Source: Streptomyces spinosisporus | Lineage (GTDB): Bacteria; Actinomycetota; Actinomycetes; Streptomycetales; Streptomycetaceae | DNA length: 64,000 nucleotides | Direction of reading: 5' to 3' | Assembly: GCF_022698145.1 (NCBI RefSeq) | Contig: NZ_JALDAX010000006.1 | Coordinates: 1-64,000, forward strand | Part shown: positions 1-64,000 of the stretch, one piece after another | Position numbering within the stretch: position 1 is the first letter of the stretch | How the letters are laid out: every line of letters begins with the position of its first letter | Notes under the pieces: model-generated | Seen by the model: only the letters and a program-made list of their open reading frames with translations | Database searches by the model: none | What the model was told of the DNA's origin: nothing | Translations under genes and position numbers: made by a program

Positions 1-519
1 ATCATCGCGCAGTTCGATGCCGCGGACCCACTTGGCGGACTTCCACAGATACAGATGCGGGACCAGCAGCCGGACCGGGCCTCCGTGCTCGGGAGCGAGG
101 TCCTCGCCGTCGTACCCGTACATGATCCACGCCTGGCCGTCGAGGAGGTCCTCCAGAGGGAGGTTCGTCGTGTACCCGCCGTAGGAGGAGACGAGGGCGT
201 AGTCGGCCGCGGTCTCGACATCGGCGAGCAGGACGTCCAGGGACACCCCTTGCCAGCGAGTGCCGAACTTGGACCACTTGGTGACGCAGTGGAGGTCCAC
301 GGTCGGGGTGTCCGACGGCAGTGCCGTGAGCGCTGACCAGTCCCATACGTGGCGCTGCCCGACCTCCGTGGTGACGGTCAGCTCCCACGTGTCGCGTGCC
401 ACGCGCGGCGTGGGGCTGGCCGACAGCACGGGAAAGCCGGTGGTCTCGTACTGGCCTGGCGGCAGCTTCTTGCCGGGGGCAGCTCTGCGCCCGTGGAAAC
501 CGCGAGAGACGATCGTCAT
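1..519 (-). CDS. Molybdopterin-dependent oxidoreductase (sulfite oxidase-like), 3' end outside the window
   Basis: The reverse strand from the ATG at 519 stays open to the window edge, giving 173 residues of the N-terminal part. The motif HCVTKWSKFG fits the cysteine loop that holds the molybdenum cofactor in the sulfite oxidase/YedY superfamily, and the stretch PEHGGPVRLLVPHLY is the usual continuation in this fold. No signal peptide is visible, so this looks like the short cytoplasmic actinobacterial form. AAGGA lies about 9 bases before the ATG. The substrate is not deducible. The family call is firm; the reaction is inferred from the family only. Confidence 0.8.
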   Translation of the reverse strand, partial: MTIVSRGFHGRRAAPGKKLPPGQYETTGFPVLSASPTPRVARDTWELTVTTEVGQRHVWDWSALTALPSDTPTVDLHCVTKWSKFGTRWQGVSLDVLLADVETAADYALVSSYGGYTTNLPLEDLLDGQAWIMYGYDGEDLAPEHGGPVRLLVPHLYLWKSAKWVRGIELRDD

Positions 520-861
520 TTCTGGGTGTCCTTAACGGTGCAGGAGGTGGGCAGGGGGTGTGTTGGGGATGTCTTGGGGGCGGTGCGTGAGGGGCTGTCG
601 AGGGTTGGCGTCGCCAGGTGCGGGTGTCTTACCTGTCGTCGGTGCAGGGTGTAAGTCGTCGATGCAGGGTGTGTGCAGGGGCCGTGTCGGTCCGGCCAGG
701 TGCCTTCGCGTCGGTCGAGTGACGACCTGTTGTTGTCGGGCGCCGAGCCTCATGTCGATGGCTTCGTGCATGGCCCGGACCGGCTCCTCCGCATGCTAGT
801 AGCCGACCGGGCCCCGTGCAGCAGCAGACGTAGGGGATGCATGGTCACTCGTGCACCGGTG
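520..861. other. Gene-free stretch with a short direct repeat
   Basis: I see no convincing coding region in these 342 bases. The open frames here have arginine- and proline-rich translations typical of noncoding frames in GC-rich DNA. The only structure I can point to is the 18-base direct repeat at 635-672, listed separately. The stretch holds the leader of the oxidoreductase gene and the 3' flank of the DUF5709 gene. Confidence 0.5.
635..672. repeat. 18-base direct repeat, two copies
   Basis: Two copies of GTCGTCGRTGCAGGGTGT occupy 635-652 and 655-672. They differ at one base and their starts are 20 bases apart, close to two helical turns. They lie upstream of the oxidoreductase gene, so they could bind a regulator; this is inference. 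Confidence 0.6.
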
Positions 862-1317
862 TCATGTGAGCTCGATGTCGCGCTCCGGAACGACGTGTAC
901 GGCTGCCTCTTCCGCCGATGCCGCGCCGCCGTCGATGCCGGCGTCCTGGGCCGTGTAGTCGTCGAAGCCTACGTCGCCGTCCGCATCCCCGCCGACGAGG
1001 CGGCCTGCGCGCTCGTCGCCGACCTGGTCGTCGAGGAGTTCCCCGTCGGTGTCGACGGCGTCGCCCAGTCCGTCGCCTTCATCTTGGGCGCTCAATTCGG
1101 GGACCTCGCGCGTGAGTCGATGGGCCAGGTCCTCGTGGGAGGCCGCCTCTCGTGCGGTCAGGCCCCACTCGGACACGCCGAGGGGCCTTTCCGGAGGCGA
1201 GTACCCCTCGTCGAGGATGTCCTCGCCGAACTCGTCCTCGTCGTACTCCTCCTCGGAGCTCAACGGGTTGAAGTCTGCCGGATCGCTCGCGGCCGAAGCA
1301 TCGTCTGCTGCCGTCAT
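862..1317 (-). CDS. DUF5709 domain-containing protein
   Basis: This 151-residue, strongly acidic protein has the actinobacterial DUF5709 signature: an N-terminal acidic stretch, then DEGYSPPERPLGVSEWGLTA, then a region rich in Asp, Glu and Gly. I chose the ATG at 1317 over the upstream in-frame ATG at 1401 because AGGGAGA lies about 6 bases before it and the extra upstream residues are a basic stretch not seen in the family. The family has no known function, and there is no signal peptide or membrane segment, so it is probably a soluble cytoplasmic protein. It is a single gene with no obvious operon partner. Confidence 0.8.
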   Translation of the reverse strand: MTAADDASAASDPADFNPLSSEEEYDEDEFGEDILDEGYSPPERPLGVSEWGLTAREAASHEDLAHRLTREVPELSAQDEGDGLGDAVDTDGELLDDQVGDERAGRLVGGDADGDVGFDDYTAQDAGIDGGAASAEEAAVHVVPERDIELT

Positions 1318-1820
1318 GGGCGTCTCCCTGCTGTCTCGTCTTCCTCGTCTTCTCGCTCCTTCGCGCCACGCTGCCGTCGGGGCCCGGGTCCCGTCATCCA
1401 AGCGTCCCGTAGTGGACGCGGCATCTACGCGGCGTCGCCGGTGTAGCGCCGGTTCGGCGCGTATTCTTCGTGCTGTCGGTCATTGGCGCCCGGGGGCTTC
1501 CGGCCAGGTCGGCGAAGTCGTGCCGCGGACGTGGGCACGAGGTGAGGGCAAGCGGATCTTCGCGATCCACTCGCCGAGCCGGCTGCGTACATCTACGCAC
1601 ATCGACGGCGTGTCGACCGCGCGTCGCGACGGTCACGTCGGAGGCGCCGCGGACATCGCACCGCCATCGGAAGGATGCCCTGGCCACACGACTCGGGTGT
1701 TCAATGGGCTGAGACAGGACCACCCGTCGTTTCCCGCCCCAGGACACGGGCGGGCGCAGGTGCCGCAGCAGGCGCCGCGGTGCCCGCCGGAAGCCGAACC
1801 GGAAGCCGGAGATCGCGTAC
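1318..1820. other. 503-base gene-free stretch
   Basis: No open frame here has convincing codon use or a recognisable protein. The longest, on the minus strand over 1394-1828, gives an Arg/Pro-rich shadow-type translation. A small inverted repeat GCGCC-GGTTC-GGCGC lies at 1446-1460. The stretch probably holds the promoter of the DUF5709 gene and the leader of the acetyltransferase gene, but I cannot place a promoter with confidence. Confidence 0.4.
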
Positions 1821-2402
1821 ATGGCCAAGCCCGAACATCACCACGTGACCGTCGACGGAACGCGCATCCGCACGAACCGGCTCGTCCTGCGGCCATGGTC
1901 GTTGCAGGACGCGCCCGCAGCGCTCGACGTGTACGGCCAGAGCGAGGTTTCCCGGTGGCTGGCGCCCGCGATGGAGTCCGTGGCCGACGAATCCGCGATG
2001 ACGGCGGTCCTCAAACAGTGGATCGACCAGTGCTCCGCCCTGGAAGCACCCGCCGGCCGCTGGGCCGTCGAACTGGCGGACAGCGGCGAGCTGATCGGCG
2101 GAGCCGCCGTACTGCCACTGCCGCCGGACGGCGTCGACCTGGAGATCGGCTGGCAGCTGGCGCCGGCGTACTGGGGCCGGGGGCTGGCCGCCGAGGCCGG
2201 GCACGCAGTCGCCCACTACACGTTCACGCAGGGCGTCGACGAGGTGTTCGCCGTCGTACGTCCCCGCAACACAAGGGGTATCGCGACCGCGCGGCGCGTA
2301 GGCATGGAATGGGTCGGGGAGACGCAGAAGTACTACGGCCTCACCCTGCAGGTCTACCGGCTCCGCAAGGGCGACCTCGATCTGCCGGCCATTCCGGCCT
2401 GA
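1821..2402 (+). CDS. GNAT family N-acetyltransferase (RimJ/RimL type)
   Basis: This 193-residue protein starts its domain with TNRLVLRPWSLQDA, the usual opening of RimJ/RimL-type acetyltransferases. The acetyl-CoA-binding segment GIATARR follows the beta strand FAVVRPRNTRG, and the motif YWGRGLAAEAG supplies the pyrophosphate loop. The final GMEWVGETQKYYG is the typical end of the fold. The length is normal. It transfers an acetyl group from acetyl-CoA to an unknown amine, such as a protein N-terminus or a small molecule. It is a single gene; an imperfect hairpin follows at 2406-2444. Confidence 0.85.
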   Translation: MAKPEHHHVTVDGTRIRTNRLVLRPWSLQDAPAALDVYGQSEVSRWLAPAMESVADESAMTAVLKQWIDQCSALEAPAGRWAVELADSGELIGGAAVLPLPPDGVDLEIGWQLAPAYWGRGLAAEAGHAVAHYTFTQGVDEVFAVVRPRNTRGIATARRVGMEWVGETQKYYGLTLQVYRLRKGDLDLPAIPA

Positions 2403-2405
2403 ACC

Positions 2406-2444
2406 GCACCGCGTACGTCCGCTGCGTCGGACGACGCGTGGTGC
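2406..2444. terminator. Imperfect hairpin between converging genes
   Basis: GCACC-GCG-TACGTCCG pairs imperfectly with CGGACGACGCGTGGTGC across a short loop. It lies between the converging acetyltransferase and methyltransferase genes and could end transcription from both sides. No T-run follows, as is common in this kind of genome. Confidence 0.4.
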
Positions 2445-2475
2445 AGGCTTCCTGAACCATTCCTGAAGTGACGGG

Positions 2476-3216
2476 CTATGCGGCGTCGCGCCGCGCCACG
2501 AACACCAACTCCCTGCCAGGCCGATCAGGTGCGTCGCGCACGTCCTCGACGACGAAGCCGTACTCGTGCAAGTCCCGCTCGATTTCCGTACGTTCGCGGA
2601 AGCGCAGCGTCGATTCCGAGGTGAGGACGACCCCGTCCGCCGCGAAGACATACGTGCCCCGGAAACTCACCAGCGGCAGGCTCACGTCCGTCAGCTCGCT
2701 CCAGGTCTCGACGCGGTCGACGCCTGGGACGTCCGTCACGCGATACGTCGACTCACGCGTCCACCGTGCCCATTCCTCCCACACGCGCCGCGCCGGATCA
2801 CGCGTCTCGAAGACAAGCCGACCACCCGGCCGCAGCGCCGCGTAAGCTCCACGCAACGTCGTGCGCCACGCCTGCGGCTCGCTGATCGCCTGAGCGGCGT
2901 TCCCGGTCATCGTCACCAAGTCGACCTGCAGGGGCGGCAGATCACCGGCGTCCCCATCGAGCCAACGCACCTTCTCCCCGCCAGGCTTGCCGCGCGCGAC
3001 ATCAACGGACGCCCGTGCGGGATCGATCCCGGTGACATAGACCCCGCGCTCGGCGAGCAACAACGCGAACACACCCGTACCGCACCCGATATCCAGCGCG
3101 GACCCCACACCGAACTCCTCCGCCATCGCGAGATACGCATCGAGATCACTGCGATCCGAATCAAGCGCGTCGTAGATGGCGGCGAGGCGCGGATGTCCGA
3201 AGAGTGCGTCAACCAT
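2476..3216 (-). CDS. Class I SAM-dependent methyltransferase
   Basis: This 246-residue protein carries the Rossmann-type SAM-binding motif ALDIGCGTGVFALLLAERG near residue 40, followed by the acidic residue in VTGIDPA that binds the ribose, and an LDGDAGDLPPL motif. The C-terminal part has the beta-rich cap seen in the methyltransferase 25 group. The substrate is unknown. No good ribosome site precedes the ATG at 3216, so the start is not fully secure. It is the last member of a run of minus-strand genes that begins at 6957. Confidence 0.85.
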   Translation of the reverse strand: MVDALFGHPRLAAIYDALDSDRSDLDAYLAMAEEFGVGSALDIGCGTGVFALLLAERGVYVTGIDPARASVDVARGKPGGEKVRWLDGDAGDLPPLQVDLVTMTGNAAQAISEPQAWRTTLRGAYAALRPGGRLVFETRDPARRVWEEWARWTRESTYRVTDVPGVDRVETWSELTDVSLPLVSFRGTYVFAADGVVLTSESTLRFRERTEIERDLHEYGFVVEDVRDAPDRPGRELVFVARRDAA

Positions 3217-3297
3217 GGAGGTGACCGTATGCGCCGCCGGGTTCGCGGGCCACGGCTTTTCGGCGTCGAGCTCCTGATGCTCTGCCGGCGGCCAGCG

Positions 3298-4113
3298 TCA
3301 GCCGAGCAAGCTCATCAACCTGTCAGCCTGACGTGCCGTGGTGCCGGGCGGATTTCTGACATTCCTGTGATCGAGGGCCAGGAGAAACAACCAGACCAGG
3401 GCGAGAAGCCGACGGCAGTCCCGTAGTCTCGCCGTCTCAGCTGCGGTCAGATCGAAGTGACCCAGAAACGAGGGGACATCGAGTGGGTACTCCACCCAAC
3501 TGCCCACGTGCTCCGTGATCTTCGCAAGTTCGAAGGCGCGATCACTGCGACCCGAGTCCTCGAAGTCGACCACTCTGACCCTGGAGCCGTCCCAGAGGTA
3601 ATTGGCCAGGTTGCCGTCCCCCGGCCCGAAAACCGGCGGAACCTCCAATACTTCGCCGCTGTCCAGACCCGACCGCGTCAGCCACCGCAGCCCGCAGTCC
3701 ATGGCTCGCCCCACGGCCGTATCGACCCGAGGGCGAACAGTCCCGGCCCACTGCCTGAGCTGAACCGTCAGATCGCCCTGCAGCCCGGGCCGCACAGGAA
3801 CACGGTCGAGTACGTCGACGGGCAGTACCGCGTGCAGCTTGTTCACCGCTTCGGCAAGGGCTTTGACCTGCTCATCTCGCAGAGGACGCCCCCGGAGGGG
3901 GTTTCCGGCAATGCGCGACATCACCACGACCCGTCCCTCGTCCGCAAGGTCCGCCGTCTCAGGATCAGGAGCCAGGCCAGGCGCATACATGGCCAACAGG
4001 GTCAGCGCGCGCCACTCTCTTTCAGCGCGTCCACCATCCTCGAGCGGAAACCGCTTGATCACCCGATCAGCAGTCAACTCGACCGCATGAGTACCCCAGC
4101 CGCCTGAGTCCAT
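3298..4113 (-). CDS. Phosphotransferase family protein (aminoglycoside phosphotransferase/choline kinase fold)
   Basis: This 271-residue protein has the small-molecule kinase fold. The loop FGPGDGNLANYLWDG replaces the common HGDxxxxN catalytic loop but keeps the Asp and Asn, and RVVDFEDSGRSDRAFELA is the metal-binding DFE motif. The first His of the usual loop is replaced by Gly-Pro. N-terminal VIKRFPLEDG supplies the ATP-contacting lysine. The substrate is unknown, and I would not call it a resistance gene on this evidence. Only 9 bases separate it from the NUDIX remnant upstream. There is no Shine-Dalgarno sequence at the chosen start. Confidence 0.75.
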   Translation of the reverse strand: MDSGGWGTHAVELTADRVIKRFPLEDGGRAEREWRALTLLAMYAPGLAPDPETADLADEGRVVVMSRIAGNPLRGRPLRDEQVKALAEAVNKLHAVLPVDVLDRVPVRPGLQGDLTVQLRQWAGTVRPRVDTAVGRAMDCGLRWLTRSGLDSGEVLEVPPVFGPGDGNLANYLWDGSRVRVVDFEDSGRSDRAFELAKITEHVGSWVEYPLDVPSFLGHFDLTAAETARLRDCRRLLALVWLFLLALDHRNVRNPPGTTARQADRLMSLLG

Positions 4114-4122
4114 GAGGAGCGA

Positions 4123-4452
4123 TCACGCCAGGTTGCTCGGCCGGGACGGGCACAAGCAATCTGGCGCATCGGCCAACAGCAGGGCCAACCTCTTGGGACG
4201 GGTCGGTTCCGACGTGGTGGCCAGTTCCTCGATCGTCCACCAGTGATGTCCGTAGCGGGCCTCGACCGTGTTGATGTCCATCGCGCAGGCCTTGGCCGAG
4301 GTGATGCGGGCGAGCCGGTACTCCTCGTGCTGGTCGAAGCATTGACCGTCGACTGTCTTCCAAGCCTCCCCCGGCAGGGAACCCCCACGTGGCTCCCGGC
4401 TTGCGTGGATCTCGGCCGCACAGCACGAGTTCTGCTTCGTGCGTTGTGCCAT
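4123..4452 (-). pseudogene. Remnant of a NUDIX hydrolase (C-terminal part)
   Basis: The 109-residue frame ends in HHWWTIEELATTSEPTRPKRLALLLAD. This matches the C-terminal helix and strand of actinobacterial NUDIX proteins, which typically read HRWWSxxEL followed by a Pro-rich linker. YRLARI matches the preceding strand. The diagnostic NUDIX box (GX5EX7REUXEEXGU) is absent, and the N-terminal 45 residues are unlike any NUDIX sequence. I therefore read it as the decayed tail of such a gene. Its position just before the phosphotransferase gene suggests an old operon. Confidence 0.45.
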
Positions 4453-4483
4453 GCTTCGGGCAGTTCCCTGCGCAAGCCGATAC

Positions 4484-5173
4484 TCAGATTCCGAACGCCA
4501 TGGTCACCTGCTCCACGAGATCGTCCTCGGACAGCGTTGTGTCGACCTGAAGGGTGCGCAGGCGGAGGTACTCAGCCTCCTTTTCAATGCGCATTGTGAA
4601 CAAGTGGTCGCGTTCGGCAATATTGCGGCCTGCCTTTTCTGGATCGCTGGTCTTCCATACGAACCCCTCCCCTGGAATAGCCCGACTCTGGAACGCGGCC
4701 TGTCGGAAGCCCTCGACGATGACATGCGGTGACTGTGGCAGCCGGAGAAGGTCCTCGACGATCAAACCGAAGCCCTCGCCTCGGAACCAATGGAATGTCT
4801 CCAGCATGGTTTCCGGAGATCGGTTCACCCATCGCTCATCCATGTCCATGGCGATGAACCTGTGCAGGAAAGGGGCCTCCTCCGGCGTGGTCCGCTCAGC
4901 GTGCTCCTGCATCAGATCGTCGGTCGCGCAAAGATGCCAACCGTTGAGGTCGGCGAGTCGGCGGGCGATTGTCGACTTGCCTGCCCCACTCCCGCCGCCG
5001 ATCCAGTAGACGTGTCGCAGCCGCGACCGTAGCTCCGCGGCATTGGTGAACTCTTCATCCTGTCCGGGCGTCTCTTCGTGCTGTCCGGGCTCCATCCCTC
5101 TCCCAAGGCGTGCGGAATACCTGGTGTTCTGGGCGTCGACTGGGCTGTCGCCCGTCTCGACCAGCATGGTCAC
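4484..5173 (-). CDS. P-loop ATPase/kinase-like protein
   Basis: This 229-residue protein has a clear Walker A motif, GGGSGAGKS, at residues 59-67, followed by a typical short-chain kinase layout (ATDDLMQEHAERT, later ILVEGFRQAA-like VIVEGFRQAAFQSR). It resembles small nucleotide-binding kinases that appear near phosphotransferase genes. The GTG at 5173 and an ATG at 5167 are both possible starts; GGAG lies 5 bases before the GTG. It begins 22 bases after the alpha/beta hydrolase stop, so the two are probably co-transcribed. The substrate is unknown. Confidence 0.7.
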   Translation of the reverse strand: MTMLVETGDSPVDAQNTRYSARLGRGMEPGQHEETPGQDEEFTNAAELRSRLRHVYWIGGGSGAGKSTIARRLADLNGWHLCATDDLMQEHAERTTPEEAPFLHRFIAMDMDERWVNRSPETMLETFHWFRGEGFGLIVEDLLRLPQSPHVIVEGFRQAAFQSRAIPGEGFVWKTSDPEKAGRNIAERDHLFTMRIEKEAEYLRLRTLQVDTTLSEDDLVEQVTMAFGI

Positions 5174-5195
5174 ACGTCTCCAGGCTCTCCAGCGT

Positions 5196-6086
5196 TCAAG
5201 CGAGGCCTTCGAGGAAGTCCAAGAGTGCCGCGTGCAGGACCGCGGGCTGTTCCAGGTGCAGATCGTGGCCAGTGGCAGGGATACTCATGGACGTGGTGGA
5301 AGGTCGCAGCCGAAGCATTTCGTCAACCTCTTGTGCAGGGATGAAGCTGGACTGGGCGAGGACCACCAGGGTGGGGCAATCAACCTGTGTCCATTCGCGC
5401 AAGAAGGAACGCTGGGCGTTCTCCGCCAGGGACCTGACCATCACATCCCTGTTGAAGCGGGGCCCCAATCTGCCGTCACGTTCTTCCAGCCCGGCCGCCC
5501 AGCCTTCACCCACCGGTCCGCCGCCGAGGAATGCGACTGCGGCTTCGCGCGAAGGAAAGTGCGTCGGCCATGAGTCGAGCCATCTGCCGATGTCGACAGG
5601 GCCATGTGGATTTGGATCAGGACCGCCAGGGCCCGCCTCGACGAGCGCAAGCGCACGGACGAGACCGGGATGCGCGGCAGCGGCCAGCATGGCCGTGTGT
5701 CCTCCCAGCGACTGGCCAACCAACACCGGCCGCTGCAACGCCAGTTGATCGACAACAGCGATGACGTCGGCAACGTAGGCGGCACGAGAAACATCTCGCG
5801 GCAGGCGCTCACTGGCTCCATGCCCGCGCTGGTCGACCGCGACGACCCGATACCTGCAGCTCAACATCCGTGCCAGCACGTCCCATTCACCGGCGTGACC
5901 GGCCAGGCCGTGCAGGAACACGATGGGCTGCTCTCCTGACCGGCCCCAGTCCCGGCACACAAGCCGGACACCGTCTCGGACCACCACGCGTTCGCACCAT
6001 GCCACTTCGGCCTCCAGTCGTCGGGTTGGCCCATACGTGCACTCAAGGCGCAGCAGGTTCTTCGGCCGCGGCGTACGCACGGTCAA
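5196..6086 (-). CDS. Alpha/beta-fold hydrolase
   Basis: This 296-residue protein has the oxyanion segment FLHGLAGHAG near residue 58, the DQRGHGAS loop, and the nucleophile elbow VGQSLGG with Ser126. The Asp and His complete the triad, the His probably in ATGHDLHLEQP near the end. The fold is the common esterase/lipase/peroxidase type (Abhydrolase_1). The N-terminus is about 30 residues longer than usual, so an internal start is possible. It lies 37 bases downstream of the M55 gene on the same strand. The substrate is unknown. Confidence 0.85.
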   Translation of the reverse strand: MTVRTPRPKNLLRLECTYGPTRRLEAEVAWCERVVVRDGVRLVCRDWGRSGEQPIVFLHGLAGHAGEWDVLARMLSCRYRVVAVDQRGHGASERLPRDVSRAAYVADVIAVVDQLALQRPVLVGQSLGGHTAMLAAAAHPGLVRALALVEAGPGGPDPNPHGPVDIGRWLDSWPTHFPSREAAVAFLGGGPVGEGWAAGLEERDGRLGPRFNRDVMVRSLAENAQRSFLREWTQVDCPTLVVLAQSSFIPAQEVDEMLRLRPSTTSMSIPATGHDLHLEQPAVLHAALLDFLEGLA

Positions 6087-6123
6087 CTCGCCCCGAGACG
6101 CCGCCTCGTGAGTGCCGTCACGG

Positions 6124-6957
6124 TCAGCAGTACGGTGGCTGGTTCGTCAGGGATGCTGCCACCCGCATCCACACCCCGAACTGTCGATAGAGGTCAGGCA
6201 GAGTTCCTCGTGCCTGAACGGTCCGTGAGTCCGCCGCGGTAACTCCCGGAATTCCCAGGAGTGTCGAGGCCACGGAAGCCGACTGCCAGCGGACCGCAAG
6301 GGTGGCGGGGGCCGTAGCGGCGGCCATTGAAGGCTTAGGTGGCGCAGAAAGGCTGGCCGCGACCGCCTTCTCGATGGCCGTACGTGCTTCTTCCGCAGGC
6401 CGCAGTTCAGCTGCGAAACGGTTCCGCGCGTACTTCACGGCCACCGTACTCACCGAGGCGTCCCAATCCGTCATCTCTGTGCAGGCACAGTCGTCGCCAG
6501 TGAGGACCGTCAAGGCAACACCGATGGCGGCCGCGGTCGCATGCGCCAGGCCGATCTCACCGACGGGCCGGCCGTCCAGCCACATGTCCTCGATCTCATG
6601 GCCCATGAAGCTGTGGCTCAACACGCCGAGCGCGCCGGCACGGGAGTGGTAGCCGACGCAGATCATGGCGTCGTGCTCGGGGGTGAGCCCTTCGAGCATG
6701 CCCATGTGTTTGGGTTTACCGCGGATGAGGCGAGCTGCCGGATGCAGCGACTCCGGCAGGATATTGCGCATCGGTCCGTGCGCATCGTTGACGGTGATGT
6801 CGGTGGCGCCGGCCGCTACGGCACCACGTACGGCTGCGTTGACGTCCTCCGCCATCATCAGCCGTCCACGCTCGTAGTCCCTGCCCCCGGGCTGGACATC
6901 CTCAGCGTCGACGAGTCCCGTGACGCCTTCCATGTCCGCACTGATGTAGATCCGCAC
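6124..6957 (-). CDS. M55 family D-aminopeptidase (DppA-like)
   Basis: This 277-residue protein opens with MRIYISADMEGVTG and carries the metal-binding residues of Bacillus subtilis DppA at nearly the same numbers: Asp8, Glu10, His60 in VNDAHGPM, His104 in VGYHSRAG and Glu134 in PVGEIGLAHA. Residue 115 is His. The family cleaves N-terminal D-amino acids from short peptides, such as D-Ala-containing wall fragments, and forms a zinc-dependent decamer. The GTG at 6957 follows GAGGAG at 8 bases. It heads a five-member minus-strand run ending with the phosphotransferase. Confidence 0.9.
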   Translation of the reverse strand: MRIYISADMEGVTGLVDAEDVQPGGRDYERGRLMMAEDVNAAVRGAVAAGATDITVNDAHGPMRNILPESLHPAARLIRGKPKHMGMLEGLTPEHDAMICVGYHSRAGALGVLSHSFMGHEIEDMWLDGRPVGEIGLAHATAAAIGVALTVLTGDDCACTEMTDWDASVSTVAVKYARNRFAAELRPAEEARTAIEKAVAASLSAPPKPSMAAATAPATLAVRWQSASVASTLLGIPGVTAADSRTVQARGTLPDLYRQFGVWMRVAASLTNQPPYC

Positions 6958-7064
6958 TGCGCAGTCTCCTCAATCTCGATCCCTCACTTGATCGCTTAGG
7001 AGACGTCCACTTCCCTGCCTCCGGTTCTGGAACCGCACCAGCACAAGCAAGCGCCTGCGCGACG

Positions 7065-7815
7065 TCACATGCGCGCTCGCAGCACGTCCACCTCACAGCC
7101 CGGGGCGAACGGGTCGAAGCCGTGCTCGGCCAGCCAGCGAATGGCCATCAGGCTGCGCAGCGACCACCACGCGCGGATCACGTCGCGGTCGACATCGGTG
7201 CCGTACCCGGCGATGACGTCGTCGAGGTGCTCCTCGTGTCCGAGCGTCAGGATGGCGAGATCGAACAGGGCATCCCCCTGCCCCGCCTCGGACCAGTCGA
7301 TGATGCCCGTGATCTCGTCGTCGCCGTCGACGAACACGTGCGTGATCTGCAGGTCGCCGTGCGTGAACACCCGGGGTCCACGGCCGGAAGACGGCCTCGG
7401 CGACCTGACGGTTCCGGGTGACCAGGTCAGCGGGCAGGACTCCGTTCGCCACGAGCCGCTCGCACTCGCCGTCCAACTCCGCCGCCAACTCGTCACGGCT
7501 CGCCCCGGCCCGCCCGCGCCGGGGTGGCAACGGCGCGCCATGCAGCTTCCGGATGGCCGCACCCGCCGCGGCCCACGCCGCCGGCGACGCGGCCGACGGC
7601 TCGCCCAGCCGCCCCAGTGCCTCGCCCGGAACCGCGGAAAGCGCGAGCACGGGCGGTTTGCGCCACAGGACCTCCGGGGTCGGCACCGGCGCCAAAGCCA
7701 TCGCCTCGACCTCTACATCGATACGCGTCTGATCGGCATCCACCTTCAGGAACACGTCGCCGACGCGTAGAGTCGCGCGCTCGGAATGGGCTACGACGAC
7801 CTTGACCTCATCCAT
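7065..7815 (-). pseudogene. Frameshifted aminoglycoside phosphotransferase-family gene
   Basis: Two overlapping minus-strand frames together make one phosphotransferase. The first, from the ATG at 7815, gives MDEVKVVVAHSERATLRVGD and the N-lobe through VFRPWTPG. The second gives VFTHGDLQITHVFVDGDDE and GIIDWSEAGQGDALFDLA, the catalytic HGD loop and the DW metal site, and runs to the stop at 7065. The frame changes within about 7377-7392, in a run of C and G (GGACCCCGGGTG on the coding strand). Either the gene is broken or one base is missing or added in the assembly. All other motifs are intact. Confidence 0.75.
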
Positions 7816-8097
7816 GAGTGATCAGTATTCCGAGGATGCCTGTCGACGTCGCCGGATTTTTCGGGTGCGAAGGCGAAGGCAGTGCCCGCAAAATGCGGCT
7901 CCTGGATCAGCGGGCTCCGCGGAGACCCTGCGAGTGGTGACGGACGGACGGCTCGTCGTTTACATCGCTCGGGAGGTAGTCGCCGCCACCGGTTGGGCCA
8001 GGCCGCCCATCGCTCCCACGTGCGGGCCCAGCTGAAGCAACCTCAACTCGGCTGCTCTCTTCGCTGCCCAGCAACGAGGTGCCCTAAAGTCTGGCGC

Positions 8098-8706
8098 ATG
8101 CGGCGAAGGACACGACTGGTGATAGCCGGAGCCATGGCGCTGGCCTGGGGCGAGTGGTTGAACTGGCGTTGGTCTCACACGCTCGTGGGGAACAGCAGGG
8201 GCGCGACCGACGCGGTGGTCGTGCTGGGCTACAGGAATCCCCAAGCCAGGGCGAACGCCATCAACCGCTGGCGAGTTCGCGCCGGCATTCGCTCCGCCGC
8301 TGCCGACGGTGCGCACGGCACACGCGTGATTTTCAGCGGTGGTACGACCGGAAACGGGGCTACGGAAGCCCAGTTGATGGCTGACTACGCGAAGTCGGTG
8401 CTTGAGTTCGACGGCACAGTGCTCCTCGAAGACCAGAGCACGACGACGTGGGAGAACATCACGAACGTCATCCCACTGCTTGAGGATGTCGACCGCATCA
8501 AGATCGCCTCCCAGCCGGCTCACGCACTCAAGGCCCGCGCCTATTTGCGCCGACAGCGCCCTGACCTTGCCGAAAAGCTTGTGCGCGCCGACGACTACCG
8601 CCCTGGCGAATGGACCCTCGTCAAACCCCTGTTGGCCCTCTACGGGCTGTGGACGCTACGGGGTCTCACGGCCGACGAACGGCAGAGTCAGCAGAGTCAC
8701 CCGTAA
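8098..8706 (+). CDS. YdcF family (DUF218) membrane-anchored protein
   Basis: This 202-residue protein starts with a membrane anchor over about residues 5-23 and then has the DUF218 core: DAVVVLGYRN, RVIFSGG, TEAQLMADYA, LLEDQSTTTWENI and KIASQPAHALKARAYLRRQRP. These are the family's conserved segments, thought to act on the cell envelope or in nucleotide-related metabolism, but the function is unproven. I chose the ATG at 8098 because it places the hydrophobic segment at the N-terminus; the upstream open frame adds residues unlike the family. It is a single gene followed by a strong hairpin at 8759-8803. Confidence 0.8.
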   Translation: MRRRTRLVIAGAMALAWGEWLNWRWSHTLVGNSRGATDAVVVLGYRNPQARANAINRWRVRAGIRSAAADGAHGTRVIFSGGTTGNGATEAQLMADYAKSVLEFDGTVLLEDQSTTTWENITNVIPLLEDVDRIKIASQPAHALKARAYLRRQRPDLAEKLVRADDYRPGEWTLVKPLLALYGLWTLRGLTADERQSQQSHP

Positions 8707-8758
8707 GAGGTCGGACCGCGTCCGGCATCCGGTGCCCAACTCCCGTACCAGTTACAGC

Positions 8759-8803
8759 GGCAGGCGGCACACCCGGCCCGAAGCCGAAGGGTGTGCCGCT
8801 GCC
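8759..8803. terminator. Strong hairpin after the YdcF gene
   Basis: GCGGCACACCC at 8764-8774 pairs perfectly with GGGTGTGCCGC at 8789-8799, and outer GGCAG/CTGCC bases extend the stem with a bulge. It lies between the converging YdcF and hydrolase genes and can serve both directions. Confidence 0.65.
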
Positions 8804-8874
8804 TTGATCCGGTGAGCGCTTTGGGCAGCGCCGTTCCCCAGGTCAGCGCGGATTGCCGTCCCGGCGGCCCGGCC

Positions 8875-9651
8875 TCACTTCAGATGCCGAGTGAAGAACC
8901 CGGCCGCGTCCTCCCCCGCGTGCTGCGGGACACCCGTATGCCCGCCCATATTCGCGTGCAGGGACTTCTCCTTCGACCCGAAGGCGTCGAACAGATCCAA
9001 GGCCGCCTGCCGATCGTTTCCCTCGTCGTCCCACTGCAGCAGAACGTGCAGCGGAATGGTGACCCGGCGTGCCTCCTCGAACATGGCGCGCGGCACGAAG
9101 CTCCCGGCGAACAGACCGGCGGCCGTGATACGCGGCTCGACCACCGCCAGCCGGATGCCGATGGAGATCACTCCTCCCGAGTACCCGACCGGGCCACCGA
9201 TCTCGGGCAGTTCAAGCAGAGCGTCCAGGGCGGCCTGCCATTCCGGGACTGCCCTGTCCACGAGGGGGAGGATAAGGGCGTCGATGAGCTCGTCGCTGAT
9301 CGGCTCGCCGGCCTGCTTCGCTCGACGAAGGTCGGCACGGGCCTGCTCGGCTGCTTCCCATCGGGGTCGCTCGCCGCATCCCGGCAGCTCGATGGTGGCA
9401 GTGGCGAAGCCGTCCGCCGCGGCTTGCCGGGCCCGGCCCACGAGCCGGGGGTACATCTTGCGCAGCCCGAGTGTCGGGTGGCCGAGCAGGATCAACGGGA
9501 CCGGCGCGGACGCCGATGCAGAAGCGGACGCCGATACGGATGCGGATGCTGATGCTGATGCGGGAGTCCACAGGATGCCGGGGATCTCACCGAGGGTGAA
9601 TCCGCGCTCAAGGACACCGTCGTCGAGACGCTGCTCTGAAGTGAAGTGCAT
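8875..9651 (-). CDS. Alpha/beta hydrolase of the dienelactone hydrolase group, with a Ser-Ala insert
   Basis: This 258-residue hydrolase has VPLILLGHPTLG for the oxyanion segment, GYSGGVISIG as the nucleophile elbow and HTGVPQHAGED near the C-terminus for the His. The ATG at 9651 follows GAAAGG at 8 bases; a longer open frame upstream has no family match. Unusually, residues 32-53 are an alternating Ser-Ala run encoded by GCGGAY-type hexamers at about 9507-9568, inserted between the first strand and the core. It may flex or vary in length. The substrate is unknown. Confidence 0.75.
   Translation of the reverse strand: MHFTSEQRLDDGVLERGFTLGEIPGILWTPASASASASVSASASASASAPVPLILLGHPTLGLRKMYPRLVGRARQAAADGFATATIELPGCGERPRWEAAEQARADLRRAKQAGEPISDELIDALILPLVDRAVPEWQAALDALLELPEIGGPVGYSGGVISIGIRLAVVEPRITAAGLFAGSFVPRAMFEEARRVTIPLHVLLQWDDEGNDRQAALDLFDAFGSKEKSLHANMGGHTGVPQHAGEDAAGFFTRHLK
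9507..9568. repeat. Hexameric repeat coding for Ser-Ala
   Basis: About ten copies of a GATGCG/GACGCC-type hexamer run in phase inside the hydrolase gene and code for alternating Ser and Ala. Such repeats can expand or contract by slippage without a frameshift. Confidence 0.7.
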
Positions 9652-9962
9652 GGTCGTGCCTTTCGGGAGTGCACTGAACGGCGCTCCCGGACGACGACCT
9701 ATCGCCCGACCGTGACTCCAGAGGAGAGCACCCATGTCGATACGTTCACGGGTACCACCTCCTCCATCACTCGCACGGCCACCGGAAACGTAGCAGGGGT
9801 CGGTGCGGCCCGCCAAACAGATTTCTCGCGCGGGCTCGACAACCTCATCTCGAGGGCGGCCTCTTCAAGTGCAGTTGCGCTCGTCCGCAGGCAACCGCTA
9901 TGAGTGGTCTCCGGTTTCCTTCGTAACCCTTATTGCCGGTTTCATTCGCCGAGGGGCATGAC
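9652..9962. other. 311-base divergent intergenic stretch
   Basis: This stretch separates the divergent hydrolase and RidA genes. I found no supported gene. GAAAGG for the hydrolase and GAGGGG for the RidA gene lie at its two ends, so both promoters should be inside, but no clear pair of boxes stood out. Confidence 0.4.
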
Positions 9963-10352
9963 ATGAGTGTGCGGCACATCAATCCCGACGGGCTGCATCG
10001 CAGCCCGGCCTTCAGCCAGGCCGTCGTGGTCGAACAGCCCGCGAAGACGATCTACATCGGAGGGCAGAACGGCGTCGACGCCGAGGGCAAGGTCGTCGGC
10101 CCCACAGTCGGCGAGCAGGCCAGGCAGGCGTTTCGCAACCTCGCGACCATCCTGGAGAGCGAGGGGGCCAGCCTGGCGAACATCGTCCACTGGACCATCG
10201 CTGTGGTGGACGGCCACTCGTTCGACGAGGGTGTGGCTGCCTTCCAGGAGGTGTGGAACCGGGATGACCCGCCGCCGGCCATCACCGTCCATGTCGTAGC
10301 CGGCCTGGGCCCAGGTTTCCTCGTCGAGATCGACGCAGTAGCCGTCGTCTGA
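9963..10352 (+). CDS. RidA family protein (YjgF/YER057c/UK114)
   Basis: This 129-residue protein has the usual RidA segments: FSQAVVVEQPAKTIYIGGQNGVD, ARQAFRNLATILESEGAS, IVHWTIAVVDG and GPGFLVEIDAVAVV. Classical RidA deaminates reactive enamine intermediates and has an Arg near residue 105. Here the end reads LGPGFLVEIDAVAV, where the Arg of archetypal RidA (RVxLPxxxLVEIE) is replaced, so this is likely one of the Rid subgroups without proven deaminase activity. The ATG at 9963 follows GAGGGG at 7 bases. It stands alone between opposing genes. Confidence 0.85.
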   Translation: MSVRHINPDGLHRSPAFSQAVVVEQPAKTIYIGGQNGVDAEGKVVGPTVGEQARQAFRNLATILESEGASLANIVHWTIAVVDGHSFDEGVAAFQEVWNRDDPPPAITVHVVAGLGPGFLVEIDAVAVV

Positions 10353-10422
10353 CCCTCCCGCTTCGACGGGGACTCGTCGACTCAACAAGGCACGCAATAT
10401 GCGCCGGCCAAAGACCCTGCCT

Positions 10423-11349
10423 CTACACACCCTTCAGGACTCGATCAAGCGCCGCCCAACCCACAGGCCCCCAGTGCGATTTGCCGCCGGGAAGACCCCG
10501 ATCTCCGTTCTGTCCCATGAGCATCAGGAACAGGCTCTTCATGGCGGCCAGCCCGCGGGCACGCCGGACAGTTGCTTCGTCTGCATACGCGTACGTGTCG
10601 AAGAACCCGGAGGCCGTGCCCGCGGGCAATAGCACCCATGCGGCGGCGAGGTCCCACGCCGGATCGCCGGCGAACATGTCGCCGAAGTCGACGATGCCGG
10701 AGAGCGTTCCGTCAGAGACGACGACGTTCGCTGGATGGAGGTCGCCGTGCACCCAGACCGGCGGGCCCTCCCAGGCGTCGGCTGCAACGGCGTCGTCCCA
10801 GACGGCCCGGACGTCGACGGCGACATCGTCGAGGGCAACGGAGCGCAAGAAGTTCTCAAAGCCTTCCGTGCAGTGCCGGGGATGCGCGCCACGGTCCTGC
10901 GCGATCGGTGCCTCGGCGGGAGCCTCCACGTGGAGGGCCCGTACGAAGTGCGCCAGCGTGTCGGCCGCATGGGTGCCGCGGCTGATCGAGCCGTGGTCCA
11001 GCGGTTCGCCGGGGACCCATGTCATGACGGTCCAGTGCTTGGGGAAGCGTTCCGACGGCTCGCCGTACCGCACCGGAGTCGGCACCGGGAGCGGCAGGCG
11101 CGGGGCCAGCACAGGAAGCCACCGCCGCTCCTTCAACTGGAGCTCCGGCGTGGCGTCCATACGCTGCATCCGCACGGCCAACTCGTCCCCGAGACGCCAC
11201 ATTTGGTTGCCCCAACCACCCGCCACCTCACGAATGGCAAGCCCGGCAAGGTCTGGATGTTGCTCCTGCAGCAGGTCGCGAACCAGGTCCGCGGTGATCT
11301 CGATCTCGGCGTCGGTGCCCGTGTCGGTGTCGGTGTCGGTGTCGGTCAT
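10423..11349 (-). CDS. Aminoglycoside phosphotransferase family protein
   Basis: This 308-residue protein has the complete kinase-fold signature: EVAGGWGNQMWRLG and ELAVRMQRM in the N-lobe, WTVMTWVPGEPL in the hinge, VHGDLHPANVVV as the catalytic loop and IVDFGDMFAGDPAWDLA as the metal-binding motif. It resembles the broad APH group next to MphA-type macrolide kinases, but a substrate cannot be read from the sequence. The N-terminus is an odd Thr-Asp repeat (residues 2-13) from a GACACC hexamer repeat at about 11319-11346; the true domain begins near residue 16. Confidence 0.8.
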   Translation of the reverse strand: MTDTDTDTDTGTDAEIEITADLVRDLLQEQHPDLAGLAIREVAGGWGNQMWRLGDELAVRMQRMDATPELQLKERRWLPVLAPRLPLPVPTPVRYGEPSERFPKHWTVMTWVPGEPLDHGSISRGTHAADTLAHFVRALHVEAPAEAPIAQDRGAHPRHCTEGFENFLRSVALDDVAVDVRAVWDDAVAADAWEGPPVWVHGDLHPANVVVSDGTLSGIVDFGDMFAGDPAWDLAAAWVLLPAGTASGFFDTYAYADEATVRRARGLAAMKSLFLMLMGQNGDRGLPGGKSHWGPVGWAALDRVLKGV

Positions 11350-11409
11350 GCGAAGTCACACTACTGAGGCAGCAGACGGAGCACCTTTCGCCCTACCGCA
11401 CATCGCAGT

Positions 11410-11799
11410 GTGATCCCGGGCATCAAGAGATCGTTCCTCTTGTGCGATGAGCGCCGGGCATCGTGGTTGTTCGCCGGTGGAGACGTGTACGTGAGCACGC
11501 CGGTCTGGACAACTGAAGCCGATGTTCCGCCGTGCCAACCTGACGTCGACTACTGGCAGAGCACCTACTGCCACCTCTTCGCCGCCCGCCGGCCCTGGCG
11601 ATATGGCTGTCTCGACGAGCTGCTTCGTGACGTCGCTGACGACAAGGTGGGCGGAGTCCTCGTCACCGACACTCAGTTGCGTCGCATCTACCACCCGTAC
11701 GACGGCGGCGCCGACGTCTTCCTGACCACGTCAGAGGAACGTGATCGGACCCGGGACAGGCATGCTGACTGGCTTTCCAGCCATCCATCGGGGCTTTGA
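11410..11799 (+). CDS. DUF3885 domain-containing protein, N-terminally short
   Basis: This 129-residue protein matches the C-terminal two thirds of actinobacterial DUF3885 proteins: FAGGDVYVST, RRPWRYGCLDELLRDVADD, VLVTDTQLRRIYHPYDGGAD and the end RHADWLSSHPSGL. Family members are usually nearer 200 residues and carry an N-terminal segment that is missing here. The GTG at 11410 is the only start that opens the frame. The function is unknown; the family often sits near toxin or immunity genes, but none is visible here. It may be a truncated copy. Confidence 0.65.
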   Translation: MIPGIKRSFLLCDERRASWLFAGGDVYVSTPVWTTEADVPPCQPDVDYWQSTYCHLFAARRPWRYGCLDELLRDVADDKVGGVLVTDTQLRRIYHPYDGGADVFLTTSEERDRTRDRHADWLSSHPSGL

Positions 11800-12151
11800 C
11801 GGCTCGGGGTCATCGCCCTGCCCATCGTTGCCCATCGAGGTCGCCCATGAGCTTCCAGCCGCGGCCGTGTGGCAGCGGTTCCGGGGCGTCGTAGACCTGA
11901 CGCCCCGGAACCGCTTTCATCACCTGGCCCCACCGGCGAGGCGTGCGGCCCGGCCCGTCGCCGGGCGGACAAGCAGGTCGGGCCGCCGACACATGCACGC
12001 GTGTCACCCCTACAACGACCCGGCCCGTCCAGCGGCACGGCCGCGTCAACACCGCAAGACCAGACGCACCGGAAGGCCACACGTCCTTGCTGGCCCAGAA
12101 CCTCCCCTCACTCTAGAAATGTCTCAGGGCAACTGAGTCCGGAAAGAGCAG
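11800..12151. other. 352-base stretch with a strong hairpin
   Basis: No supported gene. It contains the perfect hairpin at 11875-11914 and then the leader of the carboxylesterase gene. The remaining bases show no coding pattern that I trust. Confidence 0.5.
11875..11914. terminator. Perfect 16-base-pair hairpin
   Basis: GCGGTTCCGGGGCGTC at 11875-11890 is perfectly complementary to GACGCCCCGGAACCGC at 11899-11914 with an 8-base loop, followed by TTTCAT. It is 76 bases after the DUF3885 stop, and is the strongest terminator-like structure in this part of the window. Confidence 0.75.
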
Positions 12152-13621
12152 GTGAGCACGGTGACCGGCATCGAGCGCAGGGTTGTCGACACTGATCGGG
12201 GCAAGGTCAGGGGAATCGCGGAGGGCGAGGCGTTCTCCTTCCGCGGCATCCCGTACGCCGCATCACCCGTACGTGAGCTGCGGTTCGCGCCGGCGCGGCC
12301 GCACCCCGGGTGGACGGACGTGCGGGATGCGGCGCAGGCCGGCCCGTCCGTGCCGCAGGCGGCATCGCGGCTGGAGAGGGTGCAGGGTCGGCGGGTACCG
12401 GACTGGAACGAGGACGGCAGCCTGACCGTCAATGTCTTCACTCCTCGCTCCGCATTGCAGGACGGCGTGGTCCGCCCGGTCCTCGTCTGGTGGCACGGTG
12501 GCGGTTTCACCAGCGGCTCCGGTGGCTGGGACTGGTACGACGGCGCCCGCCTCGCCGCTCTGGGCGACATCGTGGTCGTAACTGCCAACTACCGTGTGGG
12601 GCCGCTGGGTTACCTCTATCTGCCCGAGATCGGTGCCGCCAACCTCGGCTGCCAGGACCAGGCTGCCGTTCTGCGCTGGGTCAGGGACAACATCGCCTCT
12701 TTCGGCGGAGATCCGCGCGCTGTCACAGTCGGCGGGCAGTCCGCCGGCGCCTACTCCTCCCTGATGCTCGCCCTCGATCCCGCGACGAACGCCTCCATCA
12801 CCCAGGTGTTGCTGGAGAGCGGCCCCTTCGGCCTGGCCCCGCAGGACCAACATCAGGCCACCGCGAACGCTGCCGCCTTTCTGCGCCTGCTCGACATCCC
12901 CGACAGCACCGACTACGGGAAGGCTCTGCGCGCCCTGCCCGCCGGGCAGTTGGTGGACGCCTACGGCCGACTCGCGGCGCAGCTCGCCGCTCCGGGCAAC
13001 ACAGCCCCACCGATGTACCCGGTCCTCGGCGCCCCAGGCATGCCGCGCACTCGGCAACAGGCGCTCACGGAGGGGTACTTGGAGGGCATGCCGCTGCTGA
13101 TCGGCACCACACGCGACGAGACTACGGCCTTCTTCGCCTTCGACCCGCGCATCCAGAACCTCACGCCGGACACCGCCGTGCAGGTGCTTACCGCCCAACT
13201 CGGCCCACAGGCCGCCAAGGACGTCTACGAGCGGCACGCCGCCCGGCTCCCGCAGGCAACACCGGCGCAGATCTTCATCGCGGTACAGACCGAAGGGCTC
13301 TTCCGCGACGGCTCGTTGGAGATTGCCGACCATCATGCTGCCGAAGGCAACACCACTTACGTCTACCAGTTCGACTACGGCTCCGCCGACGACCCGTACG
13401 CGCTGGGCGCCACCCACTGCGCCGAACTGCCCTTCCTCTTCAACACCTTCGACGCCTACCCCGACAGCCCCATCCTCGCCGGAGCCGACGCCTGCGATGC
13501 CCAGCGCGCCCTGGGCCGCGAATTCGCCACCGCCGTAGCCGAGTTCGTCGCCACCGGATCGTGCAGCGGCTGGCCTCCCTACGCCTCCGCAGCCGCGACC
13601 CGGATCCGTCATTTCGGGTAG
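12152..13621 (+). CDS. Type B carboxylesterase
   Basis: This 489-residue protein is a complete type B carboxylesterase. HGGGF at residues 115-119 forms the oxyanion hole, GGQSAGA contains the nucleophile Ser198, GTTRDETTAFF contains the acid Glu, and GATHCAELPFLF holds the His. No signal peptide is present, so it is probably cytoplasmic. Such enzymes hydrolyse esters of xenobiotics, lipids or metabolites (para-nitrobenzyl esterase type). It starts at a GTG. It lies 116 bases from the end of the converging TetR gene, and no other gene seems tied to it. Confidence 0.9.
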   Translation: MSTVTGIERRVVDTDRGKVRGIAEGEAFSFRGIPYAASPVRELRFAPARPHPGWTDVRDAAQAGPSVPQAASRLERVQGRRVPDWNEDGSLTVNVFTPRSALQDGVVRPVLVWWHGGGFTSGSGGWDWYDGARLAALGDIVVVTANYRVGPLGYLYLPEIGAANLGCQDQAAVLRWVRDNIASFGGDPRAVTVGGQSAGAYSSLMLALDPATNASITQVLLESGPFGLAPQDQHQATANAAAFLRLLDIPDSTDYGKALRALPAGQLVDAYGRLAAQLAAPGNTAPPMYPVLGAPGMPRTRQQALTEGYLEGMPLLIGTTRDETTAFFAFDPRIQNLTPDTAVQVLTAQLGPQAAKDVYERHAARLPQATPAQIFIAVQTEGLFRDGSLEIADHHAAEGNTTYVYQFDYGSADDPYALGATHCAELPFLFNTFDAYPDSPILAGADACDAQRALGREFATAVAEFVATGSCSGWPPYASAAATRIRHFG

Positions 13622-13737
13622 CCCAGGCGAACTGCTGCGAAGCGCAGCCTCGCAACCCCACCCTGTCCCGTCCCGCCACCCGTCGCGCGATCGCCGACGC
13701 CCCGCACCCGCACCCGCACCCGCAGGACACCGACCAT

Positions 13738-14370
13738 TCAGCCCCGAGTCGTATGCGCCGCAATGTGAGCGAGCATCGCGTCCAACGCCACCTCCAACGG
13801 CCTGACCTCACGCTGTAGTTGAGTCAGCAGAAGACCGCCCTGGAGCGCGGCCAAGGTGGCGAGGGCGAGCTCTTCGGGGTCGCCGTCGAGTTCGCCTCGG
13901 TCATGCATGGCCTGCAGACCGGAGCGGATGGCCGCCTCCCAGCGGACGAATCCGCTGGCCGCAGCGAGCCGGGCCTCTGGGTTCGTCTCGGCCACCTCGC
14001 TGCCCAGGGAGCCGATCGGGCAGCCGCCGCGGCACTGCAGCCGCAGCTGGTACTCGACCAGGGCGTCCCGCCAGCGCCGTAGACCCTCCATCGTGTCCAG
14101 CTCGGCGAACAGCGGCTCCTGCATGTCCAGCACCGACTGCGTCTGGTACTCGATCACGGCCAGGAGCAGTTCCTGCTTGTCCGAGAAGTAGTGGTAGACC
14201 TGCGAGCTGCTGACCCCGGCCGCGGCCCGCACGTCCTCAAGGGTCGCCTCCGTCACGCCCCGCTCGTACATGAGCTGCGCGGCCGCCGCGACGATCCGCC
14301 GGCGTGTCTCCTGCCCCTTGCGGGTCAGCTTGCGCTCCGGCCGCCGCCCTGCCTCAGTCCGGGTTCCCAT
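13738..14370 (-). CDS. TetR/AcrR family repressor
   Basis: This 210-residue regulator has the N-terminal helix-turn-helix TLEDVRAAAGVSSSQVYHYFSDKQELL and a ligand domain of the TetR_C_6-like type with CRGGCPIGSLGSEVAE. I chose the ATG at 14370 because it places the DNA-binding domain at the usual distance and the longer frame from 14436 would run across both operator copies. It is divergent from the short-chain dehydrogenase, and the two operator-like palindromes at 14392 and 14425 lie between them, so it most likely represses both its own gene and the dehydrogenase gene. Confidence 0.85.
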   Translation of the reverse strand: MGTRTEAGRRPERKLTRKGQETRRRIVAAAAQLMYERGVTEATLEDVRAAAGVSSSQVYHYFSDKQELLLAVIEYQTQSVLDMQEPLFAELDTMEGLRRWRDALVEYQLRLQCRGGCPIGSLGSEVAETNPEARLAAASGFVRWEAAIRSGLQAMHDRGELDGDPEELALATLAALQGGLLLTQLQREVRPLEVALDAMLAHIAAHTTRG

Positions 14371-14391
14371 GGCCGCCAGGCTAGCAGATTT

Positions 14392-14407
14392 TGGATTGGA
14401 CAACCCA
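14392..14407. promoter_or_regulatory. Operator-like palindrome 1 (TetR/dehydrogenase)
   Basis: TGGATTGGACAACCCA is an imperfect inverted repeat and matches the second site at 14425 at 12 of 16 positions (shared pattern TGGnTYGnnCAACCCA). Centres are 33 bases apart, about three helical turns, so two repressor dimers could bind the same face. Confidence 0.6.
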
Positions 14408-14424
14408 TTTTTCAGCGAGCATTG

Positions 14425-14440
14425 TGGGTCGCGCAACCCA
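14425..14440. promoter_or_regulatory. Operator-like palindrome 2 (TetR/dehydrogenase)
   Basis: TGGGTCGCGCAACCCA is an almost perfect palindrome and the second copy of the pattern seen at 14392. It lies 33 bases before the dehydrogenase ATG, where a bound TetR protein would block that promoter. Confidence 0.6.
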
Positions 14441-14472
14441 GTCCACGGGTCAAAACTCTGGAAGGACCCAGC

Positions 14473-15207
14473 ATGGAACTCAGCAACAAGCGCGCCCTCG
14501 TCACCGGCGGGACCGGCGGCATCGGCAGCGAGACGGCCCGTCTGCTGGCCGCGGAGGGCGCCGAGGTCATCGTGTCGGGCCGCGATGCAGGACGCGGCGC
14601 GGCGACCGTGCGCTCCATCACGGACGCCGGGGGCCGGGCCCGCTTCCTCGCCGCCGACCTCACGGACCTGGACTCGCTGCGCCGTCTCGCGGAGGCGGCG
14701 GGCGACGTGGACGTACTGGTCAACAACGCGGCGATCTTCCCCGGCGCACCGACCGTCGACCAGGACGTCGACACCTTCGACACCGCGCTCGCGGCCAACA
14801 TCCGCGCGCCGTACTTCCTCACCGCGGCGCTGGCCCCCGCCATGATCGCCAAGGGTGCCGGCAGCATCGTCAACGTCAGCACCATGGCGGCCCGGATCGG
14901 CGTGCCGGGGCTCTCCCTCTACAGCGCGACGAAGGCGGCGCTGGAATCGCTGACCCGCACCTGGGCGGTCGAGTTCAGCCCGGCCGGGGTTCGCGTGAAC
15001 ACCGTCGCCCCCGGTCCCACCCGCACCGACATGGTGCTCGGCACGGTGGGCGAGGAAGGCGCCGAGCAGTTCGCCAAGACCACCATCCTCGGGCGGCTCG
15101 CCACCCCGCGCGAGATCGCGGAGGTGATCCTCTTCCTGGCCACGGAGCGCTCCGCCTACCTCACCGGCGCCACCATCGCCGCCGACGCCGGCCGCACCGC
15201 GGCATAG
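14473..15207 (+). CDS. Short-chain dehydrogenase/reductase
   Basis: This 244-residue SDR enzyme has the nucleotide-binding motif TGGTGGIG at residues 11-18, the NNAA structural motif near 84-87 and the catalytic residues Ser136, Tyr150 and Lys154 (YSATK). It ends with YLTGATIAADAG, normal for classical SDRs. The Arg of GRDAG after the second strand suggests NADPH preference. The ATG at 14473 follows GGAAGGA at about 6 bases. It faces the TetR gene and is probably its main target; the substrate is unknown. Confidence 0.9.
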   Translation: MELSNKRALVTGGTGGIGSETARLLAAEGAEVIVSGRDAGRGAATVRSITDAGGRARFLAADLTDLDSLRRLAEAAGDVDVLVNNAAIFPGAPTVDQDVDTFDTALAANIRAPYFLTAALAPAMIAKGAGSIVNVSTMAARIGVPGLSLYSATKAALESLTRTWAVEFSPAGVRVNTVAPGPTRTDMVLGTVGEEGAEQFAKTTILGRLATPREIAEVILFLATERSAYLTGATIAADAGRTAA

Positions 15208-15236
15208 GTCTCCCCCACGGCATAGGTCTCCCCCAC
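15199..15236. repeat. Short tandem repeat at the dehydrogenase stop
   Basis: GGCATAGGTCTCCCCCAC occurs twice in tandem around 15200-15236; the first copy contains the TAG stop of the dehydrogenase gene. It looks like a recent small duplication without an effect on the protein. Confidence 0.55.
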
Positions 15237-15241
15237 GCCGC

Positions 15242-15278
15242 CCCCGGGAACTGGCGGATCAACACCCCGTTCCCGGGG
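15242..15278. terminator. Hairpin after the dehydrogenase gene
   Basis: CCCCGGGAAC at 15242-15251 is perfectly complementary to GTTCCCGGGG at 15269-15278 with a 17-base loop, 35 bases after the dehydrogenase stop. Confidence 0.55.
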
Positions 15279-15424
15279 CGGCGGGCGTGGGAGCGCCCAC
15301 GGCCGCGTACCCACGACCGAACACGTCGTCCTGCACCACACCCACCCGGCGTATGTCGCGTCCGCTCCCGGGACCGTGAGAAATTCGCCGCTCGGGCGCC
15401 GGAGGCGGCGGCTAGCCTCGGACC

Positions 15425-16335
15425 ATGAGCCAGGACAGGATGCAGGCGCACATGACCCGGCCGCCCCGGCCGCCCCAGTCGCCCCGGTCGCCGCTCTTCT
15501 GTGATGTAGCCCTGGCGCACCGCATCGAACGCGTCGAGGCTCAGCTGATGGCCGCGGCGACAGAAGCCGCCTGTCGGCGGCGTGCGGACAACGGCGGATT
15601 CGTGGTGCCGGTGGCCGGTGGAACGGCCACGTTCGCCGAGGACGGCTCGCCCTTCAACAAGGTCGCCGGGCTCGGATTCGACGGCGTGCCCGACGCGTCC
15701 GTGCTCGACGACATCGAGCGGGCCTTCGCCGAGCGCGGTGCTCCAGCACAGGCGGAGGTCTCGGCACTGGCCGACCCCGGGATCGGCGCTCTGCTGACCG
15801 GACGCGGATACCGGCTGACCTCGTTCGAGACGTGCTCGGACGCGCACTCGACGGCGCGCACGCATCAGCGACTCCCTCAGGGATCGATGTGCGCGTGTGC
15901 CGCGACGACGAGCTCGACGCGTGGCTGGACGTGGTGGCCGACGGCTTCGCCCATCCCGACACCCAAGGCGTCCCCACGCACGAGGACTTCCCGCGGGATG
16001 TGCTGGCCCATGCCGAGCGGGACTTCGCCGCGGCCGGTGTGGTGCACTACATCGCCCTGCGCGACGGCAGCGCGGCCGGCGGCGGCAGTCTGCGCACAGC
16101 GGACGGTGTCGCCCAGCTCACCGGAGCGGCGACCGCCCCCGCGCACCGCCGCCACGGCGTACAGACGGCCCTGCTCTCGACCCGTCTCACCGACGCCGCG
16201 GCCGCCGGTTGCGACATCGCCGTAGTGACCACCCAACCGGGTTCCAAGTCACAACAGAACGTGCAGCGACACGGTTTCCACCTGCTGTACACCCGTGCCG
16301 TGCTGGTGAAGCAGCACCACCAACCGACACCATGA
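15425..16335 (+). pseudogene. Frameshifted GNAT family N-acetyltransferase
   Basis: The frame from 15425 codes for the N-terminal half (FCDVALAHRIERVEAQLM, FVVPVAGGTATFAEDGSPFNKVAGLG) up to YRLTSFE, then becomes nonsense. A second frame, in register from about 15830, continues with LGRALDGAHASATPSGIDV and the full acetyltransferase half, including AAGGGSLRTADGVAQLTGAAT and HRRHGVQTALL, to a stop at 16335. A single missing base at GAG-ACG-TGC (about 15828-15831) explains the break: one extra A would restore the Glu-Asn-Val order. It is either a broken gene or a sequencing error. Confidence 0.75.
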
Positions 16336-16428
16336 CCCGCCCCACCTCTCGCCACCGAAGCTCCCGAGCACCCGAGCGCCAGACATGACGCCCCCGGAGC
16401 CCCGCCCAGCGGATACCTTCGCCGCCCG

Positions 16429-16457
16429 TTGACGGACCAACCGCGGCTGCCTACCGT
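16429..16457 (+). promoter_or_regulatory. Promoter of the U32-like gene
   Basis: TTGACG at 16429-16434 and TACCGT at 16452-16457 are separated by exactly 17 bases, a good housekeeping-sigma promoter. Transcription should start near 16464, just ahead of the palindrome at 16470-16490. Confidence 0.6.
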
Positions 16458-16469
16458 CCAAGCGCAGCG

Positions 16470-16490
16470 ATGTCGAACAAAGTTCGACAT
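16470..16490. promoter_or_regulatory. Perfect 21-base palindromic operator
   Basis: ATGTCGAAC-AAA-GTTCGACAT is a perfect inverted repeat of 9 bases around a 3-base spacer, at about +7 to +27 of the predicted transcript. Its core CGAAC-N3-GTTCG recurs at 17651 after the promoter of the transporter operon. A repressor bound here would block elongation. Confidence 0.7.
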
Positions 16491-16511
16491 ATCGATCGGA
16501 AGAAGGTCCCG

Positions 16512-17417
16512 ATGGACGGGATGGAAAGGTCACGGCGGTCGCTGTCCGCGCTCGGGCTGCCGGAGCGGGACCTCGGGGAACTGCCCGACTCGGCAAAGCG
16601 ATTCCCGGACGGCGGGCAGTACCGAGTGGAGATCCCGTCAGTCGAAGGTCCGGGCCCGTTCGAAGCGGTGATGGAGGAGGCCGGACGGCACGGTATCCGG
16701 ATACATCGCATCAGCCAGGGCAGCGGCATGATGCTCCTCACCAACTCGGAGATCGAGCAGATGGTGGCGCTCGGCCGCGAACACGACGTGGAGGTCTGCC
16801 TCTTCGTGGGCCCCCGCGGCGGCTGGGACATCGGCGTCCAGGCCGCGTCCGCCGCGGGTGGCGGTGCGGCGGCGGTGCTGCGCGGAGCCGATCAGCTCGC
16901 GTACGGAGTCGAGGACGTCATCCGGGGCTGCGAACTCGGCGTGCGCAGCGTGCTCGTGGCCGACATCGGCCAGCTGTGGGTTCTCGGCCGCATGCGGCGG
17001 TCCGGTGATCTGCCGCCGGATCTGGAGATCAAGGCGTCGATATCGATGCCCACGGCCAATCCCGCGGCCGCACGGGTCCTTGAGGACCTCGGGGTCACCA
17101 CGATCAATCTGCCGATCGATCTCACCCTCGCCCAGATGGCGGCGATCCGGCACGCGGTCGACGCGCCTCTCGACGTCTATGTGGAGGGCTCCGACGAATT
17201 CGGCGGCGTGGTCCGGTACTACGAGATCCCGGCCCTGGTACGTGTGGCGGCTCCTGTCCACCTCAAGTTCACGGTACGGAACGCGCCGTCGCTGTATCCC
17301 TCCGGAGCGCACCTTGCCGATGTGGCGGTGGCGACCGCGCGCGAGCGTGTGCGGCGGGCGGCGATCGGACTTTCCGTGCTCCGCCGGCACTACCCCGAGG
17401 CCAAGGCCGGCCCCTGA
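16512..17417 (+). CDS. U32-like TIM-barrel protein of unknown function
   Basis: This 301-residue protein resembles the barrel part of U32-family proteins: a signature-like LEIKASISMPTANPAAARVLEDLG, VGPRGGWDIG earlier, and LPIDLTLAQMAAIRHAVDAPLDVYVEG. U32 proteins include peptidases and hydroxylation factors, but the catalytic residues are not certain here, so no activity is claimed. The ATG at 16512 follows GAAGAAGG at 6 bases; an upstream in-frame ATG at 16470 lies inside the operator and is less likely. Its shared operator with the next operon suggests a role in using the imported sugar. Confidence 0.6.
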   Translation: MDGMERSRRSLSALGLPERDLGELPDSAKRFPDGGQYRVEIPSVEGPGPFEAVMEEAGRHGIRIHRISQGSGMMLLTNSEIEQMVALGREHDVEVCLFVGPRGGWDIGVQAASAAGGGAAAVLRGADQLAYGVEDVIRGCELGVRSVLVADIGQLWVLGRMRRSGDLPPDLEIKASISMPTANPAAARVLEDLGVTTINLPIDLTLAQMAAIRHAVDAPLDVYVEGSDEFGGVVRYYEIPALVRVAAPVHLKFTVRNAPSLYPSGAHLADVAVATARERVRRAAIGLSVLRRHYPEAKAGP

Positions 17418-17467
17418 CTGATCAAGGGCGGCCCCTGACCGACGACGACGCACGCGCCGACGCGGCA

Positions 17468-17522
17468 CGGCGGTGCGATGCGATGCGGTGCGATGCGGTG
17501 CGATGCGCTGCAGTGCGCTGCG
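17468..17522. repeat. Pentanucleotide-type tandem repeat
   Basis: A run of GATGC, GGTGC and related 5-base units covers about 17468-17522, in the gap after the U32-like gene. It is noncoding and has no clear role. Confidence 0.6.
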
Positions 17523-17603
17523 GGGCGGGCAGGACAGGGCAAGGCGGCCCAGGGCAGACAATCCCGGTACAAATGTTGATGAAACCGTAGCCGACTCGGG
17601 GCC

Positions 17604-17632
17604 TTGACGACCTTTCAGGCCAGTTCTACTTT
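17604..17632 (+). promoter_or_regulatory. Promoter of the sugar ABC operon
   Basis: TTGACG at 17604-17609 and TACTTT at 17627-17632 are 17 bases apart. The start of transcription would be near 17639, followed by the CGAAC-N3-GTTCG palindrome. Confidence 0.65.
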
Positions 17633-17650
17633 CAGCCCCACCAAATGAGC

Positions 17651-17663
17651 CGAACGCCGTTCG
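17651..17663. promoter_or_regulatory. Operator of the sugar ABC operon (CGAAC-N3-GTTCG)
   Basis: CGAAC-GCC-GTTCG matches the core of the perfect palindrome at 16474-16486 and sits at nearly the same distance from its promoter (+13 to +25 against +11 to +23). This is good evidence for one shared regulator, which is not encoded next to these genes. Confidence 0.6.
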
Positions 17664-17702
17664 AAATACCGGGCAGCGTGGGTCGAGCGGGCCGGAGTGA
17701 TC

Positions 17703-18842
17703 ATGAAGAAGATCGATCCGCAGGTGGAAGAGGCCGTCGACACGCTCAGCCTGAACGGGCTGGCCAGGCGGCGACTGCTGAGCGGCGCCGGAATGCTGAG
17801 CGCCTCGGCCGCGGCGGCGGCGTTGCTGTCCGCCTGTTCGGCCGACAACAAGAGCGACGACAACTCATCGGGCGGCGGTGTCGGCGACTTCCCGGAGACG
17901 CCGAAATGGAGGTTCGTGTTCGTCAACCACGTCACGACCAACCCGTTCTTCACGCCGACGCAGTACGGCGCGGCGGACGCCTGCGCGCTGCTGAACGCCT
18001 CGTACCAGTGGACCGGCTCGAAGGATTCCAGCGTGCCGGAGATGGTCAGCGCCATGAGCTCGGCGGTCTCCGCGAAGGCCGACGGCATCGCGGTGGCGGT
18101 CGTCGACAAGAACGCCTTCAAGTCACCCGTCGACAAAGCTCTGGACGCCGGGATTCCGACGCTGTCCTACAACGCGGACGGGGCGAGGGGCGATCCGGGG
18201 ACGAGCCGGCTCTGTTACGTCGGGCAGGACCTGTACCAGTCGGGGGTCGAACTGGGCCGCCGTATCGCCTCCTTGATGCCTTCGGGCGGGGACGCGGTCG
18301 GCTTCATCGCCACCCCGGGCGCGCTCAACATCCAGCCGCGCATCGACGGGGCCACGGACGCGATCAAGGCATCCGGCAAGTCGATCAACTTCAAGTCGGT
18401 CGCCAGCGGCGCGGAGCTGCCCAAGGAGCTGTCGACCATCGACGCCTACGTCAGCGGACACAAGAACCTCAAGGGTCTGTTCGCGGTCGACGCGGGCTCG
18501 ACGGAGAGTGTCGGCAAGGTCGTGAAGAAGTACGGCCTGAAGAAGCAGAACGTCGTCGCGGGCGGCTTCGACCTGAACCCGAACACCCTCACCGCGATCA
18601 ATGCGGGCGACCTTGACTTCACCATCGACCAACAGCCCTATCTGCAGGGCTTCTTGAGCGTGCTCTACCTGTGGATGTACAAGCTGTCCGGTGGGCTGGT
18701 GATCCCGAGTGTGACCGACACCGGCCTGCTCTTCGTGACCAAGGACAACGTCGATCCCTATCTGCAGACCAAGACGCGGTACGAGGGCTCCAGCACCAAG
18801 CAGCAGCTGATCAAGCGCTCCGGCCCGATAGCTCACGCATGA
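17703..18842 (+). CDS. Sugar ABC transporter substrate-binding lipoprotein
   Basis: This 379-residue protein has a Tat-type signal, ARRRLLSGAGMLSASAAAAA, and a lipobox LLSAC whose Cys would be lipid-modified. The mature part is the ribose/galactose-type binding fold (Peripla_BP_4): WRFVFVNHVTTNPFF, VPEMVSAMSSAVSAKADGIAV, GFIATPGALNIQPRIDGATDAI and VVAGGFDLNPNTLTAINAG. The ATG at 17703 follows GGAG at 5 bases. It overlaps the permease gene by 4 bases (ATGA), so the two are translationally coupled. The sugar is unknown. Confidence 0.9.
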   Translation: MKKIDPQVEEAVDTLSLNGLARRRLLSGAGMLSASAAAAALLSACSADNKSDDNSSGGGVGDFPETPKWRFVFVNHVTTNPFFTPTQYGAADACALLNASYQWTGSKDSSVPEMVSAMSSAVSAKADGIAVAVVDKNAFKSPVDKALDAGIPTLSYNADGARGDPGTSRLCYVGQDLYQSGVELGRRIASLMPSGGDAVGFIATPGALNIQPRIDGATDAIKASGKSINFKSVASGAELPKELSTIDAYVSGHKNLKGLFAVDAGSTESVGKVVKKYGLKKQNVVAGGFDLNPNTLTAINAGDLDFTIDQQPYLQGFLSVLYLWMYKLSGGLVIPSVTDTGLLFVTKDNVDPYLQTKTRYEGSSTKQQLIKRSGPIAHA

Positions 18843-19891
18843 GCGAGCGGGCCGTGCAGGACGCGATCGGCGGGAAGACCACCACGGCCGGCACCCCGTC
18901 GGTGAGACGGCACGGCCCGTTGCGCCTCGCCTTCGAGGCGTTCGTCATCCGCCGCGAGGCCACCATCTTCATCGTCGCGGTGGCCCTGTTGCTGTACTTC
19001 TGGTCCAACAACTCCGACTTCCTTGCCCGCGACAACCTGGTCAACCTCTCCCAGCAGACGGCGCCGTACGCGATCATCGCGGCCGGAATGGTGCTGCTGC
19101 TGGTCAGCGGGGAGATCGATCTGTCGGTGGGCGCCGTGTTCGCGCTGTCGCCGTTCCTGATGCACTACATGATCGACTACTACGGCACCTACCCGGTCGT
19201 GGCCATCATCGGCTCGGTACTGGCCGGCGCCGTCATCGGGCTCGTCAACGGCTTCGTGGTGGTCGTGCTCAAGGTGCCGTCGTTCGTCGCCACGCTCGGC
19301 ATGCTCTTCCTCATCCTCGGCATCATGCTGACCACGTCGCACGCGTACCCGGCACAGATCCCCGAGGCGGCGCAGGGCGTGCGTGGCTGGTTCGGGCAGG
19401 CGGACTGGTCGGAACTGATCTGGTGCCTGATCATCGTCGCCTACTTCCACGTGGTGCTCACCCGCTCCCGCTGGGGCCTGTACACGATCGCCACGGGCGG
19501 CAACCCGCTCGGCGCGAGCGAGGCCGGCATCAGGACCGGCCGTATCAAGTGCGGCAACTTCATGGTCACCAGCGCCCTCGGGGCCTTCGCCGGCATCCTC
19601 GAGGCCTTCCGCGTCGACTCGATCGACCCGACCTCCGCGGGTGCGGACGGCGCCTCCCCGATGTTCACCGCCGTCTCCGCCGCCGTCATCGGTGGTACGG
19701 CGCTGGCGGGCGGCTCGGGGACGGTCGTCGGCGCGCTGCTCGGCGCGCTCGTCCTCGCGGAGTTGCGCAACGGGTTCAACCTCATCGGCATCAACGCCAA
19801 CCCGTTCAACATCATCCTCGGTGCGGCGATCATCCTCTCCATGGTGCTCAACGTGTACCTCGCCAGACTGCGAAGGACAGGCCGCCGATGA
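18839..19891 (+). CDS. Sugar ABC transporter permease (RbsC/XylH type)
   Basis: This 350-residue membrane protein has about ten hydrophobic segments and the family signature VSGEIDLSVGAVFALSPFL near residues 90-110, plus ATGGNPLGASEAGIRTGRIK and GGTALAGGSGTVVGALLGA. These are the standard segments of BPD_transp_2 permeases. It overlaps the binding-protein gene upstream and the ATPase gene downstream by four bases each, so all three are made from one transcript. Confidence 0.9.
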   Translation: MSERAVQDAIGGKTTTAGTPSVRRHGPLRLAFEAFVIRREATIFIVAVALLLYFWSNNSDFLARDNLVNLSQQTAPYAIIAAGMVLLLVSGEIDLSVGAVFALSPFLMHYMIDYYGTYPVVAIIGSVLAGAVIGLVNGFVVVVLKVPSFVATLGMLFLILGIMLTTSHAYPAQIPEAAQGVRGWFGQADWSELIWCLIIVAYFHVVLTRSRWGLYTIATGGNPLGASEAGIRTGRIKCGNFMVTSALGAFAGILEAFRVDSIDPTSAGADGASPMFTAVSAAVIGGTALAGGSGTVVGALLGALVLAELRNGFNLIGINANPFNIILGAAIILSMVLNVYLARLRRTGRR

Positions 19892-20685
19892 ACGGGACGA
19901 CCGGACCGACTTCCACTCCGGCACAGGCAGGGACACCGGCACCGGCGCTCGCCGTGGAGCACATGGCCAAGGGCTACGGCGCGGTCACGGCGCTGCGGGA
20001 TGTGAACCTGCATCTGAACAAGGGTGAGGTGCTCGCCCTGGTCGGTGACAACGGCGCCGGCAAGTCAACCCTGTTGAAGATCCTCTGTGGGTTTCATCAA
20101 CCCGACGCCGGCCGAATCCTCCTGAACGGCGAGGAGGTGACGCTCAAGTCGGTCGACCATGCCCGCTCGCTCGGCATCGACGCGGTGTACCAGGACCTGG
20201 CCCTGGTGAACGAACTGACGGTCTATCACAACATGTTCCTGAACCGGGAGAAAATCCGCCCCACCCGGCTGCTGAACAACCGCGCGATGCGCAGGATCGC
20301 CCAGGAACACCTGGACGAGATGGGGGTGAGCATTCCGTCGGTCGACGTCGAGGTCTCCAAGCTGTCCGGTGGCCAGCGCCAGGCGATCGCCGTGGCCCGC
20401 TCGGTCTACTCCGAGGCCAGGGTCCTCCTGCTCGACGAGCCCCTGGCCGCGATGGGCGCCAAGGAAGCCGCACTCATCCTCGACCTCGTCAACGACCTCA
20501 AGACCCGCGGGGAGGTGTCCGTCATCATCATCGCCCACAACTACGCCCAGGTCTTCGAGGTCTGCGACCGGGTCAACCTGCTGCAGCACGGCGAGATCAC
20601 CTTCGACAAGCGCACGTCGGAGACATCGGTCGCCGAGCTGACCGACCTGGTGGTCGAGGAGTACCGGAGGTCGCGGACCCAATAA
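19888..20685 (+). CDS. Sugar ABC transporter ATP-binding protein, single domain
   Basis: This 265-residue ATPase has Walker A GDNGAGKST, the signature LSGGQRQAIAVARSVYS and Walker B VLLLDEPLAAMG. RbsA- and XylG-type partners of this permease class are usually about 500 residues with two nucleotide-binding domains; here only one is present, as in the FrcA type, so it probably works as a homodimer. It ends the operon. The region downstream is occupied by regulator and enoyl-CoA hydratase remnants. Confidence 0.9.
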   Translation: MNGTTGPTSTPAQAGTPAPALAVEHMAKGYGAVTALRDVNLHLNKGEVLALVGDNGAGKSTLLKILCGFHQPDAGRILLNGEEVTLKSVDHARSLGIDAVYQDLALVNELTVYHNMFLNREKIRPTRLLNNRAMRRIAQEHLDEMGVSIPSVDVEVSKLSGGQRQAIAVARSVYSEARVLLLDEPLAAMGAKEAALILDLVNDLKTRGEVSVIIIAHNYAQVFEVCDRVNLLQHGEITFDKRTSETSVAELTDLVVEEYRRSRTQ

Positions 20686-20689
20686 GCCC

Positions 20690-20999
20690 CCGGGGCCTCG
20701 ATTGCGCGCCCACCCTGGTGTCGTACGCCCGCTGGCAGCTCTGGATCTCTGCGCTGTGCTCGACGGTCCAGGCATAAAGATGCCCGAAGGGTTCGCGCAG
20801 GGACTCGCCGAGGGGTGTGAGCGAGTACTCGACGCCGACGGGAGAGGTCGCCAGCACCGTGCGCCGGATCATGCCGTTGCGTCAACTCATTGAACCACGT
20901 GTGCCGTTCCAGCAGCGTCATCACCATCATCGACCACTTGTCCGCAATCTGGTCGAGAGTCGGCCGACTGGGGCAGTCCGCCCGGAAAACTGGCCGTGC
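20690..20999 (-). pseudogene. HxlR family regulator remnant with an internal deletion
   Basis: On the minus strand, one frame reads CPSRPTLDQIADKWSMMVMTLLE and WFNEL, the start of an HxlR winged helix. A second frame reads RNGMIRRTVLATSPVGVEYSLT and PLGESLREPFGHLYAWTVEHS, its C-terminal half. The recognition-helix segment between WFNEL and RNGM (usually about 16-20 residues ending in a LER-type turn) is missing and the frame shifts at about 20880-20886. The stop is also lost. It is a dead gene, facing the truncated enoyl-CoA hydratase start. Confidence 0.65.
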
Positions 21000-21000
21000 A

Positions 21001-21099
21001 TGGAGAACTTTATGACCGACGATGCCTACGCGACCCTGCGCGTGAGCAGCGAACACGGCGTCGCCCGGATCGTCCTCGACCATCGAAATGCAAGACCAC
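21001..21099 (+). pseudogene. Truncated start of an enoyl-CoA hydratase/isomerase gene
   Basis: From the ATG at 21001 (or 21013) the frame reads MTDDAYATLRVSSEHGVARIVLDH, the typical first strand and turn of the crotonase family. After residue 28 or so similarity stops, and the frame runs into the 3' end of the SGNH hydrolase gene on the other strand. It was probably the divergent partner of the HxlR gene before a deletion. Confidence 0.5.
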
Positions 21100-21128
21100 C
21101 GTATTGGCGAGCCCACGCGGGCTACCCG

Positions 21129-22427
21129 TCACGCAGTCGGCGTCCACTCCTGTGCGACCGTGCCGTTGCAGTCGTAGATCTGCAGTTGCGTCCCGTCGGT
21201 TGTGGATCTGCCCGGGTCATCGAGGCAGCGCCCCGACTGCGGGTTGATCAGGGACGAGTTGGGGCCCGTCACCCAGCGCTGCGCGCCGGAGCCGTTGCAC
21301 TGCCAGAGTTGGACCTTGGCTCCGTTCGCCGTACCGCCGCCGCTGACGTCGAGGCAGCCGCCCAACGCCCGTACGGCGCCACCCGCGTCGGGCGCGTACG
21401 TCCACCGTTGTGCGTCTGTGCCGTTGCAGCCGTAGAGCTGCACATGTGTGCCGTTGGCCGTGTCCCCGTTCTGCACGTCGATGCACTTGCCCGTGATGCC
21501 CGATTGGAAGGCCGCGGTGCGGAGTTGGCCCGCGGCCTTGAGGGCGGATTCCACGAGTGACGCCGCCGCACGCATTCCCGCCTCGTTGGGGTGGTATGTG
21601 GAGCGGCCCGCAGCCGGGCGATAGGTCTCCACCCAAGGATCCGCCGCACAGGCATCGTGTCCGTGGCTGGCGGCGGCCAGGTCGACCAGGTCCGCTCCTG
21701 TGGCGGCGGCCGCGGTGGCGGTGGCGTCTGCCAGGCGCGAGGCGATGCTGCGCTCGAATGCGGCCTGGTCGCCGGTGAGCGGGACGTCGGTGCACACTCC
21801 TGAGTCCGGCAGGATGGTGAAGTAGTTGACCAGGTAGACGTGCGCCTGAGGTGCCGCGCTGTGTATGGCGTTCACGACGTTCTCGATACGCCCGGCCAGC
21901 GACGGGAAGGTGTCGTTGATCGCACCCTGGTCCACATTGCCGCAGTTGGCGCCGCCGCTGGTCTGGCAGGAGTAGGTGTTGATGCTGCCGAGGTAGTTCA
22001 CGTCGTTGCCGCCGATGGTGACCGTGACCACGCGCGTCGACGCGTTCACGGCCTGCACCTGCGGCGGTTGACCGTTCTGACTGGCCGTCAGCAGGTTGGC
22101 GGTGGTCGCGCCGCTGCACGAGACGTCCGTCAGATTGGCGCCGGTGTCGCGGGCCACGATGCTGGGGTAGTTGTTGGCCGATCGGGCGCATGCTGCGGCG
22201 CCGCTGCCCGGTTGCGTCGGCGGAATGCCTGGACCGGCTGCGAAGGAGCTGCCCATCGCGACGTGTTCGAGCCCGGCGGCGGCAACGGCCGCGGGGCGTG
22301 GCTCCAGCGGGGTCTGTGCCCAGGCGGTGGACGCGGGCGCCGCAGCGGCGAATGCCACTGCGGCAGCGCACACTACGCGCGCTAATCCTCGGGCGGGGAA
22401 ACCGTTCTTCGCGTACGGACCCGGCAT
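21129..22427 (-). CDS. Secreted SGNH hydrolase with C-terminal ricin-type lectin domain
   Basis: This 432-residue protein has a signal peptide ending near AWAQTP (residue 38), then an SGNH esterase/lipase domain: AMGSSFAAG with the nucleophile Ser61, VTIGGNDVNY for the Asn block and YHPNEAGM for the His. About residues 310-432 form a ricin B-type lectin domain with three QxW-like repeats (AQRW, AQRW, AQEW), likely to bind a polysaccharide. It probably removes acyl groups from a polymer or lipid outside the cell. The ATG at 22427 follows GGAGGG at 6 bases. No partner gene is evident. Confidence 0.9.
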   Translation of the reverse strand: MPGPYAKNGFPARGLARVVCAAAVAFAAAAPASTAWAQTPLEPRPAAVAAAGLEHVAMGSSFAAGPGIPPTQPGSGAAACARSANNYPSIVARDTGANLTDVSCSGATTANLLTASQNGQPPQVQAVNASTRVVTVTIGGNDVNYLGSINTYSCQTSGGANCGNVDQGAINDTFPSLAGRIENVVNAIHSAAPQAHVYLVNYFTILPDSGVCTDVPLTGDQAAFERSIASRLADATATAAAATGADLVDLAAASHGHDACAADPWVETYRPAAGRSTYHPNEAGMRAAASLVESALKAAGQLRTAAFQSGITGKCIDVQNGDTANGTHVQLYGCNGTDAQRWTYAPDAGGAVRALGGCLDVSGGGTANGAKVQLWQCNGSGAQRWVTGPNSSLINPQSGRCLDDPGRSTTDGTQLQIYDCNGTVAQEWTPTA

Positions 22428-22544
22428 GTGATCCCTCCACAGGAGTGGGGCACAGCACGAGCGCAAGTCCGTACCCCGGCCTGGCAACGTTGTCGGTCGG
22501 ACCCTAACGGGTGCTGCCCTGCGAGCCAAGAGCGCGAATTGAGG

Positions 22545-22770
22545 TCAGGCTTGAGTCGCCGGGGTGGTGTTCGAGGTGAGTTCCGGGATGGTGCGGGCCT
22601 TGAGGATGCCTTCGACGCCGTGGAGGAAGGTGTCGCTGATCAGCTTCGGGTCGAAGAGGCAGCCGGCTGCCATGGCACCGTCGCGGAGCATGATGAAGTG
22701 GCGGCCGGCGGCGTCGGCGGGTTTGCCGCTGGTGTGGGCGGGATCGGAGTACTCGGCTGCATGGGAACGT
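22545..22770 (-). pseudogene. C-terminal remnant of a TetR-family regulator
   Basis: The minus frame ends in AGRHFIMLRDGAMAAGCLFD and SDTFLHGVEGILKA, which matches the last helices of TetR regulators of the LRDGAMVAG type. The helix-turn-helix part is absent; upstream the frame is unrelated and runs antisense to the Imm1-like gene. It is therefore a fragment left after a deletion or insertion. Confidence 0.55.
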
Positions 22771-22812
22771 CGGGGTCTGGACCGTGAGCGATGACTTGTG
22801 GGCAGGGGCTGG

Positions 22813-23214
22813 ATGAGCGTGGTGTGGGCGGCGACGTCACCGGAGTCGGGGCTGTTCCATCCGGTTGAGCGGTGTTCAACGGTGGAGGGTCTGTCGGACC
22901 GCTTCAATGACCTGCGGTCTCTTGGTCAGGGCTACGTCGAGGTTCGGTCGCCGACCGGAGAGTTTCCTGTGCTGAGTCTGGGCTTTCGAGGTGATCATGC
23001 GGTCGTCCATCTGATGAGTGATTCCGAGCGGATGTCGCTGCACAGAGGAGACGGCACGGTGTCCTCGAGTGTCGACGTCGAAGTTCCGATCATGGATGAG
23101 CTCGCCGCGTTCACGGGTGACTTCGTGCTGGACGTCGATCGGGCGTGGGAGCTGCTGCACGACTTCACTCGGACGTGGGCGGTCGGCCCTCTGGGTGAGT
23201 GGTGTGAGTTGTAG
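22813..23214 (+). CDS. Imm1-like immunity protein
   Basis: This 133-residue acidic protein fits the Imm1 immunity fold: a strand pair YVEVRSPTGEFPVLSLGFRG, DHAVVHLMSDSERMSLHRG, a PIMDELAAFTGDFVLD turn, AWELLHDFTRT and a final WCEL. Imm1 proteins neutralise polymorphic deaminase or nuclease toxins in the cell. No toxin gene is visible next to it, so it is an orphan immunity gene. The ATG at 22813 follows AGGGG at 5 bases. It borders the TetR remnant, a place where DNA has been exchanged. Confidence 0.6.
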   Translation: MSVVWAATSPESGLFHPVERCSTVEGLSDRFNDLRSLGQGYVEVRSPTGEFPVLSLGFRGDHAVVHLMSDSERMSLHRGDGTVSSSVDVEVPIMDELAAFTGDFVLDVDRAWELLHDFTRTWAVGPLGEWCEL

Positions 23215-23271
23215 CTTGTCGCCGGGCGGGGCCTCGGGACGACTTTGAGGATGGCCGGTGCCGAGGTGTGG

Positions 23272-24285
23272 CTAGCGCCAAGGGTCGAGTGCGTGCTTGC
23301 CGTGGGTCAGGCCTGCTTCGAGTTGGCGCAGCACCTCTGGGGCCTCCGACAGCGCGTGTACGTGAGGCGTTCCGGGCGGGTACACGCCTTGGGCGATGAG
23401 CGTCTCGATGTCGAGGAGCAACGACCGATACAGGTAGGGCGCTGCGGCTGCCAGCGCACCGATGTGCAGGCCCTTGACCTGGACCTGGTGGTTGAAGACC
23501 AGGTCGTGCGTGCTGAGGACGGCATCGCCGGAGGCGGCACCGAAGACGACGACGCGTCCGGTGAAGGGTTTGGCGACCGACAGGCTGGCCTCGAACGTGG
23601 TCTGTCCGACCGACTCCAGGACCACGTCGACGCCGCCGGTCAGGGCCATGATGGCCGTGGCCAGATCGGGCCGTCGGCTGTCCAGGACCGCCTCTGCTCC
23701 GAGCGCCCTGACGCTGTCGTGCTTGCCCGGTGACGCGGTTGCGATGACGCGCGCGCCGTAGTGACGGGCGAGGCGGACGGCGGCCTGGCCCACTCCCCCG
23801 GCCGCGGCATGAACGAGCACCACCTCGCCTTTCTTGATCTCACCCAGCGGCTTGAGTGCCGCGAGGGCGGTCGCCCAGTTCAGCACCATGCCGAGAGCCT
23901 CGGCGTCGCTCCAGCCGGAAGGGACGGGGAGGACGCCCGCCGCCGGCATCGTCATGTACTGCGCGAAAGCAGCGGGGCCGATGCCGACGACATGGCTTCC
24001 GACGGGCAACGGGTGCTCGACTTCCACGCCGACCTGCAGGATTTCTCCGGCGGCTTCGAAGCCGGCCGCATAGGGCGCTTGCGGCCCACCCCCGTACGTT
24101 CCGTGCGTCTGCATCACGTCCGCGAAGTTGACGCCGGCGGCGCCCACACGGATCAGATACTCGCCGGGCGCCGGAGTGGGACGCGGCCGATCGGTGGCCA
24201 GGGCCAGGTCCTTCGGACCCCGGTGCGAGTGCTGGATCAGTGCCCGCATTGTCTGTGCCGCAGTTTCCTGCTCGTCGATCTCCAT
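23272..24285 (-). CDS. NADPH:quinone oxidoreductase (medium-chain dehydrogenase family)
   Basis: This 337-residue enzyme has the quinone-reductase opening MRALIQHSHRGPKDL, GAAGVNFADVMQTHGTYGG, and the NADPH-binding motif AAAGGVGQAAVRLAR. The zinc ligands of alcohol dehydrogenases are absent, as in the QOR group. It reduces quinones or other electrophiles. The start is either the ATG at 24285 or the one at 24249, which gives the usual N-terminus; with the promoter-like bases only a few bases upstream, the message could be leaderless. It is separately transcribed from the genes upstream of it. Confidence 0.85.
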   Translation of the reverse strand: MEIDEQETAAQTMRALIQHSHRGPKDLALATDRPRPTPAPGEYLIRVGAAGVNFADVMQTHGTYGGGPQAPYAAGFEAAGEILQVGVEVEHPLPVGSHVVGIGPAAFAQYMTMPAAGVLPVPSGWSDAEALGMVLNWATALAALKPLGEIKKGEVVLVHAAAGGVGQAAVRLARHYGARVIATASPGKHDSVRALGAEAVLDSRRPDLATAIMALTGGVDVVLESVGQTTFEASLSVAKPFTGRVVVFGAASGDAVLSTHDLVFNHQVQVKGLHIGALAAAAPYLYRSLLLDIETLIAQGVYPPGTPHVHALSEAPEVLRQLEAGLTHGKHALDPWR

Positions 24286-24291
24286 GGACCG

Positions 24292-24324
24292 AACGTAGAA
24301 GCTTTCCACTTACGTCAAGGTCAA
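24292..24324 (-). promoter_or_regulatory. Possible MerR-type promoter of the quinone reductase gene
   Basis: On the coding strand, TTGACC (24324-24319) is followed after 21 bases by TACGTT (24297-24292), with a second TTGACG and a weak dyad in between. Long spacers of this kind are typical of promoters activated by MerR-family proteins. No MerR gene is nearby, so this is tentative. Confidence 0.3.
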
Positions 24325-24353
24325 GCGGCCCTGGTCGCGCATGTGGACCGGGT

Positions 24354-24908
24354 TCACGCCTCCTCTCCGGGCCACTCTGCGCAGGGCACCACCTCGATGC
24401 CCCGGCTGGGGAAGACGTTGTCCATGAAGAAGTCGTGCGTGGCCGGATCGCCGTCGCCGCACCCGTCACGCAGGACCGTCAGTCGGTAGCCGCGATCCGC
24501 CGCGTCGTAACAGGTGGCGGCGACCATCGCGCTGGTCGCCACTCCGGCGATCGCGAGGCCGGTGACGCCGCGGGCCCGGAGTACGAGGTCCAGGTCCGTG
24601 CCCGCGAACGCGCTGGCGCGGCGCTTCAACACCACCACGTCCTCGTCGGCGACCGGGAGATCGATCTCGGTACCAGGTGTTCCCTCGTGGAAGCCGTCTC
24701 CGGCGTCGAAGAAGGACCGGTACAGGGGGATGCCGGCAGGCAGGTCGGCGCCGTTGCCCCGGAAGGCGAAGCGTACGAACACCACCAAGACACCGGCGGC
24801 ACGAGCACGCGGAAGCAGGTCGGTGAGCGGCGGCACGACCTGCTTGGCGAACGGGTAGTTGCGCGTGATGCCTCGTTGAACGTCGCCGATGATCAGAGCG
24901 GTCGTCAT
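24354..24908 (-). CDS. Isochorismatase-like protein lacking the catalytic Cys
   Basis: This 184-residue protein has the cysteine hydrolase (isochorismatase) fold with Asp9 in IIGDVQRG and Lys95 in VVVLKRRASAF, two members of the usual triad. The nucleophile Cys normally found in GVxTxxCV is Met128 here (GVATSAMV). Some actinobacterial members share such a change and their activity is unknown. It lies 34 bases downstream of the SnoaL-like gene and is probably in the same transcript. Confidence 0.8.
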   Translation of the reverse strand: MTTALIIGDVQRGITRNYPFAKQVVPPLTDLLPRARAAGVLVVFVRFAFRGNGADLPAGIPLYRSFFDAGDGFHEGTPGTEIDLPVADEDVVVLKRRASAFAGTDLDLVLRARGVTGLAIAGVATSAMVAATCYDAADRGYRLTVLRDGCGDGDPATHDFFMDNVFPSRGIEVVPCAEWPGEEA

Positions 24909-24942
24909 GACAGATCCTTCTCCAGTCGCTCCATCCAGTCCC

Positions 24943-25395
24943 TCAGGCGTACTCGTTGTCCCACAGCATGCTGCGGATCCACCACCGGCCGTCAGGGTCG
25001 CGGGCGACCTGGATCGAGTTCACGCCGCGGAAGTTCGGTTCGGCGTCGTCCGGGGAGCTCTTGCCGTCGTACGTGCTCCATACGTGGCCGACGGCGCCGA
25101 AGAGCCGGACCTCGCTGCTGGTCTCGATCTCGTACAGGTCGGTGGAGTCGAGCAGGGGAGTGACCGCCTCGATGAAGCCGTCCAGGGTCAGCACTTCCAC
25201 CTGTGGCGGGCCGGATTCGGTGCGCCTGACGCGCATGAGGCGGCAATCGGGGTGCAGCACTTCGCGGTCCCTCGCCCAGTCGCGGGGGCCCGCCGGGCCC
25301 GAGACGGTCGCGTACATCTCGGCGACCAAGTGGCGGACGAGACGTTCGTCCGTGGTCTCGCGATCCGCGTTCTGCTCTGTGTCTGGATACGTCAT
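24943..25395 (-). CDS. SnoaL/NTF2-like protein
   Basis: This 150-residue protein has the NTF2-like layout: an N-terminal helix RLVRHLVAEMYATVSG, HPDCRLMRVRR, TLDGFIEAVTPLL, GHVWSTYDGK and WWIRSMLWDNEY. Such proteins are small cone-shaped enzymes or ligand-binding proteins; a typical group with this SYDG/STYDG segment is annotated as nuclear transport factor 2 family. The ATG at 25395 starts the domain. It lies in the minus-strand run from the aldo/keto reductase to the isochorismatase-like gene. Confidence 0.75.
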   Translation of the reverse strand: MTYPDTEQNADRETTDERLVRHLVAEMYATVSGPAGPRDWARDREVLHPDCRLMRVRRTESGPPQVEVLTLDGFIEAVTPLLDSTDLYEIETSSEVRLFGAVGHVWSTYDGKSSPDDAEPNFRGVNSIQVARDPDGRWWIRSMLWDNEYA

Positions 25396-25459
25396 GCGAC
25401 CACAGTACCTCAAGACATAACGCTTGTTATGTGAATGCGCTTCAGCAGCGGCCGGAGGG

Positions 25460-26488
25460 TCAGGCCGCCCGGGTGTCGTCGAGAGCGAGGAGGCTTTCGG
25501 CGGTCTCGGCGATGGTGTCCTCGATGGGGCGCGGTTTCCAGCCGAGGAGCCGCTGGGCCTTCTCGGAGGTGGCGTCGAGGTTCTTGCCGAGGATCGTGCG
25601 CAGGGTGCGCAGGTCGGGGTTGACCAGAGAGAGGCCGCGGGCCGCCCAGACGGGCATCTCCCTGCTCGGTACGCCGTCGGCGCGTTCTCCGAGACGTTCG
25701 TGGAGGATCGCGGCGACTTCGCGGACCCACAGACTCCGGCCGGATGCCGCGATGAACCGTTCCCCCGCGGCCGCCGGGTCGGTCATGGCCCGCAGGTGCA
25801 GGTCGGCCACGTCTCTCACGTCCACGTAGCCGGTGGCGAACTTCAGGGACGCCGGTACCGAACCGTCCAGCATGCGCTTGATGAGGCCGAGGGACGGGGA
25901 GTAGTCGGGCCCCAGTACCGGGCCGAGGACGCCGGTGGGGTTCACGGCGGCGAGCTCCAGCCCACCGCCCTGCGTCTCGATGAAGTCCCAGGCGGCGCGC
26001 TCCGCGAGCGTCTTGGACTTCTGGTACGGCTCGATGCCGGCGTCGACATTCGTCCAGTCGTCCTCGGTGAACGGTCTGTCCCGGTCGGGGTGGCCGTAGG
26101 CGATGGCGCCGATCGCCGAGGTGAGGACCACACGTCGTACGCCCGCGTCCCGGGCCGCGCGCAGGACCCGCAGCACGCCGTCACGGGCCGGGGTGACCAT
26201 CTCGTCGTCCGATCGCGGGGCGCTCGTCAGGGTCGGTGACGCGACGTGCAGAACGGCGTCGCACCCCTGCACCGCATCCGCCCAGCCGGCGTCCCTGGTG
26301 AGATCGGCGGTCAGGACGCGCAGGGGCGCGTCATGTGCGGCTCCGCCGTGTTGGAGCATCGCCCGCAGTTCCGGCTCACGGGACGGATTGCGGACCGTTG
26401 TGCGTACCGAGTGGCCCGCGTTCAGCAGCGCCAGGATGCACCAGCTGCCGATGTACCCCGACCCGCCCGTCACCAGCACTTCAGACAT
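25460..26488 (-). CDS. NAD-dependent epimerase/dehydratase (dihydroflavonol reductase-like)
   Basis: This 342-residue extended SDR enzyme has the NAD(P)-binding motif VTGGSGYIGS at residues 5-14 and an EPYQKSK active-site motif where Tyr and Lys act as catalysts. ASPTLTSAPRSDDEMVTPA is typical of dihydroflavonol 4-reductase-like proteins. It probably reduces a ketone or aldehyde on a small molecule. The ATG at 26488 follows AAGGAGAACAAGGA; the open frame upstream is rejected because it lies opposite the next gene. It is probably co-transcribed with its neighbours under the TetR-controlled promoter. Confidence 0.85.
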   Translation of the reverse strand: MSEVLVTGGSGYIGSWCILALLNAGHSVRTTVRNPSREPELRAMLQHGGAAHDAPLRVLTADLTRDAGWADAVQGCDAVLHVASPTLTSAPRSDDEMVTPARDGVLRVLRAARDAGVRRVVLTSAIGAIAYGHPDRDRPFTEDDWTNVDAGIEPYQKSKTLAERAAWDFIETQGGGLELAAVNPTGVLGPVLGPDYSPSLGLIKRMLDGSVPASLKFATGYVDVRDVADLHLRAMTDPAAAGERFIAASGRSLWVREVAAILHERLGERADGVPSREMPVWAARGLSLVNPDLRTLRTILGKNLDATSEKAQRLLGWKPRPIEDTIAETAESLLALDDTRAA

Positions 26489-26543
26489 GATCCTTGTTCT
26501 CCTTGACAGTTGTGGATGGTCGCGCTCGACGTCATGTCCGGGC

Positions 26544-27590
26544 TCAGACGTTCGCGTAGCCGGGGATGGTCGCCTTGATCCGCTCCAGTTCCGCCGCGTC
26601 GGAGACGCCCTGGAAGTCGTGGCGGGGGGTGTAGGGGGCCTCCATGTGGCGGGCCTCGTCGTCGGTGAGGTCGATGTCGAGGGAGGCCACGGCGTCGTCG
26701 ATCTGCTGGATCGTGCGGGCGCCGACGACGGGGGCCGCGACGACGGGGTTGCGGCGCAGCCAGGCGAGGGCGACCTGGGCGCGGGTGACACCGCGGGCGT
26801 CGGCGACGGCGCCGACCGCGTCGATGATCTGCCGGTCGCTGTCGGTGCTGGTGTAGAGGGTGTCGGCGTAGGCGCCGTCGGTCGCGGAGCGGTCGCCGCT
26901 GCCTGTTTCGCCGTAGGGGCGGGCGAGGCGGCCGCGGGCCAGCGGGCTCCAGATCATGGTGGCCACGCCTTCGTCGGCGCAGAGCGGGAGCATTTCGCGT
27001 TCCTCTTCGCGGGCGAGCAGGTTGTAGTGGTCCTGCAGGGTGACGAAACGCGCCCAGCCGTGGCGTTCCTGGAGGTGCAGCACCTTCGCAAACTGCCAGG
27101 CGTGCATGGAGGAGGCGCCGAGGTAGCGGGCCTTTCCGGCCTTCACCACGTCGTGCAGGGCCTCCAGCGTCTCCTCCAGCGGCGTCTCGCTGTCGAGGCG
27201 GTGGATCATGAGAACGTCGACATGGTCGGTGCCCAGACGGCGCAGGCTGTGCTCGACCTCGCTCATGATCGCCTTGCGGGACAGGCCGCCGCCGTTGGGG
27301 CTGCCGGGGCGCATGGCATGGCGGATCTTGGTGGTGATGACGACGTCGTCGCGGTGCGCGAAGTCCTTCAGCGCCCGGCCGAGGATCTCCTCGCTGGAGC
27401 CGTAGGAGTACAGGTTGGCGGTGTCGAAGAAGTTGATGCCCGCTTCGAGGGCGTGCTTGATCAGGGGACGGCTGGACTCCTCGTCCAAGGACCAGACGGG
27501 GTGGCCGCGGTCGGGCTCGCCGTAGGTCATGGCGCCGATGGCGAGCGGGGAGATGTCGAGGCCGGTGCGGCCGAGCTTGATGTAACGCAC
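26544..27590 (-). CDS. Aldo/keto reductase
   Basis: This 348-residue enzyme has the AKR barrel: INFFDTANLYSYGSSEEILG with the catalytic Asp and Tyr, VVITTKI with the Lys, DVLMIHRLDSETPLEE with the His, and a C-terminal NADPH-binding region AQVALAWLRRNPVVAAPVVG. It reduces aldehydes and ketones with NADPH. It starts at the GTG at 27590 with AGGAG about 10 bases before. It is divergent from the TetR gene and is preceded by the operator pair at 27626 and 27660, so it should be repressed by that regulator and induced by a toxic compound. Confidence 0.9.
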   Translation of the reverse strand: MRYIKLGRTGLDISPLAIGAMTYGEPDRGHPVWSLDEESSRPLIKHALEAGINFFDTANLYSYGSSEEILGRALKDFAHRDDVVITTKIRHAMRPGSPNGGGLSRKAIMSEVEHSLRRLGTDHVDVLMIHRLDSETPLEETLEALHDVVKAGKARYLGASSMHAWQFAKVLHLQERHGWARFVTLQDHYNLLAREEEREMLPLCADEGVATMIWSPLARGRLARPYGETGSGDRSATDGAYADTLYTSTDSDRQIIDAVGAVADARGVTRAQVALAWLRRNPVVAAPVVGARTIQQIDDAVASLDIDLTDDEARHMEAPYTPRHDFQGVSDAAELERIKATIPGYANV

Positions 27591-27625
27591 GGAGAAACTG
27601 CTCCTAGAATGGGGAACGAGAGCAA

Positions 27626-27641
27626 ACGGAGAACTCTCCGT
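27626..27641. promoter_or_regulatory. Operator-like palindrome (aldo/keto reductase side)
   Basis: ACGGAGAACTCTCCGT is a nearly perfect 16-base palindrome (only the two central bases differ). A second copy in the other orientation is at 27660. It is 36 bases before the reductase start. Confidence 0.65.
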
Positions 27642-27659
27642 CTGACCTGGTCGACAGTA

Positions 27660-27675
27660 ACGGAGAGTTCTCCGG
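27660..27675. promoter_or_regulatory. Operator-like palindrome (TetR side)
   Basis: ACGGAGAGTTCTCCGG is the second copy of the palindrome, 34 bases from the first. Between them they cover the region where both promoters must lie. Confidence 0.65.
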
Positions 27676-27713
27676 TTCGCAATCGGACGACCGCACGCCC
27701 ATCAGGAGGGCCC

Positions 27714-28265
27714 ATGACCGACGCCGCCCCGCAGCGCTCCGACGCGCTGAAGAACCGGGAGGCGATCCTCCAGGTCGCCCATGACGCGCTCGCCGAGTCC
27801 CCGAACGCCTCCCTCAACTCGATCGCCAAGCGCGCGGGCGTCGGCCCCGGCACGCTCTACCGGCACTTCCCCACCCGTGAGGCGCTGCTCCTGGAGGTCC
27901 ATCAGCACGACGTGAAACGTCTCGTCGCCTCCGTACCGGACGTCCTCGCGGCCCACGCCCCGCTCGACGCGCTGCGGCAGTGGTTCACCACGCTCGCCTC
28001 TTACGTCCGCATCAAGCACGGCCTCGGCGACGCGCTCCACTCCGCCGCCGCGCAAGAGGCCGTCAGCGCCTCGTGGCCCCCCGTCACCGCCGCCGTCGGT
28101 CAGCTCCTCGACGCCTGCGAACGCGCCGGCGAGGTACGCCCCGGGATCGACCCGGTCGACGTGATCATGCTGTTGAGCTGTCTGTGGCGTACCCCCGACA
28201 CCCCCGAAGGCGCCGCGCAGGCCCAACGCCTGCTGGAACTCGCCATCGACGGCTTCCGCCCCTGA
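27714..28265 (+). CDS. TetR/AcrR family repressor of the aldo/keto reductase divergon
   Basis: This 183-residue regulator has the helix-turn-helix SLNSIAKRAGVGPGTLYRHFPTREALL and the C-terminal domain with the LLDACERAGEVRPGIDPVDV and LSCLWRTP segments seen in the TetR group that controls aldo/keto and flavin enzymes. The ATG at 27714 follows AGGAGGG at 6 bases. It faces the reductase gene across two copies of the operator, so it very likely represses both. The inducer is unknown. Confidence 0.9.
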   Translation: MTDAAPQRSDALKNREAILQVAHDALAESPNASLNSIAKRAGVGPGTLYRHFPTREALLLEVHQHDVKRLVASVPDVLAAHAPLDALRQWFTTLASYVRIKHGLGDALHSAAAQEAVSASWPPVTAAVGQLLDACERAGEVRPGIDPVDVIMLLSCLWRTPDTPEGAAQAQRLLELAIDGFRP

Positions 28266-28273
28266 GGACCCTT

Positions 28274-28303
28274 CCGGCGGATCGCCACGCCGCCACCCGC
28301 CGG
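28274..28303. terminator. Hairpin between converging genes
   Basis: CCGGCGG at 28274-28280 pairs with CCGCCGG at 28297-28303. It lies between the TetR and GH125 gene ends. Weak but suitably placed. Confidence 0.35.
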
Positions 28304-28307
28304 CCGA

Positions 28308-29618
28308 TCAGCCTCCGTCGCCCGCACTCCACAAGAAGCGGGTGCCCAACTCAACGACGTCCAGGGCCAGTTCGGCGTACATCGCGTTGGCCCAGGAGAA
28401 CCAGGGGCGGGTGAAGCGGTATGGGTCGTCCTTGTGGAAGGACTCGTGCATCGCTCCGGTTCCGGCATCGGTGTCGATCAGCGTCGTCAGGGCCTTGAGC
28501 CTGTCCGCGGCGGTGTTGCTGGTCAGGCCCTGCACGGCGATGGCGATCGGCCAGATGTGGTTCTCGGGCGTGTGGGGGCTGCCGACTCCCTCGGCGGCGG
28601 TTCCGCGATACCAGGTCGGGTTGGCCCGGGAGAGGACGAACCTGCGCGTCGCGAGATACAGCGGGTCGGTCGCCGCGATGTCGGCGACGAGGGGCAGCGA
28701 CAGCAGGCTGGGCATGTTGGCGTCGTCCATGAGGAGCGCGTTGCCGCGCCCGTCCACTTCGTACGCGTAGATCGAGCCGAAGTCGGGGTGCCGGACCGTT
28801 CCGTGGGCGAGGACGGCCTCGCGCAGTTCGGCCGCCAGTCGGACGGCGTCGTCGGCAAGTGCCGTGTCCGCGAGGTGGTGTGCGATGTCGGCCACGCCGT
28901 CCAGTGCGGCTGCGGCGCTCAGGTTGGCGGGCACGTTGTAGCCGTAGACGCAGGCGTCGTCGCTCGGCCTGAACCCGCTCCAGGTCATGCCGGTCCGGGC
29001 GACGGGTGTGCCCCTGCCCGCGTTCGGCAGCGTGTCGCTCTGCGGTCCGGTGGCGCGGACGAAGCGGTACGACGAGCGGGATTCGTGGTCCTGTTCCGTG
29101 CGCCAGACCCCGATGACGATGCGGGCGACGTGCGCGGCTCGGGCGAGGTGATCGGTCCGCCCGGTGGCCCGCCAGAAGCGGTGGGCCAGAAGGAGGGGGA
29201 AGGCGAGGGAGTCGACCTCGTACTTCTGCTCCCACACCCAGGGGTCGCCGCACAGGTCGTCCGGATCGTGCGCCCGGCCGGAGGGTTCGGCGTTGAAGGC
29301 GTTGGCGTACGGATTGTGCTCGATCTGCTGGAACTGGCGTGCCAGTACGGCCGCTACGAGGTCCTGCAGAGCGGTGGCGTCGCGCATGAGCGCCAGATAC
29401 GGCGTCATCTGGGTCGTGGAGTCACGCAGCCACATGGCGGGGATGTCACCGGTCACCACGAACGCGGTGCCGTCGGGCATGGGGTTGATGGTGCGGGCCA
29501 GGGTGTCGTCCAGGCGGCGCACCAGCATCCGGCCGTAGCGGGGGTCGCCGAGGTCGTCGAGGCGCCGGACCGCCTGCTCGACGACGGGATGGTCCTTGAC
29601 GCTGGTGGGGAACTGCAT
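28308..29618 (-). CDS. GH125 exo-alpha-1,6-mannosidase
   Basis: This 436-residue protein matches metal-independent alpha-mannosidases of family GH125: GDIPAMWLRDSTTQMTPYL, HNPYANAFNAEPSGRAHDPDD, YEVDSLAFPLLLAHRFWRATG, YGYNVPANLSAAAALDGVAD and GVGSPHTPENHIWPIAIAVQ. It removes terminal alpha-1,6-linked mannose. There is no signal peptide, so it acts inside the cell on imported manno-oligosaccharides. It is the last gene of the minus-strand operon with the LacI, ROK and isomerase genes. The start follows the next gene's end by 94 bases. Confidence 0.9.
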   Translation of the reverse strand: MQFPTSVKDHPVVEQAVRRLDDLGDPRYGRMLVRRLDDTLARTINPMPDGTAFVVTGDIPAMWLRDSTTQMTPYLALMRDATALQDLVAAVLARQFQQIEHNPYANAFNAEPSGRAHDPDDLCGDPWVWEQKYEVDSLAFPLLLAHRFWRATGRTDHLARAAHVARIVIGVWRTEQDHESRSSYRFVRATGPQSDTLPNAGRGTPVARTGMTWSGFRPSDDACVYGYNVPANLSAAAALDGVADIAHHLADTALADDAVRLAAELREAVLAHGTVRHPDFGSIYAYEVDGRGNALLMDDANMPSLLSLPLVADIAATDPLYLATRRFVLSRANPTWYRGTAAEGVGSPHTPENHIWPIAIAVQGLTSNTAADRLKALTTLIDTDAGTGAMHESFHKDDPYRFTRPWFSWANAMYAELALDVVELGTRFLWSAGDGG

Positions 29619-29712
29619 CGTCAGCCTTTCTGCGGACCGTGCAGGGCGGGAACCCGCCGGGCCCTCACCCGCAGGACCGGTGGTGCGTCAACGGCGCCTG
29701 TTCCAGAGGTCG

Positions 29713-30765
29713 TTACGCGGTGGGTGGCGGTGTGCTGCCGAAGGCGCGTCCGCCGGGGTGCCCGTGCGGGCCGTACCGGATCACGCGGGTGGGGACCGTG
29801 ACGCGGCGTGAGGCGGGTGGTTCCGCATCCCGGTGGCCGAGGCGGTCGATCAGCAGGCGTGCGGCCTGTCTGCCGATCTCGTCGGCGTCGTACGAGACGA
29901 GCGTCAGCGGGAGGCCGAGGATGTCGGAGAGGTCGAAGTCGTCGAAGCCCGCCAGGGGAAGAGTGGTCCCCGCCTTGTACAGGGCCCGGATCGCTCCCTG
30001 GCTGATGCGGTTGTTGGTGCAGAACAGTGCGGTGGGGCCTTCGGGCAGGTCGAGGAGTTCGAGGGCCGCCCGCTCGGCGGTCGCGGCGTCGACGAGGCCT
30101 TGCCTGATCAGGGTGTTGTCGGGTTCGACACCGCTCTCCTCGTGTGCGGCCCAGAATCCGCGCAGGCGTTCCGCGCCGGTGTACAGCGCGGGCGGGTTGC
30201 CGAGGAAGGCGATGCGGGTGTGCCCTTCCGCCAGGAGGCAGGCGGTGGCCTCACGGGCTCCGTGGAAGTCCTCGACCAGGACGCAGTCGGTGTCGAGTCC
30301 GGCCGGTGGCCGTGCGGCGAGCACGACGGGGACATGACGCATGGCGTCGGCCAGGTGCTGCTGCCGGCTGCCGGCGGGGACGACGATCAGCCCCTCGACC
30401 CGGTGGTCGATCAGACCGTCGACGAGACCCGGCTCGCGCTCCGTCTGTTCGCCGGTGTTGCTGAGCATCATCCGGAAGCCGTGCTCGGTGAGAACCTCCT
30501 GGACGCCGAGCGCGAGACGCGAATAGAAGGGGTTGGCAAGGTTGGTGACGACGAGGCCGATCATCCCGCTGCCGCCCAGCCGCAGACTGCGGGCGGTCTC
30601 GTTGCGGCGGTAGCCGAGACGGTCGACCGCGGCGAAGACCCGCTCGCGGGTGGCTTCGGAGACCCCGGGGTCGTTCTTGAGCACCCGCGAGACCGTCATG
30701 GCACTGACCTGCGCGAGTCTCCCGACGTCGTGCATGGTCGGCCCGCCGCCTCGGCGAGCGGTCAT
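29713..30765 (-). CDS. LacI family transcriptional regulator of the mannan locus
   Basis: This 350-residue repressor has a LacI helix-turn-helix, MHDVGRLAQVSAMTVSRVLK, at residues 11-30 and a sugar-binding core with GLIVVPAGSRQQHL, GHTRIAFLGN and PLAGFDDFDLSDI. The ATG at 30765 follows AAGGAGAAGG. The operators at 33503 and 33651 have the CG-centred pattern of LacI sites, which makes this the most likely regulator of both divergent mannan operons. A manno-oligosaccharide or mannose phosphate is the likely inducer, by inference. Confidence 0.9.
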   Translation of the reverse strand: MTARRGGGPTMHDVGRLAQVSAMTVSRVLKNDPGVSEATRERVFAAVDRLGYRRNETARSLRLGGSGMIGLVVTNLANPFYSRLALGVQEVLTEHGFRMMLSNTGEQTEREPGLVDGLIDHRVEGLIVVPAGSRQQHLADAMRHVPVVLAARPPAGLDTDCVLVEDFHGAREATACLLAEGHTRIAFLGNPPALYTGAERLRGFWAAHEESGVEPDNTLIRQGLVDAATAERAALELLDLPEGPTALFCTNNRISQGAIRALYKAGTTLPLAGFDDFDLSDILGLPLTLVSYDADEIGRQAARLLIDRLGHRDAEPPASRRVTVPTRVIRYGPHGHPGGRAFGSTPPPTA

Positions 30766-30815
30766 GCCCCTTCTCCTTCCTGCGTCTGCCATGGCGTCCC
30801 GGACCTGATCAGCCC

Positions 30816-31754
30816 TCAAGGCGCCGCGCTCGTCGTGTCCTGTGCCCAGTGGGCGGCTCCGATCAGCGGTGCCTGCGCGGGCTGCCCGGCCGGCAGTACG
30901 CGCGCGGTGGTCCCGCCGGTCCGAACCAGCCCGGCGGTGAGCGCAGGGTGGATCAAGTCCCACGACTGGGCCATGGAACCACCGATCACCACCGCGGTGG
31001 CCTCGAAGCGGTCGATCCACGGGGCCAGGGCCTGGCCGAGGGTTTCGAAAGCGTAGCGGAAAGCCTCCTGAGCGGCCGGGTCGCCCTTCGTCGCCCATGC
31101 TGCGATCTGGTGGACGTCGGGCAGCGCCGCATCATCCGCTACGGCCGCGCTGCGGGCGTAGCGGGCACGGATGGCGCGGCGCGAGACGAGGTCCTCCAGC
31201 GGCCGGTCGTCCACGGTCAGCCGGTGCACATGACCGCCGGGCGGCACCTCGGGGCCCTCGTGCACGGGCCGGCCGTCGCGCAGGAACGACGAGCCCACGC
31301 CCGTGCCCAGCGTCAGGCACACCACGCGCTCGTGGCCCGCGGCGGCTCCGGCGTGATACTCGCCGATGGCGAAGGCGTCGGCGTCGTTGAGGAAGCACAG
31401 CCGCTCGGCCCGGTGCGCCAACCGGCGGCGCAGACCCGCCCCGACGTCGACGCCGGACAGGGACTCGAACTTGCCGATGCCCGCGAAGCGGCCCACCCCG
31501 GTGTCGTAGTCGAAGGGGCCCGGCATGGCCACGCCCCAGGAGAGCCGGTGCTCGGCGGGCAGTTCCAGGGCGGCCAGAGCGATGGCGTCGAGGATGTCGG
31601 CGGCCGCGGCGTCGGAGCCCAGGGGTCTGCGCAGCACCGACGACGGTACGGGGCGGCCGGTCGCGAAGTCGACGAGGGCGGCGGTGACATGGGTGCCGCC
31701 GATGTCGAGTACGGGGATCGGCGCACCGGTGAGCCGGGCGACGGTACTGGTCAC
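30816..31754 (-). CDS. ROK family sugar kinase
   Basis: This 312-residue protein has the ROK phosphate-binding motif DIGGTHVTAAL at residues 17-27 and the second glycine motif LTLGTGVGSSFL, with LNDADAFAIGEY carrying the catalytic Asp. The zinc-binding CxCGxxGC motif of most ROK kinases is absent. In this locus it likely phosphorylates mannose to mannose 6-phosphate, the substrate of the adjacent isomerase. The GTG at 31754 overlaps the isomerase stop by four bases (GTGA). Confidence 0.85.
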   Translation of the reverse strand: MTSTVARLTGAPIPVLDIGGTHVTAALVDFATGRPVPSSVLRRPLGSDAAAADILDAIALAALELPAEHRLSWGVAMPGPFDYDTGVGRFAGIGKFESLSGVDVGAGLRRRLAHRAERLCFLNDADAFAIGEYHAGAAAGHERVVCLTLGTGVGSSFLRDGRPVHEGPEVPPGGHVHRLTVDDRPLEDLVSRRAIRARYARSAAVADDAALPDVHQIAAWATKGDPAAQEAFRYAFETLGQALAPWIDRFEATAVVIGGSMAQSWDLIHPALTAGLVRTGGTTARVLPAGQPAQAPLIGAAHWAQDTTSAAP

Positions 31755-33472
31755 GGCTCGACCACCAGGGCCTTGACGATGTACACGGCTTCGGTGCCCA
31801 CGGCGCGGATGCGGTAGGGGCCCGCCGCGGCGGGCACGGTGATGGTCTCCGCGAAGGCCAGGAAGTGACTGCCCGCGTCGCGGGTCTCGATGACGGCGCC
31901 CTCGCCCGCTGCGACGTTGAGGATGTGGAAGCGGCCGGCGGTGTCGTCGGCGATGCCGGCGTCCGGGGCCACGACCAGGCGGTGCACCGCGTAGAACATC
32001 TCCGGCAGGGCGCCGATGACCTCCTCGCGCCAGCCGTCACCCTCGCGCAGCGTCCGCGGCTGCTGGATCAGGTCCTTCGTGACGTCCTCCCCCCGTCGTG
32101 CGGTGTCCAGGTTGGCGAAGCCGTGTTCGTACGGCAAGGGCCGGGAGGCGCCGGTGGCGTCCTTGCGGAGCCAGTCGTAGAAGCGCAGGGAGTACAGATA
32201 CGGCGTCGCGCTCACCTCCAGCACCAGGTTGCCCGCTCCGGAGGCGTGCGGGGTGCCCGCGGGGATCATGAACAGCTGGCCCACGGTGGCCGGGTGGGTC
32301 TGGACGTGGTCCTCGACGGGAAGCGGGGTGCCCTCGGTGATGGCTTCCTCCACCTGGCGGCGCATGACGTCGAGGTCGGCGTGCTCGGTGAGGCCGAGCA
32401 GGACCTGGGCGCCGGGCTCGCTGGCGGTGACGTAGTACGTCTCGTGCTGGGTGTAGGGCCAGCCGAACACCTCCCGCATGTACTGCTCCTGCGGGTGGCA
32501 GTGCAGGGACAGATTGCCGCCCCCGACCGTGTCGAGGTAGTCGAACCGGATCGGGAACGAGGTGCCGAAGGTGCGGTGGACCTCCTCGCCGAGCATGGCC
32601 ACCGGGTGGAGCACGCAGAGCAGTTGGAAGGGGATCTCGACCTGCGGGCCGCTCTTGTCGCCGACGAGGACTCCCGCCTCGGGGGCGATCAGTTCGTAGC
32701 CGAGGGCGGTGTTGCCGGCCTGCGGGGTGAAGCCGAGTTCGCTCGCCGCCCACTGACCGCCCCACGGTGTGGAGTTGAAGTAGGGGCGAGTACGCACGGG
32801 TCCGCGGGCCAGGTGTTCCAGGGTGCTGCGCAGCGCGGCACCGTCCAGTGACGCGGGTGCGTCCGCGTCCTGCATGTCGATCCACCGCTCGACCCGCGTC
32901 ACGTGCGCGTCCCGGTGCCGGTCCAGCACGGGCCAGTCGGTGTAGAACAGCCGCACCAGCGCGCCGGGTTGGCCGGGGCGGCCCAGGTTGACACCGACCG
33001 GCAGCTGCCCGTGCGCCACGGCGGCCTCGGCGTACCGCTTCGGCAGGTCCGCGTACCACAGCACATCCGGGTCGCACAGTGCCGCGCCCGGGCCGAACAC
33101 CACCAACACGCCGTCATTCAGGGGCTGTTCGGGCCGGGGGACGGAGTCGAAGAGGTCCGCGACCTGCGCCTCGGACAAGGGGGTGAAGAAGGGGTCGTCG
33201 GCCGGGACGGGCCGAGCGGCGATCCGGTCGGCGGCTGCCGGTGCGTAGTGGCGGTGCACGTCCATCAGCTCGACCTCACGCCCCGCGGCACGCAGGGCCG
33301 ACGACAGACCGTCGCTCAGCGCGCTCCAGTCCAGGGCGGCAGGACCGTCCACCGCCAGCACGAGCGGACCGGAGGGCAGCCCCGCGACCGCGGCCGGCCA
33401 GCCTGCGGCCACCTGCCCGTCCACGGGCTCGTAGCTGGGGTGGGGATCGTACGAACGAGACGCGGACGGCAC
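31751..33472 (-). CDS. manA: Class I mannose-6-phosphate isomerase with an N-terminal degenerate P-loop-like domain
   Basis: The 573-residue product has an isomerase half with GNLSLHCHPQEQYMREVFG (zinc site of the cupin fold), PAGTPHASGAGNLVLEVS and RPLPYEHGFANLD. The first 230 or so residues are not part of the usual 390-residue enzyme. They look like a uridine kinase-type P-loop domain without a Walker A Lys: PLVLAVDGPAALDWSALSDGL and DPDVLWYADLPKRYAEAA. I chose the GTG at 33472, with GAGGAG 5 bases before it, over the upstream frame. The enzyme converts mannose 6-phosphate to fructose 6-phosphate. First gene of the minus operon. Confidence 0.85.
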   Translation of the reverse strand: MPSASRSYDPHPSYEPVDGQVAAGWPAAVAGLPSGPLVLAVDGPAALDWSALSDGLSSALRAAGREVELMDVHRHYAPAAADRIAARPVPADDPFFTPLSEAQVADLFDSVPRPEQPLNDGVLVVFGPGAALCDPDVLWYADLPKRYAEAAVAHGQLPVGVNLGRPGQPGALVRLFYTDWPVLDRHRDAHVTRVERWIDMQDADAPASLDGAALRSTLEHLARGPVRTRPYFNSTPWGGQWAASELGFTPQAGNTALGYELIAPEAGVLVGDKSGPQVEIPFQLLCVLHPVAMLGEEVHRTFGTSFPIRFDYLDTVGGGNLSLHCHPQEQYMREVFGWPYTQHETYYVTASEPGAQVLLGLTEHADLDVMRRQVEEAITEGTPLPVEDHVQTHPATVGQLFMIPAGTPHASGAGNLVLEVSATPYLYSLRFYDWLRKDATGASRPLPYEHGFANLDTARRGEDVTKDLIQQPRTLREGDGWREEVIGALPEMFYAVHRLVVAPDAGIADDTAGRFHILNVAAGEGAVIETRDAGSHFLAFAETITVPAAAGPYRIRAVGTEAVYIVKALVVEP

Positions 33473-33502
33473 ATCTTCTCCTCGCTGGGTTTCACCAAGT
33501 GC

Positions 33503-33514
33503 GTTAACGATAAC
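33503..33514. promoter_or_regulatory. LacI-type operator upstream of manA
   Basis: GTTAACGATAAC is a near-perfect palindrome of the GTTAnCGnTAAC type with the central CG typical of LacI-family sites. It is 31 bases before the manA start. Confidence 0.6.
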
Positions 33515-33634
33515 AACAGCTGGCTGAAGCAGTCCACCCCTCCACACGAGACGGATTTTGACGGCCATCAGACCTTTGAGCTGCACATATTCACAACAAG
33601 CGAAGCAGTACGCGCTTCAAATGGCGACGAACCC

Positions 33635-33663
33635 TTGATGTGACCGGAGTGTTGTCGTTAACC
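33635..33663 (+). promoter_or_regulatory. Promoter of the mannan import operon, overlapped by an operator
   Basis: TTGATG at 33635-33640 and TTAACC at 33658-33663 are separated by 17 bases. The LacI-type site GTTGTCGTTAAC at 33651-33662 covers the second box, as expected for repression. Confidence 0.45.
33651..33662. promoter_or_regulatory. LacI-type operator of the import operon
   Basis: GTTGTCGTTAAC resembles the site before manA (10 of 12 bases in the best orientation) and lies at the promoter of the transporter operon, 105 bases before its first codon. Confidence 0.5.
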
Positions 33664-33766
33664 TCCGGGCAACACGCAGTCGGCGTTCAGGCGACTTCCC
33701 TGGCCTCGCGTCTGCTCACTGGCTCACATCCGGCCATGCAGGTGGCCCGTTCGGTGAAGGTGATCA

Positions 33767-35080
33767 ATGACAGCATCGGGCACGCCCCGCCGCGCAGCCG
33801 CGCCGCTCGCCCGGCGTCGCTTTCTCGCCGGGATGACCGCAGGCGCGGCCACCCTCGCGGTAGAGGGCTGCGCTCGCGGGGACAGCACGTCCTCGCAGCC
33901 GGGGACCACGAGCATCTCCAACGACAACGCCACCTGGGACGAGGGCTACCGCTCGGCCGGACAGGCACTCAAGAAGATCACCGGCTATGCGCTGCGGCCG
34001 CTGTCGAACCCGTCGGTGACCTCGTACCAGCAGGTCGTCCAGATGACGCTGCAGACCTCGAAGGCCACCGACCTCGTCAAGTGGGCATCCGGCTACCAGC
34101 TCAAGCGCCTGGCGCGTGCGGGCGGTCTCACCGACCTGTCGCACGTCTGGCAGACGTACGCGGCCAAGGGGTGGGTGCGCGACGCGACGCGCGAGACGGT
34201 GTCGTACCACGGGAAGGTCTACGGCATTCCGCTGTACGAGTCGTACTACGTGCTGTTCTACAGCAAGCCGGTGTTCCGGAAACTGGGACTGACCGTCCCG
34301 ACGACCTGGGCCGAACTGCTGCACTGCGCCGAGGTGCTCAAGCGGAACAAGATCACGCCGTTCCTCGCCAGCCAGGTCGGCGGCTGGCCCGCCATCGAAT
34401 GGTTCCAGGAGCTCGTCACCAAGGTCGATCCGCGCTTCTACCAGAAGCTGGTGGCCGGCCAGGCGTCCTATCTCGACGCCCCGGCACGCAAGGCGATGGA
34501 CATCTGGCACGACTTCATGCGCAAGGGCTGGATGACGTCACCCGACTACGACCAGAACCGTGGCCCGGGCGCGGTCAAGGCGGGCAGCGTGGGCATGTTC
34601 CTGCACGGCACCTGGCAGTCGCAGGGCATGAGCGCCGTCGGCATGAAGCCGGATGTGGACTACGGCGCGTTCATCCTGCCCACGGTGGACTCCTCCACCC
34701 CGAAGAGCGTGATCACCGAGTCCGGTGTCTTCGCCGTTCCCGCCGAGGCCTCCTCGCACTCGGCGGCCATGGCCAACGTCGGCTCCTGGCTCGCCCCGCC
34801 CGTGCAGCGCGTGTGGAGCGACTTCCTCCAGGACAGCTCGGCCAATCCCACGGTGCGCTCGGGCAACCCGGTCGTGGCGCGGCTGCAGCAGGACATCGCC
34901 CGCGAGCACCGGATCCCGCTGATCAGGTACTGGGAAGCCAGCCCACCCAGTCTCATCCAGGGCAACACCGACGACCTGGGCGGCTTCATGGCCGGACAGA
35001 CGTCGCCGGCCACCACGCTCCGCCGGATGCAGGAGCGTGCACAGGACGAATGGGCGGCTTGGAGGCGTGACGAGGCATGA
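33767..35080 (+). CDS. Sugar-binding lipoprotein of a CUT1 ABC importer
   Basis: This 437-residue protein has a twin-arginine signal with ARRRFLAGM and a lipobox AVEGC. The mature part is an SBP_bac_1-type binding protein: LVKWASGYQLKRLARAGGLTDL, YGIPLYESYYVLFYSKPVF, TWAELLHCAEVLKRNKITPF and FVHGTWQSQGM-like FLHGTWQSQGM. In this locus it most likely binds manno-oligosaccharides. The ATG at 33767 follows AAGG at 7 bases. It overlaps the first permease gene (ATGA), and no ATPase gene follows. Confidence 0.9.
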   Translation: MTASGTPRRAAAPLARRRFLAGMTAGAATLAVEGCARGDSTSSQPGTTSISNDNATWDEGYRSAGQALKKITGYALRPLSNPSVTSYQQVVQMTLQTSKATDLVKWASGYQLKRLARAGGLTDLSHVWQTYAAKGWVRDATRETVSYHGKVYGIPLYESYYVLFYSKPVFRKLGLTVPTTWAELLHCAEVLKRNKITPFLASQVGGWPAIEWFQELVTKVDPRFYQKLVAGQASYLDAPARKAMDIWHDFMRKGWMTSPDYDQNRGPGAVKAGSVGMFLHGTWQSQGMSAVGMKPDVDYGAFILPTVDSSTPKSVITESGVFAVPAEASSHSAAMANVGSWLAPPVQRVWSDFLQDSSANPTVRSGNPVVARLQQDIAREHRIPLIRYWEASPPSLIQGNTDDLGGFMAGQTSPATTLRRMQERAQDEWAAWRRDEA

Positions 35081-36039
35081 GCACTTTCTCGACCGAGCGG
35101 CAGACGCCCACCACCAGTGACGGACTCCCGGCGGCTCCTTCCGGCGGTGCACAGCGTCCGCCGGTGCCGCACACCTGGCGCAAGAGGCGTGAACGCCTGA
35201 CGGCCGGAGCGTTCATGACCCCGGCGGTGCTCCTGGTCGCCGCCTTCCTGCTCGCCCCGTTCGTGTGGACGATCTACCGCAGCTTCTTCAGCGACAGCAG
35301 GACCACGCCGTTCAGCTGGTTCGACAACTACTCGCTGTTCGCCTCCGACCCGGCGCTGGCCCGCTCCATCCAGAACACCCTGATGTGGGTGGTGGGCACC
35401 GTCGTGCTCCCCTTCGTGCTCGGGCTGGCCATCGCCATCCTGTCCAACACCACCCGCTGGTCGCGCCTGGCGCGGCTGTGCGTGGTGCTTCCCTACGCGC
35501 TCTCGGGCTCGGCCGTGGCCGTGGTGTGGAACTTCATGCTCACCACCGACGGCGCCGTCAACCAGGTCCTGACCAACCTGCACCTGGACTCGCTCGCCCA
35601 GGGATGGCTGCTGACCTGGCCCGGCAACACGATCGTGATGATCCTCGCCAACGCCTGGCAGGCCACCGGTGTCGCCGTCATCCTCTTCCTCGTCGGCCTG
35701 CAGTCCATCCCGCCGGAGACCGTCGAGGCCGGCGCCCTGGACGGCGCGGGGAGCTGGCAGCAGTTCCGCCACATCGTGCTGCCCCAGCTCAGGCCGGTGT
35801 CGATCATCGTGATCGGCATGAGCCTCGTCAACGGCCTCAAGTCGTTCGACCTGATCTGGGTGCTCACCCAAGGAGGGCCGGGACGGGCCACGGAGACCCT
35901 CGCGGTGTCCATGTACAACGAGACCTTCCTGGAACTGCGGCCCGGCGCGGGAGCGGCGATCGCGGTCGTCCTCACCGTGATCGTGCTGGCGGCTTCCTGG
36001 CTCTACCTGCGCCGTCAGCTCGACGTGAAAGGCGAGTGA
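35077..36039 (+). CDS. CUT1 sugar ABC transporter permease 1 (MalF type)
   Basis: This 320-residue protein has about six transmembrane segments (AFMTPAVLLVAAFLLAPFVW first) and the EAA loop VEAGALDGAGSWQQFRHIVLP that contacts the ATPase. It overlaps the binding-protein gene by 4 bases and ends 3 bases before the second permease gene. No ATPase is encoded nearby, so it probably uses a shared MsiK-type ATPase, as other streptomycete CUT1 importers do. Confidence 0.9.
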   Translation: MSTFSTERQTPTTSDGLPAAPSGGAQRPPVPHTWRKRRERLTAGAFMTPAVLLVAAFLLAPFVWTIYRSFFSDSRTTPFSWFDNYSLFASDPALARSIQNTLMWVVGTVVLPFVLGLAIAILSNTTRWSRLARLCVVLPYALSGSAVAVVWNFMLTTDGAVNQVLTNLHLDSLAQGWLLTWPGNTIVMILANAWQATGVAVILFLVGLQSIPPETVEAGALDGAGSWQQFRHIVLPQLRPVSIIVIGMSLVNGLKSFDLIWVLTQGGPGRATETLAVSMYNETFLELRPGAGAAIAVVLTVIVLAASWLYLRRQLDVKGE

Positions 36040-36042
36040 CCC

Positions 36043-36858
36043 ATGTCCGTAAGCCGAGTTCTGCGCAACGGCACCGTCGTCGTGCTCGCCCTGCTGTGGC
36101 TGGTCCCGACCTGGCTCCTGGTGGTCAACGCCCTGGTGCCGGCCGCGAGTTACAACGGCGCGCCGCACTGGCTGCCCAGCAGCTTCGGGCTGTTCGACAA
36201 CATGTCCCAGGCCTGGGACAAGGCCCAGCTCGGGCCCGCGCTGGGCAACAGCCTCCTGTACGCCGTCGTCAGCGCGCTGGCCGCCGTCGTGCTGGCCTCC
36301 GGTGCCGCGTTCGCCACCATCGTCATGCCCGTCAAGCGCCAGGCGCTGTGGTTCTGGCTGATCTACTCGGGCACACTGCTGCCCCTGCAGGTCTTCATCC
36401 GGCCGCTGTTCCTGTCGTACGCGAAGACCTCCCTGTACGACACCCAGATCGGACTCGTACTGATCTACACGGCCATCGCGGTGCCGTTCGCGTTCTTCGT
36501 CATGCGCAACTACGCCCTCACGCTGCCGCGGGAGGTCGTGGAAGCGGCGCGGATGGACGGTGCCTCCTGGTGGCGGCTGTTCTGGCAGATCCATGTCCCG
36601 CTGTCCCGGTCCGCCATGATCGCCGTCTTCGTCTTCCAGTTCGTGGCCGTCTGGAACGACCTGATGTTCGGCATCACGCTCACCACGAGCCGCAACATCC
36701 GGCCCATCATGGCCGCGCTCGCCGATCTGCAGGGCAACTACACCAATGTCGGGCCACCGATCGTCCTCGCCGGAGCCCTCCTCGTCTCCCTGCCGACCCT
36801 GGTGCTGTTCTTCTCCGCCCAGCGCTTCTTCATCAGCAGCCTCAAGATCCACCGCTGA
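36043..36858 (+). CDS. CUT1 sugar ABC transporter permease 2 (MalG type)
   Basis: This 271-residue membrane protein has the second-permease layout, with VVLALLWLVPTWLLVVNAL as first segment and the EAA loop VEAARMDGASWWRLFWQIHVP. It forms the channel with permease 1. It is followed 36 bases later by the GH76 gene, which is probably on the same transcript. Confidence 0.9.
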   Translation: MSVSRVLRNGTVVVLALLWLVPTWLLVVNALVPAASYNGAPHWLPSSFGLFDNMSQAWDKAQLGPALGNSLLYAVVSALAAVVLASGAAFATIVMPVKRQALWFWLIYSGTLLPLQVFIRPLFLSYAKTSLYDTQIGLVLIYTAIAVPFAFFVMRNYALTLPREVVEAARMDGASWWRLFWQIHVPLSRSAMIAVFVFQFVAVWNDLMFGITLTTSRNIRPIMAALADLQGNYTNVGPPIVLAGALLVSLPTLVLFFSAQRFFISSLKIHR

Positions 36859-36894
36859 TCCGTGCACGCCTCCTCCTCGCCACGAAGGGCAACC

Positions 36895-38076
36895 ATGCTG
36901 AGATCGCTGCTTCGTCGTACGACCGTGACCGCCGCCTGTGCGGGCCTGCTCTGGAGTGCCGTCCCCGCACACGCCCAGCCCGCACGCCCCCACCCCGTCT
37001 CCCCCGCGGCGTGGGCCGGCCGCGCCACCGACGCCTACAACGCCCTGCAGGCCCACCTCTACCAGGGCAAGGACCAGCACGGCCTGTACCTGGAGCGCAC
37101 ACCCCGGCAGGCGAACGACCCCGAGCACTCCTACCTGTGGCCGATGCGCGAGGCCGCCGCGGCCACGGTGGACATGCAGGAACTCCCGGGCAGCGGCCCC
37201 ACCTACCGCACGGACGCGACCGAGCGTTTCGACACCATCGAGCTGTACTTCACCCCCGGCACCCGGCCCGGCTACGAGTCCTACCTGCCCGCTCCCCTGG
37301 GCTCGGGCGGCGACATCTACTACGACGACAACGCCGTGGTCGGACTGAGCGAACTCGACCAGTACGACAGCACGGGCGACCGCACCTACCTGGCGCGGGC
37401 CGAGCAGATCATCCCCATCGTCACCCGCGCCTGGGACAGCGACACCACCAAGGCCTGCCCCGGCGGAATGGACTGGTTCGACTCGACCAACAACACCATC
37501 CGCGCCACCAACGTCACCGCGCTCTCCGCCCAGTTGGCCGCCCGGCTCTACGAACACACCCACAACCCGGCCTATCTCGCCAAGGCCGAGCAGTGGTACG
37601 GCTGGGTGTACTCGTGCATGCGCCAGGCACCGGGTCTGTACAGCAACGACCGCGGCGACGACGGCAGCACCAACCCGACGCTGTGGACCTACAACTCGGG
37701 CGCCATGATCGGCACGGCAACCGCCCTGTACCGCGGCACCGGCAACGCCGACTATCTGCACAAGGCCGTCGAGGACGCCCGCGCCTCCCTGGCGTACTGG
37801 ACGCAGGGAACCCGTCTGCACGATCAGCCGGCCATCTTCAACGCCTTCTACTTCAAGGACCTGCTCGACCTGGACGCCGTGCGGCCCGACCCCGCCTACC
37901 GCAAGGCTGTGAGCGCCTACGCGGACAGCACGTACGCCGCCAACCGGGATGCCGCGACCGGACTGTTCCACTTCCAGCCGTCCGGCGGCGGCGACTACGA
38001 CCCGAACGTACCGGCCGAGACCCTGGAACAGTCCGCGATGGTCCAGATCTTCGCCACCCTGGCCGCCGACAACTGA
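36895..38076 (+). CDS. Secreted GH76 endo-alpha-1,6-mannanase
   Basis: This 393-residue protein has a signal peptide ending near VPAHAQP (residue 28) and the GH76 signature GGDIYYDDNAVVGLSEL with the catalytic pair Asp144-Asp145. CPGGMDWFDSTNNTIRATNVT and SNDRGDDGSTNPTLWTYNSG are further family segments. It cuts the alpha-1,6-mannan backbone of fungal mannan or actinobacterial lipomannan outside the cell and makes oligosaccharides for the importer encoded upstream. The ATG at 36895 follows AAGGG at 6 bases; an upstream GTG is less likely. Confidence 0.9.
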   Translation: MLRSLLRRTTVTAACAGLLWSAVPAHAQPARPHPVSPAAWAGRATDAYNALQAHLYQGKDQHGLYLERTPRQANDPEHSYLWPMREAAAATVDMQELPGSGPTYRTDATERFDTIELYFTPGTRPGYESYLPAPLGSGGDIYYDDNAVVGLSELDQYDSTGDRTYLARAEQIIPIVTRAWDSDTTKACPGGMDWFDSTNNTIRATNVTALSAQLAARLYEHTHNPAYLAKAEQWYGWVYSCMRQAPGLYSNDRGDDGSTNPTLWTYNSGAMIGTATALYRGTGNADYLHKAVEDARASLAYWTQGTRLHDQPAIFNAFYFKDLLDLDAVRPDPAYRKAVSAYADSTYAANRDAATGLFHFQPSGGGDYDPNVPAETLEQSAMVQIFATLAADN

Positions 38077-38164
38077 CCCCGGCCGACGAGTTCACCGCCT
38101 CCGCTCGTGACACCGCGTCCCGGCCGCGCGACACCACCCTCAACCCGAAGGACACCCACGCACC

Positions 38165-41100
38165 ATGTCCAAGGCACCACTGACCCGGCCCTCCTGGTGG
38201 GACTCCGACATCGCGCGCGACATCCTGCGCGACCGGGTCGTCACCACCAGCGCAGGCATCGGCGACATGCAAGTGCAGCTGTCGGGCGAGCCGCTGCTGC
38301 GCCGTGACGGCAAGGGCGGGCTGCTGCAGTCCATCCGGCTGCGGCTGCGCCGCCCCGGCCCGCGCCCGCACGACGCCCTGCCGCGCATCACCCGGGTCCG
38401 GGTCACCACGAGCGGGGGCACACCAGTCCCCCACGAACTGCTTCCCGGCCCCGGGGCGGACACCCGCATCCTGGTTCCGGAGGTGGACGCACCGACGCGT
38501 CTGCTCATCGAACTGCCGGACCTGGAACAAGGCACCCGGCTCGACTTCGAGGCACGCCCGCAGCGTCACTGGGCGCTCCACCTCGTCCAGCACTCCCACC
38601 TCGACATCGGCTACACCGACCCCCAGGGGCGGGTGATGGCCGAGCACCGCGCCTACCTCGACTCCCTGCTCGAACTGTGCCACGACACCGACGACTGGCC
38701 CGACCCCGCCCGCTTCCGCTGGGCCGTCGAGGGGTTCCACTCCTTCCAGGACTGGCGGGCCAACCGCCCGGACCGCCAGATCGAGCGCTTTCTGGACCGG
38801 GTGCGCGAAGGCCGCATCGAACTCACGGCGATGCCCTTCAACCTCCACACCGAGACATGCTCCACCGACGAACTCCACGAGCTGATCCGCCCGGTACTGG
38901 ACCTGCGCCGACGACACGGCATCGACATCACCACGGCCATGCAGACCGACGTGCCCGGCCAGGTCGTGGGCCTGCCGGACGTCCTGGCCGACCACGGCAT
39001 CCGCTATCTCTCCGTGGCGCACAACTGGGCCGGACGCGCCGTACCGCACCACGTCGGCGGAGCACATCTGCCACGGCTCTTCCGCTGGCAGGCTCCCAGC
39101 GGCAACAGCGTCCTGGTCTGGCGCACCGACACCCCGCACGGACTGGCGTACATGGAGGGCTCGATCCTCGGTTTCGACGAGTCCTTCGACCGCGTCGACG
39201 ACCTTCTGCCCGCCTACCTCAGTGCGCTGGCCGCCTTCCCCTACCCGCACGAAGGCCGTGGCATCCCCGGCTTCCCCGCCCTCGACCTCCCCGGTACCGC
39301 CGACCCCTATCCGTGGGACGTACTGCACCTGCGGGTGCTGGGCAAGTTCGCCGACAACGGCCCGCCGCGCCGGATCATCTCCGACACCGTGCGCCGCTGG
39401 AACGAGGAGTGGGCCTTCCCCCAGCTGCGCGCCTCCCGCAACCAGGACTTCTTCGAGGACGCCGAGAAGCGCGTCGGCGACCGGCTGGAGACACACCGGG
39501 GCGACTGGAGCGACTGGTGGGTCGACGGAGTGGGCGCCGGAGCCGTCCCGCTCGCGGCCACACGGCGCGGCCAGGCGGCCCTCGCCGAGGCGCAGACCGT
39601 GGCCGGGTACGCCCACCTCATGGGCGTACCCGGCAGCGCGACCGTCACCGAGGCCGCCCCGGCCGTCTACCGTGCGGCCTCGCTGTTCAACGAACACACC
39701 TGGGGCGCCGGCGATCCCTGGACGCACGGCGACCACGGCCACGGGTCGGGCGAGAAGCAGTGGCACTGGAAGTACTCCCAGGCCCTGCGCGCCCACGACG
39801 AGGCGGAGACCCTCCTGGACTCCGCCGCCGCGCTGCTCGGCGAGGCCTTCGCGCCCGGCGCCGACGCACTGGCCAGCTTCCACGTCGTCAACACCTGCAG
39901 CTGGCCGCGCACGGAGACGGCCCGGCTCTTCCTGCCGGAGAGCACGGTCGCACTCGGCGATCCGGTCCAGGTGCTCGACGCTCGCTCGAACACGCCGCTG
40001 CCCTTCACGGAGGAGGCCCAGAGCAACGACCGCCACCGGGCGGCGGGCCGGTTCCTCCTCGTGCCGGTCACGGACGTGCCGGCCTGCGGGACCGTACGCC
40101 TGGACGTCGTCCCCGGCGCCGCCACACAGGACGACAACACCTCGCAGCTGTGGACCGATCCGACCGTCCTGGAGAACGACCACCTGCGGGTCACGGTCGA
40201 CCTGCGCAACGCCTGCATCGGCTCCGTCGTCGACAAGCACACCGGGCGCGAACTCGTCCGGCAGGACGCCGTCATCGGCTTCAACGGCTATGTGTACGAC
40301 GAGTACGCGACGGCCGGTGGCTTCAACCACCAGTCCAGCAAGACCGTCGCCGACGACTCGATGCATCTGCTCGCCTCACGCCGGACGGCACCGCCCGCGG
40401 CACTCGTCGACCGCGCCGCCGACGCCACCGGCAACACCCTGATCTACGAGTGCGCCCCGGCCGGCACACAGCGCCTTCGCGTACGCGTGCACCTGCCGCA
40501 CGACGCAGCCCGCATCGACGTGGAGAACCGCATCGACAAGAGCGCCACCCTCACCAAGGAGAGCGCCTTCTTCGCCTTCCCCTTCGCCCTGGACGACCCG
40601 GCCGTACGCATGGAGGCCACAGGAGGCGTCACCGGCACCGGACGTGAGACGGTCCCCGGCTCCGCCCCCCACATGCGGGCGATTCGGCGCTGGATCAGCC
40701 TCAGCGACCGCCACCATCACGCAGCGCTCGCCACGGCCGACGTCCCCCTCGTCCAGCACGGCGGGATCGCGATCCCCTACGTCCCCTACCCCCAGTCACT
40801 CCCGCAGGAGGAGCCGGCCACCGTCTTCTCCTGGGTGCACAACAACATCTGGGACACGAACTTCCCCTCCCAGCAGGCCTTCGACCACACCTTCCGCTAC
40901 AGCATCGGCTTCGCCGGCGCCGGGGAAGGACCGGCACCCGAGGAAGGACCGGCGACCGGGACGGGCGCGGGCGAGCAACTGGCCATGCGCACGGCGGCCG
41001 TCACCAGCCACCCGCTCATCGCGGTGCGCGCTCGCGCCGAGGCCGGTCAGGAACCGCCTGCGCAGACGCAGTTCCTGACCGTGGACGATCCGCGCGTCCG

Positions 41101-41365
41101 CCTCGTCGGTCTGACCGTGCCGGACGAAGGGACAGTGGTGATCCGCCTGCAGTCCACCGCCGAGACGCCGGTGAGCTGCCGTGTGAGCACCCCGTTCCGC
41201 TTCACTCGCGCCTACCGGACCACCTTCCTCGGCCTCGCACCGAGCGAGCTGACGGTGCTCCCGGAAGGTGCCGTATCAGTCGAGGTGCCCGCGCTGGGAA
41301 CAGCAGCGATCGCCCTTCAACTAAGCCCGAACGCAGTGGACTTGAGCAACCGGGCTCCGAAGTAA
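38165..41365 (+). CDS. GH38 alpha-mannosidase
   Basis: This 1066-residue enzyme has the GH38 layout. The zinc-binding motif HSHLDIGYTD has His145 and Asp147, AMQTDVPGQVVG contains the nucleophile Asp262, and a middle region with ASLFNEHTWGAGDPW is followed by beta-rich C-terminal domains. It has no signal peptide and is likely cytoplasmic. It trims alpha-1,2- or alpha-1,3-linked mannose from imported oligosaccharides, complementing GH125 for alpha-1,6 links. It is 88 bases after the GH76 gene, and only 11 bases separate its stop from the stop of the GH127 gene on the other strand. Confidence 0.9.
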   Translation: MSKAPLTRPSWWDSDIARDILRDRVVTTSAGIGDMQVQLSGEPLLRRDGKGGLLQSIRLRLRRPGPRPHDALPRITRVRVTTSGGTPVPHELLPGPGADTRILVPEVDAPTRLLIELPDLEQGTRLDFEARPQRHWALHLVQHSHLDIGYTDPQGRVMAEHRAYLDSLLELCHDTDDWPDPARFRWAVEGFHSFQDWRANRPDRQIERFLDRVREGRIELTAMPFNLHTETCSTDELHELIRPVLDLRRRHGIDITTAMQTDVPGQVVGLPDVLADHGIRYLSVAHNWAGRAVPHHVGGAHLPRLFRWQAPSGNSVLVWRTDTPHGLAYMEGSILGFDESFDRVDDLLPAYLSALAAFPYPHEGRGIPGFPALDLPGTADPYPWDVLHLRVLGKFADNGPPRRIISDTVRRWNEEWAFPQLRASRNQDFFEDAEKRVGDRLETHRGDWSDWWVDGVGAGAVPLAATRRGQAALAEAQTVAGYAHLMGVPGSATVTEAAPAVYRAASLFNEHTWGAGDPWTHGDHGHGSGEKQWHWKYSQALRAHDEAETLLDSAAALLGEAFAPGADALASFHVVNTCSWPRTETARLFLPESTVALGDPVQVLDARSNTPLPFTEEAQSNDRHRAAGRFLLVPVTDVPACGTVRLDVVPGAATQDDNTSQLWTDPTVLENDHLRVTVDLRNACIGSVVDKHTGRELVRQDAVIGFNGYVYDEYATAGGFNHQSSKTVADDSMHLLASRRTAPPAALVDRAADATGNTLIYECAPAGTQRLRVRVHLPHDAARIDVENRIDKSATLTKESAFFAFPFALDDPAVRMEATGGVTGTGRETVPGSAPHMRAIRRWISLSDRHHHAALATADVPLVQHGGIAIPYVPYPQSLPQEEPATVFSWVHNNIWDTNFPSQQAFDHTFRYSIGFAGAGEGPAPEEGPATGTGAGEQLAMRTAAVTSHPLIAVRARAEAGQEPPAQTQFLTVDDPRVRLVGLTVPDEGTVVIRLQSTAETPVSCRVSTPFRFTRAYRTTFLGLAPSELTVLPEGAVSVEVPALGTAAIALQLSPNAVDLSNRAPK

Positions 41366-41376
41366 CAGGTCCCCGC

Positions 41377-43767
41377 TCACGCCAGGCGCCACAGGTGGTC
41401 GTCGGTCCCGTTGTCGTCGAACTGCACCACCTGTGCGCTGTTCTGGGTCGACATGCCGTCGACCCCCAGGACCTTCCCGCTGTGCCGGTTGCGGACCAGG
41501 AACCAGCCGTCGCCCTTGTCGACGAGGGTCCACAGGTGGTCGTCGGTGCCGTTGTCCTCGTACTGGACGACGTGGGCGCTGTTCTCGGTCGACATCCCGT
41601 CGACGCCCAGGACCTTGCCGCTCTGCCCGTTGCGCACCAGGAACCAGCCGTCGCCCTTGCCGATCAGCTGCCACGCATGGTCCCCCGTCCCGGTGTTGTC
41701 GAACTGCACGACCCTGGCGCTGTTCGCCGTGGACATCCCGTCGACGGCCAGCACCTTCCCGCTGTGCTTGTTGAGGATGCGCCGGTACGGCGGCTCCGGC
41801 ACCCAGGTCCTGCCGTTCGGGGACGCCGTCGGGAACGAGGTGATCCGCAGCCGGGCCGCGCCCATCGGGACGAGCGTGACATGTTCCACGGCCCCTGTGG
41901 CCCGCGCCGGGCTCTGCTGGAGCGGGGCGACCACGTGTTCGTCGTCGGCGATCCACTCCGGGACGCGGCGCGCCTGCGCGGTGAGCGTGAGCGGGGTGGT
42001 GTCGTGGGTGAACGGATTGGCGGCGACGGGGCCGCCCGCCCGGTGGAGTTCGGGTGTCGTGTCGGGTACCAGGCCGTAGTTCCACGGCGTGGTGGCGTGG
42101 ACCTCGTACTCGGGGAAGGTGTCGTCGCCCGCGTAGCGGACGTACTGCTCGCCGATGCGCAACGCGTATGTCAGCGGGCCGTGGGCCACGCTGACCGCGT
42201 CGTGGTTGCCGGACCAGGTGCGGACGGTGGTGCGTTGCGGAAGGGTGAGGGTGACGCGGTCGCCGTCCTTCCAGGTCCGCTCCACCCGTACGAACGCGGG
42301 TCCGTCCTGTGCCGCGACCGGCTGCCCGTTGACGCGGAGCCGCGGGCCCGTGCACCAGCCCGGCACTCGCAACAGCAAGGGAAATGCGACCGGTTGCGGC
42401 GTGGACAGGGTCAGGGTGACGGTCTCGTCGAACGGGTAGTCGGTGTCCTCGGTGACGGTGATGGTCGTGCCGCCGGCGACGGTGGCGCGGACACGATTCG
42501 GTGCGTACATCGCCGCGGCGAGCCCGCCGTCCGGGGTGGCCAGCCACAACTCCTCGCTGAAGTAGGGCCAGCCCATGCCGTAGTTGTGGGGGCAGCAGCG
42601 GTACTGGTCGACGCCCGGCTGGTACGACTGCATGGCGAAGCCGTTCTGGAACTGGCCCTGGGTCTTGCGGACGTTGTCGAGGTCCACGCTGTTGGCGCTG
42701 GTGATGTAGTGCACGCCCTTGCCGTCGGGATCGAGGGAGGCGGGCAGCATGTTGAACGCCAGGTCCTCGCAGCGGTCCGCCCATACGGGGTCGCCGGTGA
42801 TCCGGGTCAGCAGTTCGTGGCTGGCCATGAACTCGACGATGCCGCAGGTCTCGAACCCCTGCCGCGGGTCGCCGAAGCCGGGTCTGATGTTCTCGTCACC
42901 GGCGATCCCGCCCCCAGGGAACTGGCCGTAGCCGCCCAGGACTTGGTCGTACGTCCGGTAGGTGGCGCGGGTCAGGTCGGCGGAGCCGGTGCGCAGGGCG
43001 TACTGCGCCGGTTCGCGGAAGCCCTGGGCGATGTTGACGTTGTGCGGAGTCGGCAGGGGCCCGGTCCAGTCGGCGCCCCACGCGTGCATCTTGTCGACGA
43101 GGTCGAGCAGGAACGCCTCGCCCGTGCGGCGGTACAACCACACGGCGATGTCCATGCCGTCACCCCAGCGCAGCGCCACCCAGCTCGTGTCGAACGCGCC
43201 GCGCCCCTGGGCGTTCATGAAGCGGAGGAACCGGACGAGGAAGGGCACGATGCGCTGATCCCCCGTGTATTCCTCGTATGTGCGCAGCGCCTGGACCAGT
43301 GGCAGGAAGGGCCAGAAGTCGGGGCCGCCGTTCAGTGAGGTACGCAGGGCCCGGGGGCCGAAGAAGCCGTCGTCCATCTGCGTGGCGAGGATCGCGTCGA
43401 TCCAGCGGCGGGCCTGGTCGAGGGCGCCGGCGTCGTTGGTGGCGATGGCGAGGGGGACGTATCCCCGCAGCCAGTAAGGGAGTTCCTCCCAGCCGTCGCG
43501 GTCGGGGCTCACCCAGCCGCTGGTCGTGGCGTCGAGGAAGTGTGAGCGCTCGGCGTAGCGGCCGCACAGTCCGGCGAGTTGCAGGCGCAGTTGACCGGCC
43601 AGCCAGCCACGCGGGGTGATGCTGCCGGGAGGCAGCCGGGTGAGGGCGTCGGCAGCGAGGCCGTTTGTCGCGGCGGCAGCCGGGGCGGCCGGGAGTGCGG
43701 CGCCGATCGCGAGGGAGCCGACGGCGAGGCATCCGGTCTGCAAGAAGTGGCGTCGGGCGAGGGGCAT
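41377..43767 (-). CDS. Tat-exported GH127-like beta-L-arabinofuranosidase with three lectin-like repeats
   Basis: This 796-residue protein has a Tat signal (LARRHFLQTGCLAVGSLAIG) and a GH127 catalytic domain. Glu306 and Cys308 in FETCGIVEF and the pair Cys391-Cys392 in YRCCPHNYGMGW match the zinc site and nucleophile of Bifidobacterium HypBA1 (Glu338, Cys340, Cys417, Cys418). Residues 668-796 are three tandem 47-residue units with SGKVLxVDGMSTxNSAxVVQ, a ricin/CBM13-like domain. The ATG at 43767 follows AGGAG. The family removes beta-L-arabinofuranose; the sugar here is unproven. Confidence 0.85.
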   Translation of the reverse strand: MPLARRHFLQTGCLAVGSLAIGAALPAAPAAAATNGLAADALTRLPPGSITPRGWLAGQLRLQLAGLCGRYAERSHFLDATTSGWVSPDRDGWEELPYWLRGYVPLAIATNDAGALDQARRWIDAILATQMDDGFFGPRALRTSLNGGPDFWPFLPLVQALRTYEEYTGDQRIVPFLVRFLRFMNAQGRGAFDTSWVALRWGDGMDIAVWLYRRTGEAFLLDLVDKMHAWGADWTGPLPTPHNVNIAQGFREPAQYALRTGSADLTRATYRTYDQVLGGYGQFPGGGIAGDENIRPGFGDPRQGFETCGIVEFMASHELLTRITGDPVWADRCEDLAFNMLPASLDPDGKGVHYITSANSVDLDNVRKTQGQFQNGFAMQSYQPGVDQYRCCPHNYGMGWPYFSEELWLATPDGGLAAAMYAPNRVRATVAGGTTITVTEDTDYPFDETVTLTLSTPQPVAFPLLLRVPGWCTGPRLRVNGQPVAAQDGPAFVRVERTWKDGDRVTLTLPQRTTVRTWSGNHDAVSVAHGPLTYALRIGEQYVRYAGDDTFPEYEVHATTPWNYGLVPDTTPELHRAGGPVAANPFTHDTTPLTLTAQARRVPEWIADDEHVVAPLQQSPARATGAVEHVTLVPMGAARLRITSFPTASPNGRTWVPEPPYRRILNKHSGKVLAVDGMSTANSARVVQFDNTGTGDHAWQLIGKGDGWFLVRNGQSGKVLGVDGMSTENSAHVVQYEDNGTDDHLWTLVDKGDGWFLVRNRHSGKVLGVDGMSTQNSAQVVQFDDNGTDDHLWRLA
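41380..41766 (-). repeat. Three tandem repeats of 141 bases coding for lectin units
   Basis: The units cover 41766-41626, 41625-41485 and 41484-41380 (the last is shorter). They are nearly identical in protein and very similar in DNA, which indicates recent duplication or gene conversion inside the GH127 gene. Confidence 0.75.
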
Positions 43768-43813
43768 ACCGCTTCTCCTGTCGTGAGGTGGGGCACGATC
43801 CGGTTGCAGGCTT

Positions 43814-43827
43814 GGACAACGTTGTCC
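43814..43827. promoter_or_regulatory. Perfect palindrome upstream of GH127 (site 1)
   Basis: GGACAACGTTGTCC is a perfect 14-base palindrome with a CG centre of LacI type, 47 bases before the GH127 start. It shares the core ACAACGTTGT with site 2. Confidence 0.7.
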
Positions 43828-43870
43828 TCTAAGGCGTTCACCGAGGGCGGAGGCTTCTGCGTTCGCCTTG

Positions 43871-43882
43871 TACAACGTTGTA
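43871..43882. promoter_or_regulatory. Perfect palindrome upstream of GH127 (site 2)
   Basis: TACAACGTTGTA is a perfect 12-base palindrome 56 bases from site 1, centre to centre. Two sites on the same side suggest looping or cooperative repression by a LacI-family protein encoded elsewhere; the sequence differs from the manA-side sites. Confidence 0.65.
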
Positions 43883-43956
43883 AGGAACGGCAGTTGGCAT
43901 GACAGCACGAGTAGTCCGACCCTGTCCAGGGACATGACAAAACCAGGTAAACCGAA

Positions 43957-43995
43957 GGGCAGTGGTGCCGCCCTCTCGGCGGAGCACCACTGCCC
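43957..43995. terminator. Strong hairpin after the LAETG-anchored gene
   Basis: GGGCAGTGGTGC at 43957-43968 is perfectly complementary to GCACCACTGCCC at 43984-43995, with a smaller inner stem in the loop. It lies 41 bases after the stop of the minus-strand LAETG gene. Confidence 0.75.
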
Positions 43996-44035
43996 GTCCT
44001 TCAGTGTCGAACCCGGCGTGGCTGCCGGCTGCGGC

Positions 44036-44986
44036 TCACTGCCGCCTGTTGCTGCGGGCGCGGGCCAGCGCCAGGCTGCCTCCTCCGGCGAGGACGAAGA
44101 CGGCGGCAGCGCCCGCGAGGTACGGCGTGAGCGTGGTGCTGCCGGTCTCCGCGAGATCGGCCTCGCTGTCCTCGGCGGCCGACTGCGGGTGGGCGTCGTT
44201 GCCGACCGGTCCTGCCGCGGCGGACGGCTCCGCGGCAGGAGACGCGCCTGCTGCCGCAGTGGTGCAGTGCGCGTCGGCCAGCGTGACCGTTCCCTCGACG
44301 GCCGCGACGCCCAGCTTCAACGGGTCGACGGAAACGTGCAGTTCAAGCGCGGTCGCGGCGGCGCTGTGGCTGGTCGTCTCCGTGCGGGACAGGGCGAGCT
44401 GCACCGTGCCGACTCCGGGTGCCTCCACGGTCCGGGTGGCGTTGACCGCGAGCGGGATCCGCTTGCCCAGCACGGTGACCGGGCCGGGGATCGCCGACGT
44501 GGCGAAGGGCTTCTCGCCGGCCTTGCAGACCGCGGTGGAGGTCACCTCCTCGACCTCCACCAGGGCGAGCAGCGGCACGCCCGGGACGTGGACGCGGGCG
44601 TGGACGAGGTGCGTGTGCGCCTTGGCCGTGTGGTGCGCGACCTCGGCCCTGGCCGTGGCGACATCCGCCCGGAGCACGCTGACCGGCTTACCGCCCTCGA
44701 CGGCGTCGAGCCTGACGTCGAGCGCCTTCTTCTCGGCCGTCGCGGGCGCGTGGACCTCGTTGAGCGTGGTGCGCAGCGGCAGCGGTCCGAGCCCGTCGAG
44801 GCGGGCGACATCCAGGCTGGTCCGCAGGACGGCCGCGTCGGCGCTGCCCTTGTCGAGGTCGCCGGTGCGGGCGGAAGCCGCAGTCCCCACTGCGGCCGGT
44901 GCGGCGGCGAGAACGCCGACCACAAGCAAGGCGGCCCATCCACGAGCGGAGACCGACGGGCGCGAGACAAAGCTGTTCAAGGTCAC
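44036..44986 (-). CDS. SCO1860-family LAETG-anchored surface protein
   Basis: This 316-residue protein has an N-terminal signal (GWAALLVVGVLAAAPAAVGTAASA) and a C-terminal sorting signal made of LAETG at about residues 278-282, a hydrophobic stretch and a final ARARSNRRQ. Streptomyces class E sortases cut LAxTG sites and link the protein to the cell wall. The middle part is unknown but fits the SCO1860 family. The GTG at 44986 follows AAGGG; the longer frame upstream adds residues that do not look like protein. It is followed by a strong terminator. Confidence 0.85.
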   Translation of the reverse strand: MTLNSFVSRPSVSARGWAALLVVGVLAAAPAAVGTAASARTGDLDKGSADAAVLRTSLDVARLDGLGPLPLRTTLNEVHAPATAEKKALDVRLDAVEGGKPVSVLRADVATARAEVAHHTAKAHTHLVHARVHVPGVPLLALVEVEEVTSTAVCKAGEKPFATSAIPGPVTVLGKRIPLAVNATRTVEAPGVGTVQLALSRTETTSHSAAATALELHVSVDPLKLGVAAVEGTVTLADAHCTTAAAGASPAAEPSAAAGPVGNDAHPQSAAEDSEADLAETGSTTLTPYLAGAAAVFVLAGGGSLALARARSNRRQ

Positions 44987-45336
44987 AAATCCCTTGCTTG
45001 AAAAAGTACAGAACGATGAGAGAGCACACCGCACGTCACGGTCCGACGCGGCGGCAGCAGCCCGGCCACATCCTGTCGACACCAACAGCGGCGAAACGCG
45101 CACGAAATGCCCTTTCGTCACAAAGAGTTGGATTGGCGCCTCAAGTTCGAGAAATCTGCGCGCGCACCCGAACAACTCGGTCGCAGGCCCGGTGACCGTG
45201 CGCTCGGCCCCGTACGAACGCACATGCCATGCTCATAGGCACATGATGCGGCTCATGCGATGTGACAGATGACTTTCACCTCGCATCTGCGGAAGTATCA
45301 TCAGCACATGCGTCAGGACCTTGAGGGAGTGGATCT
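44987..45336. other. 350-base intergenic stretch with the modA promoter
   Basis: This stretch lies between two divergent genes, the LAETG-anchored protein and modA. I see no gene. A promoter-like pair before modA is at 45274-45301, listed separately. A CACAT-N15-ATGTG repeat near 45241-45265 is the only other structure, and is weak. Confidence 0.4.
45274..45301 (+). promoter_or_regulatory. Possible promoter of modABC
   Basis: TTTCAC at 45274-45279 and TATCAT at 45296-45301 are 16 bases apart, 36 bases before the modA start codon. No ModE-like gene or typical ModE site is visible. Confidence 0.4.
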
Positions 45337-46170
45337 GTGATGACCCGTTCAGCGCGCCGGACCCGCCGGATGCTGCAGGTGACCGGTGTGGGTGCCGTCG
45401 CGTTGCTGACTCTGAGCGCCTGCTCCTCCTCCGATTCGGACTCCGGCTCCACGAAGTCCGGCTCCTCCGCCTCGTCGGCGTCGTCGCCGAAGCTGTCGGG
45501 CACGGTGACCGTGTTCGCGGCGGCCTCGCTCAAGGAGAGCTTCACGACCCTGGGCAAACAGTTCGAGAAGGCCCACCCGGGTACGCACGTCACCTTCAGC
45601 TTCGGCGGCAGCGACACCCTGGCCGCGCAGATCACCGGCGGCGCCCCGGCCGACGTCTTCGCCTCCGCCAGCCCGAAGACGATGAAGATCGTGACGGACA
45701 AGAAGGACAACGCCACCGCGCCGGCCACCTTCGTCCGCAACCAGCTGGAGATCGCCACCCTGCCCGGCAACCCGGACAAGGTCTCCTCTCTGAAGGCCCT
45801 CACGAACAAGGACCTCAAGGTCGTGTTGTGCGACAAGACGGTGCCCTGCGGCGCCGCCGCCCAGAAGGCCCTGGACGCCAGCAAGCTGAAGCTGACCCCG
45901 GTCTCCTACGAGGAGGACGTCAAGGCGGCTCTCAACAAGGTGGTGCTGAAGGAGGCCGACGCGGCCGTCGTCTACAAGACCGACGTGAAGGCCGCGGGTG
46001 ACAAGGTCGAGGGCGTGGACTTCCCCGAGTCGGCCGACGCCATCAACGACTATCCGATCGCCCTTCTCAAGAACGCCCCCAACGCCGAGGCGGCCAAGGC
46101 GTTCATCGCATTCGTACAGTCCGACGCGGGCCAGAAGGTCCTCAACGAGGCCGGTTTCCTCAAGCCGTGA
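45337..46170 (+). CDS. modA: Molybdate ABC transporter substrate-binding lipoprotein
   Basis: This 277-residue protein has a signal ending in the lipobox TLSAC and the ModA fold: GTVTVFAAASLKESFTTLGKQ with the Ser that binds molybdate, FSFGGSDTLAAQITGGAPADVFASAS, and a C-terminal INDYPIALLKNAPN. It captures molybdate or tungstate outside the membrane. The GTG at 45337 and the ATG at 45340 are both possible starts. It overlaps modB by 4 bases. The molybdenum would serve enzymes such as the oxidoreductase at the left edge. Confidence 0.95.
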   Translation: MMTRSARRTRRMLQVTGVGAVALLTLSACSSSDSDSGSTKSGSSASSASSPKLSGTVTVFAAASLKESFTTLGKQFEKAHPGTHVTFSFGGSDTLAAQITGGAPADVFASASPKTMKIVTDKKDNATAPATFVRNQLEIATLPGNPDKVSSLKALTNKDLKVVLCDKTVPCGAAAQKALDASKLKLTPVSYEEDVKAALNKVVLKEADAAVVYKTDVKAAGDKVEGVDFPESADAINDYPIALLKNAPNAEAAKAFIAFVQSDAGQKVLNEAGFLKP

Positions 46171-47030
46171 ATGCTCCCCTCAAGGACCGGGCCGAGGCCG
46201 CGGACACCCTGACCGGTGGTCCGCGGCCCCGCCGCGCCCCCAGGGGCGTCCGCGGGGGCGCCCCGCTGCCCCTCCTGCTGCCCGCGCTGCTCGCCCTGGC
46301 GTTCCTGGTCCTGCCGCTCGTCGCCCTGCTGATCAGGGCCCCGTGGCGCAGCATGCCGGATCTGCTGACCAGCTCCGAGGTGTGGCAGGCGCTCCGGTTG
46401 TCCCTCGTGTGCGCGACGGCGGCGACCGCGGTGTGCCTGGTGCTGGGGGTGCCGCTGGCCTGGCTGCTGGCCCGGGTCGAGTTCCCGGGGCGTGGTCTCG
46501 TACGGGCCCTGGTCACCCTGCCGCTCGTGCTGCCGCCCGTGGTGGGCGGTGTGGCGCTGCTGATGGCGCTCGGCCGCAACGGGGTCGTCGGGAAGTCGTT
46601 GGACGCGTGGTTCGGGATCACCCTGCCGTTCACCACGGCGGGGGTCGTGGTCGCCGAGGCCTTCGTGGCGATGCCGTTCCTCGTGATCAGTGTGGAGGGC
46701 ACCCTGCGGGCCGCCGACCCGCGCTACGAGGAGGCGGCCACGACGCTCGGTGCGTCCCGCTTCACCGCGTTCCGCCGGGTCACGCTGCCGCTGATCGCGC
46801 CAGGCATCGCTGCCGGGGCCGTCCTGGCGTGGGCGCGGGCGCTCGGCGAGTTCGGGGCGACCATCACCTTCGCCGGCAATTTCCCGGGCCGTACCCAGAC
46901 CATGCCCCTCGCCGTGTACCTCGCCCTCCAGAACGACCCCGAATCGGCGATCGCCCTCAGCCTGGTCCTGCTCGCCGTGTCGATCGCCGTACTGGCAGGA
47001 TTGCGCGACCGCTGGATGACCGCCTCATGA
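46167..47030 (+). CDS. modB: Molybdate ABC transporter permease
   Basis: This 287-residue permease has about six membrane segments and the EAA-type loop YEEAATTLGASRFTAFRRVTLPL near residue 190 that contacts ModC, and AWARALGEFGATITFAGN, typical of molybdate and sulfate permeases. The GTG at 46167 overlaps the modA stop. Its own end is inside a 25-base tandem duplication (47015-47064), which separates it from modC. Confidence 0.95.
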   Translation: MNAPLKDRAEAADTLTGGPRPRRAPRGVRGGAPLPLLLPALLALAFLVLPLVALLIRAPWRSMPDLLTSSEVWQALRLSLVCATAATAVCLVLGVPLAWLLARVEFPGRGLVRALVTLPLVLPPVVGGVALLMALGRNGVVGKSLDAWFGITLPFTTAGVVVAEAFVAMPFLVISVEGTLRAADPRYEEAATTLGASRFTAFRRVTLPLIAPGIAAGAVLAWARALGEFGATITFAGNFPGRTQTMPLAVYLALQNDPESAIALSLVLLAVSIAVLAGLRDRWMTAS

Positions 47031-47064
47031 CCGACACCGGATGACCGCCTCATGACCCACACCG
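47015..47064 (+). repeat. 25-base tandem duplication across the modB-modC boundary
   Basis: Copy 1 (47015-47039) and copy 2 (47040-47064) differ at one base. Each has the same stop/start signal (CTCATGACC). In copy 1 the ATG at 47027 opens a frame of only five codons (MTDTG, stop at 47042). Copy 2 supplies the real modC start at 47052. Confidence 0.85.
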
Positions 47065-48137
47065 AGAAGAACGCCGTCGACCTCGCCACGCCTACCGGTG
47101 ACGGGCTCGACTCGCGGCTCGTGGTCGAGCGTGGCTCCTTCCGGCTCGATGTCGCGCTCACCGCGGCGCCCGGGGACGTGGTCGCCCTCCTCGGACCCAA
47201 CGGCGCGGGCAAGACGACCGCACTGCGTGCCCTCGCCGGTCTCGTCCCGCTCTCCGGCGGCCATCTCCGCCTGGACGGCGCGCAGTTGGACCGTACGCCG
47301 CCCGAGTCCCGGCCTGTCGGTGTCGTCTTCCAGGACTACCTGCTCTTCCCTCACCTCACCGCGCTCGACAACGTGGCCTTCGGGCCGCGCTGCCACGGTG
47401 CCACGAAGGCACAGGCCCGCGCCCAGGCCGCCGTATGGCTGGAGCGCATGGGCCTCGCCGCCCACGCCGGGGCCAAGCCCCGCCGGCTGTCCGGCGGCCA
47501 GGCCCAGCGAGTCGCCCTCGCCCGCGCCCTGGCCACCAACCCCCGGCTGCTGCTCCTCGACGAACCCCTCGCGGCCCTCGACGCCCGCACCCGCCTCGAC
47601 ATCCGCGCCCAACTCCGCCGCCACCTGGCCGACTTCGAGGCGGTCGCGGTCCTTGTCACGCACGATCCACTCGACGCGATGGTCCTGGCCGACCACCTGG
47701 TCGTCATCGAGGACGGTCACATCGTCCAGGAGGGCACCCCGGCGCACATCGCGCGCCATCCGCGCACGGACTACATCGCGCACCTGGTCGGGCTGAACCT
47801 CTACCGGGGTGAGGCCGAAGGGCACACCGTCCGGCTCGACGGGGGCGCCGGGATCACGACCGAGGAGGACCTCACCGGTCCGGTCTTCGTCGCCTTCCCG
47901 CCGAGCGCGGTCACCGTCCATCGCGCCCGGCCCACCGGCGCCAGCGCCCGCAACCTCTGGCGCTGCGAGGTCGCCGGCATGGAGACCCACAGCGACCAGA
48001 TCCGCGTCGCCCTCACCGGCGACCTCCCCCTGACCGCCGACCTCACCACAATCGCCGCGGCCGAACTCGACCTGCGCGCCGGGGCTACGGTGTGGGCGAC
48101 GGTGAAGGCTACGCAGACGCATGCGTATCCGGCGTGA
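47052..48137 (+). CDS. modC: Molybdate ABC transporter ATP-binding protein
   Basis: This 361-residue ATPase has Walker A GPNGAGKT, VFQDYLLFPHLTALDNVAFG, the signature LSGGQAQRVALARALA and Walker B LLLLDEPLAALDARTR. The C-terminal 110 residues form the TOBE-type molybdate-binding region of ModC. I chose the ATG at 47052 in the second copy of the tandem duplication; the ATG at 47027 cannot be in frame. It powers molybdate uptake with ModB. Confidence 0.95.
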   Translation: MTHTEKNAVDLATPTGDGLDSRLVVERGSFRLDVALTAAPGDVVALLGPNGAGKTTALRALAGLVPLSGGHLRLDGAQLDRTPPESRPVGVVFQDYLLFPHLTALDNVAFGPRCHGATKAQARAQAAVWLERMGLAAHAGAKPRRLSGGQAQRVALARALATNPRLLLLDEPLAALDARTRLDIRAQLRRHLADFEAVAVLVTHDPLDAMVLADHLVVIEDGHIVQEGTPAHIARHPRTDYIAHLVGLNLYRGEAEGHTVRLDGGAGITTEEDLTGPVFVAFPPSAVTVHRARPTGASARNLWRCEVAGMETHSDQIRVALTGDLPLTADLTTIAAAELDLRAGATVWATVKATQTHAYPA

Positions 48138-48366
48138 CGGGGCCGAAAACACCCTCATCGATCCGACCAGAGGTCGCGCTCGTGAGCGTATGTCCCAGGT
48201 GGGGCTCTTGGACCGGTGTCCGTAGGCCTACCACTCGAGCCAGAGGTTTCTACGGTGCTGGTCCTCAGGGCCGCCGCAGGCCAGGGCCGGGGGCGTCAGT
48301 GGTGCATGGCGGCCGGGCGGGGCGGCCCTCTTCTCAGGCACCGTCCCCGTTCCCCCTGCAGATCCG

Positions 48367-49455
48367 TCAGTCTGCCAGCGCCACCAGTGGGAACGCGTCC
48401 ACTTCGGGGCGGTGTCGGGCCAGCGCAGCGCGCACCTGCTCGGTCAACCTCCAGTCGTAGCCCAGGGATTCCACGACGCAGCGTACGGTCGCGTAGTGGG
48501 TGGTGTGGTTGGTGGCGCGTTGGGCGTGGAGCCAGGTGTCGAGTTCGTCGAGGAAGGTGGCGGCGTCGATGCGGGCGCGTGTGGTGGGGCGTCGTCGGGA
48601 CTGGCGGTGTTCGCGCTCGACCTCGTCGAAGCCGTACAGCTTGAGGCTGATGTCCCGCGCGCCCGCCAGGGAGTCGGGGCAGGATTCCGCCAGGCCCTGG
48701 GCCAGGGGGTTGTGGTCCAGGGCCTTGGCGAGGGGCAGGTTCCAGACCCGGCTGCTGTGGTCGGTGAGTGGGAGTGGTCCGGATCTGGTGAGGCAGGGGC
48801 CGCGCAGCCCGGTGACGGCTGCGGCGAGCAGGGTGCTGGCTTCCGAGGGATGCCAGCGCAGGACGTCCGCCGTCCAGGGTGGGAGGGCCGGACCGAGAGC
48901 GGCGCCGTTGCCGGTGAGGCGGGGCAGCAGCGTGGTCTCGGGTATCTCCCCGTCCAGGCCCGGCCCGGCGACGTGGACGGTGGTGTCGACGTTCGCCAGA
49001 TGGCAGGCCGCGAGGACGAGCGCGTCGAGCAGGGGGCTGGCGAGCGTGGGTTCGTCGCCGTGGGCCAGGATGTCGCCGCCCATGTCCACCACGCTGATGT
49101 GGTCGGTGCCGAGGGCGTGGGCGGTGCGCTCGATCTGACCGGCGAGGTCTTCGACGCCCTTGTGGGGGTCGAGCAGCGCGAGCTTCGCCGGCAGGTGACC
49201 GGCGAGCCGGGGCAGGGTGGAGCCACGGGGCGCGACCGGCTGCGTGTCGGTGGTGATGACCGGCACCGGCAGGGTGCCGTGTTCGAGGCCGGTGAAGTCG
49301 TGTCCGGCGAGGGGGCCGGGCAGGGGATCCACGCTCGGGCGCTCCCAGCCGTAGGTGAGTACGACGGCGTCGGCTGCGGCGCGACGGCCCGCGTGGACGA
49401 GGGCGGTACCGATCGGGTCACCGCCGCCACCCGCCGCGATGAGCAGGTCGGTCAC
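48367..49455 (-). CDS. DUF1152 domain-containing protein
   Basis: This 362-residue protein matches DUF1152: DLLIAAGGGGDPIGTALVHAG, TYGWERPSVDPLPG, HISVVDMGGDILAHGDEPTL and SPLLDALVLAACHLA. The family is uncharacterised. A glycine-rich N-terminus and the VDxGGDxL motif suggest a nucleotide or phosphate-binding site, by inference. The GTG at 49455 overlaps the radical SAM stop by 4 bases, so the two proteins are made together. The larger open frame running on to 50778 is rejected as it lies over the next gene. Confidence 0.85.
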   Translation of the reverse strand: MTDLLIAAGGGGDPIGTALVHAGRRAAADAVVLTYGWERPSVDPLPGPLAGHDFTGLEHGTLPVPVITTDTQPVAPRGSTLPRLAGHLPAKLALLDPHKGVEDLAGQIERTAHALGTDHISVVDMGGDILAHGDEPTLASPLLDALVLAACHLANVDTTVHVAGPGLDGEIPETTLLPRLTGNGAALGPALPPWTADVLRWHPSEASTLLAAAVTGLRGPCLTRSGPLPLTDHSSRVWNLPLAKALDHNPLAQGLAESCPDSLAGARDISLKLYGFDEVEREHRQSRRRPTTRARIDAATFLDELDTWLHAQRATNHTTHYATVRCVVESLGYDWRLTEQVRAALARHRPEVDAFPLVALAD

Positions 49456-50888
49456 GAGGACGCTCGCGCGGTGCGGATGCCGGAGATGCCGATCGGTGTG
49501 CCCATGTGCTTGCGGGCGCGCCGGTTCCCGGCATGCAGGGCCTCGTAGTACTCGCGGTCGAGACGCACGACGGTGTCGGAGAAGAACATCCAGGACAGGA
49601 TGTCGCGGTACTTGAACCCGGTCGCGGTGAGCTGGACCCGGCGGCCGAGGCGGCGCAGGAGTCCGGTCTCCTCTGCGGCGTTCAGGATCGGCTCGAACAG
49701 ATGGGCCTTGTCCTGGTAGCCGAAGCGGTCCAGCTCGGCGAGGTCCAGGTCGAAGGTGTCCAGGACGAGACGCTTGCGGATGATCTCCTCGGGGTCGAGG
49801 ACGAAGCCGCTGACGGGCTGCAGTTGGTGGGCGTTCGCCTTGCTGATGTAGTCGGCGACCTCGGCCATCGACGGTTTGACGGAGCCCACCATGTAGTCGA
49901 GGACGCCGGTGTAGGAGCGGGCGCCGACGCCGAGTCCGAGCAGCGGCACACCGTGGAAGGTGAGCACCTTCTGCCTGTATCCGCCGCGGCCGAGCTTCTT
50001 GTAGCGGACGGAGCCCTCCTGGACGTAGCCGTGGTCGGTGAAGACCTGGCGGGCGTAGTCGTAGCGCTCGTACAGGTTCGGGGACTGGGCGTACTGGTAG
50101 GCGCCGGTCCGGGAGAACCAGGCGTCCGGGCGCACGGTCAGGAAGTAGGTGCTGATCGTGGACGGGCCGAGTGCGGCGAGTTCGTCGACGGACGTGCGCC
50201 AGGTCTCGTCGGTCTGGCCGGCGAAGCCCATGATGAGGTCGGTCGACAGATCCGGCAGGCCCATGTCCTGCACGATCTCGATGGCCTTGCGGATGACGTG
50301 TTCGCCCGCCTGGCCGCGCCCTGCCTCGCGGATCTCCTTCGGCACGAGCGACTGGATCCCGATGTTGGCCCGGGTCAGGCCGAAGCCCAACAGGCCCTCG
50401 AGGGTGGTGGGTTCGTTGACGATCGAGTCCGGTGTGGCCTCGATCGCCACTTCCTCCACGGTCGAGCGCCAGTTGGGATACACCTCGTCCAGCGTGCTGA
50501 ACAGCTGCTCGAAGTGGCGCAGGGACAGCAGGCTCGGGGTGCCGCCGCCGATGTAGACGGTGCGCAGCCTCCGGGCCCGGATGATGTCGGCGTGATCGCG
50601 CAACTGGGTGCACAGCGCGTCCACGTAGGCCGTGTAGACGTCCCCGTCCTCGCTGATGACGGTGTACAGGTTGCAGAAGCCGCACTTGTAGCGGCAGAAC
50701 GGCACGTGCAGATACAGGTTGAGCTCGGGCACCTGGTGGATGTCCAGGTCCTGGTTCCAGGCGTCCTCGATGGTCCAACGGCCGTCCAGCGGACGGTAGG
50801 TGGACCGTGACGGGTAGGAGTAGTTGTACGGCGGGATGACGCCCTGCCGGATGTACTCGATCAGCTGTGCGGCGTGGTGGCCGGTCAC
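49452..50888 (-). CDS. Radical SAM protein, HemN/HemW-like
   Basis: This 478-residue protein has the iron-sulfur motif CRYKCGFC (Cys65, Cys69, Cys72), preceded by LYLHVPFC as in HemN proteins, the SAM-binding motif YIGGGTPSLL, and LSTDLIMGFAGQTDETW. The C-terminal HemN-type domain is present. Proteins of this class include coproporphyrinogen dehydrogenases, heme chaperones and class C methyltransferases or cyclopropanases of natural-product pathways. Its place next to ATP-grasp and transport genes favours the last. The GTG at 50888 is the chosen start. Confidence 0.85.
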   Translation of the reverse strand: MTGHHAAQLIEYIRQGVIPPYNYSYPSRSTYRPLDGRWTIEDAWNQDLDIHQVPELNLYLHVPFCRYKCGFCNLYTVISEDGDVYTAYVDALCTQLRDHADIIRARRLRTVYIGGGTPSLLSLRHFEQLFSTLDEVYPNWRSTVEEVAIEATPDSIVNEPTTLEGLLGFGLTRANIGIQSLVPKEIREAGRGQAGEHVIRKAIEIVQDMGLPDLSTDLIMGFAGQTDETWRTSVDELAALGPSTISTYFLTVRPDAWFSRTGAYQYAQSPNLYERYDYARQVFTDHGYVQEGSVRYKKLGRGGYRQKVLTFHGVPLLGLGVGARSYTGVLDYMVGSVKPSMAEVADYISKANAHQLQPVSGFVLDPEEIIRKRLVLDTFDLDLAELDRFGYQDKAHLFEPILNAAEETGLLRRLGRRVQLTATGFKYRDILSWMFFSDTVVRLDREYYEALHAGNRRARKHMGTPIGISGIRTARASS

Positions 50889-51183
50889 GCGATGGTTCCC
50901 CTCTCGAAACTCTTGTGCCGGTTGGGTCGTCCGAGAGTCAATCCGCGACCGGTGCCAGGACCCCAGGCCCGATACCCACGAAACCTCGCACTGTTCCGGG
51001 CACCACCTGCTGTGCGATGACCCGAACTTCACCGGAGCGGTCGCTTCCGCAAAGGCCATGCCCCTACGATCCCGGCCGCGGCCGGTGATTGGAGCTTCCT
51101 ACAAGCCTGATCGCCGAATCGCCGCCCTGGTCTGGTGGTTACGTTCATGGCCCCGTCCCGGCGGGTGCGGTCTACTGCGCTGC
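50889..51183. promoter_or_regulatory. Divergent promoter region of the putative biosynthetic cluster
   Basis: These 295 bases separate the radical SAM operon from the ATP-grasp operon. Both promoters must lie here. I could not pick a convincing box pair or palindrome, and no ribosome site precedes the ATP-grasp GTG, so that message may be leaderless. Confidence 0.35.
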
Positions 51184-52416
51184 GTGAAGAAGATCCTGCT
51201 GATCGAAGCACTCGCAAACTCGGGCCCCTACGTGCTGGATGCCGCCCGCCGGCTCGGGGCGCACGTCTTCGTCGCCACGCACGAGGACGTCTACGAGAGC
51301 TACCCGGCCGCCCTGCGCGAGCAGATCCACGGCACGGTGTTCACCGATCTCACCGATCCCGACCGGGCGTTGACGGACATGGCCGCCTTCGCCGAGGCCA
51401 CCGGGATCGACGCGGTGGCCGGCTGCTGGGAGTTCTTCACCCCACTCGTCGCCCACCTCGCCCGCCGCCTGGGCCTGCCCGGCAACGACCCGCAACGCGC
51501 CCGGGCATGCCGCAACAAGGCGGAGATGGCCAAGGCCTTCTCCGCAGGCGGGGTCCCGGCGCCGCGCACGGTCGTCGTCCACGACCCGGAGCAGGCGGCG
51601 CGTGCCCTCGACCGCGCCGGCATCAAGTTCCCGGTGGTCGTCAAACCGGCCGAGCAGGGCGGCTCCTGGGGCGTCAGCGTGGTCGAAGGCCCGGCGGACC
51701 TCGACGCGGCCGTACGACATGCCCGGTCCTGGCCGATCGCCGCCCCGCACGGACTGCGCATGGACCCGCGTGTCGTCATCCAGGAGTACGTCTCCGGGCC
51801 GGAGTTCAGCCTCGACACGGTGGTCCGGCGCGGCGACTGCTTCCATCTGCCCTTGGTCGAGAAGCACACCACCGAGGGCGCTCACCGGGCCGAGATCGGT
51901 CACACCTGTCCCGCCGCTCTGCCGCCCGCCGACCTTCACGACCTGCGCGCGGCCACCGAACTGGCCCTGGGGGCACTCGGCATCCGCAACGGCGTCGCCC
52001 ACACCGAACTCAAGGTGTCGCCCGAGGCGGGCCCCGTCGTCATCGAGGTGGGTGCCCGTCTGCCCGGAGACCATCTCGTGGAGGTCGTGCGCCGTGCCTC
52101 GGGCATCGACGAAGCCCGCGCCTATCTGCAGGCCGTCCTCGACGAGAAGCCGGACGTCCCCGCCCCGCGGGAGGGAGCGTGCGCGATCCGGTTCCTCACC
52201 CCGCCGCGTGCCGGCACCTTCCAAGGGGTGACCGTGCGTGGCGCACACGCCGGTCTCGTCGACCGGCACATCTCCAGCGCACCCGGCGACCTGGTGGGCA
52301 GTGCCCGCGACAACTCCGCCCGCGTCGGCCATCTGCTGCTGACCGCCCCCACACCCGCCCAGGTCAACGCCGACGCCGACCGCGTACTCGCCCACACCCG
52401 CATCGAGGTGAGCTGA
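51184..52416 (+). CDS. ATP-grasp carboxylate-amine ligase 1 (L-amino acid ligase-like)
   Basis: This 410-residue protein starts MKKILLIEALANSGPYVL and has an ATP-grasp domain: KFPVVVKPAEQGGSWGVSVV binds ATP, RVVIQEYVSGPEFSLDTVV and VVIEVGARLPGDHL supply the metal-binding residues. The C-terminal 90 residues resemble the LAL_C2 domain of L-amino acid ligases such as BacD. It probably makes an amide bond between two amino acids or an amino acid and an acid. The GTG at 51184 has no clear ribosome site. The next ligase gene begins one base after its stop. Confidence 0.85.
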   Translation: MKKILLIEALANSGPYVLDAARRLGAHVFVATHEDVYESYPAALREQIHGTVFTDLTDPDRALTDMAAFAEATGIDAVAGCWEFFTPLVAHLARRLGLPGNDPQRARACRNKAEMAKAFSAGGVPAPRTVVVHDPEQAARALDRAGIKFPVVVKPAEQGGSWGVSVVEGPADLDAAVRHARSWPIAAPHGLRMDPRVVIQEYVSGPEFSLDTVVRRGDCFHLPLVEKHTTEGAHRAEIGHTCPAALPPADLHDLRAATELALGALGIRNGVAHTELKVSPEAGPVVIEVGARLPGDHLVEVVRRASGIDEARAYLQAVLDEKPDVPAPREGACAIRFLTPPRAGTFQGVTVRGAHAGLVDRHISSAPGDLVGSARDNSARVGHLLLTAPTPAQVNADADRVLAHTRIEVS

Positions 52417-52417
52417 C

Positions 52418-53671
52418 ATGCAGCGCATCGCCTTCCTCAGGTCCGCGGACATCAGGCGGGCCGACCCCTACATCCACGGCATCTCCCCCGCCCTGGCCGA
52501 ACTCGGAGCGCAGGCCCGCCTGTTCCACACCCATCGTGACGACTGCGGACCCGATCTCTTCCCGGGGACGAGCGAGCGGCTCGACCCGGCCGCGACCCCC
52601 GACGAGTTCGTGGACCGCGTGCGCGCGTGGGGAGCCGACGCCGCCGTGTCCATCTCCCTGCCGGACGAGAACGCCCTGCGCGACGCCGTCGTCAAGACCA
52701 GGCTCGAAGCACTCGGCATCCGCACGATCATGACTCCCCTCGCCGCCACCCGCGTCCTGTGCGACAAGTGGGAGACCAAGCGCGCCCTGACCGCACACGG
52801 CCTGACCACCCCGCCCGCCGTCCTGGTCGACAGCGACCTCCTCAACGACCGTGCGCTGCCCGTCCCGGCCTACCCCGACGCCGTCCGTCTCGCCGCCCGG
52901 GACATCGGCTTCCCCCTCCTGGCCAAGCCGCTGTGGGACTCCACCAGCATGGGCATCCGCTTCATCCCGGACCCGGACGCCCTGAACGCCTACCTGGCCG
53001 ACCCGCCCGCGGCACATGCCGTCCTGGAGAAGTGCGTCGCCGGACGGCTCTGCTCCGTCGACATCGTCGGTGCCGGCGGCCACTACACCGTCCAGCCGCT
53101 CATCTGGACGGGCACCGCCGGAGGCCCTCCCAGGTTCACCTTCGACGACCTGCGTCACGTCTCCCCGGCCCCGCGCGACGACTTCCGGGCCACCGCGCAG
53201 CGCCTGGTCCGGCTGTGCGCGGCGCTCGGCGTCGAGGGGTCCGTCAACGTCGACATGATCCACGCCGACGGCGTCTACCACGTCCTGGAGATCAACCCCC
53301 GTATCGGCGGCGCCACCACCCTGTCCATCGCCGCCGGCGGACTCAACACCTTCGCCGCGCTCCTCGACATCCTCGCCGGCACCTGGCCGACCCGGACCGA
53401 AGCCCCCGCCGAACGCTTCGCGATCGAGTGCCTCACCGCCAACCCCACCCCCGGCTTGCTCACCGAACTCCGCAGCCGCATCGACCTCGTCACCTGCCAC
53501 GACCTGGTCATCGACGGCCACGACCACGGAGGGATCCTCACCTTCACCGTGGAACCGGGCGACGAGCGGCGCGCGGTGAAGGACCTGACCGAACTGAGCG
53601 CGCAGACCGGCTTCATGGCACCCTCCATGCTCGACAAGATCCGCCGCCTCCTGACCCCCACGGACCGGTGA
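52418..53671 (+). CDS. ATP-grasp ligase 2
   Basis: This 417-residue protein has an N-terminal PreATP-grasp-like domain (MQRIAFLRSADIRRADPYIHG) and an ATP-grasp core with IGFPLLAKPLWDSTSMGIRF, HAVLEKCVAGRLCSVDIVG and HVLEINPRIGGATTLSIAAGG carrying the metal-binding Glu and Asn. It is of the D-Ala-D-Ala/carbamoyl phosphate synthetase-like type, different from ligase 1. Together they could join three building blocks. It overlaps the MFS gene by 4 bases (GTGA). Confidence 0.85.
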   Translation: MQRIAFLRSADIRRADPYIHGISPALAELGAQARLFHTHRDDCGPDLFPGTSERLDPAATPDEFVDRVRAWGADAAVSISLPDENALRDAVVKTRLEALGIRTIMTPLAATRVLCDKWETKRALTAHGLTTPPAVLVDSDLLNDRALPVPAYPDAVRLAARDIGFPLLAKPLWDSTSMGIRFIPDPDALNAYLADPPAAHAVLEKCVAGRLCSVDIVGAGGHYTVQPLIWTGTAGGPPRFTFDDLRHVSPAPRDDFRATAQRLVRLCAALGVEGSVNVDMIHADGVYHVLEINPRIGGATTLSIAAGGLNTFAALLDILAGTWPTRTEAPAERFAIECLTANPTPGLLTELRSRIDLVTCHDLVIDGHDHGGILTFTVEPGDERRAVKDLTELSAQTGFMAPSMLDKIRRLLTPTDR

Positions 53672-55062
53672 GCCTCCCCGCCGGCCGACGGTCGACACGC
53701 CGTCGCATCGTCCGAGGTCTGCCGGGCAGCGACCGGCACGGTGCCCGGCAGGCCCCCGCCCCTCCCCGCGACCTGCGCACCAGGGCCGGTCTGCCCGACC
53801 TCACCGGAGCCGGCCGCTTCGTCGCCGCGCACGCGGTGGACAGCCTCGGCACCGGGCTCCTGTTCGCCTTCACCGTCGTCTACCTCGCCCACACCACCCG
53901 CCTCCCCCTCGCCGACATCGGTGCGGCGCTCACCCTCGGAAACCTCCTCGCGCTGCCCGCCCCCGCGCTCGGCGCGATCCTGCTGGACCGCCACGGACCG
54001 AAAGCGGTCGTGGCCACCGCGAACCTCGTCTGCGCCGCGGGGTTCACCCTGTTCCTCGTGATCCGCTCCGCGTGGCAGATCAGCCTCGCCTACCTCGTCG
54101 TACAGGCCGGGATCAATCTGTACTGGACGGCCGCCCGCATGCTGGTGCCGCTGGCCGCCGCGCCCGGTGAGGAACGCCTGTGGTTCGGGTTCATCTCCTC
54201 CCTGCGCAACGTCGGCATCGGCGCGGGAGCCGCTGTGTCCGCCGTGGCGCTGGCCCTGTTCGGCCCCGGAAGCCTGCACGTCTTCATCGCCGCGAACGCG
54301 GGCACGTTCCTGTGCGCGGCGGTGCTGTTCCTCACCTGGAAACCCGCCAGAAGTACCTGGAAACCCGCCAGAAGTCCCAGCCCACCGGATGTACCCGGCC
54401 CACCGAAGGACGCCGCCACGCCGGTCCGGCGGTCGAGCTGGGCGTCCGTTCTCCGCGACGGCCGCTACCTTCTACTGGTCGCGGCCAACCTCGCGTTCGT
54501 CCTCGCGCAGATGGTGCCTCCGGTCCTGCTCGCCGTATACGTCACCGACATCCTGCGCGCGGGCACCTGGCTCCCCGGCGCCCTCCTGGTCGTCAACACG
54601 GCCGCGGTCGCCACTCTCACTCCGGCCCTCACCCGCCGCTCGGCCCGTCATCGCCCGCAGCGAGCGATCGCGGCCGGCTTCCTCGTCGCGGCCTTCTCCT
54701 TCGCCCTGTTCGCCGCTCCCCTGGCCTGGCATCGCGCGCCGACCTGGATCGCGGCCACCCTCCTGGTGACGGCCATGCTGCTCTTCACCCTTTCGGAGAT
54801 CCTCAACTCCCCCGCGCTGAACGAACTCTCCGTCACCCTGGCCCCCGCCCAGGCAGGCGGCCGTCACCAGGCCGCCTTCCAACTCTCCTGGTCCGTCGGC
54901 GGCGCGGCGGCACCCGTCGTCCTCACCTCACTCCTGGGCCGGGAACCCCTTCTCCCTTGGCTGCTCCTGGCGGTCCTCAGCCTGACGGCAGCCCTCCTGA
55001 CCCGCGCCCTCGCAGCACCTGCCCGCCCCGACACCTACGGCCCGGAGGAGCCTGCGCCGTGA
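53668..55062 (+). CDS. MFS transporter
   Basis: This 464-residue protein has about twelve hydrophobic segments in two halves, with AHAVDSLGTGLLFAFTVVYLA near the start, LLDRHGPKAVVATANLVCAA as the loop 2-3 region and LFTLSEILNSPALNELSV in the second half. It is probably the exporter of the cluster product. A 21-base tandem duplication in the central cytoplasmic loop encodes TWKPARS twice (54334-54375). The GTG at 53668 overlaps the ligase stop, and its own stop overlaps the next gene. Confidence 0.85.
   Translation: MSLPAGRRSTRRRIVRGLPGSDRHGARQAPAPPRDLRTRAGLPDLTGAGRFVAAHAVDSLGTGLLFAFTVVYLAHTTRLPLADIGAALTLGNLLALPAPALGAILLDRHGPKAVVATANLVCAAGFTLFLVIRSAWQISLAYLVVQAGINLYWTAARMLVPLAAAPGEERLWFGFISSLRNVGIGAGAAVSAVALALFGPGSLHVFIAANAGTFLCAAVLFLTWKPARSTWKPARSPSPPDVPGPPKDAATPVRRSSWASVLRDGRYLLLVAANLAFVLAQMVPPVLLAVYVTDILRAGTWLPGALLVVNTAAVATLTPALTRRSARHRPQRAIAAGFLVAAFSFALFAAPLAWHRAPTWIAATLLVTAMLLFTLSEILNSPALNELSVTLAPAQAGGRHQAAFQLSWSVGGAAAPVVLTSLLGREPLLPWLLLAVLSLTAALLTRALAAPARPDTYGPEEPAP
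54334..54375 (+). repeat. 21-base tandem duplication inside the MFS gene
   Basis: ACCTGGAAACCCGCCAGAAG plus T occurs twice, at 54334-54354 and 54355-54375, with no mismatch, and codes for TWKPARS twice in the central loop. The perfect match points to a recent event. Confidence 0.9.
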
Positions 55063-56060
55063 TCCTCACCCTCGTCGACGACATCCTGGACATCCCCGCC
55101 GCCGAGTGGGACGCCCTCGCCTCCCCTGCCGGCCTGTACCTCTCCCACCAGTGGCTCGCCGCCCAGCAGCAGGACCCCACCGCTGAGGTGCACTACGCCG
55201 TGGTCCACGACGGCGGCCACCTCATCGCCGCCGTACCGCTGTACGTGGTGGACACCGAGCCCAACTCCCTCTACCGCGTGCACGAGATCGTCCCCGGCCG
55301 CACCCCGGCCAGGACCCTGCTCGCGGGAGCCCGCCGCGGCTACCTCAACGCCCCTCTCCTCCACCCCCGCCTCGCCCCCGCCCGCCGCCGCGAGGCACTG
55401 AGTCACCTCGTCACCGCGGCCGGATCCCTCGCCTCCGCCCGGGCCGCACAGCCGTGGTGGCTCTACGTCACCGACACGGAGGCCGCCGAACTCGCGGCGG
55501 CCTGCGGCACCCGGCCCGTACGGCTGTCGCAGGACGCCCGTATCCCGCTGCCCGGCAGCACCTTCGACGACTATCTCGCCGGTCTGCCGTCCAAGCGACG
55601 CGTCAGCATCCGCCGCGAACGCCGCGCCTTCGCCGAAGCCGGGTACGAACTGCGCACCCTCCGCCTCTCCGAGTGCGCCGGCACCGCCGGGGCGCTGCTC
55701 GCCCAACTCCAGGAACGCCACGGCCACTCGGCGGACCCGGCCGCCATGGCCGGCCTGCTGCGCGACCAGGCCGCCGGCATGGCCGACACCGGCACCGTCC
55801 TCGCCGCGTACGCGGACGACCGCATGGTCGCCTTCAGCCTCTACTACCACCACGCGGGGACCGTCTGGCTTCGCGCCACCGGCTACGACTACGCACGCCT
55901 GCGCGCCGCGCACGAGTACTTCAACCTCGTCTACTACCTCCCCATCGAGGCCGCCTACGCCCACTGCGCCACCGCCCTCCACCTCGGCATGGAATCCCTC
56001 CACGCCAAGACCCTCCGGGGAGCGGTCACCTCGTCGCTGTGGGCCGTGCAAGGGCGGTGA
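55059..56060 (+). CDS. FemAB/GNAT-like transferase
   Basis: This 333-residue protein has the double-GNAT layout of the FemAB/Acetyltransf_6 group: LYLSHQWLAAQQQD, HYAVVHDGGHLIAAVPLYVVD, SKRRVSIRRERRAFAEAGYEL and MVAFSLYYHHAGTVWLRATGYD with the final LHLGMESLHAKTLRG. Such proteins move aminoacyl or acyl groups; some use aminoacyl-tRNA to extend peptides. In this operon it may add an amino acid to the ligase product. The GTG at 55059 overlaps the MFS stop. It ends the operon, 36 bases from a gene on the other strand. Confidence 0.8.
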   Translation: MILTLVDDILDIPAAEWDALASPAGLYLSHQWLAAQQQDPTAEVHYAVVHDGGHLIAAVPLYVVDTEPNSLYRVHEIVPGRTPARTLLAGARRGYLNAPLLHPRLAPARRREALSHLVTAAGSLASARAAQPWWLYVTDTEAAELAAACGTRPVRLSQDARIPLPGSTFDDYLAGLPSKRRVSIRRERRAFAEAGYELRTLRLSECAGTAGALLAQLQERHGHSADPAAMAGLLRDQAAGMADTGTVLAAYADDRMVAFSLYYHHAGTVWLRATGYDYARLRAAHEYFNLVYYLPIEAAYAHCATALHLGMESLHAKTLRGAVTSSLWAVQGR

Positions 56061-56096
56061 GGAGCCGGCCTCCGGTGCGGTGCACCGCTGGGCGCG

Positions 56097-57287
56097 TCAC
56101 AGGTCCTGGTCCGGTACCGGCTGCCCGAGCAGGTAGGCCCCCGCGGCCTTGTACATGCTCGGCTTCAGCTGGATGTGTGCCGTCATGGTGTGTGCGTCTC
56201 GGAACCGGCGTTGGAGGGGGGAGGTCTCGTAGACGGCCGCGCCGCCGCCAAGTTCGTACATCGCGTCGGTCACCTCCGTGGCGACGCGTGCCGCGTGCGT
56301 CCCGGCCAGACGCAGTCCGACCCGCAGGTGCTGCGGCACCGGTTCGCGCGACTGCGCAGCCTGCCAGGCGTCCTCGACCGCTTGGTAGTACAGCAGGCGG
56401 GCGGCCCGCAGGGATGCTTCCGCCTGGGCCACGGCGATCTGTGCGGCGGACCGCTCGGCCAGGCCGCGGCTCGATCCACGGGCGTTCTTGTCCCCTGCCA
56501 GTGCAGTCAGGTCGTCGATGGCTCCGCGGGCGTTGCCGAGCGCGGCGGCAGCGACCGACAGGGCGAAGAAGGCGATGGCGGGGAACCGGTGGAGCGGTTC
56601 GGCGTCGGCCGGGGGCCCCTGGACGAGCGACAGGACGCGGTGGCCGGGCACGAACACCTCGTCTGCGACGGCGTCGTGACTGGCCGTGCCGCGCAGGCCG
56701 CCCGTGTGCCAGGTGTCGAGAATCTCCAGCTCTTCCTTGGGGAGCGCGACCACCCGCATGACGGGCGAACCCGGCTGCTCCTCGCCGGGGTCCAGCAGGC
56801 ACCCCGCGAACAACCAGTCGGCGTGGGAGATGCCACTGCAGAACGCCCAGCGGCCCGACACGTTGACACCGCCCTGCACGGTCCGGGCCCGGGCGGTGGG
56901 CGCCCACACGCCCGAAGCGACGGACCGCGGGTCGCCGAACACCTCCTCGGTGCCCTTCGACGGCAGATAGGCGCCCAGGAGACTCGACGTCATCGCGATG
57001 GACACGCACCAGCCGGCGGAGGCGTCACCTCGTGCGATCGTCTCCGCGCAGCGCAGCATCACCGAGGGCGATGCCATCGCACCGCCCACCGAGCGCGGCA
57101 CCCCGGTGCGCAGCAGTCCGTCGTCGACGAGCCTGCGGACCAGGTCACCGGCGAGAGCTCGCTGCTCCTCGGTGACCGGCGCCAGGGAGCGGGCCAGTCG
57201 GGCACTGTCGAGCGCCGACCGGTACAACTCCTCGTGGAGCAGTTCTTGATCGCCGGAGATGGCGAACTCATCTGCTTCCAAGGCCAT
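56097..57287 (-). CDS. Acyl-CoA dehydrogenase-fold flavoprotein (hydroxylase-like)
   Basis: This 396-residue protein has the acyl-CoA dehydrogenase fold: GLLRTGVPRSVGGAMASPSVML, GDASAGWCVSIAMTSSLLGAYL, RWAFCSGISHADWLFAGCLLD and TWHTGGLRGTASHDAVADEVFV, with the C-terminal region TMTAHIQLKPSMYKAAGAYLLG. The pattern resembles flavin-dependent hydroxylases of the HsaA/DszC group, not fatty-acid dehydrogenases, so it may oxidise a nitrogen or aromatic carbon. A separate flavin reductase is needed and none is seen. It lies 98 bases after the flavoprotein gene. Confidence 0.75.
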   Translation of the reverse strand: MALEADEFAISGDQELLHEELYRSALDSARLARSLAPVTEEQRALAGDLVRRLVDDGLLRTGVPRSVGGAMASPSVMLRCAETIARGDASAGWCVSIAMTSSLLGAYLPSKGTEEVFGDPRSVASGVWAPTARARTVQGGVNVSGRWAFCSGISHADWLFAGCLLDPGEEQPGSPVMRVVALPKEELEILDTWHTGGLRGTASHDAVADEVFVPGHRVLSLVQGPPADAEPLHRFPAIAFFALSVAAAALGNARGAIDDLTALAGDKNARGSSRGLAERSAAQIAVAQAEASLRAARLLYYQAVEDAWQAAQSREPVPQHLRVGLRLAGTHAARVATEVTDAMYELGGGAAVYETSPLQRRFRDAHTMTAHIQLKPSMYKAAGAYLLGQPVPDQDL

Positions 57288-57385
57288 GTGTCATCCTCGC
57301 TCGGGTGCCGGGCAGGTCCTGCGCCCGATCGTACGACCGGCCCGCCGGGGATCAAGGGCGGGCGGTGACGATGCGCCAACGGCCC

Positions 57386-59068
57386 CTACTCGCGCTGCCG
57401 TTCGTCGGCTGCCGCCTCGTTCATCAACTCGGCGATGTCGGTGGGAATGGGCGGCACGGGTTCGCGACGCACCCCGGTCGACGGGGACCACACCAGGTTC
57501 ACCGTCAGGTCCGGGTCGACACCGGGGTGATCGGACCGGTTGTGGCAGCCGCGCGACTCCCGTCGCTCCAGCGCGCATGCCAGCGTCGCGCGGGCGGCGA
57601 GGACGCCGGCCCTGAGGTCGTAGGCGTACGCGAGTTCCTGGAAACCGCCGATGTCGACGTGCACGCTCGCGTCCGCCATGCGGGCCTCGATCTCGTCGAG
57701 TTCGCGCAGCCCGGCTGTGAGCCCGGCCTCGTCCCGGACGACACCGGCGTACTCCGTCATCAGATGACGCACCGACCGCTGCAGCCCATGGACGCTCTGG
57801 CCGCCGTCGGCGGACAGAAGCCCGTTCACCTCCCCCTCCGCGGCACGGACCGCCGCGGGCGACCGTCGCTGAGCGGTGAGCCCGGCCGAGTACTCCGCTG
57901 CGGCACGACCGGCGAGACGGCCGTGGACAAGCAGCTCCAGCAGCGAGTTCGCCTCCAGACGGCTCGCGCCGTGCAGACCGCTCGCCGCCTCCCCGATCAC
58001 GAAGAGCCCGTTGACGTCGGTGCCGTGGTCCTCGGGCCGGACGCGGACACCGCCCAGGCTGTACTGGGCCGTTGGCACGACCTCGACGGGGTCTTGAGTG
58101 ATGTCGAGCATCTGCACGTTCAGCAGGGTCTGGTGCACGCGCGGCAGCCGCGTCAGGATCGTCTCGGGCGGCAGGTGGGACAGGTCGAGCCATACGCCGC
58201 CTGCCTGACTGCCGCGGCCCTCCTTGATCTCGGTGTACGACGCGAGCGCCGCTCTGTCGCGACTGGGGAGGTCCGGCTGTTCGGCGTCGTAGCGCGTCAT
58301 GAACCGCTCGCCGAGGTTGTTGAGCAGCACCCCGCCCTCACGGTGCGCCGCCTCGCTCACCAGCATGCCGGCCGCGTTCTCCGGCTTGATCAGGCCGAAG
58401 GGGTGGAACTGCACCAGCTCGGGGTCGCACACCCGGGCACCGGCCTCGACGGCGAGGCGGAAGGAGTCGCCGGTGTTCTCGTGGCGACGAGAGGAGGTGT
58501 GCCGCCAGATGCGGGTGTGTCCGCCGGTCGCGAGGATCACGGAGTCGGCGTGCACGAGACAGCGCGAGCCGTCGACGAGATCGAATCCGTAGGCACCGAA
58601 CACCGTGCCGTCGTCGACCAGCAGCCGGGTGACGTAAAGGTTCGGCAGGACGGGAATGGCGAGGTGCTTCGCGCGTGCGCGGAGCGCTCGCTGCACCTCC
58701 ACACCGGTGGAGCCGGCCGACGCGGTGCCGCTCCGGCCGTCGACATGCCTGCCGTAGCGCACGACGTCGTGGAATCCCTGTGCGGCATGGCGGGCCACGA
58801 TCTCCGCGGTGCGCGGGTCGGCCAGCAGGCGGCCCTCCAGCAGGGTGTCGGCCGCGTGCCGCTCCCATGTGCCGTGGGCGTGGGCGGCAGCGGGTGCCTC
58901 GTCGAAACCGCCGGCTGGCACGGCCGTGTGGACGCCGTCGGCCGTGTGTCTGGCCACCGCGATGACCGCGACACCGGCCTCGGCGACCTCGATGGCCGCT
59001 CGCAGGCCCGACCCACCCGTTCCCACCACGAGGACGGACGTGGCCACCTGGTGTCCGAGCGACGACAT
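57386..59068 (-). CDS. FAD-binding protein of the fumarate reductase/aspartate oxidase type
   Basis: This 560-residue flavoprotein has the FAD motif VVGTGGSGLRAAIEVAEAG at residues 14-32, GSRCLVHADSVILATGGHTRIW, FHPFGLIKPENAAGMLVSEA, REGGVLLNNLGERFMTRY and DLPSRDRAALA, whose Arg is the usual catalytic proton donor, and a C-terminal domain as in SdhA and NadB. It oxidises or reduces a dicarboxylate-like substrate. With the adjacent hydroxylase it may make an unusual building block. No iron-sulfur or cytochrome partner is encoded nearby, so it is not a succinate dehydrogenase. Confidence 0.8.
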   Translation of the reverse strand: MSSLGHQVATSVLVVGTGGSGLRAAIEVAEAGVAVIAVARHTADGVHTAVPAGGFDEAPAAAHAHGTWERHAADTLLEGRLLADPRTAEIVARHAAQGFHDVVRYGRHVDGRSGTASAGSTGVEVQRALRARAKHLAIPVLPNLYVTRLLVDDGTVFGAYGFDLVDGSRCLVHADSVILATGGHTRIWRHTSSRRHENTGDSFRLAVEAGARVCDPELVQFHPFGLIKPENAAGMLVSEAAHREGGVLLNNLGERFMTRYDAEQPDLPSRDRAALASYTEIKEGRGSQAGGVWLDLSHLPPETILTRLPRVHQTLLNVQMLDITQDPVEVVPTAQYSLGGVRVRPEDHGTDVNGLFVIGEAASGLHGASRLEANSLLELLVHGRLAGRAAAEYSAGLTAQRRSPAAVRAAEGEVNGLLSADGGQSVHGLQRSVRHLMTEYAGVVRDEAGLTAGLRELDEIEARMADASVHVDIGGFQELAYAYDLRAGVLAARATLACALERRESRGCHNRSDHPGVDPDLTVNLVWSPSTGVRREPVPPIPTDIAELMNEAAADERQRE

Positions 59069-59283
59069 GGAACCTCCTGTGACAGCGGACCGACGAGATC
59101 ATGGGCAGTGGTCGACCGGACAGCGGCTCTGTTTGTGACAGTCTTCGGGGATTTTTCGGCGTGGAGTGCGCCACCGTTCCCGGACAGCGCGGGCGGGGTG
59201 TGCTGGGTATCGTTGCAAGGCTCGTTCCGACACCGTCGAGGGACGCTTTTTCCTCCCCGGATCCCGCCAAGGAGCCGCGTCGC

Positions 59284-62082
59284 ATGATCGCCAGCCCGCT
59301 TCCCGATCTGGTCGGCCGGCAACGCGAGTGCGCGGCGCTCGACGATCTGCTGGTCGGCCTGCGCGAGGGCGCATCGCGGGTCCTGGCGCTCCGCGGCGAG
59401 GCCGGCATCGGGAAGTCGGTGCTTCTGGAGTACGTGGCCGCGCAGGCATCCGGGCTGAACGTGACCCGGGCGCGCGGCATCGAGGCCGACATGGAGCTGC
59501 CCTACGCGAGCCTGCACCAGCTGTGTGCGCCGTTCCTGGACGAGCTGGAAGAGCTCCCGGGGCCCCAACGCGACGCCCTGCGCGTGGCGTTCGGCATGGC
59601 GGCCGGGGACCCGCCCGACCGTTTCCTGGTCGGCCTCGCCGTGCTCTCCCTGCTCACCCGGGCCTCCGAGCCCCGGCCGCTGCTCGTCCTCGTCGACGAC
59701 GCGCAGTGGCTGGACCAGGTGTCCCTGCAGACCCTGGAGTTCGTGGCCCGGCGGCTGCTCGCGGAGGCGGTCGCGATGGTGTTCGCGGTACGCGACCCCG
59801 AGGGGCAGGCCGCGCTCGGCGGTCTGCCGGAGCTGCGGATCGGCGGTCTCGACAGCGCGGCAGCCGGTGAGCTCCTCGAGGCCACCGTCGGCGGCCGGCT
59901 GGAGCAGCGGGTCCGGGACCGGTTCGTGGCCGAGATGCACGGCAACCCGCTGGCGCTGCTCGAGTTCTCCCGCGGCCGCAGCGCCGCCGAACTGGCGTAC
60001 GGCATGGACGCGTCGAGTTCGCCGGGCGTCCAGGGGCCGGTCGCGAGCCGGGTCGAACAGGACTTCGCCGGCCGGCTCGTGTCGCTGCCGGAGGTGACCC
60101 GGACCCTGCTGCTGATCGCCGCGGCGGAGCCGGTCGGCGACGCGCGTCTGCTGGTCCGCGCGGCGGCCTCGCTCAAGGTCACGCCCGATGCCGCACCGGC
60201 CAAGGCGGCCGGGCTGATCGAGTTCGGTGAGTCCGTACGGTTCCGGCACCCGCTGGTGCGGTCGGCGGTCTACCACGGAGCCGAGCCCGAGGAGCGCCGG
60301 GCGGTGCACCGGGCGCTGGCCGAGGCCACGGACCCGGTCCTCGACCCCGACCGGCGCGCCTGGCACGCCGCCCAGGCGGCCGACGGGCCGGACGAGGACG
60401 TGGCCGCGGGGCTGGAGCAGGCCGCCGACCGTGCGCGTCGGCGCGGCGGCATCGCGGCCGAAGCGGTACTGCTGGAGCGCGCGACCGAGGTGACGCCGGA
60501 CCCCTGGCCGCGTGGCCGCCGGGCTCTTGCGGCGGCCGAGGCCCACTTCTCGGCCGCCGCACCCGACCGCGCCTCGGAGCTGGCGGCCGTGGCGGAGATG
60601 TATCCCCTCACCGCCCTGGACCGCGCCCGCCTGGCGCGCCTGCGGGCCAGGCTCCTCTTCGCCCGCAGCCGCAGCGACGAGGCGGCGCCCCTGCTCCTGG
60701 AAGCCGCCGCACAGTTCACTGCGGCCGGATCCCCACTGGCGCGGGAGACGTACCTGGAAGCGATCAGCGCGACCATCTTCGCGGGCCGGGTGCACGGCCC
60801 GACGGGCGCCCGCGCCGCCGCGATCGCGGCCCGGGGATCCGGTGCGCCCTCGTCCGGTTCCCTGGCCGCGGACCTGTTGCTGGACGGTGTGGCGGCGCTC
60901 CTCACCGACGGCAACGAGACCGGTGTCCCGGCCCTGCGCGACGCGTTGGAGCCGCTCGCGCGCGAGGAGCTCGGCACCCGCGAGGCGACAGTGCGGTGGC
61001 TCCTGCTGGCTCCGGTCGCGCTCGAAGCGTTCATTCACTACGCCTGGGACCTGCACGCATGGGACACGCTGTCGAGTCGCGCGGTGCGCCTGGCCCGCGA
61101 CATCGGGGCGCTCGGCACGCTGCCGCCCGCGCTGATCTACGCCGGCGGGGTGCACATCCACTACGGCGACTTCGCCAAGGCGGACCGGATGATCGAGGAG
61201 GCCGACGCGATCGCCGCCGCGACCGGCCACGCCCCGCACAAGTACGCGGCGCTCGTCCTGGCCGCGTGGCGGGGCGAGGCGGATGTGGCGGCCGCCCTCA
61301 TCGAAGAGGCCACGAAGAGGGCCGTGCAACGGGGCGAGGCGGGCCTGCTGGGCGCCATGGGCTACATCCAGGGTGTGCTGTTCAACGGCCTGGCCCGCTA
61401 CGAGGAGGCCATGGTGGCCGCTCGCACCGGCGTCGAGCACGACGGGTTCAACTTCACGGGCCTGTCGCTCGTCGAGCACGTCGAGGCCGCGGCCCGGTGC
61501 GGCGAGCTCGACCAGGCCCGCGCCTCACTGGCCCGGCTCGTCGAACTGACCCGAGCCGCCGATTCCGGCTGGGCCCGCGGCGCGAGCGCCCGCAGCCAGG
61601 CTCTGCTCACCGACGGTGACGAGGCCGACCGGTTGTACCGGACCGCGATCGAGGAGTTCGGCCGCGGCGGTGTCGCCGTGGAGGTCGCCCGCAGCCATCT
61701 GCTGTACGGCGAGTGGCTGCGCCGCGGACGCCACCGCGCTCTGGCGCGCGAACACCTTCGTACGGCTCACGAGATGTTCGCCGCGATGCCGGCCCACGCG
61801 TTCGCCGAGCGGGCCCGCCGCGAACTGATCGCCACCGGCGAGCACGTCCGGACGCGCAGTGCCACGCCCGCGAGCACCCTCACCCCCCAGGAGACCCAGG
61901 TCGCGACGCTCGCCGCCGAGGGCATGACGAACGCGCAGATCGGTGCGGAACTGTTCATCAGCCCGCACACCGTGGAATGGCATTTGCGCAAGGTGTACGC
62001 GAAGCTCGGGATCACCTCACGTCGCTCGTTGCCGGACGCTCTCGCAGGCGCCGGAAGCGCCGGCACCGTGAACGCCGGCTGA
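59284..62082 (+). CDS. LuxR family transcriptional regulator with AAA domain (LAL type)
   Basis: This 932-residue regulator begins with an AAA/NACHT-type domain: Walker A GEAGIGKS at residues 38-45 and Walker B LLVLVDDAQWLD near 131-142. The middle is a long helical repeat region with TPR-like segments. The last 70 residues form a LuxR helix-turn-helix: LTPQETQVATLAAEGMTNAQ and SPHTVEWHLRKVYAKLGI. Such regulators often activate antibiotic pathways. It is divergent from the flavoprotein gene, so it is a good candidate activator of the cluster. The ATG at 59284 follows AAGGAG. Confidence 0.9.
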   Translation: MIASPLPDLVGRQRECAALDDLLVGLREGASRVLALRGEAGIGKSVLLEYVAAQASGLNVTRARGIEADMELPYASLHQLCAPFLDELEELPGPQRDALRVAFGMAAGDPPDRFLVGLAVLSLLTRASEPRPLLVLVDDAQWLDQVSLQTLEFVARRLLAEAVAMVFAVRDPEGQAALGGLPELRIGGLDSAAAGELLEATVGGRLEQRVRDRFVAEMHGNPLALLEFSRGRSAAELAYGMDASSSPGVQGPVASRVEQDFAGRLVSLPEVTRTLLLIAAAEPVGDARLLVRAAASLKVTPDAAPAKAAGLIEFGESVRFRHPLVRSAVYHGAEPEERRAVHRALAEATDPVLDPDRRAWHAAQAADGPDEDVAAGLEQAADRARRRGGIAAEAVLLERATEVTPDPWPRGRRALAAAEAHFSAAAPDRASELAAVAEMYPLTALDRARLARLRARLLFARSRSDEAAPLLLEAAAQFTAAGSPLARETYLEAISATIFAGRVHGPTGARAAAIAARGSGAPSSGSLAADLLLDGVAALLTDGNETGVPALRDALEPLAREELGTREATVRWLLLAPVALEAFIHYAWDLHAWDTLSSRAVRLARDIGALGTLPPALIYAGGVHIHYGDFAKADRMIEEADAIAAATGHAPHKYAALVLAAWRGEADVAAALIEEATKRAVQRGEAGLLGAMGYIQGVLFNGLARYEEAMVAARTGVEHDGFNFTGLSLVEHVEAAARCGELDQARASLARLVELTRAADSGWARGASARSQALLTDGDEADRLYRTAIEEFGRGGVAVEVARSHLLYGEWLRRGRHRALAREHLRTAHEMFAAMPAHAFAERARRELIATGEHVRTRSATPASTLTPQETQVATLAAEGMTNAQIGAELFISPHTVEWHLRKVYAKLGITSRRSLPDALAGAGSAGTVNAG

Positions 62083-62114
62083 AGACCGGCGCGGGCACCT
62101 CTTCTCCCGGGGCC

Positions 62115-62133
62115 GGCCCCCGCTGCGGGGGCC
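62115..62133. terminator. Compact GC-rich hairpin after the LuxR gene
   Basis: GGCCCCCGC-T-GCGGGGGCC is a perfect inverted repeat of 9 bases on each side around one base. It lies 33 bases after the LuxR stop; the loop bases must open a few pairs. Confidence 0.5.
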
Positions 62134-62306
62134 CTCCGGGGCGTCCCTCCCTCTGCACACCCCCGTGGACCCCCCGGGCGCCCCCGTGGCCCCCCGGGGT
62201 CCCCACGGACTCGACCACGGACACCAAGGGCGCGGTGAGCAGTGCCGCGATCCGAAGGTGGAGCCATCGCCCTCAAGGGGCGCCGCCCACCGACAAGGAG
62301 TGCCCG

Positions 62307-62990
62307 ATGTCCGCGCCAACCCTGGAGGCCACGACACCGACCGAACACCCGGTCGCAAGCCCGTCCTCGACCGATGACGACCTGGACCACGCCCTCGACA
62401 TCTATCTGGCCGAGCGGCGGCGGCTGTTCCGTATCGCCTACCAGATCCTCCAAGACGTCGCGGGAGCCGAGGACGTGCTCCAGGAGGTGTGGCTGCGCTG
62501 GCAGCTCACGTACCGCCCGAAGGTCGAGAGTCCGGCCGCCTACCTCACCACGACCACGACCCATCTCGCGCTCAACGTCGTCCAGTCCGCACGACACCGC
62601 CACGAGACACCGACCGAGCCGCATCTGGTCAACCGCGACGACCGGGCCGCCCAGGATCCCTCACTGCGTGCCGAGCAGACAGCGGCGATCGAGGACGCTC
62701 TGGCCCTGCTCATGTCGCGGCTGACACCGGACGGCCTTGCCGCCTATGTGCTGCGCAAGGCCTTCGGCTACGCCTACGCCGAGCTCGCGCGGCTGCTTCG
62801 GGTCAGCGGGCCGAACGCACGGGTCCTGGTCTCGCGCGCGCAGGGCCGTCTGACGAGCGGCCGCGTGCGGCCGGTTTCCCCCGAGTCGCACCGTCGCCTC
62901 GTCGTCGCGTTCCGGACCGCGGCCGGCACCGGAGACCTCGAGGACCTCACCCACCTGCTCGCCGCGCACACGCCCTACTGCGCGGCGTGA
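62307..62990 (+). CDS. ECF sigma factor, SigJ/ECF41-like, with C-terminal domain cut short
   Basis: This 227-residue protein has sigma region 2 (RRRLFRIAYQILQDVAGAEDVLQEVWLRW) as a shortened pair RIAYQILQDVAGAEDVLQEV and PAAYLTTTTTHLALNVVQSA, and region 4 (TPDGLAAYVLRKAFGYAYAE and LLRVSGPNARVLVSRAQGRL). ECF41-type factors carry a SnoaL-like domain of about 100 residues after region 4; here only the opening helix RRLVVAFRTAAGTGDLEDLT remains before the stop. The domain is used to tune activity, so this form may be unregulated or inactive. The ATG at 62307 follows AAGGAG. Confidence 0.8.
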   Translation: MSAPTLEATTPTEHPVASPSSTDDDLDHALDIYLAERRRLFRIAYQILQDVAGAEDVLQEVWLRWQLTYRPKVESPAAYLTTTTTHLALNVVQSARHRHETPTEPHLVNRDDRAAQDPSLRAEQTAAIEDALALLMSRLTPDGLAAYVLRKAFGYAYAELARLLRVSGPNARVLVSRAQGRLTSGRVRPVSPESHRRLVVAFRTAAGTGDLEDLTHLLAAHTPYCAA

Positions 62991-63385
62991 CCCGGTTCGC
63001 GGCCCTCACGGAAGGCCGACGCGTCTCGGCCTGCCGGTCCCGCGGAAGTGCCCGCCGGCAGGGCGGCCGGTACCACCGCATCCCACGGTGCGACCACGGT
63101 CGTCGCAGGCAGGGAGGGCGGCTGCTCCCGGCCCGCGTTCGCGATCACCACGGCGACGTACGGGAGCAACAGGCCCAGCACCAGCGCCGCCGCGGCGACA
63201 TACCGCTCCACGTCCCACAGCACGATCGCGAGAACCACCGCGAGGGTGCGGACGGCCATCGCCATCACATACCGCCGCTGCCGTCCGCGTACATCCTCCG
63301 CGAGCGCGGTCCGGGCGCCGGTGATCCGGAACACCTGAACCTTGCCGCTCCCGTGTCGGTGCATCACAGTCCACTCTCCGTCCAT
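62975..63385 (-). CDS. DUF3099 family membrane protein
   Basis: This 136-residue protein has the DUF3099 segments FRITGARTALAEDVRGRQRR, AVRTLAVVLAIVLWDVERYV and AAALVLGLLLPYVAVVIANA, with two transmembrane helices at about residues 43-60 and 62-85. The end is a flexible Pro/Ala-rich tail. Found in many actinobacteria, function unknown. The ATG at 63385 follows AGGAG. Its 3' end overlaps the end of the sigma factor gene by 16 bases, tail to tail. Confidence 0.9.
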   Translation of the reverse strand: MDGEWTVMHRHGSGKVQVFRITGARTALAEDVRGRQRRYVMAMAVRTLAVVLAIVLWDVERYVAAAALVLGLLLPYVAVVIANAGREQPPSLPATTVVAPWDAVVPAALPAGTSAGPAGRDASAFREGREPGHAAQ

Positions 63386-63495
63386 GGCACTCCTGGGCCC
63401 GTTGGCGGGTCCTCACGAGATAGACACGGCAGGAGAGTCAGTTGTGACATGGCGGGCCGTCCGGACCAGGCTCACTGCGGGGTTCGACACGCTCG

Positions 63496-64000
63496 TCAGG
63501 TCGTCGACCGCAGGGACGAGGTGTTCAGGTGGGACTGCGAGTCACGCTCGGCCGGCAGCGGTCCCGAGACAGTGAAATAGCGCTGCCCGGCGACCAGGAG
63601 GTCCTCCGCGGGAAACTTGGTGATCACCTCGCACCCGTCGGCGGTGACCACGAGTTCCTCCTCGATCCGGGCCGCTCCCCAGCCGTCCTTGGACGGCCAG
63701 TAGGTCTCCAGCGCGAACACCATGCCTTCCTCGATGACCTCCGGGTGTTCGAGGGAGACCAGTCGGGAGAACACCGGCTTCTCCCAGATCGACAGTCCGA
63801 CACCGTGGCCGTACTGCAGCGCGAAGGCCGCTTCCTCGTCGGCGAAGCCGAACTCCTGCGCCGTCGGCCACACCGACACGATGTCGGCGGTCGTCGCTCC
63901 GGGTCGTACGAGACTGATCGCCTCGTCCATGTACTCCCGGCACCGCGTGTAGGCGTCGCGTTGGGCGGAGGAGGCGCTGCCGACGGCGAACGTGCGGTAG
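63496..64000 (-). CDS. M24 family metallopeptidase (Xaa-Pro aminopeptidase-like), 5' end outside the window
   Basis: The reverse strand is open from the window edge to a stop at 63496. The visible 167 residues are the C-terminal half of the pita-bread fold: YGHGVGLSIWEKPVF (metal-binding His), VIEEGMVFALETYW (Glu) and ARIEEELVVTADGCEVIT (Glu). Methionine aminopeptidases and creatinases share the fold; the long loop pattern suggests the Xaa-Pro group. The start is beyond the right edge, so length cannot be judged. Confidence 0.85.
   Translation of the reverse strand, partial: YRTFAVGSASSAQRDAYTRCREYMDEAISLVRPGATTADIVSVWPTAQEFGFADEEAAFALQYGHGVGLSIWEKPVFSRLVSLEHPEVIEEGMVFALETYWPSKDGWGAARIEEELVVTADGCEVITKFPAEDLLVAGQRYFTVSGPLPAERDSQSHLNTSSLRSTT

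Follow-up and report, generated by a model that had tools for sequence, protein, structure and literature searches.

What is the extent of the gene cluster predicted at positions 48367-62082 of the window, the 64,000-nucleotide stretch of Streptomyces spinosisporus DNA analysed here, and what could it make? The original prediction counted a divergent pair of operons, two flavoproteins and a LuxR regulator, and had them make and export a modified di- or tripeptide. We found that the unit is a cassette of six genes spanning 48367-56060, smaller than first described, and that this cassette is a conserved gene cluster kept together in many Streptomyces. Its features, and the three genes that follow it, are:

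48367..49455, minus strand: DUF1152 protein (PF06626), 362 aa; Pfam DUF1152, 226 bits
49452..50888, minus strand: HemN-like radical SAM enzyme (rSAM), 478 aa, CxxxCxxC motif; Pfam Radical_SAM
50889..51183, no strand: divergent intergenic region, 295 bp, presumed promoters
51184..52416, plus strand: ATP-grasp ligase 1; ATPgrasp_N (PF18130), ATP-grasp_4 (PF13535), LAL_C2 (PF18603), IEVGAR motif
52418..53671, plus strand: ATP-grasp ligase 2; Pfam ATP-grasp_3, EINPR motif intact
53668..55062, plus strand: MFS transporter, presumed exporter; Pfam MFS_1
55059..56060, plus strand: FemAB-like transferase, FemX-type fold (model); Pfam FemAB_like
56097-57287: acyl-CoA-dehydrogenase-like protein; Pfam Acyl-CoA_dh
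57386-59068: fumarate-reductase-like FAD protein; Pfam FAD_binding_2 and Succ_DH_flav_C
59101-62082: LuxR regulator; Pfam AAA_16 and GerE

The Pfam matches bear out the families first named for the six genes and agree with those named for the three genes at 56097-62082. The tight packing of the divergent operons is likewise visible in the coordinates: the rSAM and DUF1152 reading frames of the minus operon share four bases, and in the plus operon the two ATP-grasp genes are separated by one base, with four-base overlaps at both the ATP-grasp 2/MFS and the MFS/FemAB-like junctions.

Among the 293 genomes of the host's order (host included), a full-length rSAM orthologue occurs in 14 others, and the gene set is retained at all 14 loci, one of which (L040, genome G061) sits at a contig end and is without the FemAB-like gene. 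The rSAM is the most conserved cassette gene, and since the six genes stay linked while its identity spans 73 to 92% across the retained six-gene loci, chance grouping is of no concern. In the named set we observe 30 close orthologue loci, 25 of them with all six genes; four others are cut by contig ends and one (L050) is without DUF1152. The two sets overlap, with 9 of the 14 order-level strains recurring in the named set. Gene calls at the orthologue loci were heuristic (codon-position G+C) and missed the DUF1152 genes of L043 and L044, although tblastn and translation show the gene at both loci. Checked in this way in other genomes, the set is conserved and the idea of a cluster is not refuted. 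A phylum-wide search found the rSAM in 3 of 396 genomes, the host itself and two others of its genus; plasmid records searched for the rSAM or ATP-grasp 2, and viral contigs searched for the rSAM, returned none.

The unit ends at 56060 and not at 62082, because the genes at 56097-62082 are absent near the orthologues. Searches of 14-20-kb stretches around the 14 order-level orthologues (E ≤ 1e-8, over 60 bits) matched neither flavoprotein nor the LuxR regulator at any locus, contrary to their original inclusion in the cluster. Across the 25 complete named loci (E ≤ 1e-6, over 45 bits), both flavoproteins were matched in none and the LuxR protein in two, at 31-32% identity in L059 and at 43% over the C-terminal 148 residues in L082. 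These searches rule out all three genes as cassette parts.

Upon examining ATP-grasp 2 by itself, we found it in 24 of the 293 genomes, comprising 15 with the rSAM cassette, six with a ThyX-type cluster described below and three remnants. In a second sample it was present in 28 of 392 genomes, 21 of them new: 15 rSAM-type (11 being strains already in the named set), three ThyX-type and three lone or broken. At two loci (L212, L219) the gene is intact yet lone. Few flanking genes are common to the orthologue loci, and the flanks differ in most strains. Quick trees, with SH-aLRT support only, indicate gene exchange between cassettes; the clade used for the FemAB tree test was picked after the FemAB identities had been seen, and the ATP-grasp 1 of L058, a fused frame, was excluded from the ATP-grasp 1 tree and alignment. 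The patchy distribution, changing flanks, transporter, remnants and gene exchange fit an accessory cluster rather than a core function.

Next, we considered what the six proteins may do. All three Pfam domains of ATP-grasp 1 score above cut-off and form the L-amino-acid ligase domain set, and its IEVGAR motif matches that of BL00235, so that by sequence it belongs to the L-amino-acid ligase family (BL00235/BacD), the family serving the dipeptide pathways of BacD (bacilysin), BL00235 and DdaF (dapdiamide). Its NCBIfam scores are 57 of 850 bits for BacD and 43 of 840 bits for DdaF. To the scheme of those pathways the cassette adds the rSAM and ATP-grasp 2, a further ligase, which belongs to a different ATP-grasp family and is a distant relative of D-Ala-D-Ala ligase. 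Both ATP-grasp proteins are predicted ligases with motifs intact in sequence; their best NCBIfam matches fall below cut-off, and the scores show no sign of primary-metabolism clades. The model of the FemAB-like protein has a FemX-type double-GNAT fold: Sbb17 (best PDB match in Foldseek, E 1.5e-13, TM 0.64/0.73), Sba18 and FemX lead the search at E 1.5e-13 to 8.6e-12, and tandem-GNAT acetyltransferases match more weakly, the best of them at 1.9e-10. The leading matches, of which Sbb17 and Sba18 are aminoacyl-tRNA-dependent peptide synthases according to their PDB titles, are about 17% identical to the FemAB-like protein, for which tRNA use is putative. The intact-looking motifs and this fold model accord with the conserved biosynthesis and export unit with two ATP-grasp ligases first proposed.

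For DUF1152, the AlphaFold model displays a Rossmann-like core; among solved structures the PIG-L/LmbE-type deacetylases come nearest to it, a borderline match (Z 8.2, rmsd 3.9, 179 aligned residues). The typical metal motif of PIG-L/LmbE proteins, HPDD, is not visible in the DUF1152 alignment; a sequence search of the PDB gave no match, nor did Foldseek at E ≤ 0.001. The family occurs in 14 of 296 phylum genomes (host included), and because its gene contexts vary among them its function cannot be read from neighbours. It may be dispensable, since L050 has a cassette without it and, elsewhere in that genome, only a 57-bit match. A literature search returned, in the library covered, no papers for DUF1152, COG4034/PF06626 or STM4011/4012/4014.

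The searches give no sign of a graspetide or other RiPP, with no conserved precursor-peptide gene in the cassette gaps and 500-bp flanks. No small-ORF family is common to the loci in the gap between rSAM and ATP-grasp 1 (25 loci) or within 500 bp beyond DUF1152 (29 loci) or FemAB (27 loci), in agreement with the original reading that a precursor gene is absent. The largest family, found at 9 of 25 loci of one subclade, shares its conservation with rival frames and looks like DNA conservation. We know of no convincing product linked to strains carrying the cassette, and, judged by titles and abstract openings, the literature search found no description of the cluster. In Streptomyces, the pseudouridimycin cluster (pum/sap) also has two amide ligases, matching the cassette's two predicted ATP-grasp ligases; there PumM and PumK, the latter described as an ATP-grasp ligase, are reported to decorate a modified nucleoside with glutamine and guanidinoacetate (PMC10127198, PMC8724604). 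Its TruD-like pseudouridine synthase, oxidase/aminotransferase and amidinotransferase are, however, not among the cassette's six genes (Pfam, NCBIfam), which include the HemN-like rSAM, DUF1152 and the FemX-fold enzyme instead.

In profile comparisons over the radical SAM core, the rSAM resembles the class C enzymes HemN (1.6e-35) and the methyltransferase NocN (7.2e-30), and, although STM4012-like, it scores below every NCBIfam cut-off: 116.8 of 325 bits for HemN, 129.6 of 205 for HemW, 135.4 of 400 for HutW and 268.7 against the curated 380 for the STM4012 family (NF006067). Upon turning to distant relatives (40-66% identity; Streptosporangium, Clostridia, a Levyibacteriota metagenome bin and S. 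cylindrosporus), we observe a PurA-like gene (L074, L078, L084) or GuaA-like gene (L074, L079, L080, L081, L083, L086) adjoining or one gene off at 8 of 10 loci, perhaps four lineages as the Clostridial loci are close kin. The ordinary PurA or GMP synthase cut-offs are passed by L084, the GuaA of L074 and the whole protein of L079. L078 additionally has DNMK-like, HD/YfbR-like and PNP genes, and PfkB genes also appear among the family's neighbours; L075, whose rSAM is 59% identical, has neither PurA nor GuaA, with a deaminase and a haem-oxygenase-like protein instead.

The same ligase pair, at 40-50% identity, recurs in a sister cluster of nine genomes, ordered ThyX-LOG-2OG-(MFS)-ATPg1-ATPg2-permease, in which ThyX, LOG-type and 2OG enzymes stand where the cassette has the rSAM and DUF1152. 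Pfam recognises Thy1, Lysine_decarbox (LOG) and 2OG-FeII_Oxy in L139 and L141, and a xanthine/uracil permease in L139. A cassette-type MFS is present at seven of the nine loci; no MFS was detected at L143 and L218, where the ligases lie apart from each other. The nine stretches gave no FemAB-like match, and sister ligases from six loci group apart from the cassette's (quick trees, SH-aLRT only).

Nucleotide chemistry is suggested both by the ligase pair's recurrence in the sister cluster and by the PurA- and GuaA-like genes adjoining distant rSAM relatives. Going by these neighbours, the rSAM-made unit is probably nucleobase-derived, and we tentatively read the cassette, at a little short of an even chance, as a compact natural-product pathway joining amino acids to that unit. 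The rSAM, with DUF1152, would modify a nucleotide or nucleobase, and DUF1152 might process the product, for example by hydrolysis; the amino-acid-ligase-type ATP-grasp 1 and ATP-grasp 2 would attach amino acids, the FemX-fold enzyme could add a further aminoacyl group from a charged tRNA, and the MFS protein would export the product. We infer every substrate, the step order and that the unit derives from a nucleobase. The unit for biosynthesis and export originally proposed is conserved in its six-gene extent, but the nucleobase link suggests more than a modified di- or tripeptide.

A di- or tripeptide built purely from amino acids is rather unlikely, although several observations favour it; here the rSAM would C-methylate an amino acid residue or alter it in another way, the two ligases would join the parts and the FemAB-like protein would cap the exported product. 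No gene of the six is recognised as a nucleotide enzyme, ATP-grasp 1 is of L-amino-acid ligase type, and variant loci carry an extra PF10014 dioxygenase, which we take to be of an amino-acid hydroxylase family (L053 by Pfam, L054 and L217 by similarity). Moreover, four loci (L138, L140, L142, L144) carry ATP-grasp 1 relatives at 50-54%, no more distant than the sister-cluster ones, together with carbamoyltransferase- and adenylation-like genes and no sign of nucleobase chemistry, so ATP-grasp 1 alone indicates no substrate class. The nine genomes pairing the ligases with ThyX, LOG-type, 2OG and permease genes, and the PurA, GuaA, DNMK-like, PNP and PfkB neighbours of the rSAM family, argue against amino acids only. 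We consider it improbable that SAM itself supplies the unusual unit as an adenosyl or methylene adduct, in the manner of HemN-like enzymes binding two SAM molecules, with the ligases extending an adenosyl-amino-acid-like product: the rSAM is HemN-like, and HemN-like enzymes are reported to add a SAM-derived carbon onto sp2 carbons (PMC6050322), but Pfam finds among the six genes no methyltransferase partner such as C10Q, which accompanies C10P in the C10P/C10Q cyclopropanase. A cell-wall, resistance or primary-metabolism module acting on peptidoglycan-like precursors, to which the kinship of two proteins with FemX and D-Ala-D-Ala ligase by fold or sequence would lend itself, is very improbable given the patchy occurrence (14 others among 293 genomes), differing flanks, transporter, remnants and gene exchange.

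Beyond the nucleobase-derived product proposed for the cassette itself, we see a possible, more speculative generalisation, a new nucleobase-peptide class built from interchangeable modules, in which a ligase pair and transporter are fed by either ThyX-LOG-2OG or rSAM-DUF1152 and the rSAM family, also with its PurA- and GuaA-like partners, is nucleotide-modifying. If true, a single ligase pair could take units from different base-modifying enzymes, and the cassette would be a small, widespread, easily cloned six-gene pathway that gives the rSAM family a function and DUF1152 a context, offers a handle for mining nucleobase-peptide compounds and allows a direct test of what a HemN-like rSAM family acts on. 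Finally, the S. cylindrosporus rSAM locus is possibly a deoxynucleotide-modification island.

We found that the cassette consists of two divergent operons separated by 295 bp, in a host genome of 9.4 Mb. In both operons neighbouring genes overlap by four bases at stop and start, except the two ATP-grasp ligase genes, which are parted by one free base. The original prediction had named this operon pair and its gene families, and Pfam agrees for each:

50888-49452, minus strand: HemN-like radical SAM protein (rSAM)
49455-48367, minus strand: DUF1152 protein
51184-52416, plus strand: ATP-grasp ligase 1 (ATPg1)
52418-53671, plus strand: ATP-grasp ligase 2 (ATPg2)
53668-55062, plus strand: MFS transporter
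55059-56060, plus strand: FemAB-like transferase

The rSAM gene (49452-50888) is better conserved than the other five and has a lower G+C content, 66.8% against their 71-73%.

When searching the 293 genomes of the host's order, host included, we find a full-length rSAM orthologue in 14 other genomes (73-92% identity) and a fragment only in genome G268, the remaining matches at E<=1e-40 having 30-34% identity. Fifteen regions were fetched around these matches (14 full-length and the G268 fragment; fetched loci carry L-numbers). All 14 full loci show the window's arrangement, DUF1152-rSAM and ATPg1-ATPg2-MFS-FemAB, with FemAB missing at a contig end in L040 and an additional MFS gene between rSAM and ATPg1 in L039. 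The co-occurrence of DUF1152, rSAM and both ATP-grasp genes in other genomes, for which the original prediction proposed a search, is seen in all 14 full loci. The family names originally given to the three right-hand genes (56097-62082) also hold, but their proposed membership of the cluster does not, as the acyl-CoA-dehydrogenase-like, FAD and LuxR genes are found in none of the 14 full orthologue regions. Scanning named genomes yielded 40 loci, in which nine of the 14 strains recur. Thirty of the 40 are close orthologues (73-92%), all from Streptomycetaceae: 25 are complete for the six genes, contig ends truncate four, and L050 (sp. SID486) has no DUF1152 in its cassette, the rest of its genome giving just a 57-bit match.

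Next, we examined the proteins. ATPg1 contains ATPgrasp_N, ATP-grasp_4 and LAL_C2 domains (Pfam); its PDB matches include the L-amino-acid ligases BL00235 (3e-24) and BacD. ATPg2 has an intact EINPR motif and distant kinship to D-Ala-D-Ala ligases. The rSAM family profile matches HemN and the methyltransferase NocN, and the window protein falls under every NCBIfam cut-off touched (STM4012, 268.7 of 380 bits). The FemAB-like model (pLDDT 92.6) matches Sbb17 and Sba18, which are aminoacyl-tRNA-dependent peptide synthases, then FemX, with tandem-GNAT acetyltransferases weaker. For the DUF1152 model (pLDDT 94) Foldseek returned no significant match, and a second structural comparison placed PIG-L-type deacetylases on top at a borderline Z of 8.2.

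Relatives of ATPg1 without rSAM led to a sister cluster, in which ThyX, a LOG-type protein, a 2OG oxygenase and a xanthine/uracil permease lie beside MFS, ATPg1 and ATPg2 (Pfam run on L139 and L141), and which was matched to no described cluster in this analysis. It occurs in nine genomes of the host's genus (L139, L141, L143, L172, L173, L174, L213, L215 and L218). MFS is present in seven of the nine; L143 and L218 have no MFS match and their ligases lie apart, and the ThyX match of L174 is short only. Because ThyX adds a methyl group at C5 of uracil nucleotides, LOG proteins free bases from nucleoside monophosphates and certain 2OG enzymes oxidise the methyl group of thymine, the sister cluster reads as a putative maker of a modified base. 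ATPg1 relatives at 50-54% are also found in four loci of another kind (L138, L140, L142 and L144), which cautions against too easy a nucleobase reading of the ligase link. In these four loci, a separate cluster found in the host's genus, the ATPg1 relative is accompanied by genes for an MFS, a carbamoyltransferase and a fused ATP-grasp-like protein (Pfam run on L140) and by genes that look adenylation- and condensation-like by eye.

Of the 293 genomes, 24 have ATPg2. It is part of the rSAM cassette in 15 and of a ThyX-type locus in six, and the other three hold remnants: L170 has a full ATPg2 but an ATPg1 reduced to its start, in L171 ATPg2 is broken, and L175 is a fragment. A second sample of 392 genomes gave 28 with ATPg2, seven of them seen before. 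The 21 new ones divide into 15 of the rSAM type, two of these on short contigs, three of the ThyX type, and three in which the gene is lone or broken: it looks intact in L212 and L219 and broken in L220. Since 11 of these 15 are strains already in the named scan, the second sample adds only ten genomes not seen before: four of the rSAM type, three of the ThyX type and three with a lone or broken ATPg2. Both trees group the standard rSAM-type rows together, and likewise the six ThyX-type rows (SH-aLRT 99 and 98 for ATPg2, 100 and 95 for ATPg1); long branches lead to L143 and L172. For ATPg2 the five variant rows (L053, L054, L055, L072 and L073) lie on the ThyX side; for ATPg1, whose tree includes four of them, they lie on the rSAM side.

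Among the variants, L053, L054 and L217 have ATPg1 beyond DUF1152 and three additional genes, which encode a second MFS, a dioxygenase (assigned to PF10014 in L053) and a protein that matches no Pfam family; in L072 and L073 the addition is the second MFS. A relative of the L053 dioxygenase also occurs in the ThyX-type L218. In the FemAB-like tree, L053 and L054 cluster with the window's clade (SH-aLRT 99.8), a grouping picked for testing after identities had been seen, and one that is rejected by the rSAM data (AU p 4e-42) and the DUF1152 data (p 0.007). Judging from these trees, exchange of genes between cassettes has evidently occurred.

Ten distant rSAM loci (40-66% identity) all lack the ligases. 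Eight have a PurA-like or GuaA-like neighbour, perhaps representing four lineages as the Clostridial loci are close kin. The PurA-like gene adjoins rSAM in Streptosporangium L074 and S. cylindrosporus L078 and lies one gene away in Levyibacteriota L084; the GuaA-like gene adjoins it in L074 and Clostridial L079, L080, L081, L083 and L086. Against the curated cut-offs, the PurA-like protein passes in L084 and stays below in L074 and L078, and the GuaA-like protein passes in L074; in L079 the whole-protein GMP-synthase model passes and the GuaA C-terminal one does not. Of the other two loci, L087 stops just past the rSAM match, with HAD, DUF362 and PfkB as in its kin, and L075 has neither gene, but encodes a haem-oxygenase-like protein and a deaminase, to which inspection by eye adds a second deaminase. 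The Clostridia bins (L079, L080, L081, L083, L086, L087) share a recurrent order HAD-DUF362-PfkB-rSAM-long GMP-synthase-like (cut after rSAM in L087), in which a TIGR04076 gene separates PfkB from rSAM (family scan run on L079 only), and the L084 bin holds PurA, DUF362, an N-terminally extended rSAM, HAD and PfkB. In L078, positions 8186-14169 form a low-GC3 stretch with deoxynucleotide-kinase-like (30 bits), PurA-like, rSAM-related (48%), PNP-domain and HD/YfbR-like genes, reminiscent of deoxynucleotide modification islands.

The simplest account joining the pointers from the sister cluster and the rSAM relatives is that rSAM and DUF1152 stand in for ThyX, LOG and 2OG. The rSAM, with DUF1152, would yield a base-derived unit, the ligases would couple it to amino acids, the FemX-type enzyme would cap the product and the MFS would export it; all these substrates we infer. 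Passages of PMC6050322 describe HemN-like enzymes as able to put SAM-derived carbon on an sp2 carbon; such an addition by the rSAM would parallel ThyX. The nearest known logic is that of pseudouridimycin, where the ligases PumK and PumM couple a modified nucleoside with glutamine and guanidinoacetate according to passages of PMC10127198 and PMC8724604; the six cassette genes include no family of the nucleoside-making genes of that pathway. Searches of the open PMC literature turned up no paper on DUF1152 or the cassette cluster. The cassette would belong with ligase-built small-peptide or peptidyl-nucleoside pathways.

Finally, DUF1152 occurs in other contexts. The host has a second DUF1152 gene (L088, C34) with counterparts in two other genomes (L109, L112), all three near integrative-element-like genes by eye (a replication initiator, and an integrase in two of three). 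In other actinobacteria (L106-L108, L110, L111, L113-L115) the setting differs from the six-gene cassette: DUF1152 is preceded by a conserved gene of ~200-235 aa, and most of these loci have a cysteine-synthase-like and a JAMM-like gene nearby by eye.
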